From contig JAJYZB010000005.1 of NCBI GenBank assembly GCA_021800275.1, forward strand, positions 1-64,000: a DNA stretch of 64,000 nucleotides, given 5' to 3'. This document shows positions 1 through 64,000 of this stretch, one piece after another. The stretch comes from a bacterium (lineage in GTDB: Bacteria; Vulcanimicrobiota; JABDET01). The notes under the pieces were generated by a model. It did no database searches. It was not told the DNA's origin and was given only the letters and a program-made list of their open reading frames with translations. The position numbers and the translations under genes were made by a program. Position 1 is the first letter of the stretch, and every line of letters begins with the position of its first letter.

Positions 1-87
1 AAGCTGGATCAGAAAACAGATCGCGTGTTCTGGTGGGTGATCAGCCTTTTAACAGCCCTCTGCATGGCACTTTTCTTTAAACGCTGA
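1..87 (+). CDS. C-terminal end of a membrane protein (partial)
   Basis: The window opens inside an open frame (frame 1) that ends at a TGA at 85-87. The 28 visible residues are a short charged stretch followed by one hydrophobic helix (VISLLTALCMALFF) and a terminal Lys-Arg. A final helix ending in a short basic tail is typical of CorA-type divalent cation transporters, but too little is present to assign a family. Its start lies outside the window. The end is seen directly; the CorA suggestion is inference. Confidence 0.45.
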   Translation, partial: KLDQKTDRVFWWVISLLTALCMALFFKR

Positions 88-195
88 GTATTTTAAGCCT
101 TTTTACACTGCCCCAGTGTATTCCGAGGCAGAGAATGAAGGTTCGATTACCACGAGTAGCTTAAAGCCAAACATACATAAGATCGTGAAGGGTAG

Positions 196-909
196 CAGTG
201 GGCACATTTAGGGGTTGCCAGTATTGCTCGGTCCACTTTAGCGGATGCCAATTAAAAGCGGGATTACTGCATCTACGAGATCCTTTTTTACAAACTCTTA
301 TCGCAGTGCAGAGCCCTGACTCCAAAACACCGCTTCCGATTTAAAAACCCTCTTTACTCCCTGGATTCTACCTTAATCGAAATGTGCTTGTCGTTATTTC
401 CTTGGGCGAAATATAGAAAACGGAAAGGAGCCATCAAACTGCACTGCCTCCTAAACCACCGTGGAGAGCTTCCCTCTTTTGTGGTCATGACGGAAGGGAA
501 ACCCCATGACATCAAAGTGGCAGAGCATTTAAATTTACCTCTTTCACCAGACAGCATTTTGGCGGTTGACAGAGGGTATGAGGATTTTGTATGGCTGTAG
601 GATCTACAGATCAAGGAGATCTTTTTTGTCACCCGAATGAAAGACAACATTTCTTATGCTGTTGTCGGACAGCAGAAAAGCGTGAAAGTCAAAGGGGTTA
701 GAGCAGATGACACGATTGAATTATTGGGTCTTCGCGCTCAAGAGAAATACCTCGAACCTTTACGATTAGTGACCTTCCATGATGAAGAGGAAGATAGGGT
801 TTACCACTTTTTGACCAATAACTTCAGGTTAGCGGCTTCTGAGGTTGCTGGCATTTACAAAGCTCGCTGGGAACTCAAGCCTAATCTAATCCAGCTCGAT
901 TTTCTCTAA
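196..909 (+). pseudogene. decayed IS4-family transposase
   Basis: One reading frame holds a recognisable IS4-family DDE transposase interrupted by nonsense codons. After ARSTLADAN there is a TAA at 253-255. The frame continues through RALTPKHRFRFKNPLYSLDS, then CLSLFPWAKYRKRKGAIKLH, DIKVAEH and AVDRGYEDFVWL to a TAG at 598-600. It then runs on as EIFFVTRMK and FLTNNFRLAASEVAGIYKAR. Normal members continue past YKARW with a helix containing the catalytic glutamate region; here the match stops after about 875 and ends in unrelated residues. The N-terminal region before 196 is also lost. I see no clear terminal inverted repeats. It is a dead copy: two in-frame stops and truncation at both ends. 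Confidence 0.85.
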
Positions 910-1210
910 ATTTTTATCGGACAGATATGTATTTTATTACATTATTATGTTTTTTTAAATAATAAAGTTCAGTACTTTCACGGATTTTTAATTGTCACAG
1001 GCGTTCTTGGATTAGGAGGATGTTTGCAGGTGCCGGATTTCTTCAAATTAATCTTGTTCAAGCCTTAAAGAGGAACCATTTAAGATATGTTCTTTTAACT
1101 CTCTGTGCAAAAGGGCAGAGAGTGGATCGACGTATTTTTGGGGCATTCTTCTTTTATTACTTCGAGGGGCCAATTCAATTTTTAACTTTTGTTTTTTTAA
1201 TGTTCCATTT
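910..1210. other. intergenic stretch without a supported gene
   Basis: About 300 AT-rich bases lie between the dead transposase and the convergent membrane-protein pair. A short plus-strand frame near 960-1065 reads like a hydrophobic C-terminus (FLIVTGVLGLGGCLQVPDFF) but has no start or homology I recognise. I see no RNA gene or clear terminator. Confidence 0.4.
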
Positions 1211-1750
1211 TTATTTACGAAAAATTAGATTTACCAGTGGTTGAGGTTTGATGATTAACCCAAAGGCTACGAGTATAGAAATTGCCTGACTTATCAAAGC
1301 AATTGGATCAGGATGAAAGAAAACCCTTACAGTTGACCATTGGGATGTAAGGATAAAGGGCGGTAATCCTCTTAAAAAAAGAGTGATCTCTTGAAATAAT
1401 AAAACCAGCCCCGCTGTCCGCAGAGAAAGAGAAAATATGGATCGACTTTCCATTTGATTTAATTTTATGAGAGATGGAAATTGTTCATTCGGCAATATTA
1501 TTTTGGCAATTTTGCCACTTTGCAAGAGTGAGAAAAAGCCAAAAATAAGTAACAAACCTCCTTGTAACGCTAAAAGAAAGAGATAAATGTGCCACGAGGT
1601 TTCTTTGCCAGGGAATGCTGCAAGAGGCCTTTTGAGAAGATTGGGGAAAGCCGTTATCACAGGAATTACAGTAATTATTGATTGTAAAATGAAACTAATT
1701 CCAGTGAGTTTTAGAGCAGTGGAGAAGGCATCCCTTGTTGTAAAAAGCAT
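1211..1750 (-). CDS. predicted multi-pass membrane protein, paralogue of its upstream neighbour
   Basis: This is a 179-residue protein with about four hydrophobic segments (roughly residues 13-35, 55-75, 105-125 and 150-170). I do not recognise the family. It resembles the next upstream gene in length and segment spacing. Shared features are a segment starting TALKLTGI or SLRTAGLVLLFQEI (against TLALKIIGVVTIIEI) and a C-terminus of the form LIIKPQPLVNLIFRK (against LLLKSEPLAALILKK). The two genes lie 16 bases apart on the same strand and are probably co-transcribed. Function is unknown. The intact frame inside a region of relics suggests the pair is still in use or recently arrived. Confidence 0.6.
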   Translation of the reverse strand: MLFTTRDAFSTALKLTGISFILQSIITVIPVITAFPNLLKRPLAAFPGKETSWHIYLFLLALQGGLLLIFGFFSLLQSGKIAKIILPNEQFPSLIKLNQMESRSIFSLSLRTAGLVLLFQEITLFLRGLPPFILTSQWSTVRVFFHPDPIALISQAISILVAFGLIIKPQPLVNLIFRK

Positions 1751-1766
1751 TTTTTTTAAGGTTCCA

Positions 1767-2279
1767 TTAATTTTTATTTTTTTTCAAAATAAGAGCGGCG
1801 AGAGGTTCGCTTTTTAATAGGAGATAAAAGGAAATCGTCAAGGGAATGATAATTCCCGTAAAAAAATCAAGCCCGGTTACCCTTGGCTTGTTTTGAAATT
1901 GTTGAAACGCGTAGCCGTTCTTTTCCTGGTAAGCGTGAATAACAGCAGACAGGATTGTTTTAATGCTGACTGGCAGAATTTCTATGATTGTAACGACTCC
2001 AATAATCTTCAGCGCCAATGTAAAAATCGGCTGTTCCCAATTTTTAGGGAAAAGGTGCGTTTCACTCTCTATGTTGTTTTTTGAAAAAATTGAATTTCCC
2101 CATTTGATTAGAACTAGTCCTGGAATAAGCGATAGAAGTGAAACGACAAAAATCGAAATGTCCGAATGCAGTTGGTCCCTCAGGAAGCTCCATAAAACAG
2201 GCATACTGCTTATTCCTTGAAGTAGGTAATACACCCCCAAAATTGCATATGACAGTCCTAACACTTTTTCTTTTGTCAT
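1767..2279 (-). CDS. predicted multi-pass membrane protein, first of a tandem pair
   Basis: The frame encodes 170 residues from the ATG at 2279, which is preceded by a GAGGAG ribosome-binding site five bases upstream; an earlier in-frame start at 2291 lacks this. There are about four membrane segments (residues 8-30, 43-65, 95-115 and 143-160) and a Lys-rich C-terminus. It is paralogous to the following gene by segment spacing and by the shared ending K-x-E/Q-P-L-x-x-L-I-x-x-K. I know no named family for it. Its function cannot be inferred from neighbours, which are transposon and toxin-antitoxin debris. Confidence 0.6.
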   Translation of the reverse strand: MTKEKVLGLSYAILGVYYLLQGISSMPVLWSFLRDQLHSDISIFVVSLLSLIPGLVLIKWGNSIFSKNNIESETHLFPKNWEQPIFTLALKIIGVVTIIEILPVSIKTILSAVIHAYQEKNGYAFQQFQNKPRVTGLDFFTGIIIPLTISFYLLLKSEPLAALILKKNKN

Positions 2280-2531
2280 TTTTCTCCTCAATATTTACTC
2301 AAGTTGACTGGTTTCTTATGCTGTCAGCAAGAGTTTTATATGTTCACGATTTTTCTCCTTTTATTTTAGAGGTAAATGTGAAGCATATTGGAGGGAATCC
2401 TCCAGGACTATACGGCGCAGGTGGTTCTGAAGTTTTTTTTACAAACAAGGCTGACAGCTTCTTCTTTTTTCGATTGGCTTTTTTACGCATGCTTTTCTTT
2501 GTGGCGTGGCTCAGCAGGGCAAAGGCCATGA

Positions 2532-2786
2532 ACGAAAGATGCAGGTGTTTATCGGAAACAATTTGTAAAGAAGTTTCAAGAGGCTGTTGGACATGAATGG
2601 CTGGTCAACAAGATGTATCAAATTATGAGAGATGGAAAACAAGCCTTTGATGCCTTTGCTTTTGAGATGGGGACGCTTTTAGCAGAAACGATCATGGAGA
2701 TGGAACGTGTAGAAAAGACAGGGACAGCCTATCATCCCATATCTCAAGATTTGAAGAAATGGGTAAGCCAATCTGGTTCACTGTAA
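2532..2786 (+). pseudogene. N-terminal fragment of an IS256/mutator-type transposase
   Basis: An open frame with no start codon before 2613 encodes 84 residues. They contain a stretch resembling the N-terminal region of IS256-type transposases: KQAFDAFAFEMGTLLAETIM, then EMERVEKTGTAYHPISQDLK and KWVSQSGSL. Intact relatives follow this with a GxVYxGDQK-like strand and the DDE core. Here a TAA at 2784-2786 ends it and no further transposase sequence follows. The resemblance is to a family pattern I recall, not an alignment I ran. Confidence 0.55.
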
Positions 2787-2997
2787 TATATACTCATGAC
2801 TTCCACCTTTTACGCGATGACTGCCGGTGTTTAAACTCACCCTAAAAAGTGGCTACTTTAAAACGGAATTGCCGGCAACCATGAAGTGGAATATGCAGAT
2901 TGAGAAACTGAGAACTTTGACTGATCTTGGAATCGCTGTAATTTATCAGAAAATCATAAATTGGCATATTTTTGAAATTCTGATAAAATTAAAATAG

Positions 2998-3255
2998 AAT
3001 GAAAACAAACACTTCATACTCCCCAAGAGATGTCTTCCAGACAAAGCATCTCAATTAAAATGGGTCATGCAGAAAGATGGAACGATTCTGCTGATTCCTC
3101 TTCTATCAATTCCTGCTGACCAAGCTTATTTTTGAACAAGCAGATGGCAGGAAGGGGAGAAGAAAGCCGATGAAGACATTAAAGCAGGAAGAGTTTATTC
3201 ATATAAATCTGCCCAAGACATGCTGCATGAGATGAAGAAAAAGCGAAAATTGTGA
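2998..3255 (+). pseudogene. broken AbrB/SpoVT-type antitoxin
   Basis: The frame reads HFILPKRCLPDKASQLKWVM, then QKDGTILLIPLLSIPADQAY and F, then a TGA at 3133-3135. It resumes as TSRWQEGEKKADEDIKAGRV followed by YSYKSAQDMLHEMKKKRKL and a TGA at 3253-3255. The second half has the usual shape of the C-terminal tail of an AbrB-fold antitoxin (W-Q-x-G-E, D-I-x-A-G-R, then a short amphipathic helix). The TGA sits exactly where relatives carry a tryptophan, so one TGG to TGA change explains it. No start codon remains in frame at the 5' end. A toxin remnant follows immediately, giving the expected antitoxin-toxin order. Confidence 0.65.
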
Positions 3256-3350
3256 TTGCAAAACATCCCTTAACTTTTGAATTTTTAGAGGGGAGTGTCA
3301 TTCTCCTCAGAAATGTTGACAACCACGATGCCTGCTTGAAAAGACCATAA
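3249..3350 (+). pseudogene. C-terminal remnant of a RelE/ParE-type toxin
   Basis: Directly overlapping the end of the broken antitoxin, a second frame reads HPLTFEFLEGSVILLRNVDN then HDACLKRP and stops at 3348-3350. This matches the closing strands of RelE-superfamily toxins (R-L-x-F, x-V-x-L-R-N-V-x-x-H-D). The catalytic N-terminal two-thirds are missing, so an internal deletion has removed most of the gene. The order and overlap with the antitoxin remnant support a single decayed toxin-antitoxin operon. Confidence 0.6.
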
Positions 3351-3376
3351 TCAGTGCAGTCATTTTTTTAAAGGGT

Positions 3377-3673
3377 TTGTCAATCTGCTCTGTCAGCAGA
3401 TCATTGGCTGAAGGGGTCGCATTGGCGTGTGAGAAAATGAGTATCATGGATCTCAAAAAAGCTTCTGAATTCTTATCGACACTGTTTGGCAGATCAATTG
3501 ATGTTTGTATAATTCAGCAAGCTGAAGCGGGAGCGAATCGAGATTCACATTATTTTGCGGAGGCATCTGACGGCGAGCGCTGTGGCTTTAAAGCCATGGA
3601 GGGAACCCATACTCTCCATGGAGCAGATAAAGAGAAAATGATGTGGGGTCTTGCCTCCCTGCTGGAAGCATAA
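3377..3673 (+). CDS. unrecognised short open frame
   Basis: The frame encodes 98 residues with several Met and Cys and no transmembrane segment. The piece STLFGRSIDVCIIQQAEAG faintly recalls the second half of small nucleotidyltransferase (MNT) domains, but there is no GSxxR motif or DxD. No good ribosome-binding site is visible. It lies between toxin-antitoxin remnants on both strands and may simply be an open stretch of decayed DNA. I would not assign a function. Confidence 0.2.
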   Translation: MSICSVSRSLAEGVALACEKMSIMDLKKASEFLSTLFGRSIDVCIIQQAEAGANRDSHYFAEASDGERCGFKAMEGTHTLHGADKEKMMWGLASLLEA

Positions 3674-3687
3674 CTGACTATGCTGAT

Positions 3688-3977
3688 TTAAAACGAATCC
3701 GCAGGCCCATTGAACAGAATATTTTGAAGGGGATAATGAATCCACGCACTTAAATCCAGACAGCTTTGCTGATAAAAGTCCCTTACAGCGGAAAAAATTT
3801 TTTCTGCTGCTTGTAAAGCTTTTTCTGCCATTTCTTTCCCATAAAATTGATAAGGGTCTGGATAAAAGCATTTCCATTTCTTGCCCAGGAGCCGAACAAA
3901 TAAACTTTTTCAGGCGAAAAAGGTTTTACCCATCGAAGAATTTTTTTGATCATCTGATTGGTGCTGCGGAAAGGCAT
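3688..3977 (-). pseudogene. collapsed MNT nucleotidyltransferase / HEPN relic
   Basis: On the minus strand, one frame (3977 downwards, natural Met at 3953) reads MIKKILRWVKPFSPEKVYLF followed by GSWARNG. This is the start of an MNT-type nucleotidyltransferase up to the GSxAR motif. A different frame then reads FYPDPYQFYGKEMAEKALQA and AEKIFSAVRDFYQQ, which looks like the C-terminal helix of a HEPN domain, ending at a TAA at 3688-3690. Everything between, including the DxD of MNT and most of HEPN, is missing. A deletion of an MNT-HEPN gene pair explains this. Its 5' part is also read out of frame as the C-terminus of the upstream cca-like gene. Confidence 0.55.
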
Positions 3978-5208
3978 GATTCAACAATTCGATTGCTGCA
4001 AGAATCTTCCCTTGAGCAGAGGAGGGGGTCTCTTCTTTTCCTTTGGCTCGGGCATCGGCAAGGCTGAGCAGAATCAGTTCTTTCTCGTAAGGATGCACAT
4101 CTCGGAAAAGACGGGAGACTGCGGATTCAGTAATTTTAGGGGTTCTTGCCAGTTGGGCTGGTCTTAAATGGTTTCTGATCAGAAGAGAAAAAAATTGGGT
4201 TTCTTTGACACTGAGGCGTAATCGTTCTGAAAGAGCTTGAATTAAGTTTTCTCCAATGGTTTCATGCTGGTAAAAGTGTATCTCTCCGTTTTCACCGCGG
4301 GTGAAGGCAGAAGGTTTTCCGATGTCATGAAATAAAGCGGCGAATTTTAAACCTGAGAGTCGAGTTCTTTCTCCTGAAAGATTGTCCTGACTTTCAGAAT
4401 AATTTTTTTCTTTCAGCAGTTTTTCCAGCTCCTCCACTGTTTTTAATGAATGGTCCCATACATTATAACTGTGATAGCGAGGATTTTGTTCTGTTTTTTT
4501 CAGGGGAAGTATTTCAGGGAAAAGGATCTCTAGAATTCCCAGTTTATCCATTTTTAAAATCCAGGGGTAAGATTTTTCTGATTCTAAAATTTTGAAGAAT
4601 TCATCTCGAATTCGTTCAATAGAGATGGATTGAAGGAGGGGCGCTGTTGCCTGAGCAAACTGTTCTGTTTTTTCTTCTAAAGAAAAATGGAGCGCTGCTG
4701 CGAGTCTGAATCCTCTCAGGATTCGAAGCGGATCTTCTTGAAACCGTTCAGGGTTTAAAGTTCGAATTTGTTTTTTCTGCAGATCTTCAACTCCATGCTG
4801 CGGATCCAGCAGCTCGAAAGTTTGATTGAGCAGGTTTTCCAGATCCAGGGCGATCGCATTGATAGGAAAATCTCTTTTTAAAAGATTGGCTTCCACTGTC
4901 ATTTCTTCGCAGGGGGAGAGGTCAAAATAAATTTTTTTGGGTTTTGAAACCAAACGGTACAGGTTTCGTTTTTTATCCAGAAGGACGATTGTCATATTGG
5001 GGCTAGTGGAAACAGCTTCTAAAAATTCTTGCAGGTTTCCCTCTAAAAGGAGATCCACTTCATGGAAAGGGATGGAAAGCAGGGCATTCCTGATGGATCC
5101 TCCGACTAAAAAAAGTCTGCTGCCTAACACCCTGGCTATCTGGTTAAATGCAGCTAAGAATTGTGAACAAGGATGATCTGCAAAACTCTGCTGTAAAATG
5201 GAGTCCAT
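3910..5208 (-). CDS. cca: CCA-adding/poly(A) polymerase-family protein, C-terminus replaced
   Basis: The frame encodes 432 residues of the class II tRNA nucleotidyltransferase family, which adds or repairs the 3' CCA of tRNA. The head domain holds LFLVGGSIRNALL (about 34-45) and HEVDLLLEG. The neck has KRDFPINAIALDLENL and EDPLRILRGFRLAAAL. An HD domain follows (LKFAALFHDIGKPSAF, with later HETIGE and IRNHLRPAQL). Two expected residues differ: GGxVRD is GGSIRN, and the first carboxylate of the DxD pair is glutamate (E50-V51-D52). After LLNHAFPQ the frame runs into DNA that encodes an MNT relic in another frame, so the last about 20 residues look foreign and the family's C-terminal segment is lost. 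It could still work, be a poly(A) polymerase, or be decaying. Confidence 0.8.
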   Translation of the reverse strand: MDSILQQSFADHPCSQFLAAFNQIARVLGSRLFLVGGSIRNALLSIPFHEVDLLLEGNLQEFLEAVSTSPNMTIVLLDKKRNLYRLVSKPKKIYFDLSPCEEMTVEANLLKRDFPINAIALDLENLLNQTFELLDPQHGVEDLQKKQIRTLNPERFQEDPLRILRGFRLAAALHFSLEEKTEQFAQATAPLLQSISIERIRDEFFKILESEKSYPWILKMDKLGILEILFPEILPLKKTEQNPRYHSYNVWDHSLKTVEELEKLLKEKNYSESQDNLSGERTRLSGLKFAALFHDIGKPSAFTRGENGEIHFYQHETIGENLIQALSERLRLSVKETQFFSLLIRNHLRPAQLARTPKITESAVSRLFRDVHPYEKELILLSLADARAKGKEETPSSAQGKILAAIELLNHAFPQHQSDDQKNSSMGKTFFA

Positions 5209-5240
5209 TTCTTTCCCAAAGTTTACTCAGGGAAGCTGCT

Positions 5241-6497
5241 TCATCCTTCTGTAAGTCTTATTTCAGGCTGCATGTTGACTTCTTTAGCTTCTGGTCCGAT
5301 CCAGGTTAATAAGGCAACTGCAGCCATTGATATGACTGCCACAAGGGACAGTGGAACTGCAAAATTTCCATGGAGTTTTGCTGCCATCCAGGCTTGAAAA
5401 TAGGCATTGGCTGAAGCGAGAAGATTTCCTAATTGGTAAACAAAACCAGGAAATGTTCCGCGCGCTGAGGGGGGAGAGAGTTCATTGAGATGAGCAGGGA
5501 TAACTCCCCAGGCTCCCTGCACAAAAAATTGAAGAATGAAAGCTCCTAGAATCAGCACCCCTTTAGAGGGTGAAAATGCCCAGATAGGAATGGCTGTGAT
5601 TCCGATCAGGGTAGAGACAAGAATCGCTTTTTTTCTTCCTCTTTTCTGGGAGAAATATCCGAAAAAGATCCCTCCCAGGATTCCTCCAATATTATATAAC
5701 ACAGCTGTTAGAGTAACTTCATAAATCGAGAATCCGCGCTGCTTTTCTAAAAAAATAGGATAGAGATCCTGAGTTCCATGGGACATCAGATTGAAGGCTG
5801 TCATCAGGATGACGGTGTAAAAGAAAAGCCCGATGTATTTTTTCCAGCGGGCTTCTGGAATGTCTGCTGACTGTGCTGGTTTTTGGGGGAGAGTCTTTTT
5901 TTCTGTCCGCGCATTTTTTTCCCATGCTGGGGATTCTTTTACTTGTGTTAAAATGAAGAAGAGGAGAAAAGCGGGGATGATTCCGAGCCAGAACATGGCT
6001 CTCCAGCCAAAATGAGGAAAAACAAAAAAATAGGCAAGGGCTGCCAGCAGGTAGCCAACCGCGTATCCTTCTTGAAGGATTCCTGATAGAATTCCTCGGG
6101 ACTCCAGAGGGACAGATTCCATGGTTAAAGCTGCTCCAACCCCCCATTCTCCTCCCATCCCAATTCCATAGAGGATGCGGAGAATTAAAAATATTTTATA
6201 AGATCGGCTGAATCCGGTTAAAAATTCAAGGATCGAATAAAACAAGATGTCCAGCATGAGAGTTGGTTTTCTGCCATAACGATCAGCTAGGAATCCAAAC
6301 AAGACTGCGCCTACAGGTCTCATGGCAAGGGTCAGGGTTATGGTGAGAGCAATATCAGGAATAGGATGGGATAGACCGTGGGAGATTTGAGGGATCACGA
6401 AAACAAGAAGGAAAAAATCAAAAGCATCCAGGGTCCATCCGAGGAAGCTGGCGGCGAAAGCGGATTTTTGTGAGCGTGTTAAAGGAGTGGTTGACAT
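5241..6497 (-). CDS. MFS carboxylate/H+ symporter (SHS-like)
   Basis: This 418-residue protein has 12 predicted membrane segments. The N-terminus carries GWTLDAFDFFLLVFVIP, the aromatic-rich first helix typical of the SHS (sialate/lactate:H+ symport) branch of the major facilitator superfamily. Loop 2-3 has the MFS signature GFLADRYGRKPTLM, and GYFSQKRGRKKAI follows after helix 8. A charged cytoplasmic loop lies near residues 190-215. The likely substrate is a small monocarboxylate such as lactate, but the family is broad. It starts 3 bases downstream of the mrdA stop and may share that transcript. Confidence 0.8.
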   Translation of the reverse strand: MSTTPLTRSQKSAFAASFLGWTLDAFDFFLLVFVIPQISHGLSHPIPDIALTITLTLAMRPVGAVLFGFLADRYGRKPTLMLDILFYSILEFLTGFSRSYKIFLILRILYGIGMGGEWGVGAALTMESVPLESRGILSGILQEGYAVGYLLAALAYFFVFPHFGWRAMFWLGIIPAFLLFFILTQVKESPAWEKNARTEKKTLPQKPAQSADIPEARWKKYIGLFFYTVILMTAFNLMSHGTQDLYPIFLEKQRGFSIYEVTLTAVLYNIGGILGGIFFGYFSQKRGRKKAILVSTLIGITAIPIWAFSPSKGVLILGAFILQFFVQGAWGVIPAHLNELSPPSARGTFPGFVYQLGNLLASANAYFQAWMAAKLHGNFAVPLSLVAVISMAAVALLTWIGPEAKEVNMQPEIRLTEG

Positions 6498-6500
6498 CTT

Positions 6501-8339
6501 TCAGGACTTAGATTTTGAAGCAGTAATCTGTTTTTGAAAATAGGCTTCCAGCACTTTTTTAGCCACAGGCAGGGCGAACTGATCTCCAAATCCTCCTGAC
6601 TGCTGCATAATGACAACTACAGCAATAGTGGGTTTTTGATAAGGTCCAAAAGCGACAAATAAAGCATCATTTTTCCCTTCAGGATTAGAAGCGCTGGGTG
6701 TCACCTGTGAGGTTCCTGTTTTTCCGCATAGAATGACATGAGGAATTTGAGCTCCTACTCCTGTTGCATAAGGGATATTATGTTTTCCTGGTTCTATTTC
6801 TAATTTCATTCCATAGCGCACAATAGCCAGATTTTTTTTAGACACAGGAACTTTCCCAAGGTCCTGTGGATAATGCGGAACGTGAGTTGTGTAAGGAGTA
6901 TTATTGATAGATTCTGCTTTTAAGAAAAAGTGAGGGCGCCACTTTGTTCCTCCATTGGCAACAGTGCTTAAAGCCACTGCTAATTGGATGGGTGTCATTT
7001 CTAAAAATCCTTGTCCTATCCCTAAACTCACGGTGTCATCAGGGTACCAGGGGATGTTATTAAAGTTTTTCTCTTTCCACTTTGGGGTTGGCAGCAGACC
7101 ACTGACTTCTCCGGGCAGATCGATTCCCGTTTTTTCTCCTACTCCAAAAGCGTGCGCAAAGAAATCCAGTCTTTTTATTCCAAGTCTGTGGGCTGCTCGG
7201 TAAAAATACACATCACAGGATTCTGCAATGGCTTCGGGAAATTTTATCATTCCCATTCCACTTTTAATCCAGCAGTAGATCGTTATCCCAGGCAGGTGAT
7301 AGTATCCTGGGCAGTCATATTTTTTAGTGGGAGAAATCACTTTTGTTTGAAGAGCAGCTGCTCCTGTGATCATTTTAAAGGTTGATCCAACAGGATAGGT
7401 GCCTTGAATTCCAAGATTTAAAAGAGGGGAGAATCTGGAATTTAAAATTTTTTCATATTTTTTTTCTGAGATTCCATTAGTAAACCAGTTAATGTTAAAA
7501 CTGGGCCAGGAGACATAAGCGAGAATCTGACCATTTTGAGGGTTTTCAGCAATGACAACTCCTGGGGATCTGATGCCATTTCTTTTTTTTAGAATTTTCA
7601 GTTCTTTATGAATAGCTTTCCAGGCTGCCTCCTGGAGTTTTGTGTCAATGGTCAAATAAAGATTATGTCCTGGTTCAGGGGGTATTTCAGAAAGAACTTT
7701 GACAAATCTACCGGCTGCATTAACTTCGATCTGTTCAGCTCCATTTTTTCCCTGCAGGATCTGATTGTAAGTTCTTTCAATTCCATCTTGACCTACAATA
7801 TCTCCTGGGGCTAGCCCACGATATTTTTTTTCTTTTAATTCGCGATTTGAAATCAATCCTGTATATCCTAAAATATGGGCATCTCTATAGGGATGAAGAT
7901 ATTTTCTGACAGGGTCTTCAATGGGATAGATTCCTGGCATGGGAAGATATTCGGATAGAGCGGCAAATTGGCGAAAATCCATTCCACGTTTTAAAATTAC
8001 AGGCATGTTTGAATGCCCTGAGTAAAATAATTTTTGCAGGATATCTTTTTTATTTAAACCCAGGATTCGACAGATGATGTTTAAATTGTTCAGATTGTTT
8101 TTTACTTCTTTTGGAACTGCTGTGAGCATGAAAGAAACGGTATTTACCGCAAGAGGTTTCCCATTTCGATCAAAAATAAATCCTCTTGGAGCTTCAATGG
8201 GCATGGTTCGAATGTGATTCTCTTGAGACTGCATTTCGTAAAAATTTCCTTTGATGATTTCTAAATATCCTAGTCTCACCAGCAGAATGGAGAAAAGCAG
8301 AAGGGTCAGGATGCGAAAAAAGAGGATCTTTTGATTCAT
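6501..8339 (-). CDS. mrdA: penicillin-binding protein 2
   Basis: This is a 612-residue class B transpeptidase that cross-links peptidoglycan during cell elongation. One N-terminal membrane anchor (residues 7-24) is followed by the PBP dimerisation domain with RGFIFDRNGKPLA. The transpeptidase domain carries all three active-site motifs: S319-T-F-K322, S374-C-D376 and K540-T-G-T543. The SxN motif has Asp in place of Asn, as in many PBP2 proteins. The length is normal for MrdA. Its start overlaps the mreD stop by ATGA, placing it in the rod-shape operon mreC-mreD-mrdA. Confidence 0.93.
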   Translation of the reverse strand: MNQKILFFRILTLLLFSILLVRLGYLEIIKGNFYEMQSQENHIRTMPIEAPRGFIFDRNGKPLAVNTVSFMLTAVPKEVKNNLNNLNIICRILGLNKKDILQKLFYSGHSNMPVILKRGMDFRQFAALSEYLPMPGIYPIEDPVRKYLHPYRDAHILGYTGLISNRELKEKKYRGLAPGDIVGQDGIERTYNQILQGKNGAEQIEVNAAGRFVKVLSEIPPEPGHNLYLTIDTKLQEAAWKAIHKELKILKKRNGIRSPGVVIAENPQNGQILAYVSWPSFNINWFTNGISEKKYEKILNSRFSPLLNLGIQGTYPVGSTFKMITGAAALQTKVISPTKKYDCPGYYHLPGITIYCWIKSGMGMIKFPEAIAESCDVYFYRAAHRLGIKRLDFFAHAFGVGEKTGIDLPGEVSGLLPTPKWKEKNFNNIPWYPDDTVSLGIGQGFLEMTPIQLAVALSTVANGGTKWRPHFFLKAESINNTPYTTHVPHYPQDLGKVPVSKKNLAIVRYGMKLEIEPGKHNIPYATGVGAQIPHVILCGKTGTSQVTPSASNPEGKNDALFVAFGPYQKPTIAVVVIMQQSGGFGDQFALPVAKKVLEAYFQKQITASKSKS

Positions 8340-8818
8340 GGCAGGAGAATGGTTTCCTCAGAGAAAAGAGGGCGCAGAATAAAGACTGCTGCTGCTGTTA
8401 GCAGGCTCTGCAGGGCTAACTCTGCAGCTAAAAATTGAAAATGGAATTTCCACTTTAATCCTTCAGAAAGATAAAAATAAAGGCTGAGCCCAAAGTACTG
8501 GAGAGCAGCGCCTACTGCCGCGCTGCCAATGAGAACAAAGAAATTTTTTGAATTCATTTTTTCAGCGGCATATCCGATGATCCAACCGGTCAATAGATCG
8601 ATCAGGCAGAATCCGCCTTTTGAAAACCCTGATAAACCATCCTCTATCAATCCTCCAAAAAATCCCGCTCCTGCTCCATATTCCGGTCCTTTTAAAAGAG
8701 CGAAAACAAGGGTTACCACCAGGGCTCCATCGGGTTTTAGGAAAGAGTTAGATAAAACAGTGGTTTGGAGAAGAAGAAGCATGAGCAGTAAAATTCCACC
8801 GGACAGGAGACCTTTCAT
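8336..8818 (-). CDS. mreD: rod-shape determining protein MreD
   Basis: This 160-residue integral membrane protein has about five hydrophobic helices. Position (between mreC and mrdA, with ATGA overlaps at both ends) and length match MreD, the inner-membrane partner of MreC in the elongasome. Family members share little sequence, so context carries much of the call. Visible family features are the FxLLxGPEYGAGAGFFGGLIEDGL segment split as LLKGPEYGAGAGFFGG and LIEDGLSG (about residues 42-65). Confidence 0.88.
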   Translation of the reverse strand: MKGLLSGGILLLMLLLLQTTVLSNSFLKPDGALVVTLVFALLKGPEYGAGAGFFGGLIEDGLSGFSKGGFCLIDLLTGWIIGYAAEKMNSKNFFVLIGSAAVGAALQYFGLSLYFYLSEGLKWKFHFQFLAAELALQSLLTAAAVFILRPLFSEETILLP

Positions 8819-9654
8819 TTTGCGCTCGAAACAGATGGTTTAATGGTTTTTGCAGAGGGTTGTTTTGTAATCACCTGGACTGAAAAAAAGTTTTTCTCCT
8901 CAAAATAAGGCAGCACAATTCCTTTTTTAAAAAAAGCTTCTCTGGGATCAGCTTCTATTTTTGAAATCGTTCCCACAGGGATGCCGTTGATGGGGAAAAT
9001 ATGCCCTATATTTACGGTTACAACTTCTGCTCCTGGTTTGATTTTAGCATCTAAAGGAAGATATCTGACAATGCATTTTTTTCTTCCGTTTCCATAACAA
9101 ATGCCATTATAATTCCCTGGCAGAACTTCGATAGGAAAAGCGACATGGGAATTGGTGATAAAAGCGACATTGGAAAATCTTGAAGAGGTTTGCATGATTT
9201 TTCCAACGGCTGTTCCGGCTCCAACTACACCGTCCCCTGCGGTTATCCTATTGTCTGTCCCTTTATTAAGGGTAAAATTTGAAAACCAGGAAGAAGGATT
9301 TCTTGAGACGACCTGCGCCTGGACAGCATGAATTCTTAAGGACTTACTGAACTCTAATTCCTTATTGAGCTGCAGGACTTCGTATTTTTTGATTTTTAGA
9401 TTATAAATCTGCTCTTGCAAGGCGGCAATCTGATTCTCCAGTTGTTTGTTCTGCGATTCCTGTGAGTTTAAGCTTGAGATATGATGAAAGAACCGTGTGG
9501 TTTTCAGCAGAAGTCTTTGAAATGGAGAAAATACAGTTATTGCAACTTCACTGACAGGATTTATCTTTCCTTCTTTAGAGTAAACAATTTCAGTGAAGAC
9601 TAAGGCGGCTGCCAGGATCGTCAGAGCAGCGAGAACGTATATCTTTACTTTCAT
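8815..9654 (-). CDS. mreC: rod-shape determining protein MreC
   Basis: This is a 279-residue bitopic protein with a membrane helix near residues 4-21, a coiled coil rich in Gln, Leu and Lys (about 55-90), and the beta-barrel MreC core (VVGAGTAVGKIMQTSSRFSN, VLPGNYNGICYGNGRKKC). It organises the cell-wall elongation complex outside the inner membrane. I start it at the ATG at 9654, which overlaps the recO stop as ATGA like the other junctions of this operon. The frame is open to an ATG at 9726, but that extra 24-residue stretch lies over recO. No mreB or rodA is in the window. Confidence 0.9.
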   Translation of the reverse strand: MKVKIYVLAALTILAAALVFTEIVYSKEGKINPVSEVAITVFSPFQRLLLKTTRFFHHISSLNSQESQNKQLENQIAALQEQIYNLKIKKYEVLQLNKELEFSKSLRIHAVQAQVVSRNPSSWFSNFTLNKGTDNRITAGDGVVGAGTAVGKIMQTSSRFSNVAFITNSHVAFPIEVLPGNYNGICYGNGRKKCIVRYLPLDAKIKPGAEVVTVNIGHIFPINGIPVGTISKIEADPREAFFKKGIVLPYFEEKNFFSVQVITKQPSAKTIKPSVSSAK

Positions 9655-10409
9655 GACAAACGAATTCCATGAGTTACTCTGCTGACTTCTCTCAGCAGCT
9701 GGAAACTGGCTATTTTTTTCTCGCATTTAAGTTCAATGAATTTTTGGAAAATGATTTTTATTTTAATAAGGACATTTTCAGGAACAGGGCGGCTATTTTG
9801 TATGGAACTCGAAAAACACGATTTTAAAAATTGGAGGGTTAAGGGGTCCATATTTTCTCCATTTTTATCTATTTCTTTGCAGGAAAGACACAGCATTCCT
9901 CCCATCGCAAAAGAAAAGACAGCAAGATTTTCAGAGTTTTTGCATTGAATGCACTGCTTTAGTTCAGGTTGGTACCCAAGATGGGAAAGGAGATTTGCCT
10001 CGTAAATTCTTAAAAGGGTTTCTGGCTTCTGCCCTGCAGCCAGTTCTTTCAAAGTATTTAAAAGGAGGGCAAAGGGTTCTGGGGAGGGTTCAGGTTCTTC
10101 TAAAAATCGATCAATAAGTTCAAGAGCATATAATCCATGAGTTAATCTTTCGAGATCTTTGTGAATATTAAAAAAATTGAGTCGAATTTTCCCCTGGGTT
10201 ATCACATCCAGATTTTTACCTTTAGCCATTAAGAAGTTTCCATAGCTCATGGGGTGAATGATTTTTCCCAGACTGCTGTTGATTTTGCGGCATCCTTTGG
10301 CAATCACGCGAATCTTTCCTTTCAGCGGGCTGAAAAGGGTGACAATAAAGTCGCTTTCCTGGAAAGGGAAAGTTTTTAAGACAATGGCGTCTAAATTGTA
10401 AAGAGGCAT
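9651..10409 (-). CDS. recO: DNA repair protein RecO
   Basis: RecO loads RecA onto SSB-coated DNA with RecR. The N-terminal OB fold starts MPLYNLDAIVLKTFPFQESD and includes LFSPLKGKIRVIAKGCRK. The helical domain contains a zinc knuckle with CIQCKN and CLSC. From the ATG at 10409 it is 252 residues, normal for the family; an upstream TTG at 10436 would add nine residues with no better ribosome-binding site. It heads the recO-mreC-mreD-mrdA run, joined to mreC by ATGA. Confidence 0.9.
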   Translation of the reverse strand: MPLYNLDAIVLKTFPFQESDFIVTLFSPLKGKIRVIAKGCRKINSSLGKIIHPMSYGNFLMAKGKNLDVITQGKIRLNFFNIHKDLERLTHGLYALELIDRFLEEPEPSPEPFALLLNTLKELAAGQKPETLLRIYEANLLSHLGYQPELKQCIQCKNSENLAVFSFAMGGMLCLSCKEIDKNGENMDPLTLQFLKSCFSSSIQNSRPVPENVLIKIKIIFQKFIELKCEKKIASFQLLREVSRVTHGIRLS

Positions 10410-10448
10410 AAAAGGATATTCTTGCTTTTTAGTCAAAACACTTTTAAC

Positions 10449-11498
10449 ATGAACATGAAATGGGTGAATGAAATAAAAAAATATGGTTTAATTTTGTTGA
10501 TTTCCTGCCTTTTTGCCTGCGCGGCTCAAAATGCTTATTCTCAAAGACTCCAACAGAACACCTCTCTCGATCCAGTCCAGCTTCTGATGCAGAGCGCTTT
10601 AAAGAAAAAGCCGCTCATTTTTTCGAAGCATCCTCATGTGAAATTGTACTTCAATAAATTTTTAATTCTCTGGAAAGTTTTCTTTAAAAATTTGCAAACT
10701 GATGAAATAGAATCAACGAGCTTAGAAGATCAGTTTAATCGTTATTATCATACAGTTGGCGCCGAGAGGAAGAAATTCAGGATACTTGCGGCGACCCGAA
10801 ATTTTTCTCATTTTAATAAAGATGTTTTAAAGGGGATGCGGCGCTTGAGAAACTGGTGTCTGGACATGAGGGATCGCATTAAATATGCCACAACTTCTTA
10901 TCAGAGAAAAATGTACATGAACCGACTGTATCAGTTTCAAAGGGAGTGGTATCAGAAGTTTTTTGGTTCATCGATTCAGGAATTGAGCGCGGACTGGGCT
11001 GGCTTCACTACATATTACTGGAGAGACAACTTAACAGTGGCTGAATTAGCTAAACTGGAGAAAAATAAAAGCGCATATCTATATTTATCTCAGTATTATT
11101 CCATTCGATTTCAATATTTAAAAAGATCCGCTTCTGCTGCCAGAAAAGTTAGAAAATATGAAAGGCAGCAGGGGGATCCTAAAAAATTGGTCAAAAGTCT
11201 CAAGCAAGAACTTTCCAACGTGAAAAATGCGCTGGTAAATTTGAAAAAGCTTCATCCCCCTAAATTATTTCAGGCTTTTAACAATCTTGAATCAAAAAGA
11301 TTGATGGATCTGTACAAGGATACTTCTCTTCTGGTTCGGATTGAAAAGGGGATCCATCAACACGTGTCCAGGGAAAAAATCGATCATTGGATTTCTGAAA
11401 AAGATAAAACCGATAAAAAAATGCAGCAGCAGTTTCAGAAGATTCAAAAAACGTACAAGTTTGCCATGCAGCAAGCCCTCGGAGAAGACTCTCCCTAA
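10449..11498 (+). CDS. exported protein of unknown function
   Basis: This 349-residue protein has a clear export signal: basic start ([13 protein letters not shown]), hydrophobic core [13 protein letters not shown], then QNAYSQ. The sequence LISCLFAC may serve as a lipobox or the site may be signal peptidase I at AYS. The mature part is highly basic, rich in Lys, Arg, Tyr and Gln, and mostly helical, with repeated heptad-like stretches toward the C-terminus (about 230-345). I recognise no domain. It diverges from recO by about 40 bases and converges on deoC with overlapping stop codons. Confidence 0.7.
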
Positions 11499-12418
11499 TA
11501 TTTTCCTTCTCCTGCAGCCGCCTTTTTTACAATAGAAACAGAGGCGCTTGCTCCAATTCGGGTTGCTCCTGCTTCAACCATTTTTACGGCGGTTTCGTAG
11601 TCTCGAATTCCACCGGATGCTTTGACACCCATGTCTTCTCCAACCGTTTCTCTCATTAACGCCACGTCGTGAACAGTTGCCCCTCCTGGACCAAAACCTG
11701 TGGAGGTTTTCACAAAGTCAGCTCCTGCTTGTTTGGCTAATACGCAGGCTCTTACTTTTTCTTCATCATTGAGTAAAGCAGTTTCCAGAATTACTTTTAA
11801 AATTTTTTCATCAGCTGCTTCCCGAACATCCTGTATGTCTTTAAGAACTAGATCATTTTGTTTGGCTTTCAGCGCGCCAACAGCGATAACCATGTCAATT
11901 TCATCCGCGCCATTGGCAATTGCATCTCTGGTTTCCAGGACTTTTGTCAGAGTGGTCGTTGCTCCAAGGGGAAATCCTACCACTGTGCAAACTTTAACTC
12001 TGCTGCCTTTTATCAGGTCTTTGACAAGGCTGACCCATGATGGATTCACACAAACACTGGCGAATGTATGCTGCACTGCTTCTTTACAGAGTTTGATGAC
12101 GTCTTCTTTTGTGGCATCAGGTTTTAGAAGGGTATGATCAATAAGAGAGGCTAGATCTGCTCGGACAGAAGTCATTCCCAGTGCGCCGCCAATTCGACAC
12201 GCGCCTCCTCGGACAATTTGAGCGACTCTGTCTTCCAGTTTAGAGGGACAGTGGCCGCAGGCATTGCATTCTCCTGTTAGGGCCTCACAGGGGGATTGGA
12301 TATCAGCATGGGTCTGGATATTGACGTTTGGGGAAACGGCTGTTTGTGAGGCAATTGAATTTAGAACTTCTTTTGTAATTTCATCTACCAGTTTTTCAAG
12401 ATTATAATCCAGGCTCAC
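11495..12418 (-). CDS. deoC: deoxyribose-phosphate aldolase with encapsulation-type N-terminus
   Basis: DeoC splits 2-deoxy-D-ribose 5-phosphate into acetaldehyde and glyceraldehyde 3-phosphate. The TIM-barrel starts about residue 87 ([19 protein letters not shown]). The Schiff-base lysine is K237 in [13 protein letters not shown], with a second lysine in [10 protein letters not shown] and the acid in ADEIDMV. At 307 residues it is about 85 longer than ordinary DeoC. The extension begins with an amphipathic helix ([17 protein letters not shown]), a linker, then a cysteine cluster C44-x6-C51-x2-C54-x2-C57 and C74. The helix plus linker resembles an encapsulation peptide for a microcompartment. 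It is the last gene of the shell operon, coupled by ATGA. Confidence 0.93.
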
Positions 12419-12717
12419 CGCAGGTTTCTCCTTGTTTCATAAGAAGGGATCAGTTTGATTTGATCAACCACTCCTGCCACAACTGCTTCTGCGCAGGTTT
12501 TTTCGTCTTTCAAAGCGAGTCGTGCAGAACCTCCTTCATAAATCACCAGGACTTTGTCTCCGATTCCGGCATCAACAAGATCAATGGCTATAATGGTTTC
12601 TCCTGTTTTAGTCCCTTCAGCTAAGTCTATCCCTTCCACAATGAGCAGCTTTTTTCCTTGATAATCTTTTTCCTGGATGGTTGCCCAAAGGGAACCCACA
12701 ACTTCACCATAAGTCAT
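12415..12717 (-). CDS. microcompartment pentameric shell protein (EutN/CcmL family)
   Basis: This 100-residue BMC-P protein would cap vertices of a polyhedral protein shell. It shows the family's small beta-barrel pattern: [49 protein letters not shown] and GGSARLAL. The central A-x-D-x-x-x-A-G-x-G-D-x-V motif is present. It is one of three BMC-P paralogues in the operon and differs clearly from the others in its N-terminus, so the three are not interchangeable copies. ATGA overlaps link it to the previous shell gene and to deoC. Confidence 0.9.
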
Positions 12718-12983
12718 TCTATTTTGTTCATCTCTTTCACAATGCCAACAATTCCTAAATCAATAGGGGCATCTTCTGGGCGCCATGGCAGAGAAGCTTC
12801 TCTACCTTTTACTAAATAAACTAAATCTTGATCAGCGCACTGCACAAAATCTACGGCTGCAGCCGGGGAGCCTTCTTTTTTCCCCTGGTGGTTGATTAAC
12901 TGTACAATTCGAAGGGATGCCCCTTTTAATTTCTCATCTTTCTGTGTGGCTGTAATTTTACCTATGACTTTGCCGAGAATCAT
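12714..12983 (-). CDS. microcompartment pentameric shell protein (EutN/CcmL family)
   Basis: From the ATG at 12983 this is 89 residues: MILGKVIGKITATQKDEKLK, then LRIVQLINHQGK and AAAVDFVQCADQDLVYLVKG. The family's G-x-V-x-x-T-x-K-x-x-x-L start is clear. The usual AG-x-GD loop is changed to QCADQDLV, and the usual GSSAR after it is REASLPW. The open frame extends upstream to 13067, but that portion lies over rpiB. The 12983 ATG overlaps the rpiB stop as ATGA, matching the operon's other junctions. Confidence 0.88.
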   Translation of the reverse strand: MILGKVIGKITATQKDEKLKGASLRIVQLINHQGKKEGSPAAAVDFVQCADQDLVYLVKGREASLPWRPEDAPIDLGIVGIVKEMNKIE

Positions 12984-13432
12984 GATTTTAAACAACGCGC
13001 TTCGATATCTAGAATTTTTTTTACTCGTCGGGCATGGCGTGTTTCCACACAGGAGCAGGACAACCATGTTTTTACGATTTCCTGGGCAAGTCCTATTCCT
13101 AAAATTCTTCCGCCAAGAGTTAAAACATTGGCATCATTATGTTCGCGGGAATTTTTTGCCGTATATAAGTCATTGCAGAGGGCCGCTCTTATTCCAGGAA
13201 CTTTATTGGCTGTAATGGCGGATCCGATTCCTGCGCCATCAATGATAATACCGACGGATTCAGGAGTTTTACTGACGGCATCTGCCACTAAAAAGGCAAT
13301 ATCTGGATAGTCAACAGGATCAGAAGAATGAGTTCCAAAATCCAGAACTTGATGCCCTGACTGCTGCAGAAAAGGTTTTAAATTTTCTTTTAATTCGTAT
13401 CCTCCATGATCACTGCCTAAAATAATTATCAT
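12980..13432 (-). CDS. rpiB: RpiB/LacAB-family sugar-phosphate isomerase
   Basis: This 150-residue isomerase of the RpiB family interconverts aldose and ketose phosphates such as ribose 5-phosphate and ribulose 5-phosphate. The N-terminus IILGSDHGGYELKENLK holds the substrate-binding D-H-G-G. The cysteine usually found in the GTGIG region (CGTGIG) is replaced here: IIIDGAGIGSAITANKVPGI shows Asp at that place. RAALCNDLYTAKNSREHNDA follows as in the family. It starts directly after the aldehyde dehydrogenase stop. In sugar-phosphate-type microcompartment loci this isomerase accompanies DeoC; its exact substrate is not settled by sequence. Confidence 0.9.
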   Translation of the reverse strand: MIIILGSDHGGYELKENLKPFLQQSGHQVLDFGTHSSDPVDYPDIAFLVADAVSKTPESVGIIIDGAGIGSAITANKVPGIRAALCNDLYTAKNSREHNDANVLTLGGRILGIGLAQEIVKTWLSCSCVETRHARRVKKILDIEARCLKS

Positions 13433-14902
13433 TTAAATAATCCTGAAATAATCCACCAGTGTGCACCTGCGAAATCTCGTAAAATGGCGGGCGCTAGTAA
13501 TTCCTTCCCCTGTTGTAGTGCCAATAGTCATCGTGGTATGTCCTTCTCCACCAAAACCAAGTCCTGCTGAAGCGGGCCCGTTTTTCACAAAAATAGCGGT
13601 ATTGATTTGATGAGCCATTTGACTCAATCTTTCCACGTTTTTGGAATGCATGACTGCAGTGTGTCCGTACCCATGTTCTGCTTTAACAGCCCATTCGATC
13701 CCTTCCCAGACATCTTTAATTCTGGCTACAGGGAAAAAAGGCATTAACTGTTCTGTCATCACAAGAGAATGCGAGGGTTCTGCTTCACAAATAAGAAGGC
13801 GAACTGTTTCAGGCAGGTCAAGTCCTATGGCTTTAGCTAAAACATTTGCGTTTTTTCCTATGAAATCTCGATTTAAAACAGGTTCAGCGCATCCGCCGCC
13901 GCTCGGGCAGTTGAGAACAAGAGAGCACAGCTTATCTCTCTGCTCTGGGGTTAAGAGATAAGCTCCCTGTATCTGCATTTCAGAAATTAGTCTATCAGCG
14001 ATCGAATTTACCGCAAAACATTCTTTTTCTAATTGGCACATGACATTGTTGTCAAAACTCGAGCCCCAGACTATGTCTTTTGCGGCTTTAGGAATATCTG
14101 CGGTTTCATCAACGATAACAGGTGGATTTCCAGGTCCAGCGCAGATCGTTTTTTTACCGGACTGCATGGCTTGACGGACAACCCCCATCCCTCCCGTGAC
14201 TGCAAGAATTCTGATTCCCGAATGTTTCATCAGAGCCTGACTGGTTTCAAGGGTAGGTTCATTCACACTGGTCAATAAGTTTTTTGGACCGCCGCAGTCT
14301 TGAACCGCTTGATTTAAAATTTCCATGGTTTTAAGGGAGACTTTTTTAGCTTTTGGATGGGGATTGAAGACCACTGAATTGCCTGCAGAAATCATGGAGA
14401 TTGAATTATTAACAATCGTTGCCGCAGGATTGGTAGAAGGAGTGATGGATCCAATGACCCCGAATGGCGCCATTTCTTCAAGGGTTAATCCTCTGTCTCC
14501 CGTGCGTGCGATGCTGACTAAATCTTCCATTCCTGGAGTTTTGTCAGCCGCTAATAGAATCTTTTTCACTTTGTCTTCAACCCGCCCCATGCCGGTTTCT
14601 TGGACCGCCATTTCAGCCAGGGCTCTAGAATGATGGCGAGCCGCAATTCTCATGCCTTCCAGGACTGCTTTTCTTTTTTCAACGGTCATGGAGACCAACT
14701 CTGTTTGCGCTTTTCCTGCAGAATTCACAGCATCATCTAAAGTTTCAAAGATTCCGTTTCCAAGTTTTGAATTCCATTTTGTCTCAGTCGAAGAAGTCAG
14801 GACTGACGCAGGATTATTAGGGTTTCCTGGCTGAAGCTTCTGGCTGACTTTTGCCACCACTTCTTCAATGATTTTGTTGAGTTCAGATGGTGTAACCTGC
14901 AC
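13433..14902 (-). CDS. CoA-acylating aldehyde dehydrogenase of a microcompartment (PduP/EutE family)
   Basis: This 489-residue enzyme oxidises an aldehyde to its acyl-CoA with NAD+, here probably acetaldehyde from DeoC. The N-terminal helix TPSELNKIIEEVVAKVSQKL followed by a Pro/Ser/Asn linker is a typical encapsulation peptide. The catalytic core starts about residue 50 (GIFETLDDAVNSAGKAQTEL). The catalytic cysteine is C289 in SSFDNNVMCQLEKECFAV. GPASAGLGFGGEGHTTMTIG near the end is the usual cofactor-side motif. It follows a shell gene by six bases and precedes rpiB with no gap. Confidence 0.93.
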   Translation of the reverse strand: MQVTPSELNKIIEEVVAKVSQKLQPGNPNNPASVLTSSTETKWNSKLGNGIFETLDDAVNSAGKAQTELVSMTVEKRKAVLEGMRIAARHHSRALAEMAVQETGMGRVEDKVKKILLAADKTPGMEDLVSIARTGDRGLTLEEMAPFGVIGSITPSTNPAATIVNNSISMISAGNSVVFNPHPKAKKVSLKTMEILNQAVQDCGGPKNLLTSVNEPTLETSQALMKHSGIRILAVTGGMGVVRQAMQSGKKTICAGPGNPPVIVDETADIPKAAKDIVWGSSFDNNVMCQLEKECFAVNSIADRLISEMQIQGAYLLTPEQRDKLCSLVLNCPSGGGCAEPVLNRDFIGKNANVLAKAIGLDLPETVRLLICEAEPSHSLVMTEQLMPFFPVARIKDVWEGIEWAVKAEHGYGHTAVMHSKNVERLSQMAHQINTAIFVKNGPASAGLGFGGEGHTTMTIGTTTGEGITSARHFTRFRRCTLVDYFRII

Positions 14903-14908
14903 TTTGGA

Positions 14909-15208
14909 TCATCCCCCTGTTTTTTGATACGTTAATTTTCCATCCGCTTCCAGTGAATCTATAATAGCCATAATGACAGCGTCCACTGGGGTATCTTTTG
15001 TTTTTTGTGTTTGTCTGGCAGAACTTCCTGTCGCCACTAAAACGAGTTCATGGTCACCTGCTCCAATGGAATCAACAGCAATAATTGGTTTTCCTTCAGG
15101 CTGCAGAGTAGAAGCATGGATTGGCAGCACAACCTGAAGTTTAGCTCCCGTTAATTTCTCATCTTTTTGGGTGCAAACAACTGTTCCAATAACTTTTCCA
15201 ATCAGCAT
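14909..15208 (-). CDS. microcompartment pentameric shell protein (EutN/CcmL family)
   Basis: This 99-residue protein is the most canonical of the three BMC-P proteins here: MLIGKVIGTVVCTQKDEKLT, then KLQVVLPIHA, PIIAVDSIGAGDHELVLVAT and GSSARQT. It forms pentamers at shell vertices. It opens the microcompartment operon on the minus strand, just before the aldehyde dehydrogenase. No BMC-H or BMC-T gene, needed for shell facets, is found anywhere in the window. Confidence 0.92.
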   Translation of the reverse strand: MLIGKVIGTVVCTQKDEKLTGAKLQVVLPIHASTLQPEGKPIIAVDSIGAGDHELVLVATGSSARQTQKTKDTPVDAVIMAIIDSLEADGKLTYQKTGG

Positions 15209-15268
15209 TCTTACCCATTTTGATGTTTTTAAGCGAGTTCCTTCAAACTGATGGTTTTTGGTCAGAGG

Positions 15269-15733
15269 TTAGGCGATGATATTGATATGGGAATACAGGG
15301 CACTCGTTTTTGCCAGTTCTGCTCTCGCTTTTCGGATGACATTTTCTGCTTGTGCTGCTACTTTTAAATCTTGTGATGAGGGATCATCTGGAGCTAAAGC
15401 CGCTGCTTTGACCATTTTCGCCATTTCCAGTGTTGCCAGCGGATTTCCTGAGATTTCGGGGAGAGAAATAGGCACATGCCCACTGACTGCGTATGAATGC
15501 CCATCTGGTCCTTCTTCAAATTCAAAGACAGGACCTCCTGCAGCAGATGCTCCTGCTTTCTGCAAGTGCGCCCTTTCATGGTTTCTAACTTCTTGATCTC
15601 GTTTTTTAAGTCTGGAAATTAAACTCAATTTTTTTTCTTGATCTGTTTTTTCAGTTCTCTGACAGAATGGGCAGGGATGCCCTGATTCTAAGGGTCCTGG
15701 AATCGGCAAGATTGGCATGATAGAGCTCATCAC
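15269..15733 (-). CDS. SprA-related putative metallopeptidase
   Basis: This 154-residue protein has an N-terminal C-x-x-C (PCPFC) and an HExxH motif in VRNHERAHLQKAGASAAGGP. The following VFEFEEGPDGHSYAVSGHVP and ISLPEISGNPLATLEMAKMV match the SprA-related family, whose members are predicted zinc metallopeptidases of unknown substrate. The helical C-terminus (LKVAAQAENVIRKARAELAK) completes it. It lies 60 bases upstream of the shell operon on the same strand and might share its transcript, though a link in function is not evident. Confidence 0.75.
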   Translation of the reverse strand: MMSSIMPILPIPGPLESGHPCPFCQRTEKTDQEKKLSLISRLKKRDQEVRNHERAHLQKAGASAAGGPVFEFEEGPDGHSYAVSGHVPISLPEISGNPLATLEMAKMVKAAALAPDDPSSQDLKVAAQAENVIRKARAELAKTSALYSHINIIA

Positions 15734-15796
15734 CCATTATTTTAACTTAGAAAAAGAATTTTTTGCATCCCTCAAAAGTAAATTAGATGTAAACTT

Positions 15797-17014
15797 CTAT
15801 ACAGGAAGGAGTTCTACTTGAATGATGTCTTTCGAACTTTGGATTTGAGTTAAAATCTCTCCCTGTGGTTTTGAAGATAAGCGAATTTTGCAGACAGCAG
15901 CTTCTTTTCCTTCGAAGATGCGATTCTCCATTTCCTCGATATTAATTTTAGCTTCTTTTAATAGATCTAGAATTCCAGCTAAAACGCCTACCTTATCTTT
16001 ATGTCGGATGACTAATTGATGGGTTGCAGGAGTATTTTGGGATAAGTTGACACAATTTTCGACTTCCCCTGTGGTTAGATAGCGATTAATGATTCGGACG
16101 GTTTCATTTGCAATTGCTTCCTGGGCTTGTTCTGTAGAAGCTCCAATATGATGGGTTCCGTAAACACCAGGAAGATTTAAGATGGGATGACTGTATTCTC
16201 CTTTTCCTGTTCCAGGTTCATCGGGAAAAACATCTAAACCAACCCGGATTTTTTTCTCCTGAACTGCCTTCAGCAGGCTTTCTGTGTCCACAATTTCTGC
16301 CCTTGAAGTATTGATAAAGATAGCTCTTGGTTTCATGGCTTGAAAAAAACTTTGCCCGATAAGATTTTTAGTTTCGGAGTTTAAAGACAGATGAATGCTG
16401 ACAGCATCGCTTCCGGCAGCCAGGGATAAGAGATCAGGACAAAATTCTATTTCCAGAACCCTGGCAGTTTCTTTTGTTAAGGCTCGCGAAAAACCCGAGA
16501 TTTTCATCCCAAAACTTTTAGCTCTAAAAGCCACTTCTTTTCCAATGGATCCCAGTCCAATGATTCCAAGAGTTTTTCCTAAAAGCCCATCTGCCCTGCT
16601 GAATTCAGTTTTATTCCATTTTCTTTCCCTTAATTCCAGAACATTTTCAGGAATTCTTCTGTCAAGGGCTAAAAGAAATCCGAGGGTTAGTTCTGCGACA
16701 GCAGCTGAATTTTTGCCTGGACAATTTGAAACAAAAATGCCCTGTTTTGAAGCAGCATCTACATCAATGGTGTTGACTCCTGCTCCTGCTCTGACAATTA
16801 AAGACAGAGATTTTCCGTTTTCTATGGTTTGTGCTGTCACTTTAGTGCTTCGAACAACCAGAATATGATAGTCCTGGATCAGGGCTGGCAGTTCTTCGGA
16901 TTTCAGGTCGGGCTTATACTGAACATTTGCAAGAGTTTTTAATTTATCAATAGCTGGTCTAGAAAATGAATCAGCGATTAATAGGTTGACGTTTTTTTGA
17001 GAGGGGCTTGTCAT
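15797..17014 (-). CDS. serA: D-3-phosphoglycerate dehydrogenase (2-hydroxyacid dehydrogenase family)
   Basis: This 405-residue NAD-dependent enzyme would open serine synthesis by oxidising 3-phosphoglycerate. The substrate domain contains VVRSTKVTAQTIENGKSLSL and IVRAGAGVNTIDVDAASKQG. The NAD domain has the LGIIGLGSIGKEVAFRAKSF fold motif. The catalytic Arg, Glu and His are in INTSRAEIVD, FPDEPG and THHIGASTEQAQEAI. A C-terminal ACT-like segment (VIRHKDKVGVLAGILDLLKE) suggests serine feedback control. It overlaps the upstream TPR gene by ATGA. Confidence 0.85.
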   Translation of the reverse strand: MTSPSQKNVNLLIADSFSRPAIDKLKTLANVQYKPDLKSEELPALIQDYHILVVRSTKVTAQTIENGKSLSLIVRAGAGVNTIDVDAASKQGIFVSNCPGKNSAAVAELTLGFLLALDRRIPENVLELRERKWNKTEFSRADGLLGKTLGIIGLGSIGKEVAFRAKSFGMKISGFSRALTKETARVLEIEFCPDLLSLAAGSDAVSIHLSLNSETKNLIGQSFFQAMKPRAIFINTSRAEIVDTESLLKAVQEKKIRVGLDVFPDEPGTGKGEYSHPILNLPGVYGTHHIGASTEQAQEAIANETVRIINRYLTTGEVENCVNLSQNTPATHQLVIRHKDKVGVLAGILDLLKEAKINIEEMENRIFEGKEAAVCKIRLSSKPQGEILTQIQSSKDIIQVELLPV

Positions 17015-18423
17015 CTCGGTTGAATTTTTTCAAGAATCACAGCAGCCAGGGATAAAGAAGGATTGATTTCCAGAGATTTTTTCATTTCTGCTTCTGTCTT
17101 TTCCAGTTGATTTAATTTTAAAAGAGAGATTCCATAATAAAAATGATGAAGGGCATTATCTGGTTTTAGTTCTACAGCTTTTCGGCAGCACTCCAAACTT
17201 TTTTCATCCTGTCCTTCTCGCAAATACAGGGTTCCTAAAGAGAGATAGGCAGGAGCATTAGTGGGATCCAGTTTGACCGCTGTCTCATGCTCCTTCAGAG
17301 CTTCTTGTATTTTTTCAAGCCTTTCATAAATAACTCCGAGGGCATAATGGTATGGGGCATAATTGGGCTCAAGAGCCTCGGCTTTTTGATAACGTTCCAT
17401 GGCTTCTTCTATTCGGTTCAGCTGCATTAAAACAGCTCCGCTGTAAAAAAGAGTTTCATGCTGGTCAGGAGAGATTTTAAGAGCTTTATCATAGTGATCA
17501 AGAGCCTTTTCCAGATTTCCTAAATGCTGATACAAATTTCCGAGGGCTTCATAAGCAACCGCATTTTGCGGATTTAATCGGACCGTTTCCAAATAAGCCT
17601 GAACTGCTTTCTCGAATTCTCCGCTGAATTGGCATGCTGCCGCAAGAACGAAGCGGTAAAATGCGTTGTCAGGCGCTAATTCGACTGCTCGGTAAGCATA
17701 AGGCACTGCTTCTTTATAATGTCCTGCTCTGATAAAATCAGCTGCCGCGCAGAAAGTGATAAAAGACCAGGTCGAATATTTTTTACAGATTTCATCGTAA
17801 CATTCAATCGCTTCCGAGATTTTCTCCTGGGAGAGAAGACGCCCACACTGACGATACATATCGAAAAAATCCAGGTTCTCCAGATAACTTAAATCAGGAG
17901 TCACAGTTGAACGGATTTTGGTGACGATTTTCGATCCCAGATGTTCTGATTTTAATTCCGAAAATTGGAATGCCAGGGGGATCTCTTCCAAAGAATTGTT
18001 TTTTCTGATTTTTTTCCCAATGGTTTTGAAGTAGCAGCGATTCGGGATAGGGAATTCTTCAACAAAAAAAGAGCCGTACAGTCTGCAGGAAAGAGGTCTT
18101 GCCTCATAAATAGAGCAGCCGTATTGCTTTTCATCGAAAAATGGACAGATAGAATAAATTAATTCTTTTTTTTCATTTCTTCTGCGGGAAAGATAATCTT
18201 TGAACTGCTCCACGTCACCCTGTGGATATCCTTTTTTTTGATAGTACTTTTCAATATAATCAAATTCCATTTCTGCCACAGCATGATTTCCGCCCCTTGC
18301 GGCAAATGTGCAGCATTCTGAGCAACTGCATTCTCTGCAGACATTCCCCTTTACCTGAACCAGATAAGGTTCTAAATCCTGATAAAACTTAGCTATTTTT
18401 TTAAATAGTTCGGGTGTTATCAT
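17011..18423 (-). CDS. YkgJ-type cysteine-cluster protein fused to TPR repeats
   Basis: This is a 470-residue two-part protein. The N-terminal about 150 residues form a YkgJ/UPF0153-type cysteine cluster, with CRECSCSECCTF, ICPFFDEKQYGCSIYEARPL and SCRLYG, which likely binds zinc or an Fe-S cluster. From about residue 190 on there are around eight tetratricopeptide repeats (for example NAVAYEALGNLYQHLGNLEK and NAPAYLSLGTLYLREGQDEK). TPRs scaffold protein contacts. The fusion is unusual and its role is not known. It is coupled to serA by ATGA. Confidence 0.85.
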   Translation of the reverse strand: MITPELFKKIAKFYQDLEPYLVQVKGNVCRECSCSECCTFAARGGNHAVAEMEFDYIEKYYQKKGYPQGDVEQFKDYLSRRRNEKKELIYSICPFFDEKQYGCSIYEARPLSCRLYGSFFVEEFPIPNRCYFKTIGKKIRKNNSLEEIPLAFQFSELKSEHLGSKIVTKIRSTVTPDLSYLENLDFFDMYRQCGRLLSQEKISEAIECYDEICKKYSTWSFITFCAAADFIRAGHYKEAVPYAYRAVELAPDNAFYRFVLAAACQFSGEFEKAVQAYLETVRLNPQNAVAYEALGNLYQHLGNLEKALDHYDKALKISPDQHETLFYSGAVLMQLNRIEEAMERYQKAEALEPNYAPYHYALGVIYERLEKIQEALKEHETAVKLDPTNAPAYLSLGTLYLREGQDEKSLECCRKAVELKPDNALHHFYYGISLLKLNQLEKTEAEMKKSLEINPSLSLAAVILEKIQPR

Positions 18424-18442
18424 GGTGTATAAATTTTCATCC

Positions 18443-19204
18443 TTATAAATTAACCTTCATCAAATCTTCCCCTTTTTGCACTTCACCCTTGAAGTTTTCT
18501 CGAATCTCTTCCAGGATCGGTTCTTCATCACAAAAGGGATAGAGATGGGTTAAAATTAGCTTTTTTGCTCCTGCCTTACTGGCTACTTCAGCGACCTCGC
18601 GGGTATTTAAATGGACTCCTTTTAGTTCTAATCGAGATGGAAAAGAGCATTCAATAATTAACAGATCCGCATCTTTGGCATTTTCAATCAATGAATCACA
18701 GTATCCTGAATCTCCTGAATAAGCGATGACTTTTCCCTGTGTTTCAATTCGATAAGAAACAGCAGTAACATCCCCATGAATGACAGGCTGAGATCGAACC
18801 ATCCAGCTTTCTCCTGAGACTTCAGTCTTTTTCGCCATTTCCTTCATTTCGAGGTGAAAGTGTCGAGGCAGCATCCATGGATAAATATCCATCATTTTTT
18901 TCATAATTTCAGGAAAACCATCTGGACCATATAGATAAAATGGAGTTGTCCGTTTATATTGAGGCGTATAATTCATCGCAAAGAAAAATGGAATCAAGTC
19001 AGAGGTGTGATCAGGGTGTCTATGGCTGATGAACAGGTGTTCTGTAGTTTTGTAGTCAATACCGGCTTCCAGCATTCGGCGAACGATCCCTGCTCCCATA
19101 TCAAAAAGCAGGGGAGTGTCGTTAATTTTGATGCAGTATCCCGAAGAGTTTCGGGGATAGTAAGGAACTCCTGTCCCAGAACCCAGAATGATGACTTCAA
19201 TCAA
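18443..19204 (-). CDS. RNase Z-like metallo-beta-lactamase-fold hydrolase
   Basis: This 253-residue binuclear zinc hydrolase carries the metal site HISHRHPDHTSDL (HxHxDH), an SGDSGYCDSL aspartate and the late LTHLYPF histidine. The N-terminal VIILGSGTGVPYYPRNSSGY is typical of RNase Z and its relatives. The long exosite arm of true RNase Z is not obvious, so the substrate may be RNA or a small phosphoester. It lies 39 bases downstream of the aldolase gene in the same direction. Confidence 0.82.
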   Translation of the reverse strand: MIEVIILGSGTGVPYYPRNSSGYCIKINDTPLLFDMGAGIVRRMLEAGIDYKTTEHLFISHRHPDHTSDLIPFFFAMNYTPQYKRTTPFYLYGPDGFPEIMKKMMDIYPWMLPRHFHLEMKEMAKKTEVSGESWMVRSQPVIHGDVTAVSYRIETQGKVIAYSGDSGYCDSLIENAKDADLLIIECSFPSRLELKGVHLNTREVAEVASKAGAKKLILTHLYPFCDEEPILEEIRENFKGEVQKGEDLMKVNL

Positions 19205-19243
19205 GGAATTGCTGTCCTCAATACGGTTTCAATCATCAGTTCC

Positions 19244-20167
19244 TCAAACTTCAGACATTAATTTTGAAATCTTCTGAGCTAACTGAAGTCCTTGAGTATA
19301 GGGCCTCTGCCAGAGATTTCTGCCAAAGATGATTCCTGTTGCTCCAGAGTCTAATGCGGTTCTTACTCTGTCTAAAAGTTTTTCTTCGCTGTCAACTTTT
19401 TCTCCGCCGCTCATGATCACAAAGGTTCTTCCAGCGGCTTGAACAACCCTCTGCACCGCTTCAGCAAAAGATACTTTCAATGTATTGTAGGGGGGAGGGG
19501 AGTCTTTCTGTTTGTCATTGTCAATTTTTGGGAAGTTTACTTTTACCACATCAGCTCCCAGTTCACAGGCTACTCGAGCCGCGTATTCGACAGCGTAAAG
19601 ACTTTCTTTCCCACCTTTTGATTGAATGGCTTCTCCTCTAGGATAAGCCCACATCACGATCGGCATTCCATACTTTTCAGCTTCTTTTCTGATTTCCATA
19701 AATTGTCGAATGTCTTGATCCTGGGCAGGAGAGCCCACATATAAAGTGTATCCAACAGCATCTGCTCCCAGTCTGACCGCATCTTCAACTGTGCCAGTTA
19801 AAGGTGAGAAAGCATGAGCATCTGAAGGAATACCTGTTTTCCCGTTGATTTTTAAAATAACAGGCACTTTTCCAGCAAAAGGTTTTAAATATTTTTCAGC
19901 CAGACCAATATGAAAAGCAATGGCGGAAAAATTTCCTTCGACTGCTAAACTTAATTGATATTCAGGGTTGGCTGCATGGGGGTTTTCGAAGAAATCTATG
20001 GGCCCATGTTCAAGTCCTTGATCAATAGGAAGAATCATCACTCTCCCTTTTCCGGGAGAAAACTGTTCAAAAATTCGATGAAGCCGTGTTTTTTTCCCGA
20101 TATTTAAATCCAGATCATCTACTCTGGGACGTACCAGTTTCTGCAGTAAAACCTCTTCTTTTACCAT
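19244..20167 (-). CDS. class I fructose-bisphosphate aldolase (FbaB/DhnA family)
   Basis: This 307-residue TIM-barrel aldolase is of the archaeal/FbaB type. Family features include RVMILPIDQGLEHGPIDFFE, the Schiff-base lysine in CELGADVVKVNFPKID and the phosphate-binding segments VIMSGGEKVD and GATGIIFGRNLWQRPYTQGL. It likely cleaves or forms fructose 1,6-bisphosphate, though related enzymes act on other ketose phosphates. The Ser-Gly-Gly motif and the size fit the family. It is followed by the RNase Z-like gene. Confidence 0.88.
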   Translation of the reverse strand: MVKEEVLLQKLVRPRVDDLDLNIGKKTRLHRIFEQFSPGKGRVMILPIDQGLEHGPIDFFENPHAANPEYQLSLAVEGNFSAIAFHIGLAEKYLKPFAGKVPVILKINGKTGIPSDAHAFSPLTGTVEDAVRLGADAVGYTLYVGSPAQDQDIRQFMEIRKEAEKYGMPIVMWAYPRGEAIQSKGGKESLYAVEYAARVACELGADVVKVNFPKIDNDKQKDSPPPYNTLKVSFAEAVQRVVQAAGRTFVIMSGGEKVDSEEKLLDRVRTALDSGATGIIFGRNLWQRPYTQGLQLAQKISKLMSEV

Positions 20168-20272
20168 ATTTAAGCCCTCCCAACTTAGTTTTGGTTATTC
20201 TTCTCTCTGAAACTGAGGAACCCTTTTCAGGAGGAAAAGATCATCATCTGGGCTGGCTGCAAAGGGGTGATG

Positions 20273-20824
20273 CTATTTTGGGGAAACTGAAGTGAAAATC
20301 TTTAGAATTTTTTTTACACTTTCTTCCAGGGTTAAAGCGCTTGTGTCCAGGACGATGTCAGGATGGAGAGGAGGTTCATAAGGGTCATCCACTCCAGTAA
20401 AGTGTTGGATTTCTCCTTTTCTAGCTTTGGCATACATCCCTTTGACGTCTCTCTTTTCACAGATTTCGATGGGAGTATTCACATAAATTAAAATAAATTT
20501 TTTGTCCCCAATCATGCTCCTCACTTCTTCTCTTGTTTTTTCATAAGGACTGATCACTGAGCAAATAACAATTCCCTGGTGCTTTACGACCTCAGCAGCG
20601 ACGAATCCAATCCTTAAAAGATTGGCTTCCCGGTCTTCTCTTGTAAAACCGAGCCCTTTAGAAAGATGGGTTCGAACCACGTCCCCATCTAAAAAAGTGA
20701 CTGCTCGTCCTTCATCCGTGAATTCTTTGCACAATTCTCTCGCGATGGTCGTTTTTCCTGAACAGGGCAGCCCTGTAAACCAGAGACAGAGTCCAGTTCG
20801 ATGATCCAGAAAATTAGTTTTCAT
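20273..20824 (-). CDS. cysC: adenylyl-sulfate kinase
   Basis: This 183-residue kinase phosphorylates APS to PAPS. The P-loop is LWFTGLPCSGKTTIA, followed by FLDGDVVRTHLSKGLGFTRE with the APS-binding Asp-Gly-Asp and Arg. ICSVISPYEKTREEVRSMIG and KGMYAKARKGEIQHFTGVDD match the family lid and substrate loop. No other sulfate-assimilation gene is nearby. Because a sugar-nucleotide enzyme and a glycosyltransferase diverge from it, the product may feed sulfation of a surface glycan, but that is inference. Confidence 0.92.
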   Translation of the reverse strand: MKTNFLDHRTGLCLWFTGLPCSGKTTIARELCKEFTDEGRAVTFLDGDVVRTHLSKGLGFTREDREANLLRIGFVAAEVVKHQGIVICSVISPYEKTREEVRSMIGDKKFILIYVNTPIEICEKRDVKGMYAKARKGEIQHFTGVDDPYEPPLHPDIVLDTSALTLEESVKKILKIFTSVSPK

Positions 20825-21005
20825 TTTGTACGGGCATGAATTAAGGCATTTGAGTTTTAATCTCTATGATTTTCTGATTTCATACACAAACTCCTTTGAT
20901 TTTAAGCCAAGGTTCAGATCCACGGTGAAGACTGATCTGGAATGACTGGTTTTGACAGAGCCGGTTACAAGGGAAAGAAAAGGTGGATGTAGAAAAAGCA
21001 AGGCT

Positions 21006-21995
21006 GTGAATATACTGATTACAGGAATTAGTGGTTTTGTCGGAAGTTATCTGGCTGAATATTTAAGCGAGAAATTTTCGGATGCTTCCATTTTTGGCAC
21101 GATTCGATGGAGAAGTCGAACTGAGAATTTAGTCGCGTTAAACGGAAAAATTAAACTCATTGAATGTGATTTGAAAGATTTTTCAAGTGTTAAATTGGCT
21201 CTTGAACAATCAAAACCCGATTACATTTTTCATCTTGCAGCCCAATCTTATGTGGCCAGCAGTTTCCATGCTCCACAAGATACCCTAATTACTAACCTAA
21301 CCAGTGAACTGAATATCTTCGAGGCTTGCAGAGCCTTAAAGATGTTTCCCATTGTTCAAATCGCTGGTTCAAGCGAAGAATACGGACTGGTTTATGAAAC
21401 TGAACTTCCCATAAAAGAGGAAAATGCTCTTCGACCATTAAGCCCTTATGCTGTCAGCAAAGTAGGGCAGGATATGCTTGGTTTTCAATATTTTAAAAGT
21501 TATAAACTGCCGATTATACGGACAAGAGCTTTTAATCATTCCGGACCCAGGCGGGGATATGTTTTTGTTGAATCGAATTTTTCCAAACAAGTTGCTGAAA
21601 TGGAAAAAGGGATAGTCCCCCCGGTTTTAAAAGTTGGGAACCTTTCCGCAATTCGTGATTACACCGATGTTCGAGATATTGTAAAAGCGTATTGGCTCGC
21701 CGCAGAAAAGGGAGAACCTGGAGAAGTTTATAATATTTGTTCGGGAAAGGGATATGCCATTTCTGCGATTGTGGAAATGCTGCAAAAGTTGTCAGAAGTA
21801 AAAATAGCCATTGAATCCGATCTCTCTCGAATGAGACCCTCTGATGTTCCTGTTCTCATTGGAGACTGCTCTAAATTCAAGTCGAGAACAGGATGGAGCC
21901 CTGAGATTCGTTTTGAGAAAACTCTGGAGGATATTTTAAATTACTGGAGAGAAAGAGTTCCCGAGAGGATTTCCACTAAGACTTCTGTTTCTTGA
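21006..21995 (+). CDS. NAD(P)-dependent sugar-nucleotide dehydratase/reductase (GMD/RMD-like)
   Basis: This is an extended SDR of about 329 residues from the GTG at 21006 (VNILITGISGFVGSYLAEYL). The frame is open to a TTG at 20952, but the Rossmann fold begins at 21006. The catalytic S-Y-x-x-x-K region is AGSSEEYG plus SPYAVSKVGQDMLG. The segment RTRAFNHSGPRRGYVFVESN is very close to the pattern of GDP-mannose 4,6-dehydratases and their reductase relatives. It probably makes or reduces a GDP-6-deoxy sugar. A glycosyltransferase follows after five bases, suggesting a small glycan unit. Confidence 0.82.
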   Translation: MNILITGISGFVGSYLAEYLSEKFSDASIFGTIRWRSRTENLVALNGKIKLIECDLKDFSSVKLALEQSKPDYIFHLAAQSYVASSFHAPQDTLITNLTSELNIFEACRALKMFPIVQIAGSSEEYGLVYETELPIKEENALRPLSPYAVSKVGQDMLGFQYFKSYKLPIIRTRAFNHSGPRRGYVFVESNFSKQVAEMEKGIVPPVLKVGNLSAIRDYTDVRDIVKAYWLAAEKGEPGEVYNICSGKGYAISAIVEMLQKLSEVKIAIESDLSRMRPSDVPVLIGDCSKFKSRTGWSPEIRFEKTLEDILNYWRERVPERISTKTSVS

Positions 21996-22000
21996 GCTGA

Positions 22001-23200
22001 ATGCGGTTCCTTTTAGTGCATCCATTTCTTTCTTTTTATGGGGGGGCTCAATTAGAGGTTTCTTGGATTGCAAAAGAATCTTTAAGACAGGGTCATCAGG
22101 TTACTCTTGTCAGTGAATTTGATAAAGATGGGTGTATAGACTCTTTGACAAGAGCAGGAGTATGTGTAAAATTATCTGAAAAGGCACGTCTTTCATCTTT
22201 GATTCAAGAAGAAGCCCAAAAAAGCGATGCAGTTGTGGCATTTAATTATCCCGCCACAGTCTGGTGCGCAGAAGCGAAAAAAAAATCCAGTTCATTTCCT
22301 CTTCTTTCCTGGTACTGCAATGAGCCTCCTAGAAATCTTTATGAGGCGATTCTTTCTTCTCATTATTTAAATTCGCGGGTTGACCCAAAGTTTTATTTGC
22401 CTTTTTATGCTTATTTTCAGGCGAAAAAAAATAGATTTTTTTTAGAGCAGGACCAGCAGGCTGTTTCTTGTTTTGATCAGGTCTTTTCTATTAGTCATTT
22501 TATTTCTGATTGCGTTCGACAGATTTATCATCTGGATTCTGAAGTCATGCCGCTGGGGGTAGGGGATACTGCTCCAGAAGACCAGAAGGAAGAAGAAGGC
22601 AGCTCCGTGAGAGAGAATATTCATTCATTGGAAAAGATTTTTTCTTTTTTTTCGCCTGCTGGCTTAGAACCGATAAAAAATTTTAAAACTATTTTCTCAG
22701 CTTATTATCAATTTTCAAAACAGATGAATAAATCGGGCAGAAAGGCGCAGCTCTGGGTAACAGGGGAGGGTCTGTGGCTCCCTGAAGCGAAAAAAATGTG
22801 GAAAAAAATGGGAGAAGAGGTTCAAATTTTGTTTTTAGGAAGGGTAGAAAGGGAAAAATTAAAAGACTTGTATTCACAATGTGATGCAGTTTTGTATGTT
22901 CCGATAGACGAGCCTTTTGGTCTTGTTAACTGTGAAGCTGGCTTGTTTAAGAAACCGGTGATTACAAGCTGTTATGGAGGTCCATCAGAAGTCGTGATTG
23001 ATCAAGAGACAGGGATTTTGGTTGACCCCTTAAATGAGCGTGAAATCGCAGCTCGTATGTTGTTTTTAGCAGAAAATCCCGAGCTCTGCGAAAAAATGGG
23101 AAAGACTGGCTTCTGCCGCATTTCATCAGAATTTTCTTTTGAAAAGTTTATGACCAGTTTTTTAAAAGGAATTTTGAGCTTGTTTAAGAAAAAAGAATGA
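22001..23200 (+). CDS. GT4-type glycosyltransferase
   Basis: This 399-residue GT-B fold transferase starts with MRFLLVHPFLSFYGGAQLEV, the usual N-terminal glycine-rich acceptor loop. The donor domain holds FFSPAGLEPIKNFKTIFSAY, LFLGRVEREKLKDLYSQCDA and the E-x7-E-like motif in EPFGLVNCEAGLFKKPVITS. It would transfer a sugar from a nucleotide donor, plausibly the GDP-sugar made by the preceding gene. It ends 15 bases before the infC start codon, so infC may be read from this transcript. Confidence 0.85.
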   Translation: MRFLLVHPFLSFYGGAQLEVSWIAKESLRQGHQVTLVSEFDKDGCIDSLTRAGVCVKLSEKARLSSLIQEEAQKSDAVVAFNYPATVWCAEAKKKSSSFPLLSWYCNEPPRNLYEAILSSHYLNSRVDPKFYLPFYAYFQAKKNRFFLEQDQQAVSCFDQVFSISHFISDCVRQIYHLDSEVMPLGVGDTAPEDQKEEEGSSVRENIHSLEKIFSFFSPAGLEPIKNFKTIFSAYYQFSKQMNKSGRKAQLWVTGEGLWLPEAKKMWKKMGEEVQILFLGRVEREKLKDLYSQCDAVLYVPIDEPFGLVNCEAGLFKKPVITSCYGGPSEVVIDQETGILVDPLNEREIAARMLFLAENPELCEKMGKTGFCRISSEFSFEKFMTSFLKGILSLFKKKE

Positions 23201-23204
23201 ACAC

Positions 23205-23210
23205 GGAGGT
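23205..23210 (+). promoter_or_regulatory. Shine-Dalgarno GGAGGT deciding the infC ATT start
   Basis: GGAGGT lies five bases before the ATT at 23216. An in-frame TGA at 23210-23212 closes the frame upstream. The only codons between that stop and the conserved IF-3 N-terminus are ACA and ATT, so this site fixes the start. Confidence 0.85.
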
Positions 23211-23215
23211 GAACA

Positions 23216-23755
23216 ATTAGTAAAGGCTATCGGATTAATGAAGAGATTTTCGGAAAAGAAGTGAGGTTGATTGATTCAGACAGCTCGCAGTTAGGGGTTG
23301 TCGCTACTGCAGAAGCGTTGAGACTGGCTAGAGAAAAAGATCTTGATTTAGTGGAAATTTCTCCCCATGGAAATCCTCCTGTTTGTAAGATCATGGATTT
23401 TGGGAAATTCAAGTACGCTCAAAATAAAAAGGATAGGGAAAGCCACAAAAAAAGAAAAGCGCAGCATTTAAAAGAAGTTAAATTGAAACCTAAAATAGAT
23501 CCGCATGATTTTTTAACCAAAAGCAAGCTTGTGGAGAGAATGGTAGGAGAAGGGGATAAAGTTAAGGTCATGATTGTGTTTAGAGGAAGAGAAATCATGT
23601 ATGCTGAACATGCGCAGAAACTTTTGGATAAGCTGGCACAAGGAGTATCAGAACATGCTTTTATTGAAAAACCAGCTAAGTTGGAAGGAAAATCTTTAAT
23701 CATGATCCTTTCACCAAAAGGAAAAACTTCATTGAGCGCGAAAGAAGGAGACTAA
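23216..23755 (+). CDS. infC: translation initiation factor IF-3, ATT start codon
   Basis: This 179-residue IF-3 promotes fidelity of start-codon selection on the 30S subunit. The N-terminal domain begins [20 protein letters not shown], then [40 protein letters not shown]. The C-terminal domain has [12 protein letters not shown] and [20 protein letters not shown]. The frame has no ATG, and the GTG at 23261 would remove conserved residues, so the start is ATT at 23216. A rare start lets IF-3 limit its own synthesis, as known for E. coli infC. rpmI and rplT follow in the classic order. Confidence 0.93.
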
Positions 23756-23756
23756 T

Positions 23757-23966
23757 ATGCCCAAAATGAAAACTAACCGTTCTGCATCGAAGAGGGTGCG
23801 AACAACTGGTTCAGGAAAATTGGTGAGACAGCGACAGTTCAGCGGCTGTCATCATATATTGGAAAAAAAATCTCCCAAGAGGAAGAGAAAATTTAGAAAA
23901 TTGGTAGAAGTAAGTTCAGGGGATCGAAAACGATTGATTAAAATCATCCCGTCTTTAGGAGCGTGA
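23757..23966 (+). CDS. rpmI: ribosomal protein bL35
   Basis: This 69-residue basic protein ([40 protein letters not shown]) matches the family in length and composition. It starts one base after the infC stop and precedes rplT, the conserved infC-rpmI-rplT operon. Confidence 0.95.
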
Positions 23967-23970
23967 CCCA

Positions 23971-24321
23971 GTGGCAAGAGTTAAAAGAGGTGTTATTAAA
24001 TTAAAGAAACGCAGAAAGCTGTTTAAGCTCACTAAAGGATATAGAGGAGCCAGAAGCAGAAGAATTAAAACCGCTCAAGAAGCTCTTCTGCACTCTCTGC
24101 AGTATGCTTTTGAGCATCGCAGACAGAAGAAAAGAGATTTTAGAAGATTGTGGGCTGTCAGAATTAATGCTGCCTGCCGAAACTTTGGGCTTTCTTACAG
24201 CCGTTTTATTTCAGGACTTAAGAAACAGGGTTTGATCTTAAACCGGAAAATGCTGGCAGAATTAGCGGTACAGGATGAGTCGGTGTTTAAGGAATTGATT
24301 GACCTTGCGCAGGCTTCCTGA
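23971..24321 (+). CDS. rplT: ribosomal protein bL20
   Basis: This 116-residue 23S rRNA-binding protein begins at a GTG (MARVKRGVIKLKKRRKLFKL) and includes KGYRGARSRRIKTAQEALLH, NAACRNFGLSYSRFI and NRKMLAELAV. Length and order are normal. Four bases separate it from rpmI. Its stop TGA is overlapped by the presumed non-standard start of the methyltransferase gene. Confidence 0.95.
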   Translation: MARVKRGVIKLKKRRKLFKLTKGYRGARSRRIKTAQEALLHSLQYAFEHRRQKKRDFRRLWAVRINAACRNFGLSYSRFISGLKKQGLILNRKMLAELAVQDESVFKELIDLAQAS

Positions 24322-25118
24322 TCATTGATTCTTCAAGAACGAATTTAATTCACATCACCAGCCGAGATAATCCTTTTATAAAAGAAATAGGAAGATTAAA
24401 GAAAATTCTTCCTGATGAAACAGGAAGAGTTTTTATTGAGGGAACTCGGTTAATTGAAGAGGGCTTTAAATCAGGGCTTTTCTTTGAATTTTTATTTTTA
24501 ACCCCCGAGAAGTTTGAGCGTTTGAAGGATGGGCTATTTTTTCAGAAATTTTCTGCTAAAATGAAAGTTTTTCAAGTGACTGATCAGATTATGAAATCTA
24601 TCAGTCTTGAAGAAACACCTTCTGGAATTCTGGCTGTTGTCAGGATTCCGCCCAAAACGGTTTCTCTGTCAGGAAGTTATTTTATCGCTCTCTGCGGAAT
24701 CCAGGATCCGGGAAATGCGGGTTCTCTTCTGCGAGCAGCAGAAGGAACGGGATTTTCCGTTTGGTTTTCTGAAGATACAGTTCACCCTTTCCACCCAAAA
24801 GTTGTAAAAGCTAGTATGGGATCTGCTTTTCGAGTCCCCTGTCAAAAGGGAAATTTATCGGCTTTTTTGTTGAAATTAAAAGAGAAAGGGGTATCTCTTG
24901 TTGGGTCTGGGGTTTCTGAAGGGATTTTTTACAAAGACTGGAAATGGAAACCCCCTTATTGTCTTCTTTTGGGATCAGAAGCCAGAGGACTCCCAGAATC
25001 AGTTAAACCTTTGATTGATGGGATGGTTGTGATTCCTCTCCAGGGGAAAGTTGAATCTCTAAATGTGTCTGCAGCCGGGGCGGTCCTTATGTTTGAATCC
25101 AGGAGCCAGTCTAAGTAA
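24318..25118 (+). CDS. TrmH/SpoU-family RNA 2'-O-methyltransferase, non-standard start
   Basis: The open frame carries an intact SpoU protein of about 266 residues. The substrate-binding N-terminal domain is visible (HITSRDNPFIKEIGRLKKIL, VFIEGTRLIEEGFKSG). The SPOUT knot shows the three motifs: GIQDPGNAGSLLRAAEGTGF, LLGSEARGLPES and IPLQGKVESLNVSAAGAVLM. No ATG, GTG or TTG occurs in frame before 24513, well inside the conserved domain. The likely start is a CTG at 24318 (CTGA overlap with the rplT stop) or ATC/ATT just after it. It modifies ribose in rRNA or tRNA. Confidence 0.85.
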   Translation: MIIDSSRTNLIHITSRDNPFIKEIGRLKKILPDETGRVFIEGTRLIEEGFKSGLFFEFLFLTPEKFERLKDGLFFQKFSAKMKVFQVTDQIMKSISLEETPSGILAVVRIPPKTVSLSGSYFIALCGIQDPGNAGSLLRAAEGTGFSVWFSEDTVHPFHPKVVKASMGSAFRVPCQKGNLSAFLLKLKEKGVSLVGSGVSEGIFYKDWKWKPPYCLLLGSEARGLPESVKPLIDGMVVIPLQGKVESLNVSAAGAVLMFESRSQSK

Positions 25119-25421
25119 TCCAGGCTGTGCAGGTCATCTCAGATTTTTGTCAGTGCTGAACAGGAGTTAATTTTTCGTAAGTGTGATCGTAAACCCGTTT
25201 GTAATATCCGGGACCATCCGGCCCGTTTGACCAGTAAGAATCCAGGGGTACATTACTGCCATTATAACAATAGTAGATGATTCTGTCAATCTGACTGAAT
25301 CGTCTTATTCTTCAGAACTGACAACTTCACCAGCCTGATGGCAGCAGGATGCGGATGAGAAAAAAGTATGTGACAGAGATCACGGACAGCTTACTAAAAA
25401 AGGGGTAAAATAAGAATAGAG
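25119..25421. other. intergenic region with one remnant frame
   Basis: This is about 300 bases between the methyltransferase and the exported Tyr/Gly-rich protein. It holds a minus-strand remnant frame (listed separately) and, near 25390-25420, an AT-rich stretch that could carry the promoter for the next gene. No tRNA or terminator is clear. Confidence 0.4.
25150..25311 (-). pseudogene. C-terminal remnant of an unidentified protein
   Basis: The minus strand is open for 53 codons and reads RIIYYCYNGSNVPLDSYWSN then GPDGPGYYKRVYDHTYEKLT and PVQH before the TGA at 25150-25152. Composition and the aromatic, glycine-rich pattern look like real protein sequence. There is no start codon, because a TGA closes the frame at 25312. 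I do not recognise the family. Confidence 0.35.
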
Positions 25422-25430
25422 GTGAAAAAA

Positions 25431-26198
25431 ATGAATAAGAAGGGGTTTTTGTTTTTATTGGCGCTCATTTTATTCTCAACAGTTGGCGGTTTTGCAAAAC
25501 CTGCTCAGAAAAATGTACCCATGAGGATTTACGTGAATCAGACCCGTTTTTATGGCAGCTATTTTGTGAGAAATCACAAAATTTATGTCAGAGCGGCATC
25601 ATTTAAAAATGCATTATATCTCCCTTCAAATTATTCTTTTCCCGAAAGAATTCAGATTATGAACCAGGGAAATTCGTACATTGATCTCAGAGCTTATGCG
25701 CGGGAAAATAGGGATACTGTGATGACGAATTGGAATACAGGGATTATCAATCTTTTCACAGTTCCTTTGTCAACAAATTCTTATTCTGCAGGTTATATGG
25801 GCGGCACCTCATTCCCTTCAGGCTATTATTCATCACCTCTGCAGCAGTCTTATGTTTCAGGCTATATGCCCCAGGGTTATGGGTCGGGCTACCAGGTCTA
25901 TGTCCCTGGACCGACAATAGTCGTTCCTCCTGCTTCTTCCGCTGATAGTTCCTGGTGTTTAGAACATATGTGTTCTCCAATCACTCATCGTCCTGAAGCA
26001 GCTCTTCCTCCCCCTGCGCTGACCTTAGAACCTCTTGTTGGCAATCCATGGTATAACTACCCTCGTTATGCTCCAGATCCTTATTATACACAGTATAATC
26101 CAACCATGTATAACCCTTATGGTTACTACAATGGATATGGTGGATATAATAATGGATATTTTGGGGGACAGCCTTTTGGCGGTACAATTTATCCATAA
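25431..26198 (+). CDS. exported Tyr/Gly/Pro-rich protein of unknown function
   Basis: From the ATG at 25431 (GAGGTG just upstream) this is 255 residues. The signal peptide is MNKKGFLFLLALILFSTVGG with cleavage after GFA. The next about 80 residues (IYVNQTRFYGSYFVRNHKIY, VRAASFKNALYLPSNYSF) recall the beta-rich start of stalk-like surface domains. The C-terminal about 150 residues are low complexity, dominated by Tyr, Gly, Pro, Ser and Asn (GYYNGYGGYNNGYFGGQPFG). Such tails are common in adhesive or self-assembling surface proteins. An intrinsic terminator follows. Confidence 0.75.
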   Translation: MNKKGFLFLLALILFSTVGGFAKPAQKNVPMRIYVNQTRFYGSYFVRNHKIYVRAASFKNALYLPSNYSFPERIQIMNQGNSYIDLRAYARENRDTVMTNWNTGIINLFTVPLSTNSYSAGYMGGTSFPSGYYSSPLQQSYVSGYMPQGYGSGYQVYVPGPTIVVPPASSADSSWCLEHMCSPITHRPEAALPPPALTLEPLVGNPWYNYPRYAPDPYYTQYNPTMYNPYGYYNGYGGYNNGYFGGQPFGGTIYP

Positions 26199-26216
26199 AT
26201 CAGCCTCTGGTACAAT

Positions 26217-26256
26217 ACAGCTCCTCCTCAATGGAGATTGGGAAGGAGCTGTTTTA
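26217..26256 (+). terminator. intrinsic terminator
   Basis: ACAGCTCCT (26217-26225) pairs with AGGAGCTGT (26244-26252), and a TTTTATT run follows the 3' arm. It ends the transcript of the Tyr/Gly-rich exported protein. Confidence 0.75.
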
Positions 26257-26279
26257 TTAATCCATAAAATAGCTTTATT

Positions 26280-27467
26280 GTGATTCGTTCTTTAAATTCT
26301 TTAAAGAAAATCGTTTATTTAGCTGCTTTTCTGCGTTCTACTGCAATCGGTTTCATCAGTGTTTTTTTAGGATTCTATTTTGTTGAAAGGGGATTTTCTC
26401 CATTTCTTTCAGGGATTTTAATCACTGCCGGTTTATTAGGAAATGCTTTTGCCACGTCTTTGATCGGTTTTCTCGGTTTTAGAGCAGATAGGAAAACTCT
26501 TCTGCTCTGCTACTCATTTGTCAGCGCCATTGGCGGAATTCTGATGTCTTATGAGTTTTCATTTGTTTTTCTGGTATTTATCGCGTTTTTTGGGATGCTC
26601 AATGGAATGGGCAAAGATCGGAGTGGAATTAGAGCTGTTGATCAAACCCTTCTCGCAGATGCCGTCGAACCTGGGAACAGGACCATGGTTTATGCTCACT
26701 ACAATATGTTAATGGACTCAGGACTAATTCTTGGGGCAGGACTGGCTGGGATCCCTAAACTTTTAACCTTTTATCACGGTTCTTTCAGTTTTGTGATTTA
26801 TGGAATTCTTTTTGCTCTCAGTGGGGTTTTATATACCTCAGCCTCTATTCCGAGGATCAGCGAGAAAAAAAAGGGTGAAAAACTAAAAATTCAACCTGAA
26901 ACTAAGAAAAAAATCAGAAAACTTTCTTTTTTATTTTCACTGGACAGTCTTGGAGGCGGTTTTTTAACAGCCAGCCTTGTATCATACTGGTTTTTCAGCC
27001 GATTTCATGAGTCAGCAGCAGTGGTGGCGGGTTTGTTTTTTTTAGCGAGAATTTTAAATCTGCTGTCAAATTACGGAGCAGTCTGGATCTCTAAACAGAT
27101 TGGATTGGTCAAAACTATGGTTTTTACCCATTTACCTGCCAGTGTGTGTTTGATTTTAGCCGCTTTTTCACCTTATTTCTGGTTAGCCGCTTTATTTTTT
27201 CTGATTCGAGAGAGCTTTATTCAAATGGATGTTCCAACTCGAGAGTCTTATACCATGGCTATTGTTGAACCCCATGAACGATCTTATGCTTCTGGGATCA
27301 CTAATGCGGTTCGGAATTTTGGGTGGACAATTCCACCGATCCTGGCAGGAGAGGGGATGGGGTTGTTTCAAGGATTTCCTCTGGTTGCTGGAAGCGCTTT
27401 AAAAATTCTTTATGATCTGCTGCTCTATGCTCAGTTTCGTCATCTGAAACCTCCTGAAGAAACATGA
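26280..27467 (+). CDS. MFS transporter of unknown substrate
   Basis: This 395-residue protein has 12 hydrophobic segments and a basic central loop (EKKKGEKLKIQPETKKKIRK, about residues 198-218). The first half holds GFLGFRADRKTLLLCYSF, the MFS loop 2-3 equivalent, and DRSGIRAVDQTLLADAV. I start it at the GTG at 26280; no strong ribosome-binding site is visible. It lies directly after the terminator and is the last gene before a cluster of small Asn-rich proteins. No substrate can be inferred. Confidence 0.78.
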   Translation: MIRSLNSLKKIVYLAAFLRSTAIGFISVFLGFYFVERGFSPFLSGILITAGLLGNAFATSLIGFLGFRADRKTLLLCYSFVSAIGGILMSYEFSFVFLVFIAFFGMLNGMGKDRSGIRAVDQTLLADAVEPGNRTMVYAHYNMLMDSGLILGAGLAGIPKLLTFYHGSFSFVIYGILFALSGVLYTSASIPRISEKKKGEKLKIQPETKKKIRKLSFLFSLDSLGGGFLTASLVSYWFFSRFHESAAVVAGLFFLARILNLLSNYGAVWISKQIGLVKTMVFTHLPASVCLILAAFSPYFWLAALFFLIRESFIQMDVPTRESYTMAIVEPHERSYASGITNAVRNFGWTIPPILAGEGMGLFQGFPLVAGSALKILYDLLLYAQFRHLKPPEET

Positions 27468-27598
27468 AATTTTGGACTTCTTTTTAAACCTTCTATTTTA
27501 GCTGCCTTGACTGGATGTTAACAACTTTTTTCTTTTAATCCCTTCTTAATTTTGGTATTCTGAATATAGAAGTTCAAATAAAAGAGGAGGAATTAAAA

Positions 27599-27898
27599 AT
27601 GAGTGATACAACAGTCAATACAGCAGGTGCAGCGGGAATGGCTTGTCCAAAGGTTTGTCCCGAAAGTTCTAATATCAATATTAAGCAGTTAAATGGGAAT
27701 CAGAATCAATCGAAAATTAATGTCTCTGCAGGTTCCAGTTTGCCAACATCAGATGTTTATATTGAACAGGGGAACTTTAACACTAATTCTTCTTCTGTTT
27801 CAGTCAATATGAGCACAGCCCCTATTGGAAAATCACAGGTTACAATTTACACTCACGATATTCCGGATGAAACCGGAACCTATAACGTTGTTGTATAG
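27599..27898 (+). CDS. small Asn/Ser-rich protein with curlin-like repeats
   Basis: This 99-residue protein has an excellent ribosome-binding site (GAGGAGG eight bases before the ATG). It has no signal peptide. After a short N-terminus with two Cys (ACPKVCPES) come two repeats of alternating polar and hydrophobic residues: NINIKQLNGNQNQSKINVSA and DVYIEQGNFNTNSSSVSVNM. The I-x-Q-x-x-G-N-x-N pattern resembles curlin repeats that stack into amyloid beta-helices. The last about 30 residues (KSQVTIYTHDIPDETGTYNV) are a separate strand-rich tail. I know no named family; the amyloid idea is inference from pattern. Confidence 0.65.
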   Translation: MSDTTVNTAGAAGMACPKVCPESSNINIKQLNGNQNQSKINVSAGSSLPTSDVYIEQGNFNTNSSSVSVNMSTAPIGKSQVTIYTHDIPDETGTYNVVV

Positions 27899-27916
27899 GA
27901 GTTAAAAGATAGTGGC

Positions 27917-27958
27917 CGCCCCACCGAAATGAGCCTATTTCGCGTGGGGGCGCGAAAT
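27917..27958 (+). promoter_or_regulatory. two mutually exclusive hairpins between the small repeat genes
   Basis: The segment ATTTCGCG at 27937-27944 can pair with CGCGAAAT at 27951-27958 (perfect 8 bp, loop TGGGGG). The same segment with the following GTGGGGGCG can instead pair with CGCCCCAC-CGAAAT at 27917-27930. The two folds exclude one another. The element ends 23 bases before the ATG at 27982. There is no T-run, so simple termination is unlikely. Confidence 0.5.
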
Positions 27959-27981
27959 GTTGAAAGGACAGGGGATGGAAA

Positions 27982-28374
27982 ATGGTAGGACAGATCAATA
28001 ATCGGATTATTCATTCTGACATTGGAGTGAATCGTTCCAATAACACGATGAGCACTAATCGTAGAGTCTGGAATGCAGATAATGCTATCATCAATGAAAA
28101 TAATGGAACCAATGATTCCTCTAACACGATCAACAGCCGCTCCTTTTTTGCTTATAATAAGATCATCAATATTTATCAATATTCAAACCCATATTATCCT
28201 CCTGTCTGCACAGGTTCAGGAAATACTGGTTGGGGAAACACAGGTTTCGGAAGCGGTCCATGGGCTCCTTATCCAAATCCCTGGACATGCACCAGTCCAT
28301 GGACCTGGTGCCCATGGAGTTTCTGTTTCTCTCCTTTTCTCTGGACGTTAGGTTCTTGTCTTCCTGTTTTTTGA
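27982..28374 (+). CDS. small Asn-rich repeat protein with Trp/Pro/Cys-rich tail
   Basis: This 130-residue protein is downstream of the paired hairpins, with GGGGATGGAAA before the ATG. Residues 5-50 form two about 24-residue repeats, NNRIIHSDIGVNRSNNTMST and DNAIINENNGTNDSSNTINS, sharing I-I-x4-G-x-N-x-S-N-T. The C-terminal about 60 residues are quite different: GNTGWGNTGFGSGPWAPYPN, then PWTCTSPWTWCPWSFCFSPF, very rich in Trp, Pro and Cys. There is no signal peptide. It is probably a paralogue in style of the 99-residue neighbour. Function is unknown. Confidence 0.6.
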   Translation: MVGQINNRIIHSDIGVNRSNNTMSTNRRVWNADNAIINENNGTNDSSNTINSRSFFAYNKIINIYQYSNPYYPPVCTGSGNTGWGNTGFGSGPWAPYPNPWTCTSPWTWCPWSFCFSPFLWTLGSCLPVF

Positions 28375-28566
28375 AATTAAATCATCATCAGTGCTGCCAG
28401 CTGCTTCAGCAGCAGGAACAGCATCAGTGCCAGTCCCAATTCCTGCTGTAACAACTGCTGTTCCTATGATTCCTGCAGCCTGACCAGAGGCATCCCATGG
28501 ATCATTCGTAAAGCTGTCAGCAATATTTTTTCCTATGTTTTTAGCCGCCTGATTTTTAAGACTCAT
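28348..28566 (-). CDS. possible small Ala/Gly-rich protein
   Basis: On the opposite strand, overlapping the end of the previous gene by 27 bases, a 72-residue frame reads KNIADSFTNDPWDASGQAAG then IIGTAVVTAGIGTGTDAVPA. The composition is protein-like with a glycine/alanine-rich hydrophobic middle. No convincing ribosome-binding site is seen ahead of the ATG at 28566. It may be real or a fortuitous open stretch. Confidence 0.35.
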   Translation of the reverse strand: MSLKNQAAKNIGKNIADSFTNDPWDASGQAAGIIGTAVVTAGIGTGTDAVPAAEAAGSTDDDLISKNRKTRT

Positions 28567-28643
28567 CAAGGATAAAGGCTCAATTTTAATTTCAAAGTTA
28601 ACAAAATGGCAGCAAATAGATGATGGAAATTACAGGATTACTT

Positions 28644-28652
28644 TGATATAAT
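28644..28652 (+). promoter_or_regulatory. extended -10 promoter of the PLD-like gene
   Basis: TGATATAAT is a perfect TG-n-TATAAT extended -10 element, 45 bases before the ATG at 28698. No good -35 lies 17 bases upstream, as is usual for extended -10 promoters. A GGAGAGGG ribosome-binding site follows. Confidence 0.6.
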
Positions 28653-28697
28653 AACACTAAGGGTAGGACAAGCTGTATAAAAGGAGAGGGTGTAATC

Positions 28698-30248
28698 ATG
28701 AATATTCCAAATTCTGGTCAGTCTAACGTTAATTCTTCACCGAATACGAATTGCAATCTTCCTGCAGTTCCCGCCAATGGAACAACGATTCAGCCTTTAA
28801 TGAATGCGGATCAAATTTTCCCTGCTGAATTGGCAGTGATTAATTCTGCTAAACCCGGCGGCAGTATTTATATGAGTCAATACACTCTCCCTACTCCAAC
28901 TGATGGCCCCTCTGTCGGAACTCCTGCATCCAATGCACAGAGAGATATTCTTTCAGCGATTGCAAAACAGATTAAAAATCATGTGAATGTCTATGTTGTG
29001 GCTGATAATGAAGCTCAAAAAAATGGAGGCACAAGAAATTCGGCTGCAATCCAGTGGTTGAAGCAGCAGGGAGCTTATATTCTCCCTTATCCTGCGCAGT
29101 ATGTGACTATTAATCATACAAAGTTTATTGGCAGCAGCAGTGGTTATGCTGTTGTTACCAGTGCTAATGAATCTCCCCATATGGCTGATTCACCAGACAA
29201 CAACACAGGATTTTTGTTTGCTGGAGCTGCAGCTCATAATGGAATTGTCCAGGCTTTTCTTCCACAGTGGAATTTTTCAGCGCAGCAGGATCCTACGGAT
29301 GCCTCTAATTATCCGACCCCAACGATTAACAATAAACTGATTCCAGACAGCAAAGTAACCTGGTTAAACACAGCTCCTGCTGCTGAAACCGGAGCAGCTC
29401 AGGATCAAACTCAGATTAAACAGGCTTATATGAATTTAATTCAAAAAGCGGCTCATGCTCCTTTAAATCCTGATGGAACAAAACCTTATTTGTATTTAGA
29501 GCAGTGGGATCTTTCAGATTCAGATTTAACCAATGCCCTGATTCAAGCTAAACAGACTAATCCTAATTTAGACATTAAAGTCATTATTGATCCTGATCAG
29601 TATCTCTGGGGAGAGCAGCATCCACAGACAAATGGACAGCCCAGTGATATTGTTTCAAGTTATAATACTTTAACACAAGCGGGTATTCAAGTTCGATTTG
29701 CTAATTTAAATCCCCATCCCCCTGGACCAGAAGGGAAATGGCCTCAGATTTTCCATGACAAATGGATCGAATTTAATGGTCAGGAAGTGATCAATGGCAG
29801 CGGAAACTTTTCGTGGGATTCTATGGAAGGCAATGATGGGAAAAAGCACAATCGGGAAGTGGATGTAGATGTAGTGGATGCTAATGCTGCTCAGGCTTAT
29901 ACCCAGAAGTTTTTAAATGATTGGAGTAATAACAGTTCATCTGATCCAAATGCAGCTTCACAAGGTGGAAATGCCCAGTCAGCCAATCAAGCCTACAATC
30001 CCGGGAACAGAGTCTCGAATGGTTTAGAAGAAATGGGTGGACATTCTGATAATGGATATTTTCCCAGATTCCACACTTATCTCAATACTGTTGGACAGCT
30101 TTTTCCATCTGAAACAGCTCCTGTTTCTTCTCCTTCCAGCATAAGTCTTTCTCAGTTTCCTTCAGTCTGGTCTAAATGGAATTCTAAAGATATGAAATTT
30201 ACGAATGATCCGGTGTTAAATTCCAGCCGATTTAAGTTTCCATTTTAA
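28698..30248 (+). CDS. phospholipase D-like (HKD) protein
   Basis: This 516-residue protein contains two PLD-superfamily halves. The first active-site motif is in VTINHTKFIGSSSGYAVVTS (H-x-K, then an S/N-rich strand). The second is in FHDKWIEFNGQEVINGSGNF with SWDSMEGND. The family hydrolyses or transfers phosphodiesters in phospholipids or DNA. There is no signal peptide or membrane segment. The first about 30 residues (NSGQSNVNSSPNTNCNLPAV) are Asn/Ser-rich like the small proteins upstream, and the C-terminal about 110 residues are a low-complexity Ser/Asn/Pro region. It has its own promoter. The substrate is not indicated. Confidence 0.8.
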   Translation: MNIPNSGQSNVNSSPNTNCNLPAVPANGTTIQPLMNADQIFPAELAVINSAKPGGSIYMSQYTLPTPTDGPSVGTPASNAQRDILSAIAKQIKNHVNVYVVADNEAQKNGGTRNSAAIQWLKQQGAYILPYPAQYVTINHTKFIGSSSGYAVVTSANESPHMADSPDNNTGFLFAGAAAHNGIVQAFLPQWNFSAQQDPTDASNYPTPTINNKLIPDSKVTWLNTAPAAETGAAQDQTQIKQAYMNLIQKAAHAPLNPDGTKPYLYLEQWDLSDSDLTNALIQAKQTNPNLDIKVIIDPDQYLWGEQHPQTNGQPSDIVSSYNTLTQAGIQVRFANLNPHPPGPEGKWPQIFHDKWIEFNGQEVINGSGNFSWDSMEGNDGKKHNREVDVDVVDANAAQAYTQKFLNDWSNNSSSDPNAASQGGNAQSANQAYNPGNRVSNGLEEMGGHSDNGYFPRFHTYLNTVGQLFPSETAPVSSPSSISLSQFPSVWSKWNSKDMKFTNDPVLNSSRFKFPF

Positions 30249-30306
30249 CTGGCGTATTTTAAGCAGGCAGGAAAATTGCTGGATGGCAATCAATAATTAA
30301 ATAATT

Positions 30307-30987
30307 ATGTTATTTTGTGAGAATTGCGGGGTAAAAAAAGAGGAGTCATCTCGATTCTGTTCAGAATGCGGGAAGCCATTTTCAGCCAATTCCATTCAGG
30401 GAAAACAAAGCGCTGAAAGTATATCTCCAGGAGTTAGTGGATGGACATGGTATTGGAGGACGTGGGCAGCTGCTTCTGTGAATCCTGCTGCCCTGTATCC
30501 TCAGCTTGGAAATCCAGGAACAAATGGGGAGGCTGTTAAGTTTTTTCTTATCACACAATTTATCTCAGGACTGGTTCCTGTCCTATTCATAGTGATAAGG
30601 AATCTGCATGCAGCAGCCAGCCCTGTCGGTCTAATTGTTATTCCTCTTGTTCTGTTAGGACTTATGGTTGTTGTTTTGGTTTCCTGGCTTTTTTTGTATA
30701 TTGGAGCGTGGTTGTTTAATTTTACCCTTTCAATAGTTGGAGGGGCTTCTGGTGGTTATCCTGCGACATTTCAAACTATGGCTTTTTCATCTGCGCCTGG
30801 AATTATTCCTTTTATTGGCGGATTATGGGTGCTTATCATGCTCATTGTCGGCTCAAGTCAAGCGCATCACACAGAAATTTGGCGTCCTATTGTGGCATTT
30901 ATTTTAGAGCTTTTCATGATCGTTTTTTTTGTGATGATTTGCTTTCTCCTTATCTGGGTTTTAGTTGTGGCAGTGCATCATTTATAA
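30307..30987 (+). CDS. zinc-ribbon membrane protein, Yip1-like
   Basis: This 226-residue protein starts with a zinc ribbon (FCENCGVKKEESSRFCSECG) and a short linker. About five membrane segments follow (residues 75-95, 100-125, 130-150, 160-180 and 195-220), with the layout of YIP1-type bacterial membrane proteins (WRTWAAASVNPAALYPQLGN, GGYPATFQTMAFSSAPGIIP). Its role is unknown. It is followed after 26 bases by another zinc-ribbon gene in the same direction. Confidence 0.7.
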   Translation: MLFCENCGVKKEESSRFCSECGKPFSANSIQGKQSAESISPGVSGWTWYWRTWAAASVNPAALYPQLGNPGTNGEAVKFFLITQFISGLVPVLFIVIRNLHAAASPVGLIVIPLVLLGLMVVVLVSWLFLYIGAWLFNFTLSIVGGASGGYPATFQTMAFSSAPGIIPFIGGLWVLIMLIVGSSQAHHTEIWRPIVAFILELFMIVFFVMICFLLIWVLVVAVHHL

Positions 30988-31013
30988 ACTAAAAAAACTG
31001 GAGGTGGATGGAT

Positions 31014-31559
31014 ATGAGTGATTTTTTAAACCGGGTGAAAGGGGTTGTTAACAAAGGGGTCACAACAGCATCAGTTAAGTTAAAGGAATCAGTCGAAATC
31101 GGTAAAATAGACACAAAACTCAAAAGTCTTTCCAGCGATAAAAATGAAAGAATTCTTGAACTGGGCAATATTGTTTACACTCTTTTTAAGCAAGGCACCT
31201 TGAAAGATCAGAGGACTAGAATTGAAGAAAAGTGCGGAGCCATCCAGGATATAGATCGAAAAATTCAAGATGCTGAAAATGAAATTATGCGGGTTCGTAA
31301 AGAAACAGAAGAATTTTTAGGCAGGACTCAGAGTTCTTTTTTAAGTGATATAAAGTGCAACTGTGGAAACATGATTAAACAAGGAGCAAAGTTCTGCACC
31401 AGCTGTGGCAGAAATGTTTCTGAGCTTCCTGTTGATCTCGAAAAAGAAAAATCTGTTCTTTCTTCTTGTTCTAACTGCGGCGCTCAGAGAACAAATACTG
31501 ACGCAAAGTTCTGCCAACAGTGCGGCAGTTCTTTTTCTCAGCCTTCTTCCCAGGCATAA
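31014..31559 (+). CDS. coiled-coil protein with two C-terminal zinc ribbons
   Basis: From the ATG at 31014, seven bases after GGAGGTG, this is 181 residues. The N-terminal half is helical and charged (FLNRVKGVVNKGVTTASVKL, then IQDIDRKIQDAENEIMRVRK), probably coiled-coil. The C-terminus has two zinc ribbons: CNCGNMIKQGAKFCTSCG and CSNCGAQRTNTDAKFCQQCG. It is likely cytoplasmic. Proteins of this shape are common but uncharacterised. It is probably co-transcribed with the Yip1-like gene. Confidence 0.7.
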   Translation: MSDFLNRVKGVVNKGVTTASVKLKESVEIGKIDTKLKSLSSDKNERILELGNIVYTLFKQGTLKDQRTRIEEKCGAIQDIDRKIQDAENEIMRVRKETEEFLGRTQSSFLSDIKCNCGNMIKQGAKFCTSCGRNVSELPVDLEKEKSVLSSCSNCGAQRTNTDAKFCQQCGSSFSQPSSQA

Positions 31560-31651
31560 GACTAAACCGTTTTTAAAGGTATTTTTAACAAAATGAAGAA
31601 AAAGAAAAAATTGACGAGAATAGACTGTTTTTTGTAAAGAGGTGATAGGAA

Positions 31652-31906
31652 ATGGCACATAAAAAAGGGATGGGAAGTTCACGGAATGGCAGAGATTCCA
31701 ATCCGCAGTTTTTAGGTGTAAAGGTTTATGGTGGTGAAAAAATAAAAGCGGGCTCCATTATTGTGAGACAGAGAGGAACAAAGATTTATCCTGGGGATGG
31801 AGTTGGCATGGGGAAAGACCACACGCTTTTTGCAAAATTGGACGGGATTGTTCAATTCGAACCTAGAGACGGAAAAAAGAGAGTCCACATTATTAAAACG
31901 GGATGA
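31652..31906 (+). CDS. rpmA: ribosomal protein bL27
   Basis: This 84-residue protein sits at the peptidyl-transferase centre. The sequence [20 protein letters not shown] then [20 protein letters not shown] and [20 protein letters not shown] is unmistakable. The AGGTG ribosome-binding site is good. The usual partner rplU is not adjacent: the preceding gene is a zinc-ribbon protein, so rpmA stands alone here. The start is not of the cleaved-extension type seen in Firmicutes. Confidence 0.96.
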
Positions 31907-31912
31907 GACGAT

Positions 31913-33130
31913 TCATCCTCCCCATATAATTTTCCCCTTTTTATTGATGTATTCGATATTTCCATTAGATCTGACAGCAGCGATTCCGTTTATAAATGGG
32001 AATGCAGCATTAAATTGAGGGGTAATCACAAAATTTCCTTTTTTATTGATGTACCCCCATTGACCCCCATTTGACAGTTTTACCGCAGCAAGCCCTTCGT
32101 TGAAAGGGAATGCTCTAGAGTACTGCGGAGTAATGACAAGGTGTCCTTTTATATTGACATATCCCCATTTATTTCCATATTCTACAGCGGCGAACCCTTC
32201 AGTAAAGGGTTCAGCAATGTCAAATTGAGGTGGAATGACAAAAGAACCACTTTTATTAATGTACCCATCTTTTCTTCCTGACTCCGCTGCAGCAAGTCCT
32301 TCTGAAAAAATTTCCGCGAAGTCAAATTGTTCATTGATCACAGTGTCACCACTCCTATTGATGTAGCCCCATTTTTCTCCCGAATTTACTGCAGCTAATC
32401 CATCATGAAAAGAACCTGCGCCATTAAATTGAGGATTTAAAATATAATTTCCCTTTTTATTGATATAGCCCCACAGATTTCCTATTTCTACGGACGCCCT
32501 TCCTTCTCTAAAAAAACCACCATTGTCATAAAGAGGATTAATAACCCACTTTCCTTTCGAATTAATGAATCCCCATTTATTTCCAACCGGAACAAGAGCT
32601 AATCCATCTGAAAATGGATAGCAAGTGTTGTACTGAGGTGAAATAGTCCATTTTCCACCGAGATTAATATAACCGCATTTTCCATTAGTCGTTAAAGAGA
32701 CTGGATCTAAGCCCTCGTGAAATTTTCCGAAATCTTCTAAGCGAAGAAATGCAAATCCTTCAAAATTGTCTTGATACATATTAGCGGTAATCTGTGAACC
32801 ATCAAAAGTCCATCCAAAATGGGGTGGAATGACCATTTTCCCTTCAGAGGTAATAAATCCCCATTCATTGTTTAATTCTACGGGATAGCGCGCATTTCGA
32901 TTTTTAAAATATTTATTTAGTATTGAGAAGCCAATGATTCCAAGAACAGCAAGAAAAACAACGACTAGAATCATGATCAATGGCAACTGCGATTTTTTCT
33001 CTGAACTTTTTGGGACTGGCAGATTTTTTGCCTCAGCAGCGGGATAAGTATCAGATTTTCCGCCGCACTCAGGGCAGAAAGTATCGCTTTCTCCCAGTTT
33101 TGCTCCACAGGAACCGCAAAATTTTGCCAT
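31913..33130 (-). CDS. zinc-ribbon, single-TM protein with WG repeats
   Basis: From the ATG at 33130 (GGAGGTG seven bases upstream) this is 405 residues. The order is an N-terminal zinc ribbon (FCGSCGAKLGESDTFCPECG), a membrane helix (LPLIMILVVVFLAVLGIIGF, about 49-68), then about ten WG beta-hairpin repeats of roughly 33 residues. Examples are KWGFINSKGKWVINPLYDNG and KWGYVNIKGHLVITPQYSRA. WG-repeat proteins are usually surface or periplasmic and of unknown function. It converges on rpmA with six bases between stops. Confidence 0.85.
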   Translation of the reverse strand: MAKFCGSCGAKLGESDTFCPECGGKSDTYPAAEAKNLPVPKSSEKKSQLPLIMILVVVFLAVLGIIGFSILNKYFKNRNARYPVELNNEWGFITSEGKMVIPPHFGWTFDGSQITANMYQDNFEGFAFLRLEDFGKFHEGLDPVSLTTNGKCGYINLGGKWTISPQYNTCYPFSDGLALVPVGNKWGFINSKGKWVINPLYDNGGFFREGRASVEIGNLWGYINKKGNYILNPQFNGAGSFHDGLAAVNSGEKWGYINRSGDTVINEQFDFAEIFSEGLAAAESGRKDGYINKSGSFVIPPQFDIAEPFTEGFAAVEYGNKWGYVNIKGHLVITPQYSRAFPFNEGLAAVKLSNGGQWGYINKKGNFVITPQFNAAFPFINGIAAVRSNGNIEYINKKGKIIWGG

Positions 33131-33350
33131 TCTCAGCACCTCCACAGGTTTTCAAGACAAATTTTACCTCTTTCTCCACAAGTTTCAATATAGATTATTA
33201 AATTTTAACAGAGAGAGGCAGAAATCCTACGCGTTACTGATGCTCGTAAAAATTAATTTAAAATTTTAATTGAACACTTTCAAGTCAATCGGTTCTAAGG
33301 AATTTTCATGGAATTTGCGGAGTCTTGTGGTGGCTGCAGAAATATAAAGC

Positions 33351-34097
33351 TCAACTTTCATATTTCAATGAAACCAAAGCTCCTGCCAGCATTGCGATGA
33401 AAAATAAAATTAGAAAAGCAGAACTGATAAAATACGGAAACTGATGCAGATGCATCATTACACCTCGCAGCAGATCAACTCCATAAGTGAGCGGATTCAA
33501 GATCGAAATGATATAAAGCCAAATAGGGATTCCGTGAAGAGGGAAAATGGCTCCGCTCAAAAAATAGAGGGGCATTATAATGAAATTCATGATCGCCCCA
33601 AATCCTTCAAAACTGGTCATCCTGGCTGCGAGAATGATTCCAAGTCCTGTTAAAGACATACTGACCAGAAACATGACCACCAGACAGATTAAAACTTCAT
33701 TGAAACTGATGTGGACTCCAACAACAGGGGCGAATAAAAGCACAAACATTCCTTGAATCATGGCAGTGGTGCTTCCGCTCAGACTTTTTCCTAAGACAAT
33801 CCATGTTCTTGGGATAGGGGCTGCCAGAATTTCTTTTAAAAATCCGAATTCTCTATCCCAAATGATTGAGATTCCGGAGCCAATGGAAGTAAAAATTAAC
33901 GTCATGGCAATAACACCTGGAAAAACAAATTGAATATAATTAAATCCATGAATATTTTTAAAAGAGGGGCGAAGCCCCATTCCAAAAGCAAAAAGCCATA
34001 AAGCCGGCCTGAAAAGAGCCGATAAAAGTTGGCTTTTTTCCCGGAAAAAGCGAAGAACATCTCTGTACCAAATGATAAAAATAGGGGTTAAATTCAT
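33351..34097 (-). CDS. ABC-2 type transport permease
   Basis: This 248-residue membrane protein has six helices of the ABC-2 (DrrB/NodJ) family. A short cytoplasmic start (IWYRDVLRFFREKSQLL) is followed by PALWLFAFGMGLRPSF and the conserved loops ILAAPIPRTWIVLGKSLSGS and MPLYFLSGAIFPLHGIPIW. It partners the ATPase encoded just upstream, which it overlaps by ATGA. The pair likely exports a small hydrophobic compound, polysaccharide or lipid; sequence cannot choose. Confidence 0.88.
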   Translation of the reverse strand: MNLTPIFIIWYRDVLRFFREKSQLLSALFRPALWLFAFGMGLRPSFKNIHGFNYIQFVFPGVIAMTLIFTSIGSGISIIWDREFGFLKEILAAPIPRTWIVLGKSLSGSTTAMIQGMFVLLFAPVVGVHISFNEVLICLVVMFLVSMSLTGLGIILAARMTSFEGFGAIMNFIIMPLYFLSGAIFPLHGIPIWLYIISILNPLTYGVDLLRGVMMHLHQFPYFISSAFLILFFIAMLAGALVSLKYES

Positions 34098-35077
34098 TTC
34101 ATTCTCTTGCTTCTCATCATGGTTCTTGCGCTGTCTTTCCAGGATCCTTCTTCTTCCCGAATTTCTCTTCCTGTCAGTTTGATGAAAACATCTTCAAGGG
34201 TAGGTCTGTGGAGATTTAAACTCTCCACTTCAACTGGAATTTCCCGAAGAAGTTTAGGAAGCCATTTTTCTGCTTCCTGCATTTCTACTCTAATTTCATC
34301 TCCATCAGTAATAGGAGTGACTCCAAGCTCTTTTTTTAAAAAAGCCAGAGCTTCCACATTGTTTTTAGTTTTTAAAGTAACCATTTCTCCTTGAACCTGA
34401 GATTTGAGTTTGCCAGGAGTGTCTAGAGCCACAATTTTTCCATGGTCAATAATGGCGATTCTGCCGCAGTTTTCAGCTTCATCCAGATAGTGTGTGGTCA
34501 GAAATAAAGAGATTCCTCTTTCTTTTTTTAGAGTTGTCAAATAATTCCAGATGTGCAGACGGGTTTGGGGATCCAGTCCTAAAGTAGGCTCATCGAGAAA
34601 AAGGATTTTAGGAGTGTGGAGGAGTCCTCTGGCGATTTCCAGGCGACGCTTCATCCCTCCTGAAAAGGTTTTGACAAGAGAATTTCGTTTATCGCTCAGC
34701 TCCACTAATTCAAGCATCCTGTCAATTTGCTTCTGCAGAAATTCGCCTTTCAATCCATAAAGGTATCCATGAAACTTTAAGTTTTCATAAGCTGTCAATC
34801 TGTCATCCAGAGTTGGTTCCTGGAAAATAATTCCAATCGCTTTTCGAACTTTCATGGGGTCTTTTAAAATACTCCATCCTCCAACAAGAGCTTCTCCACT
34901 GGTTGGCCGCAGGAGGGTGCAGAGCATTTTAATGGTGGTGGTTTTTCCGGCGCCATTAGGACCTAAAAATCCAAAAATTTCTCCTTGATAAACGGAAAAA
35001 TCAATTCCTTGAACTGCGCGAACATCTTTATAATTTTTAACGAGGTTAGAAACTAAAATAGAGAGGGTTTCAGACAT
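34094..35077 (-). CDS. ABC transporter ATPase (DrrA type)
   Basis: From the ATG at 35077 this is 327 residues; the frame is open 12 codons further but the domain starts LSILVSNLVKNYKDVRAVQG. Walker A is GFLGPNGAGKTTTIKMLC, the signature is FSGGMKRRLEIARGLLHTPK, and Walker B is ILFLDEPTLGLD, with H-loop TTHYLDEAE. The C-terminal about 100 residues (EMVTLKTKNNVEALAFLKKE) form the DrrA-type extension. It energises the downstream permease. Confidence 0.9.
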   Translation of the reverse strand: MSETLSILVSNLVKNYKDVRAVQGIDFSVYQGEIFGFLGPNGAGKTTTIKMLCTLLRPTSGEALVGGWSILKDPMKVRKAIGIIFQEPTLDDRLTAYENLKFHGYLYGLKGEFLQKQIDRMLELVELSDKRNSLVKTFSGGMKRRLEIARGLLHTPKILFLDEPTLGLDPQTRLHIWNYLTTLKKERGISLFLTTHYLDEAENCGRIAIIDHGKIVALDTPGKLKSQVQGEMVTLKTKNNVEALAFLKKELGVTPITDGDEIRVEMQEAEKWLPKLLREIPVEVESLNLHRPTLEDVFIKLTGREIREEEGSWKDSARTMMRSKRMK

Positions 35078-35163
35078 GGGATCCGGAGGCAGCAGTGGAA
35101 ACCTGCAGAACATGAGTGAAAGTTAATGATCCATGCGCAGCCATGAAATCAAATTTTAGCAAT

Positions 35164-36567
35164 TTATAATATGTATCGAGAGAGCTCTTGATCTTTCACC
35201 ACTTTTTCAAGTTTTTCTTTAACATATCCCGAATCAATGTGAATTTTTAAACCCCGTTTTTCAGGAGCATCAAAACTTAAATCTTCTAGAAGTTTTTCCA
35301 TGATAGTATGTAGCCGCCGCGCGCCAATATTTTCGGTTTGCTGGTTTACAAGGGCTGATAAGCGTGAAATTTCAGAAATCGAATCAGACTCGAATTCCAC
35401 CTCAATTCCTTCAGTTGCGAGAAGAGCAGTGTACTGCCGAATAAGGGAACTGCGCGGTTCAGTTAGAATTCTTTTGAAATCTTCTTCGGTTAAACTTTGA
35501 AGCTCTACCCGTATAGGAAATCTTCCCTGGAGTTCAGGGATTAAATCTGAAGGTTTTGAGGTATGAAAAGCCCCTGCAGCAATGAAAAGTATATGATCGG
35601 TTTTAACAGGACCATATTTTGTCATAACAGTGGTGCCTTCCACAATGGGCAAAATATCTCTCTGCACTCCTTCCCGCGAAACATCGGGTCCATGTCCTCT
35701 TTCTCTTCCCGCGATTTTATCAAGTTCATCAATAAAAACGATCCCATTCTGTTCTGCTTTAGCGACTGCTTCTCTTCTTACTTCATCATTATCAATCAGT
35801 TTTTGAGCCTCTTCCACCGCTAGAATCCGTTTGGCTTCCGCAATTGTGAGTTTTCTTTTTCTTTTTTTCTTGGGAAGCATTCCTCCTAACAGATCTTGAA
35901 AATTGATACCCATTTCCTCCATTCCCGCAGGGCTGAATACTTCAATGATGTTAGACATCGCGTCTTCCACTTCGATTTCGATCTGCTGCTGATCCAGTTC
36001 TCCTGTAGAAATTTGTTTTTTTAAAATTTCTTTCTGCTGCTCGTAAGCCGGATCATGTGGTTCTTTTTCGTTTTCCTGGGAAACCTGCTGCGTTCCGCCT
36101 AAAAAGGTCAGAAATGGATTTATGATAGGAGTTGTTTCTTTTTTTGATTTAGGGTGAAGCAGAAGCGCGATTCTCTCAACCGCTAGCGTCTGGGCTTTTT
36201 CTTCCACTTCTTTCATCCTCGCTGATTGATTCATTCGAATGGCTATTTCAATGAGATCCCTGATCATGCTCTCCACATCTCTGCCCACATATCCTACTTC
36301 AGTATATTTTGTGGCTTCTACCTTCAAAAAAGGAGCATCAACCAGTTTTGCCAATCTACGCGCGATTTCTGTTTTCCCAACTCCTGTTGGTCCGATCATT
36401 AAAATATTTTTTGGGATGACCTCGTCTTTTAGATCGGGATCAAGTTTTTCTCGACGATAGCGATTGCGGATTGCCACTGCAACCGCCCTTTTAGCCTCTG
36501 ATTGACCTACAATATATTTATTTAGCTCTTCAACGATTTTTTTGGGCGTTAACTCTTGTTTGTTCAT
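35164..36567 (-). CDS. hslU: HslU ATPase of the HslUV protease
   Basis: This 467-residue AAA+ unfoldase is complete. Walker A is [20 protein letters not shown], the pore loop is in [20 protein letters not shown], the intermediate domain spans about 110-250, Walker B is [13 protein letters not shown], and the sensor region includes [12 protein letters not shown]. The C-terminus (LSRYIL) has the hydrophobic tail that inserts into HslV. hslV, normally adjacent and upstream, is absent: a kinase gene occupies that place and overlaps the hslU start by 38 bases. HslV must be encoded elsewhere or HslU acts alone. Confidence 0.95.
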
Positions 36568-39500
36568 TTTCTTTCGATTCTCCTTTGGGAAGAGTTAAAT
36601 AAAAGGTGGATCCGCTGCCAACCTGGCTTTCAACCCAGATTTTTCCTCCTTGAGCTTCAATTAATTTTTTTGAAATATAGAGTCCTAATCCGGTTCCTGA
36701 AACCAGGCGAGCTGCTTTTGAATCCACTCTATGGTATCGTTCAAAAATTTTTTCCAACTGATCTTGTGGAATTCCCATTCCTTGATCTTTTACGCTCAAA
36801 TATAAACGTTCTTTTTTTTCAGAGCCGGAAATTTCGATGATTCCACCTGTGGGTGAATATTTAACAGCGTTAGACATTAAATTATTTAAAACCTGTTCAA
36901 CCTGGTCTGGATCTCCATAGGCTTCTGGATAAGACTCGGGAAAATTTAAAGCGAATTTGTGATTTTGAGCAGAAACTTTAAACATTTCTACAACTCTTGA
37001 AGCCATTTCCTTTAAATTAAAAGGCATCATATGAATACTCAATCGCCCGGATTCGATCCTTGATAAATCTAAAAGATTATCCAGCAATCTTGCAAATCTA
37101 TCCATTTCAGAGTTGATGGCATTTAAAGAATCTCTTCTAAGTTCAGGAGTCAATCTTTCTTCAAATCTTAAAAGGGTGGCTGCATACCCCTTGATCGCTG
37201 TTAAAGGTGTTCTTAAATCATGAGAAACAATGGATAAGAAGTCATTTTTAGACTGTTCTTGTTTCTTTTCTTCTGAGATGTCGTGCAGCAGAATAACCCA
37301 GCCCAGAGGTTTGCCGTCAAAACTTTTTACAAAGGAATAAACTGAACGCAGGTGGGTTTCATCTCCTTCCCGAGCAATAATTCCTTCTTCTTTAAAGATT
37401 TCTTCAATCTCTTTCTTCGGGGTTTCAGGAAGGAAAATTTTGAATGTGCCTGCGATATTCTGATAAGCTTCCTCACAGGAAATTCCAATGACCTCATCTG
37501 CGTTTAAACCGGTTAAATTTTCAGCGGCTTCATTGACAAGAATAATTTTCCCCAGCGCGTCCAGAATAACGACTCCATCACCCATTTGATTTACAATGGC
37601 TTCCATTTTGTTTTTTTCAAGGAGGGCTTCATCATAAAGTCTAGCATTTTCAACTGCTACTGCCACATGATGAGCAAAAAGTCGAATGAAATCAATTTCG
37701 CCTGAGGTATAGGATGCGCTGGATTGTCTTCCAAGGGCAAGAAGACCAAAGACTCTTTCTTTCAACTGGAGAGGAACAAAAACGATACTTCCTTCATTCA
37801 TCCAGGGGACAATTTCTTCTTCAAGTTTTTCGATAGAAGAAAAGGGTTGAATTTTTCCTTCTTTGAGATTTTTTACAACCTCTTTTTTAAAATGGAGAAC
37901 TTCTCCATGAGCTGCTTTTGGAAATCCATAAGAAGCGGTTAAAGAGAATTTTCCCGTTTCATTTAACAGGGCTAGAAGGCAAAATTCGTGTCCCAGCAGT
38001 TCAGCCGACACTTTAACCAGATGATCAACTCTTTCTTTGAAATTCATGATAGAGGCAATTTCTGTGACAACAGCGTTTAAGTTTCCAAGTTCAAGTGAAT
38101 ATTCGGAACTTTCTTTGTATAGTCGAGCATTCTCAAATGCAAGAGCAAGTTGATTAGAAATATTCATCAGAAGATCTTGCTCTGAATCTCCAAGAGCATT
38201 TGTCACAGAGCTGGTTAAAGTTAAAATTCCTCGCACATTTTCCTTGGAGACTAGGGGAAAACAGTAAAGGGAGGAGATTTCGTTTCCCAGCAGTTTTTTC
38301 AGGTCTCGATGTTCTTCAAGATTATGAAACAAAATCGGCTTTTTATCAAGAAGTGTTTGAAATCGAGCTTTTTCTTTTGTGAGTAAAGGAATTTCATATC
38401 TCTGCTGCGTTTCAGCGCTTAAGCCGCGAGCAGCCATCAACTTTACTTTTCTTTCTCTCTCGCCTTCTATTTGATGAATAGCAATTGAAGAGATAGGGAT
38501 CGTTAAAATTTCTTCAATCTTATCCAGAGAAGTTCTTAAAATTTCTTCCAGATCAAGAGATTTCGAGAGTGAAAGGCTGAACTCATATAAGAATTTCATT
38601 CTATGGCTTTGTTTTTCGAGTTCTTGATAGGCTGTTTCCAGCTTTTTTTTACTTTTTTCTAAAAGATTGTGTTTTTTCTCCAGTTCTCGGGATTGATCTT
38701 CCAGGGTTTTATTTTGTTTCAGCAGAATTTGGTTTGACTTTCTTTCTCTATCATGCAGCAGAGCGTTTTCAATCACCAGGGCCGCCCGAGAAGCGATTAA
38801 CATTAAAGTTTTAATGTCATCATCTGAAAAATCTCGTTTTTTTGATATCATGCCGGCATTGATGATCCCGATCCTTCTTCCTTCTACCATTAATGGAACA
38901 GACAGCAGGCTTTCAACCCTTTCTAGAGGATCTGGAGGAGGCAGCCACTTGGGATCCTGACTTTTATCGCTGGTTGTGTAAGGCTTTCCAGTTTTCATAA
39001 CCCAGCCCGCTATTCCTTCACCGACACGCATTTTCTTTAGACTGAACGAACCTGGACCTCGGGAAGTTTTTAAATAGAGTTCTTTTTTTTCTTCATTCAA
39101 AAGGAAAATGGAAACTCTGTCAACTTTTAAAAGTCTGGCGACAATCTCAGTTGTTAACTCAAGCGCCTGATCTAAATTTGAGGTGGAGCTCAAAACAGCG
39201 GATAATTCATAAGCTGCCACTTCATAAAGGGTTGAAAGTTCTTTGATGCGCGCGTTTGAAATGTCCATATTTTGAATTCGTTCAATCGCCATGGCAATCT
39301 GGTTTGCAATAGTCATGTAAAATTCAATTTTTTCTTCCTGAAAGGCGTATGAATTTTTCGATTCTGCCAGGACCATTCCCATGGTTTGATGTCCAACAAG
39401 AGGAATGCAGCAGACTGATCCCGAGCGTTTTTTTATGTATTTCCAGGGATCAGAATTAGGAAGATGATTTTCGATCATGGGAACTTTTTCTTCTAAAGCC

Positions 39501-40168
39501 AGGCATCCTTTCAATTCTCCTTTTTCTGAAATGAGCTGACAGAAACTCTCTTTTTTCTTATCAGACATAAGCCAGATCTGTACTTTTTCGCAGTGAAAAA
39601 TTTTTTCAAGTTCCCTTGATAACTGCTCGATGAAAGCGTTTAAACTTACGTCTGCGGGGTGTGAGTTGACAAGAGCAGTGATGCGCATAATAGATGACAA
39701 TTCATTTAATTTTTCCTGTGTTTGAACATGTCCAAGACAGTCATCCAGGATGGGGGCAATTTCAAGGATCTTTTCCTGCATCTGTTTCACGCTGGTTTCA
39801 GAAAATGAAGTAAGAGAGTATCGGGCTGAAAAAACAACTCCGATCAGGCTGCGAGAAAATAAAATTGGAAAACAGATCGCGGATTTAATTTTTGTCAGGT
39901 TAAATGGAGGATTGAAACGAGGATCAAGTCCAATTTCATTCAAAACTAAGGGAGCCTTTTCCCTGGCGGTCCATCCCACCATTCCATCGCCAAGATGAAT
40001 ACGGGTTGTTTTCGTTTCTCCATGGATGCCGCGCAAAATCTTAGGGGTTAAAATTTCTCGCAGCGGATCAAAAAGAAAAACGACGGTCACATCGGCGTCA
40101 AAGAATCCTGCGCTTAAATCGGCAAAACCATTGAGAAGTTCTTCAAGGGATGGATGAGCTAATAACAT
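36530..40168 (-). CDS. multi-GAF, PAS-containing sensor histidine kinase
   Basis: I start this very large soluble kinase at the ATG at 40168 (GGAAGGAA just upstream; 1212 residues); the frame is open to 40246 but overlaps miaB. The order by eye is about five GAF-like domains (for example [40 protein letters not shown]) with a coiled coil in the middle ([20 protein letters not shown]), a PAS domain ([20 protein letters not shown]), then HisKA with the phosphoacceptor in [20 protein letters not shown], and HATPase ([29 protein letters not shown]). No membrane helix is visible, so it senses cytoplasmic signals. No response regulator is adjacent. Confidence 0.9.
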
Positions 40169-41486
40169 TTCCTTCCAACCCCCACGAGTATCCGTTTTTA
40201 ATATGAACCTTCTGCAGAGTTCCAATGATTTTTGGATTTCCATCAAAGACAGAGATTCGATTGGTCCTTGTTCTCCCTGTCAGGCGATTGATGTTTTTCT
40301 TTGAAGGTCCTTCAACAAGGACTTCCTGAATAGAGCCGACATACTCTTTGTTTTTTTTCTCAACCATCTGATTCGACAATTCAATTAAGAGTTGCAGTCT
40401 TTCTTTTTTTACTGATTCAGGAACTTGATCCTCAAATTTTGCGGCTTTTGTTCCTTCTCTTGGAGAATAAGCGAACATGAACGCTTGATCAAATTGTATT
40501 TCTCGATAAGCAGTTAGAGTTTTCTGAAACTGCTCTTCTGTTTCTCCAGGAAAACCCACAATTAGATCAGTTGTAATGCTGGCCGATGGAATGAGAGTTC
40601 GAATTTTGCAAACCAATTTCTTGTAATCTTCATAAGTATATCCTCTTCTCATTTTTTTTAAAATTTCATCATCTCCTGATTGAAGAGGAAGATGGAAGTG
40701 TTCACATACCTTATCAAGGGATGCAATTTTTTCAACCAATTCCAGTGAGAAATATTTTGGATGACTGGTAATAAATCGAATTCGATCAATTTTGTCAAGG
40801 CTGTTGATAAGAGCCAGCAGCTCGCTAAAAGAATATTCAGGTCCCAGGTCAAATCCATAAGTATTGACATTTTGTCCTAACAGCGTAATTTCTTTAAATC
40901 CATCTTCAGCCAGGTTTTGTATTTCTCTCATTAATGATTTTGGGTGACGGCTCCTTTGTTTTCCACGGACAAATGGAACAATACAGAAAGTACAGAATTG
41001 ATCGCACCCATAACTGATGGGAACAAACGTGAAAATTTCGCTCCGTCTTTTAACTGGAAGACCTTCTTCTTCCCGATCTTTCCTATTTGATAGTTCAAGG
41101 ATGGGTCCTTTTCCTGATCTTATTTCTTGAATTAAATAGGGAAGTCTTCCCTGTTTGTAAGTTCCAAGAACCAGATCCACATAAGGGAATCTCTCTAAGA
41201 ACTTTTTTCCATCTTTTTGGGACAAACAGCCTACGACTCCAAGAATTAAATCGCGGTTTTTACGTTTCTTCTCTTTCAGCTCTCCTAGTTTTCCATAGAC
41301 TTTTAAGTCCGCATTCTCTCTGACGCAGCAGGTGTTAAAAAGAATAAGGCTGGCTTCTTCAATCGTTGGAGCTTTAGCAAAGTTCATTTGATCCAATACT
41401 GCTTCTATAACTTCGGTGTCAGAGACATTCATTTGACAGCCATAAGTTTGAATATAATATTGTTCTTTTAATGTCAAGGCACTCAT
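40143..41486 (-). CDS. miaB: tRNA methylthiotransferase MiaB
   Basis: This 447-residue radical-SAM enzyme makes 2-methylthio-N6-isopentenyl-adenosine at tRNA position 37. The N-terminal UPF0004 domain has QTYGCQMNVSDTEVIEAVLD, the Cys of LFNTCCVREN and VVGCLSQKDG. The radical-SAM cluster is in YGCDQFCTFCIVPFVRGKQR. TRAM-domain strands close it (VLVEGPSKKNINRLTGRTRT). It overlaps the presumed start of the kinase gene by 26 bases. Confidence 0.93.
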   Translation of the reverse strand: MSALTLKEQYYIQTYGCQMNVSDTEVIEAVLDQMNFAKAPTIEEASLILFNTCCVRENADLKVYGKLGELKEKKRKNRDLILGVVGCLSQKDGKKFLERFPYVDLVLGTYKQGRLPYLIQEIRSGKGPILELSNRKDREEEGLPVKRRSEIFTFVPISYGCDQFCTFCIVPFVRGKQRSRHPKSLMREIQNLAEDGFKEITLLGQNVNTYGFDLGPEYSFSELLALINSLDKIDRIRFITSHPKYFSLELVEKIASLDKVCEHFHLPLQSGDDEILKKMRRGYTYEDYKKLVCKIRTLIPSASITTDLIVGFPGETEEQFQKTLTAYREIQFDQAFMFAYSPREGTKAAKFEDQVPESVKKERLQLLIELSNQMVEKKNKEYVGSIQEVLVEGPSKKNINRLTGRTRTNRISVFDGNPKIIGTLQKVHIKNGYSWGLEGNVISSSIP

Positions 41487-41597
41487 CAGCTACGGGGAAA
41501 AATTCTCTGGTTTTAGGAAAATTCCCCCTTTCACAGACTCCAGGATGGTCAGCGATTCTTCCAGGTATTTTAGTTCATTTAGAGAAATAAAGAGAAC

Positions 41598-42008
41598 ATG
41601 GGAAGACATAAGGCTAGAGAAATAGCGCTGACTGAGTTGTATGCCACTGAGGTAGGTGGAAAAATAGAAGTTGATATTCTAGATTTGCCGCTATCCCCTG
41701 ATTCATCTCAGAAGTTTTCAAAAGAACTGACAATAGCAGTCCAAAATCACTTAAATGAGATTGATTCTAAAATTGTCACTCATACTCCTGAATGGCCGCT
41801 TCATCGGATGCCTGTTTTAGATCGAATTATTATTAGACTGGCTGTTGCAGAAATGCTTTATTTTCCAGAAATTCCTTTTGAAGTGGCTGTTGATGAGGCA
41901 GTAGAATTAGCAAAAAAGTATGGGGATGTGAACTCGCCTGCTTTCATTAATGGTGTTCTGGCAGCCATTCACCGCGAATCTGCTGCTCCTCTCCAACTGC
42001 CTGAATGA
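41598..42008 (+). CDS. nusB: transcription antitermination factor NusB
   Basis: This 136-residue helical RNA-binding protein starts MGRHKAREIALTELYATEVG, the arginine-rich start that contacts boxA RNA. HRMPVLDRIIIRLAVAEMLY and VAVDEAVELAKKYGDVNSPA follow, then FINGVLAAI, all typical. It works with NusE in rRNA antitermination. It opens a plus-strand run and overlaps the PBP gene by ATGA. Confidence 0.92.
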   Translation: MGRHKAREIALTELYATEVGGKIEVDILDLPLSPDSSQKFSKELTIAVQNHLNEIDSKIVTHTPEWPLHRMPVLDRIIIRLAVAEMLYFPEIPFEVAVDEAVELAKKYGDVNSPAFINGVLAAIHRESAAPLQLPE

Positions 42009-44047
42009 TGAGTCGTTTGTTTCGCTATTTTTTGATTTTTTTCATCTCTGCCGCACTGGCTGTTTTTGGGATTATTTTTGGGGTTTTTTTTGCGGCTTTT
42101 CATAATCTTCCCAATATCTCGGTCTTGAATAATTTTCACTCTTATTTGGCTACCGATATTTATGATGCTAAAGGGGGATTGATTGGTGAGGTTTATACAC
42201 AGGACCGCCAGCCGCTGACCTGGGATGAGGTGCCAGACAATTTAAAACATGCGCTTGTAGCTACTGAGGATTCGCGGTTTTATTACCATCATGGAGTTGA
42301 TTTTGTTGGAATTGCTCGCGCCGCTTTTGTGGATTTAATTAAAATGAGACCTGTTGAAGGAGCCTCTACTTTAACCCAGCAGTTAGCTAGAGGTTTGTTT
42401 TTAACGCCAAAAGTATCTCTGATCAGGAAAATTAAAGAAGCTTTTCTGGCTATTGAAATTGAACGTCACTTTTCAAAAGATGAAATCTTATTAATGTATT
42501 TAAATCACGTTTATTTTGGTGAAGGAGCATACGGAGCCCAGGCCGCCGCTCAGACTTATTTTGGGAAAAACTGCAAAGACCTGGATCTGGCTCAGTGCGC
42601 TTTAATTGCCGGACTTCCCCAAGCGCCAAGCCTTTATGATCCCTTAGTCAATCTTTCTTACGCTAAAAAAAGACAGAAGGAGGTTCTAGGAAGAATGACT
42701 GCTCAAGGGTATATTACCCAGAATCAGGCGAATCAGGCTTATCAAGAACCTCTTAATCTTGTGTCTCAGAAACAGGCTCAAAGCACTTTAAAATATCCTT
42801 ATTTTACAACTTATGTGATCCATGAACTCCTTCAAAAATACCCTGCTCGTCTTATTTATCAAGGAGGACTTCAAGTTTATACCACCTTGAATCCGCAGGA
42901 TCAAAAAGCTGCGCAAACGATTCTGGACAAAGTGATTCAGTACGGGAAAAAAACGGGACTGCGGGTCTCTCAAGGAGCTTTAGTGGCTGTTCAGCCGCAA
43001 ACGGGTTATATTAGAGCCATGGTGGGTGGATATCGTTACGATCTTCAGGACCAATTTAATAGAGCCTGGCAGGCGCTCAGACAACCCGGTTCTGCTTTTA
43101 AAATTTTTGATTACACAGCAGCCCTTGACAGTGGATTCAAACCTAACAGCATTATCCTTGATGAGCCCAAATGTTTTCCTGGTCAACCCGGAAAAATTTG
43201 GTGCCCTCAGGAATGGGATGGAAAATTCTGGGGACCCATCACTGTTGAACAGGGATTTGCCTGGTCTAGAAATACAGCCACAGTCCGGATGGTAGCAAAA
43301 TTTGGAATTCAAAAAGTGATTGATTTTGCCCATAGAATGGGGATAAGAGGACATCTGTCTCCTTATCTCTCAACAGCTCTTGGAGCTTCTTCTGTTTCCC
43401 CTTTGGACATGGCGGATGTTTTGGCTACATTGGATAATCAAGGGATTCATGTGGATTTAACTTCTATCCGATACATCAAAGATCGAAATGGAAATATTAT
43501 TTATAATCGGAGAAATCCCCTTCAAACAGCAGTTGTTTCTTTAAAGGTGGCTGATAAAATGATCTCCATCATGCAGGATCAAATGATCCAGGGAACAGGG
43601 ACAGGATTGCAAATCGGAAGACCCGCCTGCGGGAAAACAGGCACATCCAGTAATTTTAAAGATGCCTGGTTCGTAGGATTCACTCCGCAGTTAGCCTGTG
43701 TTGTCTGGACAGGGAATGATAATGATTCTTCGATGGGATATGGAGCCTGGGGCGATTTTCTCTCGGGGAAAATATGGCACGATTTCATGATTCAGGCATT
43801 AAAAGGGAAACCTGTTGATTCTTTCCCTGTTCCACCTTATCCTTTAAATGTGGGATTAAAAGCGATCGCGCAGTATAAAAAACTGCATCCTGGAAAAAAG
43901 TCTAAAATAAAAGCAGGTTCTAAAGTAGGGAACTCTAAAGCCCAGCAGCAGATTACTAATCCACCACCTAAATCTAATAATCCTGTGTCAGCACCTCAAA
44001 AGCAGATTTCTAAAACAAAAACTCCAAAAGCGGATAAGTTAAGATGA
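42005..44047 (+). CDS. class A penicillin-binding protein (PBP1A family)
   Basis: This 680-residue bifunctional peptidoglycan synthase has one N-terminal membrane helix (about 8-32). The glycosyltransferase domain has VATEDSRFYYHHGVDFVGIA, GASTLTQQLARGLFL and EIERHFSKDEILLMYLNHVY. The transpeptidase domain has S-A-F-K in RQPGSAFKIFDYTAALDSGF, SxN as SRNTATVRM, and KTGT in ACGKTGTSSNFKDAWFVGFT. A basic, Pro/Lys/Gln-rich tail ends it. It polymerises and cross-links the wall. Confidence 0.93.
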   Translation: MMSRLFRYFLIFFISAALAVFGIIFGVFFAAFHNLPNISVLNNFHSYLATDIYDAKGGLIGEVYTQDRQPLTWDEVPDNLKHALVATEDSRFYYHHGVDFVGIARAAFVDLIKMRPVEGASTLTQQLARGLFLTPKVSLIRKIKEAFLAIEIERHFSKDEILLMYLNHVYFGEGAYGAQAAAQTYFGKNCKDLDLAQCALIAGLPQAPSLYDPLVNLSYAKKRQKEVLGRMTAQGYITQNQANQAYQEPLNLVSQKQAQSTLKYPYFTTYVIHELLQKYPARLIYQGGLQVYTTLNPQDQKAAQTILDKVIQYGKKTGLRVSQGALVAVQPQTGYIRAMVGGYRYDLQDQFNRAWQALRQPGSAFKIFDYTAALDSGFKPNSIILDEPKCFPGQPGKIWCPQEWDGKFWGPITVEQGFAWSRNTATVRMVAKFGIQKVIDFAHRMGIRGHLSPYLSTALGASSVSPLDMADVLATLDNQGIHVDLTSIRYIKDRNGNIIYNRRNPLQTAVVSLKVADKMISIMQDQMIQGTGTGLQIGRPACGKTGTSSNFKDAWFVGFTPQLACVVWTGNDNDSSMGYGAWGDFLSGKIWHDFMIQALKGKPVDSFPVPPYPLNVGLKAIAQYKKLHPGKKSKIKAGSKVGNSKAQQQITNPPPKSNNPVSAPQKQISKTKTPKADKLR

Positions 44048-44541
44048 GAGTTGGAATCTATCCAGGAAGTTTTGACCCTGTCACTTATGGGCATAGGGAT
44101 ATTATCCAGAGAGCTTCTCGTCTTGTTGATCAACTGTATGTGGCAGTTGCATCTAATCCCTATAAACAACCTTTTTTTGAAATTCCTGAGCGTATTCAAA
44201 TGCTTGAGAAATGTTTTGAAGGTACTAGAAATGTTATTTTTGATCATTTCAATGGACTTTTAGTGACATACGCCAAAGAAAAAGGAGCCACTGTTATATT
44301 TAAAGGGCTGCGCGCTTTTTCTGATTTTGAAAATGAATTTCGCATGGCTCTGGCAAATAGAGAGTTGGCTCCAGAAGTAGAAACAGTTTTTCTTATGACC
44401 AGTCATCAGTATGCCTATTTAAGTTCAAGTTTAGTGAAAGAAATAGTCTCTCTCGGTGGAAATTTAAAAGGAATGGTTCCTCCTTTTGTGGAGAAAAAAT
44501 TAAAAAATTACATTAAAAATAGAAGAGGGAAAAAATTCTAG
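44044..44541 (+). CDS. coaD: phosphopantetheine adenylyltransferase
   Basis: This 165-residue enzyme makes dephospho-CoA from 4'-phosphopantetheine and ATP. The N-terminus VGIYPGSFDPVTYGHRDIIQ carries the T/Y-x-G-H motif; here it is T-Y-G-H. KGATVIFKGLRAFSDFENEF, and SSSLVKEIVSLGGNLKGMVP with the (I/V)SSxxVKE equivalent, complete the site. It is joined to the PBP gene by ATGA. Normal length. Confidence 0.94.
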   Translation: MRVGIYPGSFDPVTYGHRDIIQRASRLVDQLYVAVASNPYKQPFFEIPERIQMLEKCFEGTRNVIFDHFNGLLVTYAKEKGATVIFKGLRAFSDFENEFRMALANRELAPEVETVFLMTSHQYAYLSSSLVKEIVSLGGNLKGMVPPFVEKKLKNYIKNRRGKKF

Positions 44542-44570
44542 AAAATCGAACCTTGCTAGAAAATCGAACC
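44538..44570 (+). repeat. tandem 15-bp direct repeat over the coaD stop
   Basis: CTAGAAAATCGAACC occurs at 44538-44552 and again at 44556-44570, an 18-base period. The first copy contains the coaD stop codon. The repeats lie 36 bases before the next ATG and could be a binding site or a small duplication. Confidence 0.6.
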
Positions 44571-44605
44571 CCGCTATTGGATAAAATAGTTTAAGAAGGA
44601 GATCA

Positions 44606-45247
44606 ATGAGCATATTCAAGGTTCTAGATCAACTTGAAGAGTCCATCCGTGGCAGTTTTCATATCCCTTTTACAGGTCTTGCTTTTTTAGTTGACACGGA
44701 TCGGATTATGGCGATTCTCGAAAAAGTTAAAGCCTCTCTTCCTGAAGAATTAAAACAGGCGCAGTTTATTACGCAGGAAAATCAAAGAATCATTCGAGAA
44801 TCCCAGGAAAAGGCGGAAGCCTTGTTTAAAACAGCAGAAGAGAAGTCCAGAAACTTACTGGATGAAGCGAAAGAAAAAGGGGAAAAGATTGTGCTGGAGG
44901 CAGAAGAAAGAGCCAGAATGATTCAAAAAGAAGCTGAACAGCAGACAGAGGCTATCCTTAAATCTGCGCAGGACCAGGCTTTAAGAAAAGTTTCAGAAAG
45001 TGAAATTGTGAGGCTTGCCCATGAGCAAGCTTCACGTCTAATTCAGCAGTCTGAACAGGCTTCCCTAAAAACAAAAGAAGCTGTGGAGCAGTATGCAAGT
45101 GATGTGCTTGCAAAATTAGAGCAGGAACTTCAAAGATTGGTGTCTGTTGTTAAAAAAGGCAAAGAAAGATTAGAAGAAAGCAGACATGAAATTTTGCCCC
45201 TATCTGCTGAATCAGATGATCACTTTAAAGAAATATCAGTAGAGTGA
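44606..45247 (+). CDS. coiled-coil protein of unknown function
   Basis: This 213-residue protein has AAGGAGAT before the ATG. The first about 60 residues (SIFKVLDQLEESIRGSFHIP, FLVDTDRIMAILEKVKASLP) form a small conserved-looking head. Residues 60-200 are a long highly charged coiled coil rich in Glu, Ala, Lys and Gln, of the type seen in DivIVA-like and ATP-synthase b-like proteins. Genes of this form often sit next to coaD. There is no membrane helix. The role is unknown; a cell-envelope or division scaffold is possible. Confidence 0.65.
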   Translation: MSIFKVLDQLEESIRGSFHIPFTGLAFLVDTDRIMAILEKVKASLPEELKQAQFITQENQRIIRESQEKAEALFKTAEEKSRNLLDEAKEKGEKIVLEAEERARMIQKEAEQQTEAILKSAQDQALRKVSESEIVRLAHEQASRLIQQSEQASLKTKEAVEQYASDVLAKLEQELQRLVSVVKKGKERLEESRHEILPLSAESDDHFKEISVE

Positions 45248-45250
45248 TAG

Positions 45251-46123
45251 TCAGTGCGCTGTGCTTGAAATGACATCATACATTTCAGGCCTTCTATCCC
45301 TGATGAACTGCCACTGCACTCTGACTTCTTCAATCAGGTCCAGGTCTAAATCCGCAGCGACCAACTCATCTTTATCGCGGCTTCCTTCTGCTAAAATTTT
45401 TCCTCTTGGATCACAAAAATAACTCTGTCCATAAAATTCTCCGATTTTCCATGGAGCTTCATATCCTACGCGATTAATGGTGCCAACGAAATATCCATTG
45501 GCTACCGCGTGTGAGAGTTGTTCTAGTTTCCAGAGATATTCTGACAATCCGGCTACTGTTGCCGAAGGGATAAAAACTATTTCAGCGCCATTTAATCCTA
45601 AGATTCTAGCTCCTTCGGGAAAATGACGATCATAACAGATATAAATCCCAACTTTTGCATAAGCTGTGTTAAAAACTGGATATCCTAAATTTCCGGGTTT
45701 AAAATAATATTTCTCCCAGAAACCAGGCGGGCAGTGAGGAATATGTGTCTTCCTGTATTTGCCAAGATATTTTCCGTCCGCATCTATAATAGCAGCGGTA
45801 TTGTAGTAAACTCCTGTCATTTCTTCCTCATAAATAGGAATAACTAAAACCATCTGGTGTTTTTTTGCTATTTCCGACATTTTTTCGGTTGTTGGACCCG
45901 GGACAGGTTCGGCAAGTTTGTACCATTTAGGATTCTGTTCTGCGCAAAAGTAAGGTCCATTAAAGAGTTCCTGGTAACAAAGGATTTGAGTCTTTTTTTT
46001 AGCAGCCTCTTCCGTTAATTTGATTTGCTTATCCATCATGTGTCTCTTAATTTCTTCTAATGATGCGTCTCCTGATTTTTCACATTTTGCCTGTATTAGC
46101 CCGCATTTGATAATTCTGGACAT
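45251..46123 (-). CDS. nitrilase-family amidohydrolase (N-carbamoyl or beta-ureidopropionase type)
   Basis: This 290-residue carbon-nitrogen hydrolase has the Glu-Lys-Cys triad in LCYQELFNGPYFC, KYRKTHIPHCPPGF and GIYICYDRHFPEGARILGLN. HPFPEGARxLxLNGAE and YFVGTINRVGYE resemble N-carbamoylputrescine amidases and beta-ureidopropionases, which release ammonia and CO2 from N-carbamoyl amines. The choice between polyamine synthesis and pyrimidine breakdown cannot be made from this window. It stands alone, convergent to the coiled-coil gene. Confidence 0.85.
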   Translation of the reverse strand: MSRIIKCGLIQAKCEKSGDASLEEIKRHMMDKQIKLTEEAAKKKTQILCYQELFNGPYFCAEQNPKWYKLAEPVPGPTTEKMSEIAKKHQMVLVIPIYEEEMTGVYYNTAAIIDADGKYLGKYRKTHIPHCPPGFWEKYYFKPGNLGYPVFNTAYAKVGIYICYDRHFPEGARILGLNGAEIVFIPSATVAGLSEYLWKLEQLSHAVANGYFVGTINRVGYEAPWKIGEFYGQSYFCDPRGKILAEGSRDKDELVAADLDLDLIEEVRVQWQFIRDRRPEMYDVISSTAH

Positions 46124-46261
46124 TTTGCTTCTCCTCCACTTGCTGAAATTTGGTTATATTTTAACATTTTGTTTCTGTGCAAACCTTGACTTTCCCTTTT
46201 GAAAATGCAAATACATCCCAAGATAGATAGGGTGGCAATTTTAAAACTATCTTTGGATGGA

Positions 46262-46290
46262 TTGAAAAACAGAAGCGCATAATTTATACT
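46262..46290 (+). promoter_or_regulatory. sigma-70-type promoter ahead of the exchanger gene
   Basis: TTGAAA (46262-46267) and TATACT (46285-46290) are separated by exactly 17 bases, matching five of six positions each. A start near 46297 would give a leader of about 130 bases before the GTG at 46426. Confidence 0.65.
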
Positions 46291-46308
46291 AAAAACAGAT
46301 ATTGTTTG

Positions 46309-46361
46309 CAGCCTCGGCGAAATAGCAGCTTATAAGCACCACAGCCGGGGCTGTTTTCTTT
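46309..46361 (+). promoter_or_regulatory. leader hairpin with T-run (attenuator-like)
   Basis: CAGCCTCGGC (46309-46318) pairs with GCCGGGGCTG (46344-46353) over 10 bp including one T-G wobble. TTTTCTTT follows at once. The loop contains the self-complementary GCTTATAAGC (46328-46337). It begins about 12 bases after the predicted start of transcription, so it looks like a terminator inside a leader, or the end of a short RNA. Confidence 0.6.
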
Positions 46362-46425
46362 AGTTAAGCAGCAGAGGATTTTAGATTTCCAGGGATTTGT
46401 TTAGATAAACCAGAATGAGAAGTTT

Positions 46426-47604
46426 GTGAAAAAGTGGGTTGGATTGATGTGTGCTGTTTCCCTTGCCTGTCCGTGGTTTTATCTTTTATTCTTCCAGCAA
46501 AAGTTGTCTCCTATTGGAGAAGCGGTCATCAGTGGATTGGCAATTGTTGGTTCGGCTTTTCTTTTATCCTGGATCGCAGAAGTGGCTCAATTGGAAATTC
46601 CAAAATCTCTGGCGATTGCATTAGTAGCAATTGTGGCTGTTCTTCCTGAATATGCTGTGGACATGTATCTGGCGGGAAAAGCGGGACGGAATCCGGTTTT
46701 TATCCCTTATGTGGCTGCCAACATGACTGGAGCCAATCGTCTTTTGATTGGAATTGGCTGGCCCTCGATTGTGTTCTGGTGGTGGCTGTCATCGAGGAAA
46801 AAATCATTCTCGATTAAGCAGCATCATTTTTTTGAATTTATTTTATTGTTTTTAGTTACTCTTTTTGCGCTTTTTCTGCCTTTTTCACGTCAGTTGTCTC
46901 TTTTAGATGGATCTATTTTTATCGCGGTTTTTCTTTTTTATATGTTTCGAGCTTCAAAAGGGGAAGTTGAAGAGCCTGAACTGGAAGGAGCCGCTGCAGC
47001 CATTGAGGCTCTCCCAAGGGGACAGAGGTGGATTGTTATCTTCAGTGTTTTTTTGTTTTCTTCCGCAGCGATTGTGACTGCTGCCAAACCTTTTGCTGAC
47101 AGCTTAATTCAGACAGGCAGGCTGCTTCATATTGGGGGTTTCCTGGTGATTCAGATTTTTGCTCCATTAGCTTCAGAAATGCCCGAGTTTTTAATCGCAG
47201 GAATTTTAGCTTTTGCAGGGAATCCAAATTTAGGATTTGCGACCCTGCTGTCTTCAAAACTTGAGCAGTGGACTCTTCTGGTTGGAATGATCCCTTTTGT
47301 ATATGGAGCTTCTTTGGTAACAGGAGGACACCAACTTCACCCTCTTCCTCTGGATCTCAGGCAGTGTTCCGAGCTGTTTTTAACAGCGGCACAATCCTTA
47401 TTCGCCTTAATTCTTGTGGCTGATTTTGAATTGAGTTTGGGAGATGCTTTCATCCTTTTTGCCCTTTATATTCCCCAGTTTTTTTTCCCCGGGATAGAAG
47501 CAAGAGAATGGTACGCTGTTGGATATCTTATTTTAACCGCAGGAATTTTTCTCTTTAAAAGGAGTCAGTTGAAAAAACTCTTTGAGCGTATTAAATGGAA
47601 TTGA
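46426..47604 (+). CDS. CaCA-type cation exchanger
   Basis: This 392-residue protein starts at a GTG and has about 11 membrane segments. It shows the two inverted alpha-repeats of calcium:cation exchangers: KSLAIALVAIVAVLPEYAVD in the first half and IFAPLASEMPEFLIAGILAF in the second. The acidic residues in these helices coordinate the cation in known members. A short acidic loop (EVEEPELEGAAAAIEALPRG) joins the halves. It moves Ca2+ or a similar ion against H+ or Na+. Its leader holds a hairpin with a T-run. Confidence 0.85.
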   Translation: MKKWVGLMCAVSLACPWFYLLFFQQKLSPIGEAVISGLAIVGSAFLLSWIAEVAQLEIPKSLAIALVAIVAVLPEYAVDMYLAGKAGRNPVFIPYVAANMTGANRLLIGIGWPSIVFWWWLSSRKKSFSIKQHHFFEFILLFLVTLFALFLPFSRQLSLLDGSIFIAVFLFYMFRASKGEVEEPELEGAAAAIEALPRGQRWIVIFSVFLFSSAAIVTAAKPFADSLIQTGRLLHIGGFLVIQIFAPLASEMPEFLIAGILAFAGNPNLGFATLLSSKLEQWTLLVGMIPFVYGASLVTGGHQLHPLPLDLRQCSELFLTAAQSLFALILVADFELSLGDAFILFALYIPQFFFPGIEAREWYAVGYLILTAGIFLFKRSQLKKLFERIKWN

Positions 47605-48190
47605 AGCCCTGACGAATACTTTCTAAAGTATTCGTTGCTATCTGTTCTGTTTCTTCCAATAGTTTTTTTGATTTTTCTGAAAAAGTTTTGACAAACTGCT
47701 GTTCTTTAATTGAAGATAAATTGATTAGAACATTAAATAATCCACCTTCTGCAGCAGCTCGCGCTAATAGAACGGAAACTCCTAGATCACTGACCGCATT
47801 TTTATTGGCTTTAGCAAGAAAAGCCTGGGCATCTTTCAATGTCTCTAGTGCTGAAGACGAGGTTTGAAATGGGATTTCAACTGCTTTTTTAAGAGCTTTT
47901 TCAATTTCGGCGGCTCGAATTTTTTTTTCTTCATCTGATGATTTTGGCAGCTTGTAAGCTTTCATGACATCCAGAAAAGCTTTTTCATCTTCTTCTGCCA
48001 GGATGAAGAAGATTCTCATTACTGCTTCTGCTTTTTTTGAAATTTGTTCTGCTTCTGAAGAATTCTTTTGAGAAAGTTTTGCTACCATAGCTAAAAGAGC
48101 TGCACCCATGCATCCGGCATAAGCAGAAGCAGTGCCGCCTCCAGGAGCTGGTTCAGACGAAGCTAATTTTTCAAAAAAATTAAAATCCAT
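47591..48190 (-). CDS. fchA: methenyltetrahydrofolate cyclohydrolase / formimido-THF cyclodeaminase
   Basis: This 199-residue protein is of the FTCD cyclodeaminase family. FFEKLASSEPAPGGGTASAY and AGCMGAALLAMVAKLSQKN form the folate-binding start. AEEDEKAFLDVMKAYKLPKS and ALLNVLINLSSIK-like segments follow. It converts 5-formimino-THF to methenyl-THF plus ammonia (or hydrolyses methenyl-THF). Together with hutI, which it overlaps by 11 bases, and the formimidoyltransferase 3 kb away, it fits folate-linked histidine breakdown. Confidence 0.88.
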   Translation of the reverse strand: MDFNFFEKLASSEPAPGGGTASAYAGCMGAALLAMVAKLSQKNSSEAEQISKKAEAVMRIFFILAEEDEKAFLDVMKAYKLPKSSDEEKKIRAAEIEKALKKAVEIPFQTSSSALETLKDAQAFLAKANKNAVSDLGVSVLLARAAAEGGLFNVLINLSSIKEQQFVKTFSEKSKKLLEETEQIATNTLESIRQGFNSI

Positions 48191-49442
48191 CGTGTTTTAT
48201 GATCCTTCCTTTTTTTATGATTTGCTTTACTTGATTCGTTCCAAAATAATAAAATATTTCTCTGAAATCTCTTCCTTCCAGAAGAGTTAAATCCGCCTGT
48301 TTCCCGGGGTGAAGAGAGCCGATCCTGTGAGAAGCTCCGAGAGCATATGCAGGATGCAGAGTTGCCGCATTCAGCGCTTCTTCAGGTCTCATTTTGAGTT
48401 TTAAAACTCCTAGTGAGCCTGCCATCTGCATGGAAAAACAGAGGTTGCTTCCTGCATTAAAATCGGTCGCTAGAGCTACAATCCCACCCTTGTCAATTAA
48501 AGCGCGAGCAGGGGCATAAATTTCCTTTCCAAGGAAAAATGAGGTGCAGGGCAGCAGGACTGCAGTGGTTTTTGAATTTGACAGGAGAGCGATCTCTTTT
48601 TCAGTGATTCCCATTAAATGATCAACAGAAAGAGCATTTAACGAAACTCCCAGCTTCGTTCCACCTGAAGGTTCAAACTCATCGCCGTGCAGCCTGAGCT
48701 TGATTCCCAGCTCTTTTGCTTTTTCCAGAATTTTTTTAGACTGCGCGATAGAAAACACGCCTTTTTCGCAGAATACATCGCAAAAATCAGCTAACTTTTT
48801 CTGCGCTACAGCGGGAAGTATATTTTCAGTCAGTAATTTTACATATAGATTGGGTTTTTTCGAGTACTCTTTTGGAACTGCGTGGGCGCCTAAAAAGGTG
48901 GAAAAGATATCTAAAGGAAGCTTTTTCTTTAATTGCTTAAGAATTTTTAATTGTCGGATTTCATCTTTTTCAGATAGACCATAGCCTGTTTTTGCTTCAA
49001 CAGTTGTTGTCCCATGGCGGAGCATGTTCCAAAAAATTTTTGCGGTTTTATTGAAAAGTTCCTGATCCGATGATTTTCTGGTCTCTTCCACTGTCTTCAG
49101 GATTCCTCCGCCATCCTTTAAAATTTCCAGATAAGGTTTCCCGCTGGCTCGAAGCAAAAATTCATCCACTCGACTTCCTGAGTAGATTGGATGAGTATGA
49201 CAGTCAACAAATCCAGGTAGTATGACCGTTCCTTTTGCGTCTAAAATTTGAGATTTTGAAATTTTTACATCTTTCCATGAACCAATTTTCAAAATTTTTC
49301 CTCTTGTCTGATCAATGGAAATACATTGGTTTTTCCAAATTTGAACTTTTTGCATTTCGACTCCTCTTTGAGGCTCAAAGAGGGATAAGGGTGAGACAAT
49401 TTGTTCTCCATTTACAATGACCAGGCAGCGCATAATTTTCAT
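48180..49442 (-). CDS. hutI: imidazolonepropionase
   Basis: This 420-residue amidohydrolase opens the imidazolone ring in histidine degradation to give N-formimino-glutamate. The metal site is in VILPGFVDCHTHPIYSGSRV; further residues lie in TKTGYGLSEKDEIRQLK-like AKTGYGLSEKDE, FLGAHAVPKEY, LRLHGDEFEPSG and ATDFNAGSNLCFSMQ. An N-terminal strand domain (VIVNGEQIVSPLSL, VIWKN-like) and a C-terminal one (PGKQADLTLLEGRDFREIFY) frame it. No hutH or hutU is in the window. Confidence 0.92.
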   Translation of the reverse strand: MKIMRCLVIVNGEQIVSPLSLFEPQRGVEMQKVQIWKNQCISIDQTRGKILKIGSWKDVKISKSQILDAKGTVILPGFVDCHTHPIYSGSRVDEFLLRASGKPYLEILKDGGGILKTVEETRKSSDQELFNKTAKIFWNMLRHGTTTVEAKTGYGLSEKDEIRQLKILKQLKKKLPLDIFSTFLGAHAVPKEYSKKPNLYVKLLTENILPAVAQKKLADFCDVFCEKGVFSIAQSKKILEKAKELGIKLRLHGDEFEPSGGTKLGVSLNALSVDHLMGITEKEIALLSNSKTTAVLLPCTSFFLGKEIYAPARALIDKGGIVALATDFNAGSNLCFSMQMAGSLGVLKLKMRPEEALNAATLHPAYALGASHRIGSLHPGKQADLTLLEGRDFREIFYYFGTNQVKQIIKKGRIIKHDGF

Positions 49443-49523
49443 TATCTTTCCACAAAAATTCGCGGAATCATTTTCTGTGAGGAGTTATCACCCGAATTTC
49501 CCGGTGGGAACCCGCAGTAAATC

Positions 49524-51143
49524 ATGAAGGAGAAGGTGGTGGCGAGAAAAAAGTTTTACCATGTTGAACTTAAAAACATGAAAATAATTTCTACAAGAAA
49601 AAAAACATTTTATTTATTTATTTTTTTTGAGTTTCTATTTCTTTTTCTTCTTGGGAAAATTTCCTGGTCTTCTTTTGAGATATATGTTTTAGATAAACCT
49701 TATTCCGGTGAAATTTTTTTAATCCGTGGACACTTGTACGCTGAGGCAAAACCCCTTGCTGAAGAGCTGCACTTGAGAGTTTTTCAAAAAAATGGAGTTT
49801 TATTTATTGGGAACAAGCCCAGACATCCTGTGTCAGGAATCCTTGTTTTAAACGGAAAATCTTTTGCCAGGTCACTCATGATTCATGGGAAGGCTTATGT
49901 TTTATTAAAATCTTTTGTAAAAAAAACGAAGTATAAAATGATTTTAAATTCTTCTACAGGTATTATTATGATTCTCCCTGGCAGTTCACCTTTGACTGAA
50001 AAAAATACCGAAATTGCGGCGAAAATTTTTGGTGGGTTTAACCCTGGTTCTCAATGGGGTAGTTTTTCTCTCGGCAGCAGCGGGATTTTTGGAATGCGCC
50101 TCCCCAAACAGGTTCCTTATCTAAAGATACACCAATCTAAGGATGTCAATTTAACCGCTGGAAAATTTTTGTTTGAAAGAGCAAACGCCCTTTATTATAT
50201 CACAATTCTTTCTAATTGGGGAATGATTGGAGAAGCGCGAATGAGTCAGTTTCTGACCGATTCATCTGAGAATTTTCAGTCCGTCATTTCTTTTCAAAAT
50301 TCTCAATCTTTTGAACAGAATCCAAAATCTCTTATCAAAGATCAGGTAACTTCTGAACTTCAACTTATGGGAGAATGGAGAAATCGTTTTGCTAAAATCG
50401 TTCCTCCTTCTGATTTCCTGGATTCCTATCAGTTTTCTTTGAAAGAATTAAATGCACTGATCTCTCTTGAGTCTCAAATCCTCCCTCAGAGATTATTGAA
50501 TTCAGGAAATTTAAGGTTCAAGAAAAAATTAAAAAAAATAGGAAGTCAGGCAGATAGTTCGGGAGAGATGTTTTCTTCTTTGACTGGAAGGCTGATTTTG
50601 AATGATGAGGAATATCATGAGGCTTTTCAATCAGATGTAGGGAAACTTCCCAAAGTAAAGGGAGTTCACGGCATAAGTCCTGAGGTGCGAGTTTATTTTC
50701 AGCAGCTTCAAAATTGGGAGAGGCGATATTTGTTTGCTTGGGATTTTTCAACGGAAATCTTTCAAAATATTGGAAACTCAGGAGTTTTGAGTAATCCCGC
50801 GCGAAATGTAAAAGAGTTAAACCACATCGCCTCCTTCTATTCAAAAGCCCAGTCAGCTTTTTCTTTGATTTCTCCTCCTCCCCAGTTTCGAAAATCGAAT
50901 CAAGTTCTGCAGCGTCTGGTGGCTCAGTTTGGCTCTTTAGCATCAGATCTTCAAGTTTTGCAGCAGCTTGCTCTTAATTCTAAGATTTCTTCGAGAGGCA
51001 TTTCCAAGGATTCTCAAGAAGATTTCAGCAGTTATCTTGTCCAATTAAATCAGATTGAATTTACCATGGCAGTTCATTCCAACGAGATGGAAAAAGAGGC
51101 TGCCCTCTATCTGTCTGTTTTAAAAAAAGACATTAAAAGATGA
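49524..51143 (+). CDS. membrane-anchored or exported protein with a stalk-like domain
   Basis: This 539-residue frame has a strong hydrophobic segment YLFIFFEFLFLFLLGKISW near residues 29-47 that could be a signal anchor. The following region (IYVLDKPYSGEIFLIRGHLY, AEAKPLAEELHLRVFQKNGV) has the spacing of copper-amine-oxidase N-terminal-like stalk repeats found on surface proteins. The remaining about 350 residues are Ser/Gln/Phe-rich and mostly helical with no motif I recognise. Start choice is uncertain: ATG at 49524, GTG at 49536/49539 after AAGGAG, or ATG at 49578. Confidence 0.6.
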   Translation: MKEKVVARKKFYHVELKNMKIISTRKKTFYLFIFFEFLFLFLLGKISWSSFEIYVLDKPYSGEIFLIRGHLYAEAKPLAEELHLRVFQKNGVLFIGNKPRHPVSGILVLNGKSFARSLMIHGKAYVLLKSFVKKTKYKMILNSSTGIIMILPGSSPLTEKNTEIAAKIFGGFNPGSQWGSFSLGSSGIFGMRLPKQVPYLKIHQSKDVNLTAGKFLFERANALYYITILSNWGMIGEARMSQFLTDSSENFQSVISFQNSQSFEQNPKSLIKDQVTSELQLMGEWRNRFAKIVPPSDFLDSYQFSLKELNALISLESQILPQRLLNSGNLRFKKKLKKIGSQADSSGEMFSSLTGRLILNDEEYHEAFQSDVGKLPKVKGVHGISPEVRVYFQQLQNWERRYLFAWDFSTEIFQNIGNSGVLSNPARNVKELNHIASFYSKAQSAFSLISPPPQFRKSNQVLQRLVAQFGSLASDLQVLQQLALNSKISSRGISKDSQEDFSSYLVQLNQIEFTMAVHSNEMEKEAALYLSVLKKDIKR

Positions 51144-51147
51144 TGAA

Positions 51148-52041
51148 CTACAGTCTTGTGTCTAAAATCTGTTCAGTTTTAAACCCTTCTAACTGCATAT
51201 AGTAAACGGCTGTATCAATCATATATTTTAGAGGGACCAGTCCTACGATTTCTGTTTCCGCCACAGCGATTCCATACCTCTTTGCTTCAACTTTTACCAG
51301 TTCAATGGCTCGATAGATCGGGGTTTCATCACAGTTCACTAAATTCATAGAAACTTGAACCATGCCTCGATCTTTTAATTCCATTCCAAGAGCTTTTACG
51401 TTTTTTAATCCGCCTTTTGCTTCTCTTACCCGATTCGCGATGGCTTTAGCTATTTTGAGGTCAGAACTCAGGAGGTTAACATTGAAAGCAACCAGAAAAG
51501 GTCTTGCTCCAATGACAACAGCTCCTGCTGTTGGATGAAGTTCAGGCATACCTTCATCCGGGTGGCGATCTTTGTTTTTTACTTCTATTTTTAGCTTCTC
51601 ATATCCAATATTCCGCACGTCAGAGAGGTTTTTTCTTTCGGGTTTTTGAGCTGCTGCTTCATAATAATAAACAGGGAGTTTTAAATCCTGATTAATTCGC
51701 TTTCCGCATTGATGTGCTAATTGAGCGCATTCTTCTAGAGTAATCCCAGAAACTGGAACAAAAGGGATGACGTCCACAGCTCCGATTCTGGGGTGTTCTC
51801 CAGTATGCTGGTTTAGATTGATCAGCTCAACCGCTTTTCGGGAGCTGTTGAATGCTCCTTCCATGATAGATTCAGGGGATCCGATAAAGGTTACGACCAT
51901 TCGATTATGGTTCACATCATGAGACCAGTCCAGCAGTTTCACGCCTTTTGTATTTTTTACAGCGTTGACAATGGCTTCCATGATTTCTGGATTTCTTCCC
52001 TCGCTGAAATTAGGGACACATTCAACAATTGCTTCTGGCAT
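51148..52041 (-). CDS. glutamate formimidoyltransferase
   Basis: This 297-residue protein is the FTCD N-terminal family. It moves the formimino group of N-formimino-glutamate to tetrahydrofolate. IVECVPNFSEGRNPEIMEAI, LLDWSHDVNHNRMVVTFIGS and the GEHPRIGAVDVIPFVPVSGI segment are family signatures, with the folate-side GARPFLVAFNVNLLSSDLKI. It supplies the substrate for the fchA-like gene. It converges with the stalk-domain gene. Confidence 0.92.
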   Translation of the reverse strand: MPEAIVECVPNFSEGRNPEIMEAIVNAVKNTKGVKLLDWSHDVNHNRMVVTFIGSPESIMEGAFNSSRKAVELINLNQHTGEHPRIGAVDVIPFVPVSGITLEECAQLAHQCGKRINQDLKLPVYYYEAAAQKPERKNLSDVRNIGYEKLKIEVKNKDRHPDEGMPELHPTAGAVVIGARPFLVAFNVNLLSSDLKIAKAIANRVREAKGGLKNVKALGMELKDRGMVQVSMNLVNCDETPIYRAIELVKVEAKRYGIAVAETEIVGLVPLKYMIDTAVYYMQLEGFKTEQILDTRL

Positions 52042-52203
52042 GAAAACATCGTTCGATGATCTGATGAAGTTTCCTTTTTGGCATTATTCAGTAAAATTCA
52101 GAAGGAATTTAATGATGTTAAAAATCTACAGACAGGCAAAAGAATTGTAAGTATTGTTACAAAATCTTAAATATTTGTTCATAATTTGGCAATAATTCTC
52201 ATG

Positions 52204-52209
52204 TATAAT
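52204..52209 (+). promoter_or_regulatory. perfect -10 box before the ELPLP-repeat gene
   Basis: TATAAT at 52204-52209 preceded directly by TG lies 23 bases before the ATG at 52233. No strong -35 is visible. GGATGGAG provides the ribosome-binding site. Confidence 0.5.
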
Positions 52210-52232
52210 TAAAATTGGATGGAGCATCTAAT

Positions 52233-53453
52233 ATGATTGATTCGACCCACAGCATTCAGAAAACGGGTGTAAACACGGAATCTCTGCCTTCTGAACAAGT
52301 TTCAGTTGTTCCTCCTTTCGATCCCAGGATGGTGTATCATGAAGGGGAATCCGAACCTGAAGAGGCAGCCAGCAAAACCTCAAATGGCATCCTGGTTTCA
52401 GGTTCTTATTCAAGAGCCAATGAACAGCGAATGAAAATTGCAGAAGAAATTGGAAAAGCTGTGCAGTCCGGAAATTTAAAAAAATTGAATGAATTACACC
52501 ATCAGTTTAATGCATTAAATGAGAAATGCAGACTTCTGGCGCTTCAAGCCCCTCCTAAGCTGGTGGCAGATGGGATTCATGAACTACCTCTTCCAACTCC
52601 CGCAAAAACCGCTCTTCTGCCCGATTATTCTCCTGTTAAGCCAATCAAAGAACTGCCCCTGCCTGGTTCAGCGCAGATGCCATCTCAAACTAGCAGTGAT
52701 TCCGCAGATGCGCCTCAGAATGTTCACCCCAATCCACTTCCAAAATCTGATGCGAATCTTGCTGCAGCAGTTAAAAAACCCCTATCATCAATCCCTTCAC
52801 CCATTCAAGAACTGCCTATACCCCATTTAGAGCAGCCAGTTTCTGGAGTTGCTGTACCGCAAACAGTTCAGACTCAGACTAAAACAGTTTCTTCAGTTCA
52901 ATCTGTTTCCAGCGTTACAGCAGGACAGGATTACACCAACTTGCACATTAAGGAACTTCCTCTCCCTGATTCAGGGGAGAGTTTTCAAATGGCAAGCAGC
53001 TCAACCACTTATGTGCAGCCGCCGCAGGGCAACGTGGTTCCCGGGAGCGCTGCTGGCAACCCTTATGGCGTGTCAGAATCTGTTTGGGAGAATGTTTGTA
53101 AAACTCCTGAGATAAAAAGTGCTCTTTTGAGTATGCCTGAAAAAGCGGTAAATTTGTATCAAGAAATGACTCCCATGGAAAAGCGGGAAATGGTCAAGCA
53201 ATTATCTGGAACAACTCATCTCTTTTTCTCCACAATTGACAATAAACAGGCTTTTATAGCAGGGCAGGCAGCAGGGCAGGATACTTTCGCTTACTTGAAA
53301 CAGCAGACAGACAAAGAAATGGGAAATGGGAAGATTTCAATGGAGGAAGGGGTCAGACAAGAAGCGGCTTTTCGTATTTTAAAATCTCTAACTCCTTTAC
53401 AGAGAGAAGCTTTTGCCGATCTGATTCAAGCTGATACCAGTAGTTCTATTTAA
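52233..53453 (+). CDS. protein with four ELPLP repeats and a helical C-terminal domain
   Basis: From the ATG at 52233 this is 406 residues. Residues 1-60 are polar; 60-110 are helical (EIGKAVQSGNLKKLNELHHQ). The middle about 180 residues are a disordered Pro/Ser/Gln/Val linker with four copies of the motif I-x-E-L-P-L/I-P (codons near 52575, 52650, 52805 and 52950). The last about 130 residues form a compact helical domain (ESVWENVCKTPEIKSALLSM, SLTPLQREAFADLIQADT). No signal peptide. The repeated motif may be a docking peptide. Family unknown. Confidence 0.65.
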   Translation: MIDSTHSIQKTGVNTESLPSEQVSVVPPFDPRMVYHEGESEPEEAASKTSNGILVSGSYSRANEQRMKIAEEIGKAVQSGNLKKLNELHHQFNALNEKCRLLALQAPPKLVADGIHELPLPTPAKTALLPDYSPVKPIKELPLPGSAQMPSQTSSDSADAPQNVHPNPLPKSDANLAAAVKKPLSSIPSPIQELPIPHLEQPVSGVAVPQTVQTQTKTVSSVQSVSSVTAGQDYTNLHIKELPLPDSGESFQMASSSTTYVQPPQGNVVPGSAAGNPYGVSESVWENVCKTPEIKSALLSMPEKAVNLYQEMTPMEKREMVKQLSGTTHLFFSTIDNKQAFIAGQAAGQDTFAYLKQQTDKEMGNGKISMEEGVRQEAAFRILKSLTPLQREAFADLIQADTSSSI

Positions 53454-53470
53454 AATCTGTTCGTTTCAGA

Positions 53471-55661
<2,191 letters not shown>

Positions 55662-55720
55662 TTAATCCTCCCTAGTTATCCTAAGCCAAACTCTTTTTAA
55701 GCGGTGCCTTTTCAACTTAT

Positions 55721-55736
55721 TTGAGCTTCAGCTCAA
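55721..55736. repeat. perfect inverted repeat in the csp-membrane protein gap
   Basis: TTGAGCT, TC, AGCTCAA gives a perfect 7-bp stem. A second palindrome (GAGAAATTCTCATTTCTC region) lies near 55772-55790. They may terminate the csp transcript, though neither has a clear T-run in that direction. Confidence 0.35.
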
Positions 55737-55847
55737 CAGCATAACACTGAACTCCCTTTTAATGAGAAATTCTCATTTCTCGGGAAGAACCCTTTCTTTA
55801 AAGAAAAATAGGGAGAAAACAGAGTAAATATCTTTCTCTTTTGGTTT

Positions 55848-56054
55848 TTACGCTAGAGAAACGTTCGATGCCTGTTCCCCTTTTTGGCTTTGCACGACCT
55901 CAAATTCTACCGCTTGTCCTTCTCGCAGAGTTTTAAATCCTCCACCGCCAATGGCTGAGTAGTGAACGAAAATGTCTTTCCCTTCATCTGTAGTAATGAA
56001 GCCAAACCCTTTTTGATCACTGAACCATTTTACTTTGCCTTTAACACGAGCCAC
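55848..56054 (-). CDS. cold-shock protein
   Basis: This 68-residue CspA-family RNA chaperone starts at a GTG with AGGTG upstream. [20 protein letters not shown] contains RNP1 (KGFGFI), and [14 protein letters not shown] holds RNP2 (DIFVHY). Such proteins melt RNA structures in the cold or act as general nucleic-acid chaperones. The leader is long and structured, see the promoter and hairpin entries. Confidence 0.95.
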
Positions 56055-56112
56055 TTGTATTTCACCTGCCTTTCAAGGTTCAACTTGGAGAAGCGCTTAC
56101 CAACTCTGAACC

Positions 56113-56136
56113 CTGAAAAGCTTTTTTACTTTTCAG
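56113..56136 (-). promoter_or_regulatory. hairpin in the csp leader
   Basis: CTGAAAAG (56113-56120) and CTTTTCAG (56129-56136) form a perfect 8-bp stem with an 8-base loop. It lies in the predicted leader of the csp transcript, about 60 bases ahead of the start codon. It could instead close the upstream transcript. Confidence 0.5.
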
Positions 56137-56178
56137 TACAACTATGTTGAAGCGTGCTCCTACCTATTTTATGCTCAA

Positions 56179-56207
56179 AGTCTAACATGAACTGTTAAAT
56201 TTGTCAA
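56179..56207 (-). promoter_or_regulatory. promoter of the cold-shock gene
   Basis: On the minus strand TTGACA (56207-56202) and TAGACT (56184-56179) are separated by 17 bases. The -35 box overlaps the stop codon of the phospholipase gene. Transcription near 56172 would give a leader of about 115 bases. Confidence 0.65.
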
Positions 56208-57700
56208 TAGGTTTGTTCACCTGTTTTTGGATTCAAAATAAAGGGGTTAAAATTTGGTTTTTTGAAGTTGAGCATGTCCAAAATGGAACCCGATTCGCGG
56301 TCGGCATCTGCCGGATTATTAAGACGGCCTAATTTCCAGTTGTTTTCTATAAACTTCAAAATAGAAGCCTGTTCAACAAAGTGATGTGAAACATAGTTTT
56401 CCCTGCTGTAAGGAGAAATAACCAGAAAAGGAAGTCTGGGACCCGGTCCACAGCGATCTTGAGTGGCAGGGATTCCTTTTCCGCAGAGACCACTGTCATT
56501 TTTGAGATCATTTGAATGTCTGAGAATTGGAGGGAAAACATGATCATACCACCCATCAGAATCATCGTAAGTCAGGATAACCAGGGTTGACTTCCATTCT
56601 TTTGTTTTTTGGAGACGATTGAGAAAATTGACCAGATACTTCTGCTCATCAAGGGGATCCGAATAGCCCATTCCAGCATGCCCGTCTCCAACAGCCGGGG
56701 CTTTGATAAAACAGACGGCTGGCATGGTGTGATATTTTAAAGACAGCCAGAAGTCTCTTAAGCCGTACTGATGATTTGCTTGATCTGGATAACCGATTTT
56801 ATAAGGGGACGAAGGGGGAAGATGATGGGGATTGGCAGTTTGTTTGAAATATTGGAAAGGTTCATGATGCGGCATGTAATTGCGAACTTTTCTCCCGCCA
56901 ATGTTGTAGGAATAAGATCCGCAGACAGCGATTCCGTGGACCCATTTTGTTGGGGTAAATCCTCCTTGGAACCAGCCCCAGGTTATTTTTTTCTGATTCA
57001 GCAGATTTCCAATATTTTCTCCAATGACTTTAATGGTCTGTTTGTGATGAGGAGAACAGTCATCATAGGTTGGATTTAAATCCGCAATATCTACTCCATT
57101 AACAACTTTATCAAGATAATTTCTGGGATGAACGCCTGCGCTGGTTCCTGCAATTAGATTTAATGCTCCCATGGTTGAGGGTCCAAAATTCGTGCCAAAA
57201 GCATTGTCATCCATGGCAAATTTCTGCGCATAATTCCAGAGGGCAGTCACTGTATTTCCATCAAAATATCCCATGACTGTGTCAGGGCTGCAGTGATCAT
57301 AGCGGCTTCCTGTTTCCTGCACAAAGCGGTTCATCAGTCCACCGTTGTAGGCTTTGATTTCTGCTCCGTATTCATGATTTTGATCACAGGTTAGAACTTT
57401 TTTTCGATCTAAGCGAAATGGATTCACGAGATTTGGATTGTGGTGGAGAAGATAATAAGTGTATCCATTAATAGCAGGAGTATTGGGTTTTGCATAAAAT
57501 GGAGGTTCTCCTGGAGGGTTTAGAGCATAAGGATAGGTCCCAAAATAATGGTCAAAAGAGACATTTTCTTGAAATAAAATGACCACATGTTTAATAGGAG
57601 TTGCTGTTAGATAATGATGTGCAGGATCAGAATAAACCCTGGATTGAAGTAGAAAAAGAGCTGCAAGGACAACAGTGACATAAAATTGTTTTCTTTTCAT
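56204..57700 (-). CDS. exported phospholipase C/acid phosphatase-type phosphoesterase
   Basis: This 498-residue protein has an N-terminal signal peptide (KQFYVTVVLAALFLLQSRVY then SDPAHH). The alkaline-phosphatase-superfamily phosphoesterase domain begins PIKHVVILFQENVSFDHYFG, with the metal and nucleophile region near ENVSFDHY. Later motifs are MDDNAFGTNFGPSTMGALNL, VILTYDDSDGWYDHVFPP and FLVISPYSRENYVSHHFVEQ. It belongs to the non-hemolytic phospholipase C/AcpA group and releases phosphate from phospholipids or phosphoesters outside the cytoplasm. Confidence 0.88.
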   Translation of the reverse strand: MKRKQFYVTVVLAALFLLQSRVYSDPAHHYLTATPIKHVVILFQENVSFDHYFGTYPYALNPPGEPPFYAKPNTPAINGYTYYLLHHNPNLVNPFRLDRKKVLTCDQNHEYGAEIKAYNGGLMNRFVQETGSRYDHCSPDTVMGYFDGNTVTALWNYAQKFAMDDNAFGTNFGPSTMGALNLIAGTSAGVHPRNYLDKVVNGVDIADLNPTYDDCSPHHKQTIKVIGENIGNLLNQKKITWGWFQGGFTPTKWVHGIAVCGSYSYNIGGRKVRNYMPHHEPFQYFKQTANPHHLPPSSPYKIGYPDQANHQYGLRDFWLSLKYHTMPAVCFIKAPAVGDGHAGMGYSDPLDEQKYLVNFLNRLQKTKEWKSTLVILTYDDSDGWYDHVFPPILRHSNDLKNDSGLCGKGIPATQDRCGPGPRLPFLVISPYSRENYVSHHFVEQASILKFIENNWKLGRLNNPADADRESGSILDMLNFKKPNFNPFILNPKTGEQTY

Positions 57701-57860
57701 ACTAGTGTTATTTTTGTTTTCTTGGATTTATTCCTTTCTGGTTTCAGCTAAGTATTTTTGCGGTAGGGAATAGAAAGCGGCTGGAATCAATATAGAACCC
57801 CTGAGAAACGGAGTTCACGATCTGCCAGGAGAAAAAGAGTTGAAGTAAAATAATTAAATC

Positions 57861-58412
57861 ATGATAGTTTTGCCGAAGCGATTTTCAGATCTTATTAAAG
57901 AAAAAACAAAACTTTCAGAAAATGAAATTCAAAAGAAAGTTATCTATTTGTATCAGCTTCCCGTGGGCGAGATTGAACATGAGTTAGCAGAGTATTATGA
58001 TAAACAAGCTCATATCAATATTGCTTATGTCGGAATTCTCAGGCATATTCGAGATCTGGCTCAAGATGAGGTCTCTTTAGATGATCCCATTGCTAGAAAA
58101 AAAATGAAGAATGAAGAGCTTCGTTTAAAAGAAATTTCTCAGCAGATGGATAAAATCCAAGAAAAAGTTGAAGTTTTTTCAAAAGAATTGGGAGAAAAGA
58201 TTCATGCCAGCGTGACCCTGAGATTGGCTGAAGTTACGAAGTGCGAGGACGGCCTTTTTATTTTGCATTTTCGAAAAACAAACCCATCCAGTCCGGTTGG
58301 TCTGGAGTATCAGGATTCTCTTCAAATTTTTGTGGACACCACGCCAGGCAAACGCGGAGCTCTTGCTTATATTCATGAGATGCTGCAGCCTAAATGGATG
58401 CCTTCTGTATAA
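57861..58412 (+). CDS. cytoplasmic protein of unknown function
   Basis: This 183-residue protein has a helical N-terminal half (IVLPKRFSDLIKEKTKLSEN, with a charged coil around 85-125) and a beta-rich C-terminal half (DGLFILHFRKTNPSSPVGLE, SLQIFVDTTPGKRGALAYIH). No signal or membrane segment. I recognise no family. It lies 24 bases upstream of the aconitase-family gene and is probably co-transcribed with it. The upstream region is AT-rich but has no clear promoter. Confidence 0.55.
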   Translation: MIVLPKRFSDLIKEKTKLSENEIQKKVIYLYQLPVGEIEHELAEYYDKQAHINIAYVGILRHIRDLAQDEVSLDDPIARKKMKNEELRLKEISQQMDKIQEKVEVFSKELGEKIHASVTLRLAEVTKCEDGLFILHFRKTNPSSPVGLEYQDSLQIFVDTTPGKRGALAYIHEMLQPKWMPSV

Positions 58413-58436
58413 TTAAATTATTGAAAAGGGGTTTTT

Positions 58437-60392
58437 ATGAACGTAGTCGCATCAAGCCGCTTGATTCAAGGGAAAGCGTTAATTTTTTGGGATCCCAATA
58501 AACCCGGACAGAAATTAGACGGGATAGACACCGATCAAATCACACCCTCAGATGACTGTGTTTCTGAATCTCTTGCCACTTTAGATAAAGGATGGAAAGA
58601 AGGGGCATTTAGATATTTGATGCCTGATTTCAGGAAGCGAATTTCCAGAAGAGAGACATTTTTAGTTGCGGGAGAGAGATTTGGAATTGGCAGTTCTCGA
58701 GAAATGTCTCCTGCAGGCTTAAAGGCAATTGCTGATGAAGCTGGAGTTGAAATAGTGATTATCTGCGGGATGAATATGGGAGAGATTTTTCGCAAAAATT
58801 CTCTCAATTTAGGGCTTCAGATCTGTCAGTCTCCAGAGGCTGTTTCTGATGCTCGAGAAGGGGATGAATTTGAATTTGATGTTAAAGCAAGGATATTAAA
58901 AAACCTGACCCAAAATAAAACTTATTCCCCTCTTCCTTTAACCCAAAAAGAGGAAGAGATAAGGGGTTCAGGAGGGCTTTTTGCTATTGGAAAAGAGGAG
59001 TTCATTCAAAAGAAGCTAGAGATTCCGCGGATTGAGTTTCCAGATTCGGATCTGGCTCGCACCATGACAACAACCCAGCAAATTATTTGGGCTCACCGGG
59101 TGGATAAAACAAAATCTGTAGTTCCTGGGGAAACCATTCAAATTTATGGGGATCTTTTTCCCGCTTCTGATGGAACCGCCCCTTTCGCGATTTACACTTA
59201 TCTGCAGATAACTGAGGGGAAAACACCCCCTAAAAAATGCGCGATTGTGAATGATCACTTTGTGTTTACAGGAAAAGAAACCCATCAAAAACAAACCCGG
59301 ATATCTCAAGAATTTGCTTTAAAATATGGAATAAAACCTCCTTATTATGCGGAAAAAGGAACAGGCATTTTTCACTTTTATCTTCCTGAACAGGGATTGA
59401 TTCTGCCGGGTGGGGTTTATGCTGGAGGGGATTCTCATTCAAGGGCTTATGGAGCTTATGGAGCTGTTGGCACAGGGGTCGGATCAACAACCATTGGATT
59501 TGGCTGGTCTTTAAGTTATTTCTATTTCACTCCGCAGAAAGAGAGAAAAGTTGTTTTTACCGGAAAACTTCCCTCCTGGATAACAGGAAAGGATATTGTT
59601 TTAGCGCTTCTGGCAAAATGGGGAAAAGCCCAGTCAGGAGGAATGACCGTAGAGTTTATAGATCAAAACCTGCAGCTTCCAATGGCTTATCGGAATACGA
59701 TTGCTAACATGATGGCAGAAGGGGAGGCTTTAAGTGGTATTTTTCATCAAGACGAGATCACAACAGAATGGTTTCGCAAAAAAGGTTTTGAGTTGATCTA
59801 TCCTGGTCTTTCTCCAGGGGCTGAGGCGTACTACGAGGTTGTAGAGGAACTGGATCTCTCTGCTCTTCAGCCAATGATTTCTAAGCCGTATTCCCCTTCT
59901 AATTCTTTCTCCGCTCTTGAAGTGGCTAAAGAGAGAATTCAATTTTCAAAAGCCTATATTGGATCCTGCACCAATGGAGGATATGAAGATCTGTTTCAGG
60001 CTGCTCTTGTACTGCATCTGGCTGGAAAGTCTGGGATTTCTAAAGTGGCAGAAGGGGTAGATTTTGTTGTTTTTCCAGGCAGCGGGAAAATAAAAGCGCA
60101 GATTGAAACCCCTGATCCTAGATTAGATGGGAATTCTATCGCTGAAACATTTCGGAGAGTTGGGGGAAAAATTCGAGATTCCTGGTGTGGACCCTGTTTT
60201 GGGCAGGGAGAAGATGCTTTAAAATCAGGAGAAGTGGCTATTACTTCATTTAATCGCAACTGGCAGAACCGGATGGGGAAAGGGGGGCTTGGGTATCTGG
60301 CAAGCCCAATGGTTGTTGCTTCTTCAGCTTTAGTCGGTTACATGGCTCCGCCAACTGAACTGCAGATTCCGTGGAACCAGTTTTTCTTGTAA
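58437..60392 (+). CDS. single-chain aconitase/isopropylmalate dehydratase-family enzyme, swivel domain first
   Basis: This 651-residue Fe-S hydrolyase has the small (swivel, LeuD-like) domain at the N-terminus: DGIDTDQITPSDDCVSESLA, then GERFGIGSSREMSPAGLKAI. The large catalytic part follows from about residue 195: LARTMTTTQQIIWAHRVDKT, GGVYAGGDSHSRAYGAYGAV, the first Cys in AYIGSCTNGGYEDL and the pair in WCGPCFGQGEDALKSGEVAI, with SFNRNWQNRMG. Canonical single-chain aconitase A has the swivel domain last; AcnB has it before the catalytic core but after an extra HEAT-like domain absent here. It acts on a 2- or 3-hydroxy acid; the substrate is unknown. Confidence 0.85.
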   Translation: MNVVASSRLIQGKALIFWDPNKPGQKLDGIDTDQITPSDDCVSESLATLDKGWKEGAFRYLMPDFRKRISRRETFLVAGERFGIGSSREMSPAGLKAIADEAGVEIVIICGMNMGEIFRKNSLNLGLQICQSPEAVSDAREGDEFEFDVKARILKNLTQNKTYSPLPLTQKEEEIRGSGGLFAIGKEEFIQKKLEIPRIEFPDSDLARTMTTTQQIIWAHRVDKTKSVVPGETIQIYGDLFPASDGTAPFAIYTYLQITEGKTPPKKCAIVNDHFVFTGKETHQKQTRISQEFALKYGIKPPYYAEKGTGIFHFYLPEQGLILPGGVYAGGDSHSRAYGAYGAVGTGVGSTTIGFGWSLSYFYFTPQKERKVVFTGKLPSWITGKDIVLALLAKWGKAQSGGMTVEFIDQNLQLPMAYRNTIANMMAEGEALSGIFHQDEITTEWFRKKGFELIYPGLSPGAEAYYEVVEELDLSALQPMISKPYSPSNSFSALEVAKERIQFSKAYIGSCTNGGYEDLFQAALVLHLAGKSGISKVAEGVDFVVFPGSGKIKAQIETPDPRLDGNSIAETFRRVGGKIRDSWCGPCFGQGEDALKSGEVAITSFNRNWQNRMGKGGLGYLASPMVVASSALVGYMAPPTELQIPWNQFFL

Positions 60393-60400
60393 AATTTTTC

Positions 60401-60466
60401 TTACTTTTTGGGATTACTTTCTTTTAAATTACTCCTTTTGGACTACTCTTTTTGGTCTAGTTACTT
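60401..60466 (+). repeat. array of five imperfect TTACT repeats
   Basis: TTACT or CTACT followed by T-rich sequence and often GG occurs at 60401, 60414, 60429, 60443 and 60461, spaced 13, 15, 14 and 18 bases. The last overlaps the -35 position of the rsbR promoter, so the array could be a regulator binding region. Confidence 0.45.
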
Positions 60467-60488
60467 TTCACTTAAAATGAGATATAAT
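60461..60488 (+). promoter_or_regulatory. promoter of the stressosome operon
   Basis: A perfect TATAAT (60483-60488) lies 16 bases after TTACTT (60461-60466). The leader before the ATG at 60610 is about 115 bases. Confidence 0.55.
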
Positions 60489-60567
60489 TAAGGAGAGGGA
60501 TTTTTTATCAGGTCTTAGATTTAGCCAATCAATACCATGATCTGGATTATAGATATTTAGCTTGCAG

Positions 60568-60586
60568 AACCTGAAAAGTTCAGGTT
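60568..60586 (+). promoter_or_regulatory. leader hairpin just before the rsbR ribosome-binding site
   Basis: AACCTGAA, loop AAG, TTCAGGTT is a perfect 8-bp stem nine bases upstream of GGAGGT (60596-60601). It could modulate translation of rsbR. Confidence 0.5.
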
Positions 60587-60609
60587 TAAGGAAAGGAGGT
60601 TTGAGTTTT

Positions 60610-61521
60610 ATGTCCGCAAAAATGCAAATTGAAGCTTCTTCTGTTCCCCATGAATCAACTCGCCAACTTTTAAGTGAGTTAGTCTCTCATTTAAGAGAAA
60701 ATAGGCAGCAGCTGAGAGAAGAATGGGCAAGGAGAATTACTGAAGCAAAACTTTTAACCGCTATGACAAAAGAAGAGGTTTTTGCTGAAGCCACTTCTGT
60801 TTATGATAATTATGTGGAAGTTCTTGAAACTGGAGCTGTTGAAGCTCTGCAAGCTTATGCAAGAAATCTTTCTGAACGAATTATTCCCAGAGGGGTTCAA
60901 ACAGATGAAGTGGTTGGGATCGTGCTTCTTCTGCGAGATGTGCTTGCCCGATCTTTGTTTAAAAGGTATCAACATGATTTTTCTCTTTTGAACCGAGTTC
61001 TGGACGCTTATGAGCCTTCAGCCAATCGAATCGCGAATACGGTTGCCGTGGGTTTTGTGGAAGAAAGAGAAAGAATTATTAGACAACAACAGGAAGCGAT
61101 TAGAGAACTTTCAACCCCAGTGCTTCAGGTTCGAGAAAGGCTTTTGATTCTGCCTATCATTGGAGTGATTGACTCCCAGAGAGCAAAACAGTTGACAGAA
61201 CAGCTTTTAAGAGGAATTCGAAATAATCGAGCTCGGGTTGTTGTTATTGATATCACAGGTGTGCCCTCAGTTGATGAAAATGTGGCTAACCACCTGGTGC
61301 AAACGGTGGATGCTTCCAGATTGATGGGAGCGACTGTCATTGTTACAGGTTTGTCTTCTGTTATTGCGCAGACTCTTGTTACGATTGGTGTGGATTTAAG
61401 CAAGATCAATGCTGTAGGAGACTTGCAAGGGGGGATTGAAGAAGCTGAACGCCTTTTAGGGTATAAAGTCAATGCCACTCCTGAGATTCAGTCCCAGGGG
61501 GTGGATCTGCAGTCCAAGTGA
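60610..61521 (+). CDS. rsbR: RsbR-type stressosome scaffold protein
   Basis: This is 303 residues from the ATG at 60610; the GGAGGT upstream favours it over the frame's earlier start at 60562. The N-terminal helical domain (LVSHLRENRQQLREEWARRI, then RGVQTDEVVGIVLLLRDVLA) resembles RsbRD sensory domains. The C-terminal STAS domain begins RLLILPIIGVIDSQRAKQLT and contains VVVIDITGVPSVDENVANHL and ATVIVTGLSS, with threonines at the positions phosphorylated by RsbT in known RsbR proteins. It forms the core with RsbS. Confidence 0.88.
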   Translation: MSAKMQIEASSVPHESTRQLLSELVSHLRENRQQLREEWARRITEAKLLTAMTKEEVFAEATSVYDNYVEVLETGAVEALQAYARNLSERIIPRGVQTDEVVGIVLLLRDVLARSLFKRYQHDFSLLNRVLDAYEPSANRIANTVAVGFVEERERIIRQQQEAIRELSTPVLQVRERLLILPIIGVIDSQRAKQLTEQLLRGIRNNRARVVVIDITGVPSVDENVANHLVQTVDASRLMGATVIVTGLSSVIAQTLVTIGVDLSKINAVGDLQGGIEEAERLLGYKVNATPEIQSQGVDLQSK

Positions 61522-61552
61522 TTAAAGTTTAATCATTAAATGAGGTGGGTTC

Positions 61553-61909
61553 ATGCAAGTTCCAATTTTGAAGCAGGGTCCTTATCTTATTGCAACACTT
61601 CAGTCAGCTTTAAGTGATGCTGAATTATTGGATTTAAGGGACGCTTTGGCAGAACGAGTTGGCAAATCTCGATCTCGTGGTGTTATTGTGGATGTGACAG
61701 TTCTGGACGTCATGGACTCTTTTGCTGCCCGAACTTTGAGCGCTATCGCGAATATGTTGAGGCTGCGCGGTTCTGATACCGTGATTGTTGGAATTCAACC
61801 TGAAGTGGCGATGACAATGGTTGAATTGGGATTAAAATTAGATGGAGTAACCACTGCCCTTGATTTGGAGGAGGGACTTGCCTATTTTAAACGCGGAATC
61901 AGTGGATGA
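61553..61909 (+). CDS. rsbS: RsbS-type STAS antagonist
   Basis: This 118-residue single STAS protein has VPILKQGPYLIATLQSALSD, then SRGVIVDVTVLDVMDSFAAR and DTVIVGIQPEVAMTMVELGL. The serine in VMDSFAA matches the residue whose phosphorylation by RsbT releases RsbT from the complex. It is 31 bases after rsbR and overlaps rsbT. Confidence 0.92.
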   Translation: MQVPILKQGPYLIATLQSALSDAELLDLRDALAERVGKSRSRGVIVDVTVLDVMDSFAARTLSAIANMLRLRGSDTVIVGIQPEVAMTMVELGLKLDGVTTALDLEEGLAYFKRGISG

Positions 61910-62300
61910 AATTAGAGTGCCTATCCAGCGAGATATTGACATTATTTTAGCACGTCAGAAAGGAAGACATCTGGCAGCCCAATTAGGTTTTTTGGGCACA
62001 GAGGTTACCATGATTGCTGCTGCTATTTCAGAGCTGTCCCGCAATATTTTGAATTACGCGAAAGAAGGGGAACTGATTCTTAAAAAGGTGCAGAAATCCG
62101 CTCAGGTTGGCTTGGTTATTCAGGCCATTGATCAGGGTCCAGGGATTGCGGATATAGAGCAGGCTTTAAAAGATGGATTTTCAACAGGACATGGATTGGG
62201 TTTAGGGCTGCCTGGAACCAGGAGATTGATGGATGAATTTGAGATTCAGTCAGAAGTTGGAAAAGGGACGATAGTGACGGTGAAAAAATGGGTGAAATAA
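61878..62300 (+). CDS. rsbT: RsbT-type serine/threonine kinase
   Basis: This GHKL-fold kinase of about 140 residues phosphorylates RsbR and RsbS. ILARQKGRHLAAQLGFLGTE and AAAISELSRNILNYAKEGEL (N box), then AIDQGPGIADIEQ (G1) and STGHGLGLGLPGTRRLMDEF (G2), are clear. The start is uncertain: TTG at 61878 with GGAGGAGGG six bases upstream, GTG at 61902, or TTG at 61860. The overlap with rsbS fits translational coupling. Confidence 0.92.
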   Translation: MPILNAESVDEIRVPIQRDIDIILARQKGRHLAAQLGFLGTEVTMIAAAISELSRNILNYAKEGELILKKVQKSAQVGLVIQAIDQGPGIADIEQALKDGFSTGHGLGLGLPGTRRLMDEFEIQSEVGKGTIVTVKKWVK

Positions 62301-62938
62301 AACAAGGGAAGGTTATTGAGAAAAGAGTTGATTTTGTCGAGGTTAGCGCTGCCAGTTCAATTTTTCCAGGCGAGGTGGCCATAGGAGACTGTTTCATTGT
62401 GTCATTTTTCAAAGATGGAGTTCTTATTGGAGTCATCGATGGACTTGGCCATGGCAATGAAGCTGCTGTTGCGGCAAGAACCGCGTCTGATGTTTTGAGG
62501 TCACATGCGGAAGAGCCTATTATTTCTTTAATGAAACGGTGTCACGAGGCTTTAGTTAAAACAAGAGGGGCTGCTGTAACCCTGACATCTTTCAATTGCC
62601 GAGATCATACTATCACCTGGACTGGAGTTGGGAACGTGAAAGCTATGCTCCTGCATGTGGATGAATCTTTTCAACTGCATCAAGAGGATGTTCTATTAAG
62701 ACCAGGGGTTGTAGGGTACAATCTTCCTTTTCTGCGGGCTTCTATTGTCCCTGTTTATTACGGCGATTTGCTCATTGCGGCGACAGATGGAATACAAACA
62801 GATTTCAGTTCGGATTTTATTAAGAGTTTATTTATAACAGGAACTGCTGAAAAATCAGCTCAAATGATCTTGTCACGTTATAATAAAGGAATAGATGACG
62901 CTCTTGTTCTAGTCGCGAGGTATCTTGGGAATGCTTAA
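62288..62938 (+). CDS. rsbX: RsbX-type PP2C phosphatase
   Basis: This 216-residue PP2C/SpoIIE-family phosphatase resets the stressosome by removing phosphates from RsbR and RsbS. The metal-binding acids are in [35 protein letters not shown] and [15 protein letters not shown]. It has no sensory extension. It overlaps rsbT by 13 bases and the following kinase by 8, so the four genes form one translationally linked set. Confidence 0.9.
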
Positions 62939-64000
62939 TACAGTTTATCAAGAAGATCTGGCAAAAGTTTCGAATCGGTATAAATTTTTGCTCCAAAAAT
63001 ACATTGCCCATGAGGGAGAAGATGCCCTTCATCAAGTTTATGAACTTGGAAGATCGGCTCTTGCTCTTGGGAAAGGGTTTTTATTTTTATGCTCTATTCA
63101 TCATGAAGTTCTTGCTTCTGTCCTTGAACCCCTTAAGCATCCGACAGAAGTAGAAAAGGCGACTCTGCGCGCAAGAGATTTTCTTATGCACTGTCTTGCT
63201 TCTTTTGAAATGACTCACCAAGGCTTTCTTGAGGCAAATGCTTCTTTAATTCAGGCGAATAAAGATTTGTTTCAAAGAACAGAGGAATTGGTTAAAATAA
63301 ATTTAGAGTTGGATCAAATTGCTATTGAGAGAAAGCTGGCTGAAGAAAATCTCAGAAAAGAGGTCGTATTTATTGAGATACTTCAGAAAATTGCGGTTGC
63401 GGCAAATGAATCCCCTGACGTGTTCTCTTTGTTGAAAGCTGCTTTAGCGCAAATATGTTCTTATACAGGATGGCTTGCTGGCTGCGCTTTGACTGAGCTT
63501 TGTTACTATCATATCTGGCACTTCAGACAAACTGAAGAGAAACTTTTCGTGGATTTCTTTGAAAATCTGCGCCGGAGAAATCCCTTGATCTTTTCCGATT
63601 TGGGTTTGTTGTCAAGAAGACAGTTCTGGGTTCAGGATTTAACCATTGAGCCGGATTTTGCAGAAACGCGAAAAGATGCCCAGATAGAGATTAAAGTGGC
63701 GTTTGTTTTTCCAGTGGTGCAGAAAAGTAAATTGATCGCTGTTCTGACATTTTTCTCTCGCGACCGTTCTGATTTTGATTTTCGTTTCCTGGAAGTCATG
63801 AATTTAATCCTTGATCAGATTGGAAAAGCGGTGATTCGAATTAATCGCCAGAGATTAGAGCAAAATCAGTTGAAGACCTCTCTTCAAGAAAAAGAGTTGC
63901 TGCTTCATGAGATCCATCATCGGGTAAAAAATAATTTGCAAATTATTTATAGTTTGCTGAATCTTCAAAGTGATCACGTAAAAAGCAAGGAAGTCTCAGA
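62931..64000 (+). CDS. kinase with RsbU-like N-terminus, GAF and HisKA_2 (3' partial)
   Basis: The frame from the ATG at 62931 is open for 356 codons to the window end. Residues 1-75 ([40 protein letters not shown]) resemble the N-terminal domain of RsbU, the docking site for RsbT. A coiled coil follows (about 95-145), then a GAF-like domain ([20 protein letters not shown] to [20 protein letters not shown]). The end has the HisKA_2/HWE phosphoacceptor [20 protein letters not shown] (H at about 335). The ATPase domain lies beyond the window. It probably receives RsbT and passes the signal to a response regulator not seen here. Confidence 0.8.

Follow-up and report, generated by a model that had tools for sequence, protein, structure and literature searches.

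The window analysed here is a stretch of 64,000 nucleotides from contig JAJYZB010000005.1, and it carries on the forward strand two adjacent small genes, P1 (27599..27898, 99 aa) and P2 (27982..28374, 130 aa). Both were recovered where a preliminary description had placed two leaderless proteins with curlin-like tandem repeats. A strong ribosome-binding site, GAGGAGG, lies immediately 5' of the P1 ATG, and upstream of this start the frame offers no other usable ATG, GTG or TTG. The best 15-residue hydropathy values in the N-terminal regions are 0.80 for P1 and 0.21 for P2, compared with 2.37 for an exported Tyr/Gly-rich protein encoded nearby (25422-26198); a Sec leader or N-terminal hydrophobic segment was found in neither protein in either species of the genus, which agrees with the description. 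The exported protein is not next door to the pair as had been described, since an entire MFS transporter gene (26280-27467) intervenes between it and P1. On the other side P2 is adjoined, as described, by a PLD-like protein (28698..30248, forward strand, PF13091 E 1e-19), which also has no Sec signal.

Both P1 and P2 are genuine genes, since the sole other available species of the genus (record JAKAVV010000001.1) has both of them in the same gene order, namely exported protein, transporter, P1, P2, PLD and a zinc-ribbon gene. P1 is 89% identical to its orthologue with a dN/dS of 0.076, and P2 is 83% identical over aligned columns with a dN/dS of 0.135 (Nei-Gojobori for both), so that both proteins are under purifying selection. 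The P2 proteins of the two species differ in length by 10 residues, which fall in a Gly/Asn linker only. Of the 149 genomes covered by phylum-wide profile searches, two contained P1, and P2 was recovered from those two alone. One further match to the P2 profile (E 0.006) was in a frame with three stops and was dismissed as low complexity. Another genus of the family is represented by a genome that is 67% complete, in which P1, P2 and the PLD gene are all absent and only the MFS gene was recognised at an otherwise non-syntenic locus. No P1 was found in viral contigs or plasmids and no P2 in phage records, the collections searched differing between the two proteins; outside the phylum, cellular genomes were scanned with the PLD protein only. 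The two leaderless repeat proteins thus form a conserved pair that is known to date from a single bacterial genus.

P1 has an Ala/Cys-containing N-terminus (residues 1-23), after which come two well-defined 27-residue repeats and probably a third, degenerate one. Its best ungapped self-match is at offset 27, with a score of 41 against a shuffle mean of 23.4 (p=0.0025). Repeat 1 (residues 24-50, 27668..27748, forward strand) reads SNINIKQLNGNQNQSKINVSAGSSLPT and repeat 2 (residues 51-77, 27749..27829, forward strand) reads SDVYIEQGNFNTNSSSVSVNMSTAPIG; the register of both comes from the repeat search and their starts were picked by the curlin-arch profile presented below. The probable third repeat (residues 79-99, 27833..27895, forward strand), SQVTIYTHDIPDETGTYNVVV, is placed by the register on the basis of S-x-V-x-I-x-T, 28 residues past repeat 2, and of low-confidence AlphaFold2 strands in the same region. 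Comparison of repeats 1 and 2 revealed that all eight identities (8/8) fall at odd positions, 1, 5, 7, 9, 11, 13, 15 and 19, and that the Ile/Val exchanges between the repeats at positions 3 and 17 are odd as well. The chance of such one-parity matching is 0.002 for eight positions and 0.00015 for ten with the Ile/Val exchanges counted. The resulting pattern is S-x-psi-x-I-x-Q-x-N-x-N-x-N-x-S-x-psi-x-V with varying even positions, and it is also kept in the orthologue.

Since the identities are all on alternate residues, the conserved residues would share one side of the chain when it is extended, as in a beta strand. This one-face pattern is what stacked solenoid coils with an Ile/Val core and Gln/Asn ladders would require, and from it we infer the fold itself. 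The hydrophobic/polar alternation that had been attributed to both proteins is significant in P1 (p 0.0016-0.0036) and is not found in P2 (p 0.94). Repeat expansion, which the preliminary description had named beside pattern conservation as something to look for in homologues, was not seen: the pattern is strongly kept in the one known orthologue but the number of repeats is constant, and a 27-residue profile of the P1 repeats detected additional copies in neither species' genome.

P2 (forward strand) is made up of a 27-residue repeat domain (residues 1-72) and a Trp/Pro/Cys-rich tail (residues 73-130, 28198..28371) with 7 W, 10 P, 5 C and no charge; the tail is as it had been described, and charge is absent from the final 70 residues of the protein. 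Within residues 1-72 the best self-match is at an offset of exactly 27, with a score of 43 against a shuffle mean of 25.0, and was matched in 0/400 shuffles. Repeat 1 is NRIIHSDIGVNRSNNTMSTNRRVWNAD (residues 7-33, 28000..28080) and repeat 2 is NAIINENNGTNDSSNTINSRSFFAYNK (residues 34-60, 28081..28161); N-x-I-I occurs three times, at 7, 34 and 59 (shuffle p 0.002), the third copy starting from N59. The G-x-N turn reported for both proteins is present in both P2 repeats (G15-V-N17 and G42-T-N44) and missing from both P1 repeats, which have NGNQN and NFNTN. Similarity between the P1 and P2 repeats is marginal (p 0.06, and 0.74 for the orthologue). Comparison of the two species showed that every W, P and C in the final 38 residues of P2 is invariant.

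In the noncoding sequence 5' of P1, a 30-bp block (27507..27536, forward strand), TTGACTGGATGTTAACAACTTTTTTCTTTT, is identical in both species and may be a control site; most of the surrounding spacer is not identical between the species, and the first 19 bases of the block occur once in the window. A conserved hairpin hiding the P1 ribosome-binding site was considered and rejected, the z values of -1.5 and -1.2 not being significant. Between P1 and P2 there is a GC-rich hairpin (27913-27960) whose inner part occurs once in the window, and in its place the second species has a 50-nt AT-rich spacer. About 220 bp between P2 and the putative promoter of the PLD gene (28375-28595) are missing from the second species; this segment is single-copy in the genome and holds most of a minus-strand Ala/Gly-rich ORF (28348-28569). 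It is followed by a block conserved 5' of the PLD gene, GTTAACAAA (28596-28616). An Rfam scan of 22000-34000 gave no match.

The PLD gene is syntenic in the second species and has its own promoter-like site upstream (28624-28652), a kind of site that is at least as frequent in shuffles as in the region; its membership in a unit with P1 and P2 is unproven. Gene tables of PLD relatives in other families showed no P1/P2-like neighbour at three loci of one genome (G003) and at one locus of another (G010). At least two of the three G003 relatives are leaderless by eye, and one of the three is encoded beside a protein that by eye resembles a clostripain-type protease. The case for a surface or matrix assembly unit made of P1, P2, the exported protein and the PLD protein, as had been suggested, is weak: positive evidence for it was not found, and three of the four proteins, the PLD protein included, are leaderless. 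Elsewhere in the window a bacterial-microcompartment-like set was recognised by eye at 11495-14902 (DeoC-like aldolase, EutN/CcmL-like shell protein, RpiB-like isomerase and aldehyde dehydrogenase), as was a stressosome-like module at 60562-62938 (RsbR, RsbS, RsbT and RsbX-like).

Scans of P1 and P2 against Pfam, NCBIfam, PHROGs and PADLOC gave nothing beyond chance, and a PDB sequence search gave chance-level matches only. The curlin profile PF07012, proposed earlier as a check on the repeats, matched neither P1 nor P2 at E<=10 and nothing across the whole genome at the same threshold, while an E. coli control scored. A search for a csgG-like export gene, proposed likewise, gave no match to CsgG (PF03783) at E<=1 in this genome, which is 98% complete. 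The minimal repeat motif of curlins is X6-Q-X-G-X2-N-X10 (PMC3521004), and QxGxxN is found in neither P1, P2 nor their two orthologues. Membership of P1 and P2 in curli is therefore not supported, there being no PF07012 match, no QxGxxN, no Sec signal and no CsgG in the genome.

We also compared P1 with the curlin unit, which consists of N-$-psi-$-psi-$-Q, an X-G-X-X arc, again N-$-psi-$-psi-$-Q and a second X-G-X-X arc; in E. coli CsgA its first Asn is replaced by Ser (PMC10192328). In P1 the order, which occurs twice, is S-$-psi-$-psi-$-Q, an arc of 5 residues, N-$-S-$-psi-$-V and an arc of 8 residues. Relative to the curlin kernel the first motif is thus complete in both repeats, the second lacks only its last Q, which is replaced by V, and the first arc is one residue longer. 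Two occurrences of this arch template were counted in P1 and two in its orthologue, and no other open frame among the 539 scanned contained it twice. An arch profile built on the repeats of E. coli K-12 CsgA and CsgB, with arc lengths left free, picks exactly P1 residues 24 and 51 (z 3.9, p 0.001 combined; p 0.009 and 0.016 with CsgA or CsgB alone), p-values which flatter P1 because the template and the freedom in arc length were picked after seeing P1. The combined profile was not significant on the P1 orthologue (p 0.07), nor on P2 when its N-terminal domain was shuffled alone; for scale, CsgB scores z 7.9 against the CsgA profile. Judged by these profiles P1 appears closer to the curlin arch than chance and far below the likeness among true curlins, and P2 is not demonstrably curlin-like. 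The term curlin-like thus retains some substance for P1, as regards the arch and not membership.

P1 shares with CsgA and CsgB the tandem S-$-psi-$-psi-$-Q followed by N-$-psi-$-psi, with conserved Gln and Asn on what would be the inward face, and the locus resembles curli in having two adjacent repeat-protein genes. The P1 repeat differs in its length of 27 residues instead of 22-23, in a first arc without the X-G-X-X signature, and in its number of two or three where curlins typically have four or more. The pair differs from curli by the lack of a Sec leader, of csgG in the genome and of a profile match.

AlphaFold2 models from two-sequence alignments had a pLDDT of 34 for P1 and 31 for P2, while curlins average 83 (PMC10192328); the models are uninformative, and speak neither for nor against an arch fold. 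The low-confidence strands predicted in P1 (26-29, 40-43, 53-56, 67-70, 77-83 and 91-98) happen to follow the 27-residue register in the first two repeats.

Export of the Fap subunits relies on an operon dedicated to it, with FapF as the exporter. The FapC/FapB functional amyloid of Pseudomonas shares with P1 and P2 the presence of few imperfect repeats, in its case three, with conserved Asn/Gln and with linkers in between (PMC12822426). The FapC repeats differ in adopting a Greek-key arch and in their long linkers, and the general Pfam, NCBIfam and PDB searches revealed no similarity of FapC or FapB to either protein.

Our preferred reading, to which we give a probability of roughly 0.38, is that P1 and P2 are small structural proteins that lack a Sec leader and form a genus-restricted pair, P1 being a short curlin-like stack of beta-arches and P2 its partner. 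P1 would comprise two, probably three, strand-arc-strand units of 27 residues, whose conserved faces would stack unit on unit into Gln/Asn ladders and an Ile/Val core, each face consisting of S, psi, I, Q, N, N, N, S, psi and V. The stack would be a short beta-solenoid, the open ends of which may permit head-to-tail self-association. P2 would join it through its 27-residue-repeat head and, as a guess from composition alone, its uncharged tail could bind membranes or other hydrophobic surfaces or be cross-linked by disulphides. Where in relation to the cell, inside or outside, the pair would act is likewise a matter of inference. The beta-arch reading is favoured by the 27-residue repeat in both proteins, by the one-parity identities and alternation of P1, by the arch template and the CsgA/CsgB profile on P1, by the odd-position pattern in the orthologue, and by purifying selection and synteny. 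Against it count the p of 0.07 in the orthologue, the non-significance in P2, the pLDDT values far from those of curlins, the presence of only two or three arches, the marginal likeness of P1 to P2, and the lack of evidence of export or assembly genes.

Alternatively, P1 may be an ordinary small soluble all-beta domain of three tandem hairpins, sandwich-like, accompanied by a largely disordered low-complexity P2, with no fibres formed, the two being lineage-specific genes with an unrelated or regulatory function. The few repeats of P1, the uninformative models, the divergence of both proteins beyond any Pfam, NCBIfam, PHROG or PDB match, the weak curlin likeness of the orthologue and the missing strand alternation in P2 make this explanation quite possible. 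However, the exact one-face conservation in P1, including three Asn, is seen more typically in stacked solenoid coils than in hairpins, and the strong selection on the P2 tail argues against mere disorder. A bolder form of the structural reading, which we consider unlikely though credible, is a leaderless functional-amyloid pair independent of curli, in which P1 would form fibres of Asn-ladder repeats that are capped or anchored by the P2 tail, in a lineage without curli genes.

Leaderless Cys/Tyr-rich spore-coat proteins are small, lineage-specific and encoded by tandem gene pairs. P1 and P2 share the absence of a leader, the small size, the restricted distribution and the tandem arrangement, P2 has a Cys/Trp/Pro-rich tail, and the pair has a leaderless PLD neighbour, so they might be coat or envelope proteins that a lysing or enclosing mother cell would deposit on a resting cell or an internal body. 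This is improbable, as no resting-stage genes were recognised nearby and the SpoIVA ATPase (PF09547) was unmatched in the genome at E<=0.01 with a positive B. subtilis control, which indicates that a Bacillus-type endospore is not made.

More improbable still is an intracellular amyloid-signalling pair of the HET-s/NLR or BASS kind, in which the two proteins would share a motif, one would template the other and the PLD protein would be the effector. The motif of BASS pairs is common to the C-terminus of a Bell-domain protein and the N-terminus of an NLR encoded next to it. BASS motifs are 20-40 residues long and occur in neighbouring genes (PMC8086366), and P1 and P2 are likewise leaderless, adjacent and built on a common 27-residue period of amyloid type, with a PLD-domain enzyme downstream. 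However, no gene for an NLR or a Bell-domain protein was recognised in the window, whose ORFs were mostly read by eye, neither P1 nor P2 matched a PADLOC defence family, the likeness between their repeats is not convincing, and the P1 repeats are in tandem and make up most of the protein. True curli, with P1 and P2 as CsgA/CsgB-type subunits exported to the surface, can be set aside as extremely improbable: the gene arrangement recalls csgB-csgA and the first P1 motif fits S-$-psi-$-psi-$-Q, but the profile, CsgG, leader and QxGxxN are all missing, and only about 2% of CsgA-bearing genomes are without CsgG (PMC10192328) with about 2% of the present genome missing.

Should P1 not stack, the pair would simply add to the conserved orphan loci of an uncultured lineage. 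If stacking occurs as the preferred beta-arch reading predicts, P1 would represent a minimal curlin-like arch protein, one that has arisen without the curli secretion apparatus. This would illustrate how short a path can lead from an orphan gene to an ordered beta-solenoid, and would widen the sequence definition of such repeats to include units of 27 residues with an Asn-rich arc.

Follow-up and report, generated by a model that had tools for sequence, protein, structure and literature searches.

Signaling proteins that carry RsbU_N, the RsbT-binding domain of RsbU, have already been described next to stressosome genes, and with more than one type of output. In Heinz 2022 (PMC9237108), some of the proteins encoded downstream of rsbX carry this domain, with HisKA/REC relays listed among the outputs along with PP2C and cyclic-di-GMP. 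Baral 2025 (PMC12143880) modeled an RsbU_N histidine kinase, called NreB, and the same article covers both MtG of Moorella thermoacetica (RsbU_N-GAF-GGDEF) and the finding that RsbU, which has Gln at position 94, becomes active without RsbT upon the Gln94Leu change. For what lies at the other end of the locus considered here, the useful reference is Caulobacter DivL, which carries Tyr instead of the phospho-accepting His, works without kinase activity, and represents a transmitter turned into a response-regulator sensor (PMC4211667).

The locus under study occupies the end of the window, i.e., the whole stretch of 64,000 nucleotides that was analyzed, and continues past it on the same contig (G000:C29), giving the gene order rsbR-rsbS-rsbT-rsbX-histidine kinase-REC-PAS-HisKA-HATPase. 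It resembles the rsbRSTX modules of Heinz 2022, as given in its available portion, and of Baral 2025 in that an RsbU_N signaling protein follows rsbR-S-T-X and the output consists of a kinase and a REC domain; it differs from the outputs described there in its HisKA_2 phosphoacceptor, accompanied by a probable GAF domain (PMC9237108, PMC12143880). MtG likewise belongs to a stressosome system and has GAF and an output domain after RsbU_N, but its output is a diguanylate cyclase. The features are as follows:

60610..61521, forward strand: rsbR, helical N-terminal domain plus STAS (Pfam; PDB relative RsbR 9o4h, E=8e-33)
61553..61909, forward strand: rsbS, single STAS domain (Pfam; PDB relative RsbS 6qcm, E=1.4e-25)
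about 61902..62300, forward strand: rsbT switch kinase, likely GTG start (Pfam)
62288..62938, forward strand: rsbX-type PP2C (SpoIIE) phosphatase (Pfam SpoIIE, E=5.5e-9)
62931..64511, forward strand, running past the window end at 64000: docking histidine kinase, 526 aa from ATG
62976..63212, forward strand: RsbU_N docking domain (PF08673 over cut-off; AlphaFold2 model pLDDT 96; RsbU among the top fold matches)
63213..63360, forward strand: helical linker with Leu heptads (Leu108, 115, 122, and 129, counted from TTG)
64508..65962 (L002:4508-5962), forward strand, beyond the window and next after the kinase gene: REC-PAS-HisKA(Tyr)-HATPase gene

The operon thus contains a full RsbRSTX module, namely the STAS proteins RsbR and RsbS, the HATPase switch kinase RsbT, and the PP2C phosphatase RsbX, in the order given by the first-pass annotation of this DNA. 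Pfam confirms all four genes, PDB relatives do so again for rsbR and rsbS, and the RsbRD_N match of the RsbR N-terminal domain is sub-threshold. The earlier description of overlapping genes throughout applies from rsbS onward, with overlaps of 8 (rsbS/rsbT), 13 (rsbT/rsbX), 8 (rsbX/kinase), and 4 bases (kinase/REC gene), and fails for rsbR and rsbS, which are 31 bases apart. The statement that RsbU phosphatase, RsbV/W, and sigma factor are missing agrees with our reading, as no rsbU, rsbV, rsbW, or sigma gene was found in the rsbR-S-T-X-kinase operon. A Peptidase_S49 gene situated ∼150 bases beyond the REC-PAS-HisKA-HATPase gene looks unrelated to the operon, and a scan for promoters and terminators returned site numbers about equal to those of shuffled sequences. 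Regarding the target sites of RsbT, RsbS retains the Ser of its MDSF phospho-Ser motif, and the two Thr positions of RsbR are occupied, in our residue census, by Ser (B. subtilis Thr171) and Glu (Thr205). The former position is Pro in 43 of 71 RsbR sequences, i.e., in most of the surveyed loci; Glu at the Thr205/Thr209 position occurs in two of the 71, and is the phosphomimetic used in Listeria (PMC12154155).

From the N- to the C-terminus, the histidine kinase is composed of RsbU_N, a coiled coil, a probable GAF domain, HisKA_2, and HATPase. Its docking domain is genuine: the likeness of the N-terminus to the RsbT-binding domain of RsbU, first noticed by eye, was to be checked against PF08673, and this profile matches residues 18–96 (counted from the TTG at 62925) with E=2.4e-8 and 34.5 bits, above the curated Pfam cut-off of 25.5 bits, as expected for RsbU_N-containing targets of RsbT. 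The score is 33.0 bits on the complete 528-aa reading of the kinase. In place of the C-terminal PP2C/SpoIIE domain that defines the RsbU phosphatase, this protein has HisKA_2 and HATPase, which became evident once the gene was read beyond 64000, where a HATPase and a response regulator had been anticipated: HATPase_c (E=3.7e-11) and an overlapping REC-bearing gene are both there, and the HisKA_2 phosphoacceptor proposed earlier is secure (PF07568, E=1.6e-28). The HHRVKNN motif followed by the HATPase, with its N box and G boxes, is that of HisKA_2 histidine kinases, and NCBIfam gives PhyK, a HisKA_2 kinase, as the best partial match, with a score far short of the cut-off. Less firm is the GAF domain that had been assigned to the same protein. 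Judged from its sequence, the segment between the linker and HisKA_2 is probably of this type; GAF_2 scores 23.1, below the Pfam cut-off of 28.6, folding the stretch from the single sequence was uninformative (pLDDT 48), and the PDB gave one weak match to a sensor protein (E=0.14).

Structural comparison of the docking domain points in the same direction as the profile. An AlphaFold2 model of kinase residues 7–145, built with 60 related sequences, has a mean pLDDT of 96 and consists of three helices plus a fourth, uninterrupted one shared by the docking domain and the linker. The top Foldseek matches include RsbU (1w53, 2j6y, and 2j70) and the C-terminal domain of KaiA, with probabilities of 0.95–0.99 and E-values above 0.1, the latter being usual for short helical bundles of this kind. 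At the sequence level, the match to solved RsbU covers the domain but is weak (E=0.05–0.27). A profile search of the 2.46-Mb genome found a single RsbU_N copy, that of the kinase gene, and among 14 control genomes B. subtilis alone gave a match.

An RsbT alignment was scanned against genome contigs, yielding 80 loci that were picked by likeness to the RsbT of the window, and hence over-represent its kin and are not a census of bacteria. Within this sample, a docking profile built here detected RsbU_N proteins in 69 loci, one per locus and inside the rsb cluster, and none in the remaining 11. Their outputs comprise 56 kinases, six PP2C phosphatases, three GGDEF proteins, two with PAS only, and two cut short, so that the commonest output in the 80 sampled rsbT loci is a histidine kinase and not the textbook phosphatase/sigma-B cascade. 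The docking kinases, found in at least eleven named phyla, divide into 43 HisKA_3, 12 HisKA, and one HisKA_2, and 45 of the 56 have a REC gene or a REC hybrid immediately after them. When 18 docking proteins were checked with Pfam, RsbU_N was recovered in 17, over the cut-off in 15, with L046 as the exception without a match; their other domains agree with the script labels, save for a weak HisKA_3 in L090. In a tree of RsbT the output types are clustered, with too few columns to place the lineage of the window and with deep forks that are not firm. Two of the loci (L039:7980-9131 and L056:7944-9131) encode, in rsbRSTX operons, RsbU_N proteins with PAS only and no recognized output domain, and in an acidobacterial MAG (L101:7979-10513) rsbRSTX is followed by a single 844-aa RsbU_N-PAS-GAF-HisKA-HATPase-REC hybrid kinase.

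These counts, together with the literature, bear on the novelty implied at first pass. The idea of a unique fusion was rejected, the arrangement being both published (PMC9237108, PMC12143880) and common (56 of the 80 loci have a docking kinase). Wiring a stressosome to a docking kinase is not a new principle; since Heinz 2022 includes HisKA/REC relays among the outputs (PMC9237108), the connection proposed earlier gains support as an inference. Three features of this locus are less usual, namely the HisKA_2 kinase, the neighbor with Tyr for His, and Leu at the linker position 94. The locus adds a HisKA_2 version and a pseudokinase partner to what has been described, and the survey adds the wide distribution and a contrast in the linker.

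The comparison with B. subtilis RsbU, whose numbering beyond residue 86 is transferred from an ungapped alignment, reveals both likeness and divergence. The two proteins share the docking domain, a helical linker to the output domain, and Glu24, a position that is Glu in every surveyed docking protein covering the site. They differ in the output, which is a PP2C phosphatase in RsbU, and at Tyr28, Arg91, and Gln94, replaced in the kinase by His, Asn, and Leu, respectively. Tyr28 of RsbU is implicated in RsbT binding, and Arg91 pairs with Asp92 of RsbT. In the survey, Tyr28 and a basic residue at position 91 are present in most phosphatases and in all three cyclases, and not in the kinases. The RsbT of the window retains the equivalents of Arg19, Arg23, and Asp92, of which the two Arg are near-invariant across all output classes and Asp92 is conserved in most sequences.

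At the equivalent of position 94, where Gln makes the RsbU linker labile, Leu is found in 56 of 58 docking kinases versus Gln in 5 of 7 phosphatases, a small and mostly Bacillota set for which ancestry is a possible confounder. In the window kinase, the residue aligned with Gln94 is Leu108 (counted from TTG), which begins the Leu heptads at 108, 115, 122, and 129. Leu at this position and the heptads indicate that RsbT may work otherwise on kinases than on RsbU, and the sequences suggest that the linker of docking kinases is a pre-formed coil on which RsbT would act by another motion. With this contrast, the model published for the activation of RsbU yields a prediction that can be tested across the whole class: kinases with Leu should form the coil without RsbT.

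The product of the last gene of the operon has HisKA and HATPase_c domains over the Pfam cut-offs, intact ATP-binding boxes, and a REC domain with the expected Asp, Thr, and Lys. In its HisKA motif, FAYASAYELKEPLK, Tyr277 occupies the position of the phospho-accepting His, and the remaining kinase boxes are present, as in DivL-like pseudokinases. The likeness to DivL (PMC4211667) is one feature only, Tyr for His with the ATP-binding boxes kept, and no orthology is claimed; unlike DivL, the protein has its own N-terminal REC and sits in a stressosome operon. By analogy, it may be an allosteric end point. Tyr277 is known from one assembly and may reflect an error in sequencing or a change that arose recently. 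The closest parallel to the locus, L063, comes from a gammaproteobacterial MAG (BWOrgHeat_Nextera67_MAG1, JABDGC010000008.1), where rsbR-S-T-X are followed by RsbU_N-HisKA_2-HATPase and REC-PAS-HisKA-HATPase proteins whose kinase core and REC domain are 49% and 51% identical, respectively, to those of the window. Thus, the sole HisKA_2 among the 56 surveyed docking kinases also adjoins a REC-PAS-kinase gene, and the fact that so distant a lineage has this rare type beside a like REC partner supports the view that the kinase and the REC protein work together. L063 differs in that its docking kinase lacks GAF, and its second kinase retains a His box (GIIHEINNP) and carries one more REC at the C-terminus.

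Taken at the level of sequence, these data make it quite probable that the four-gene stressosome module (RsbR, RsbS, RsbT, and RsbX) feeds a dedicated two-component relay in place of a phosphatase/sigma cascade. By analogy with known members of the family, an RsbR-RsbS core would hold RsbT at rest; under stress, RsbT would phosphorylate RsbS (and RsbR) and depart, and RsbX would reset the core. Once free of the stressosome, RsbT would most likely dock on the kinase and govern the transfer of phosphate to the REC encoded by the adjoining gene. As the domain match, the kept interface residues, and the common operon suggest, it would bind the RsbU_N dimer at the kinase N-terminus. Binding would alter the coiled coil, which connects via the GAF-like domain to HisKA_2, and so raise or lower autophosphorylation. 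Phosphate would then most likely pass to the REC of the overlapping REC-PAS-HisKA-HATPase gene, whose product, having Tyr and not His at the phospho-acceptor position, is probably an allosteric, DivL-like output rather than a second phosphate donor. In favor of this mechanism are the above-threshold RsbU_N as the sole genome copy, the uninterrupted series rsbR-S-T-X-kinase-REC, whose genes overlap from rsbS on, the kinase and partner REC residues, the survey linkage (69/80, 56 kinases, 45/56 then REC), the retained Glu24 and RsbT Arg19, Arg23, and Asp92, the helical model with its RsbU fold matches, and precedent (PMC12143880, PMC9237108). Against it stand the weak similarity to solved RsbU, Foldseek E-values >0.1, the loss of Tyr28 and Arg91, and a genus-mate without rsbT and RsbU_N. 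A bolder version has RsbT rotating or re-registering a stable Leu-rich coil in the kinases, where in RsbU it orders a floppy one, with the relay ending here in a REC-fused Tyr pseudokinase, a dead transmitter that senses whether its own REC is phosphorylated; this we regard as speculative and rather doubtful.

Other readings of the same genes differ in what RsbT does upon meeting the kinase. Being a Ser/Thr kinase, it might dock and yet act as an enzyme, shifting the relay by Ser/Thr phosphorylation of the kinase or its partner and not by coiled-coil allostery; phosphorylation is what Heinz et al. propose for loci without RsbU_N (PMC9237108), and a Moorella cyclase is described as phosphorylated by an RsbT homologue (PMC4976288). 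The presence of a docking domain argues instead for RsbU-like binding, and activation of B. subtilis RsbU needs no RsbT kinase activity, according to the title of Kang 1998 as cited in PMC9237108, which leaves the enzymatic route unlikely. The direction of signaling could also be reversed, the GAF-kinase sensing a signal of its own and RsbU_N titrating RsbT, so that the stressosome itself and not its output is tuned. The extra GAF-like segment would supply such an input, and RsbR is atypical in its Glu at the Thr205 position; however, a mere RsbT sink would have no need of the complete HisKA_2/HATPase and the REC partner that are conserved here and in L063, and we consider the reversal very improbable. 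Equally slight is the chance that the RsbU_N match is a remnant no longer binding RsbT in a kinase that is merely co-transcribed, as the missing Tyr28 and Arg91 and the weak similarity to solved RsbU might suggest, given that Glu24 is retained here and throughout the docking proteins covering the site, the profile score is above the cut-off, and the domain is kept beside rsbT in many phyla.

Within its own phylum, the window belongs to a minority, as RsbU_N occurs in only four of 149 genomes; of the three others, two encode docking kinases and the third a canonical RsbU, and one of these genomes is a MAG labeled Armatimonadetes by NCBI. Both rsbT and RsbU_N are absent from the one same-genus genome compared (G001). 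The notion that the genome has no other partner-switching parts was rejected: three other SpoIIE-type phosphatases (C6:16719, C22:32514, and C32:3825), all without RsbU_N, are encoded elsewhere, along with several stand-alone RsbW-like HATPase_c_2 proteins away from the stressosome, e.g., C28:315511, C9:24281, and C10:214567, likewise without RsbU_N, and it is possible that they form further partner-switching systems. Two more observations were made by eye. At 36530-40246 the window encodes a 1238-aa protein with several GAF-like repeats, PAS, and a histidine kinase core, and downstream of the operon, on the minus strand (L002:10762-14006), there are two adjacent long ankyrin-repeat-like proteins.
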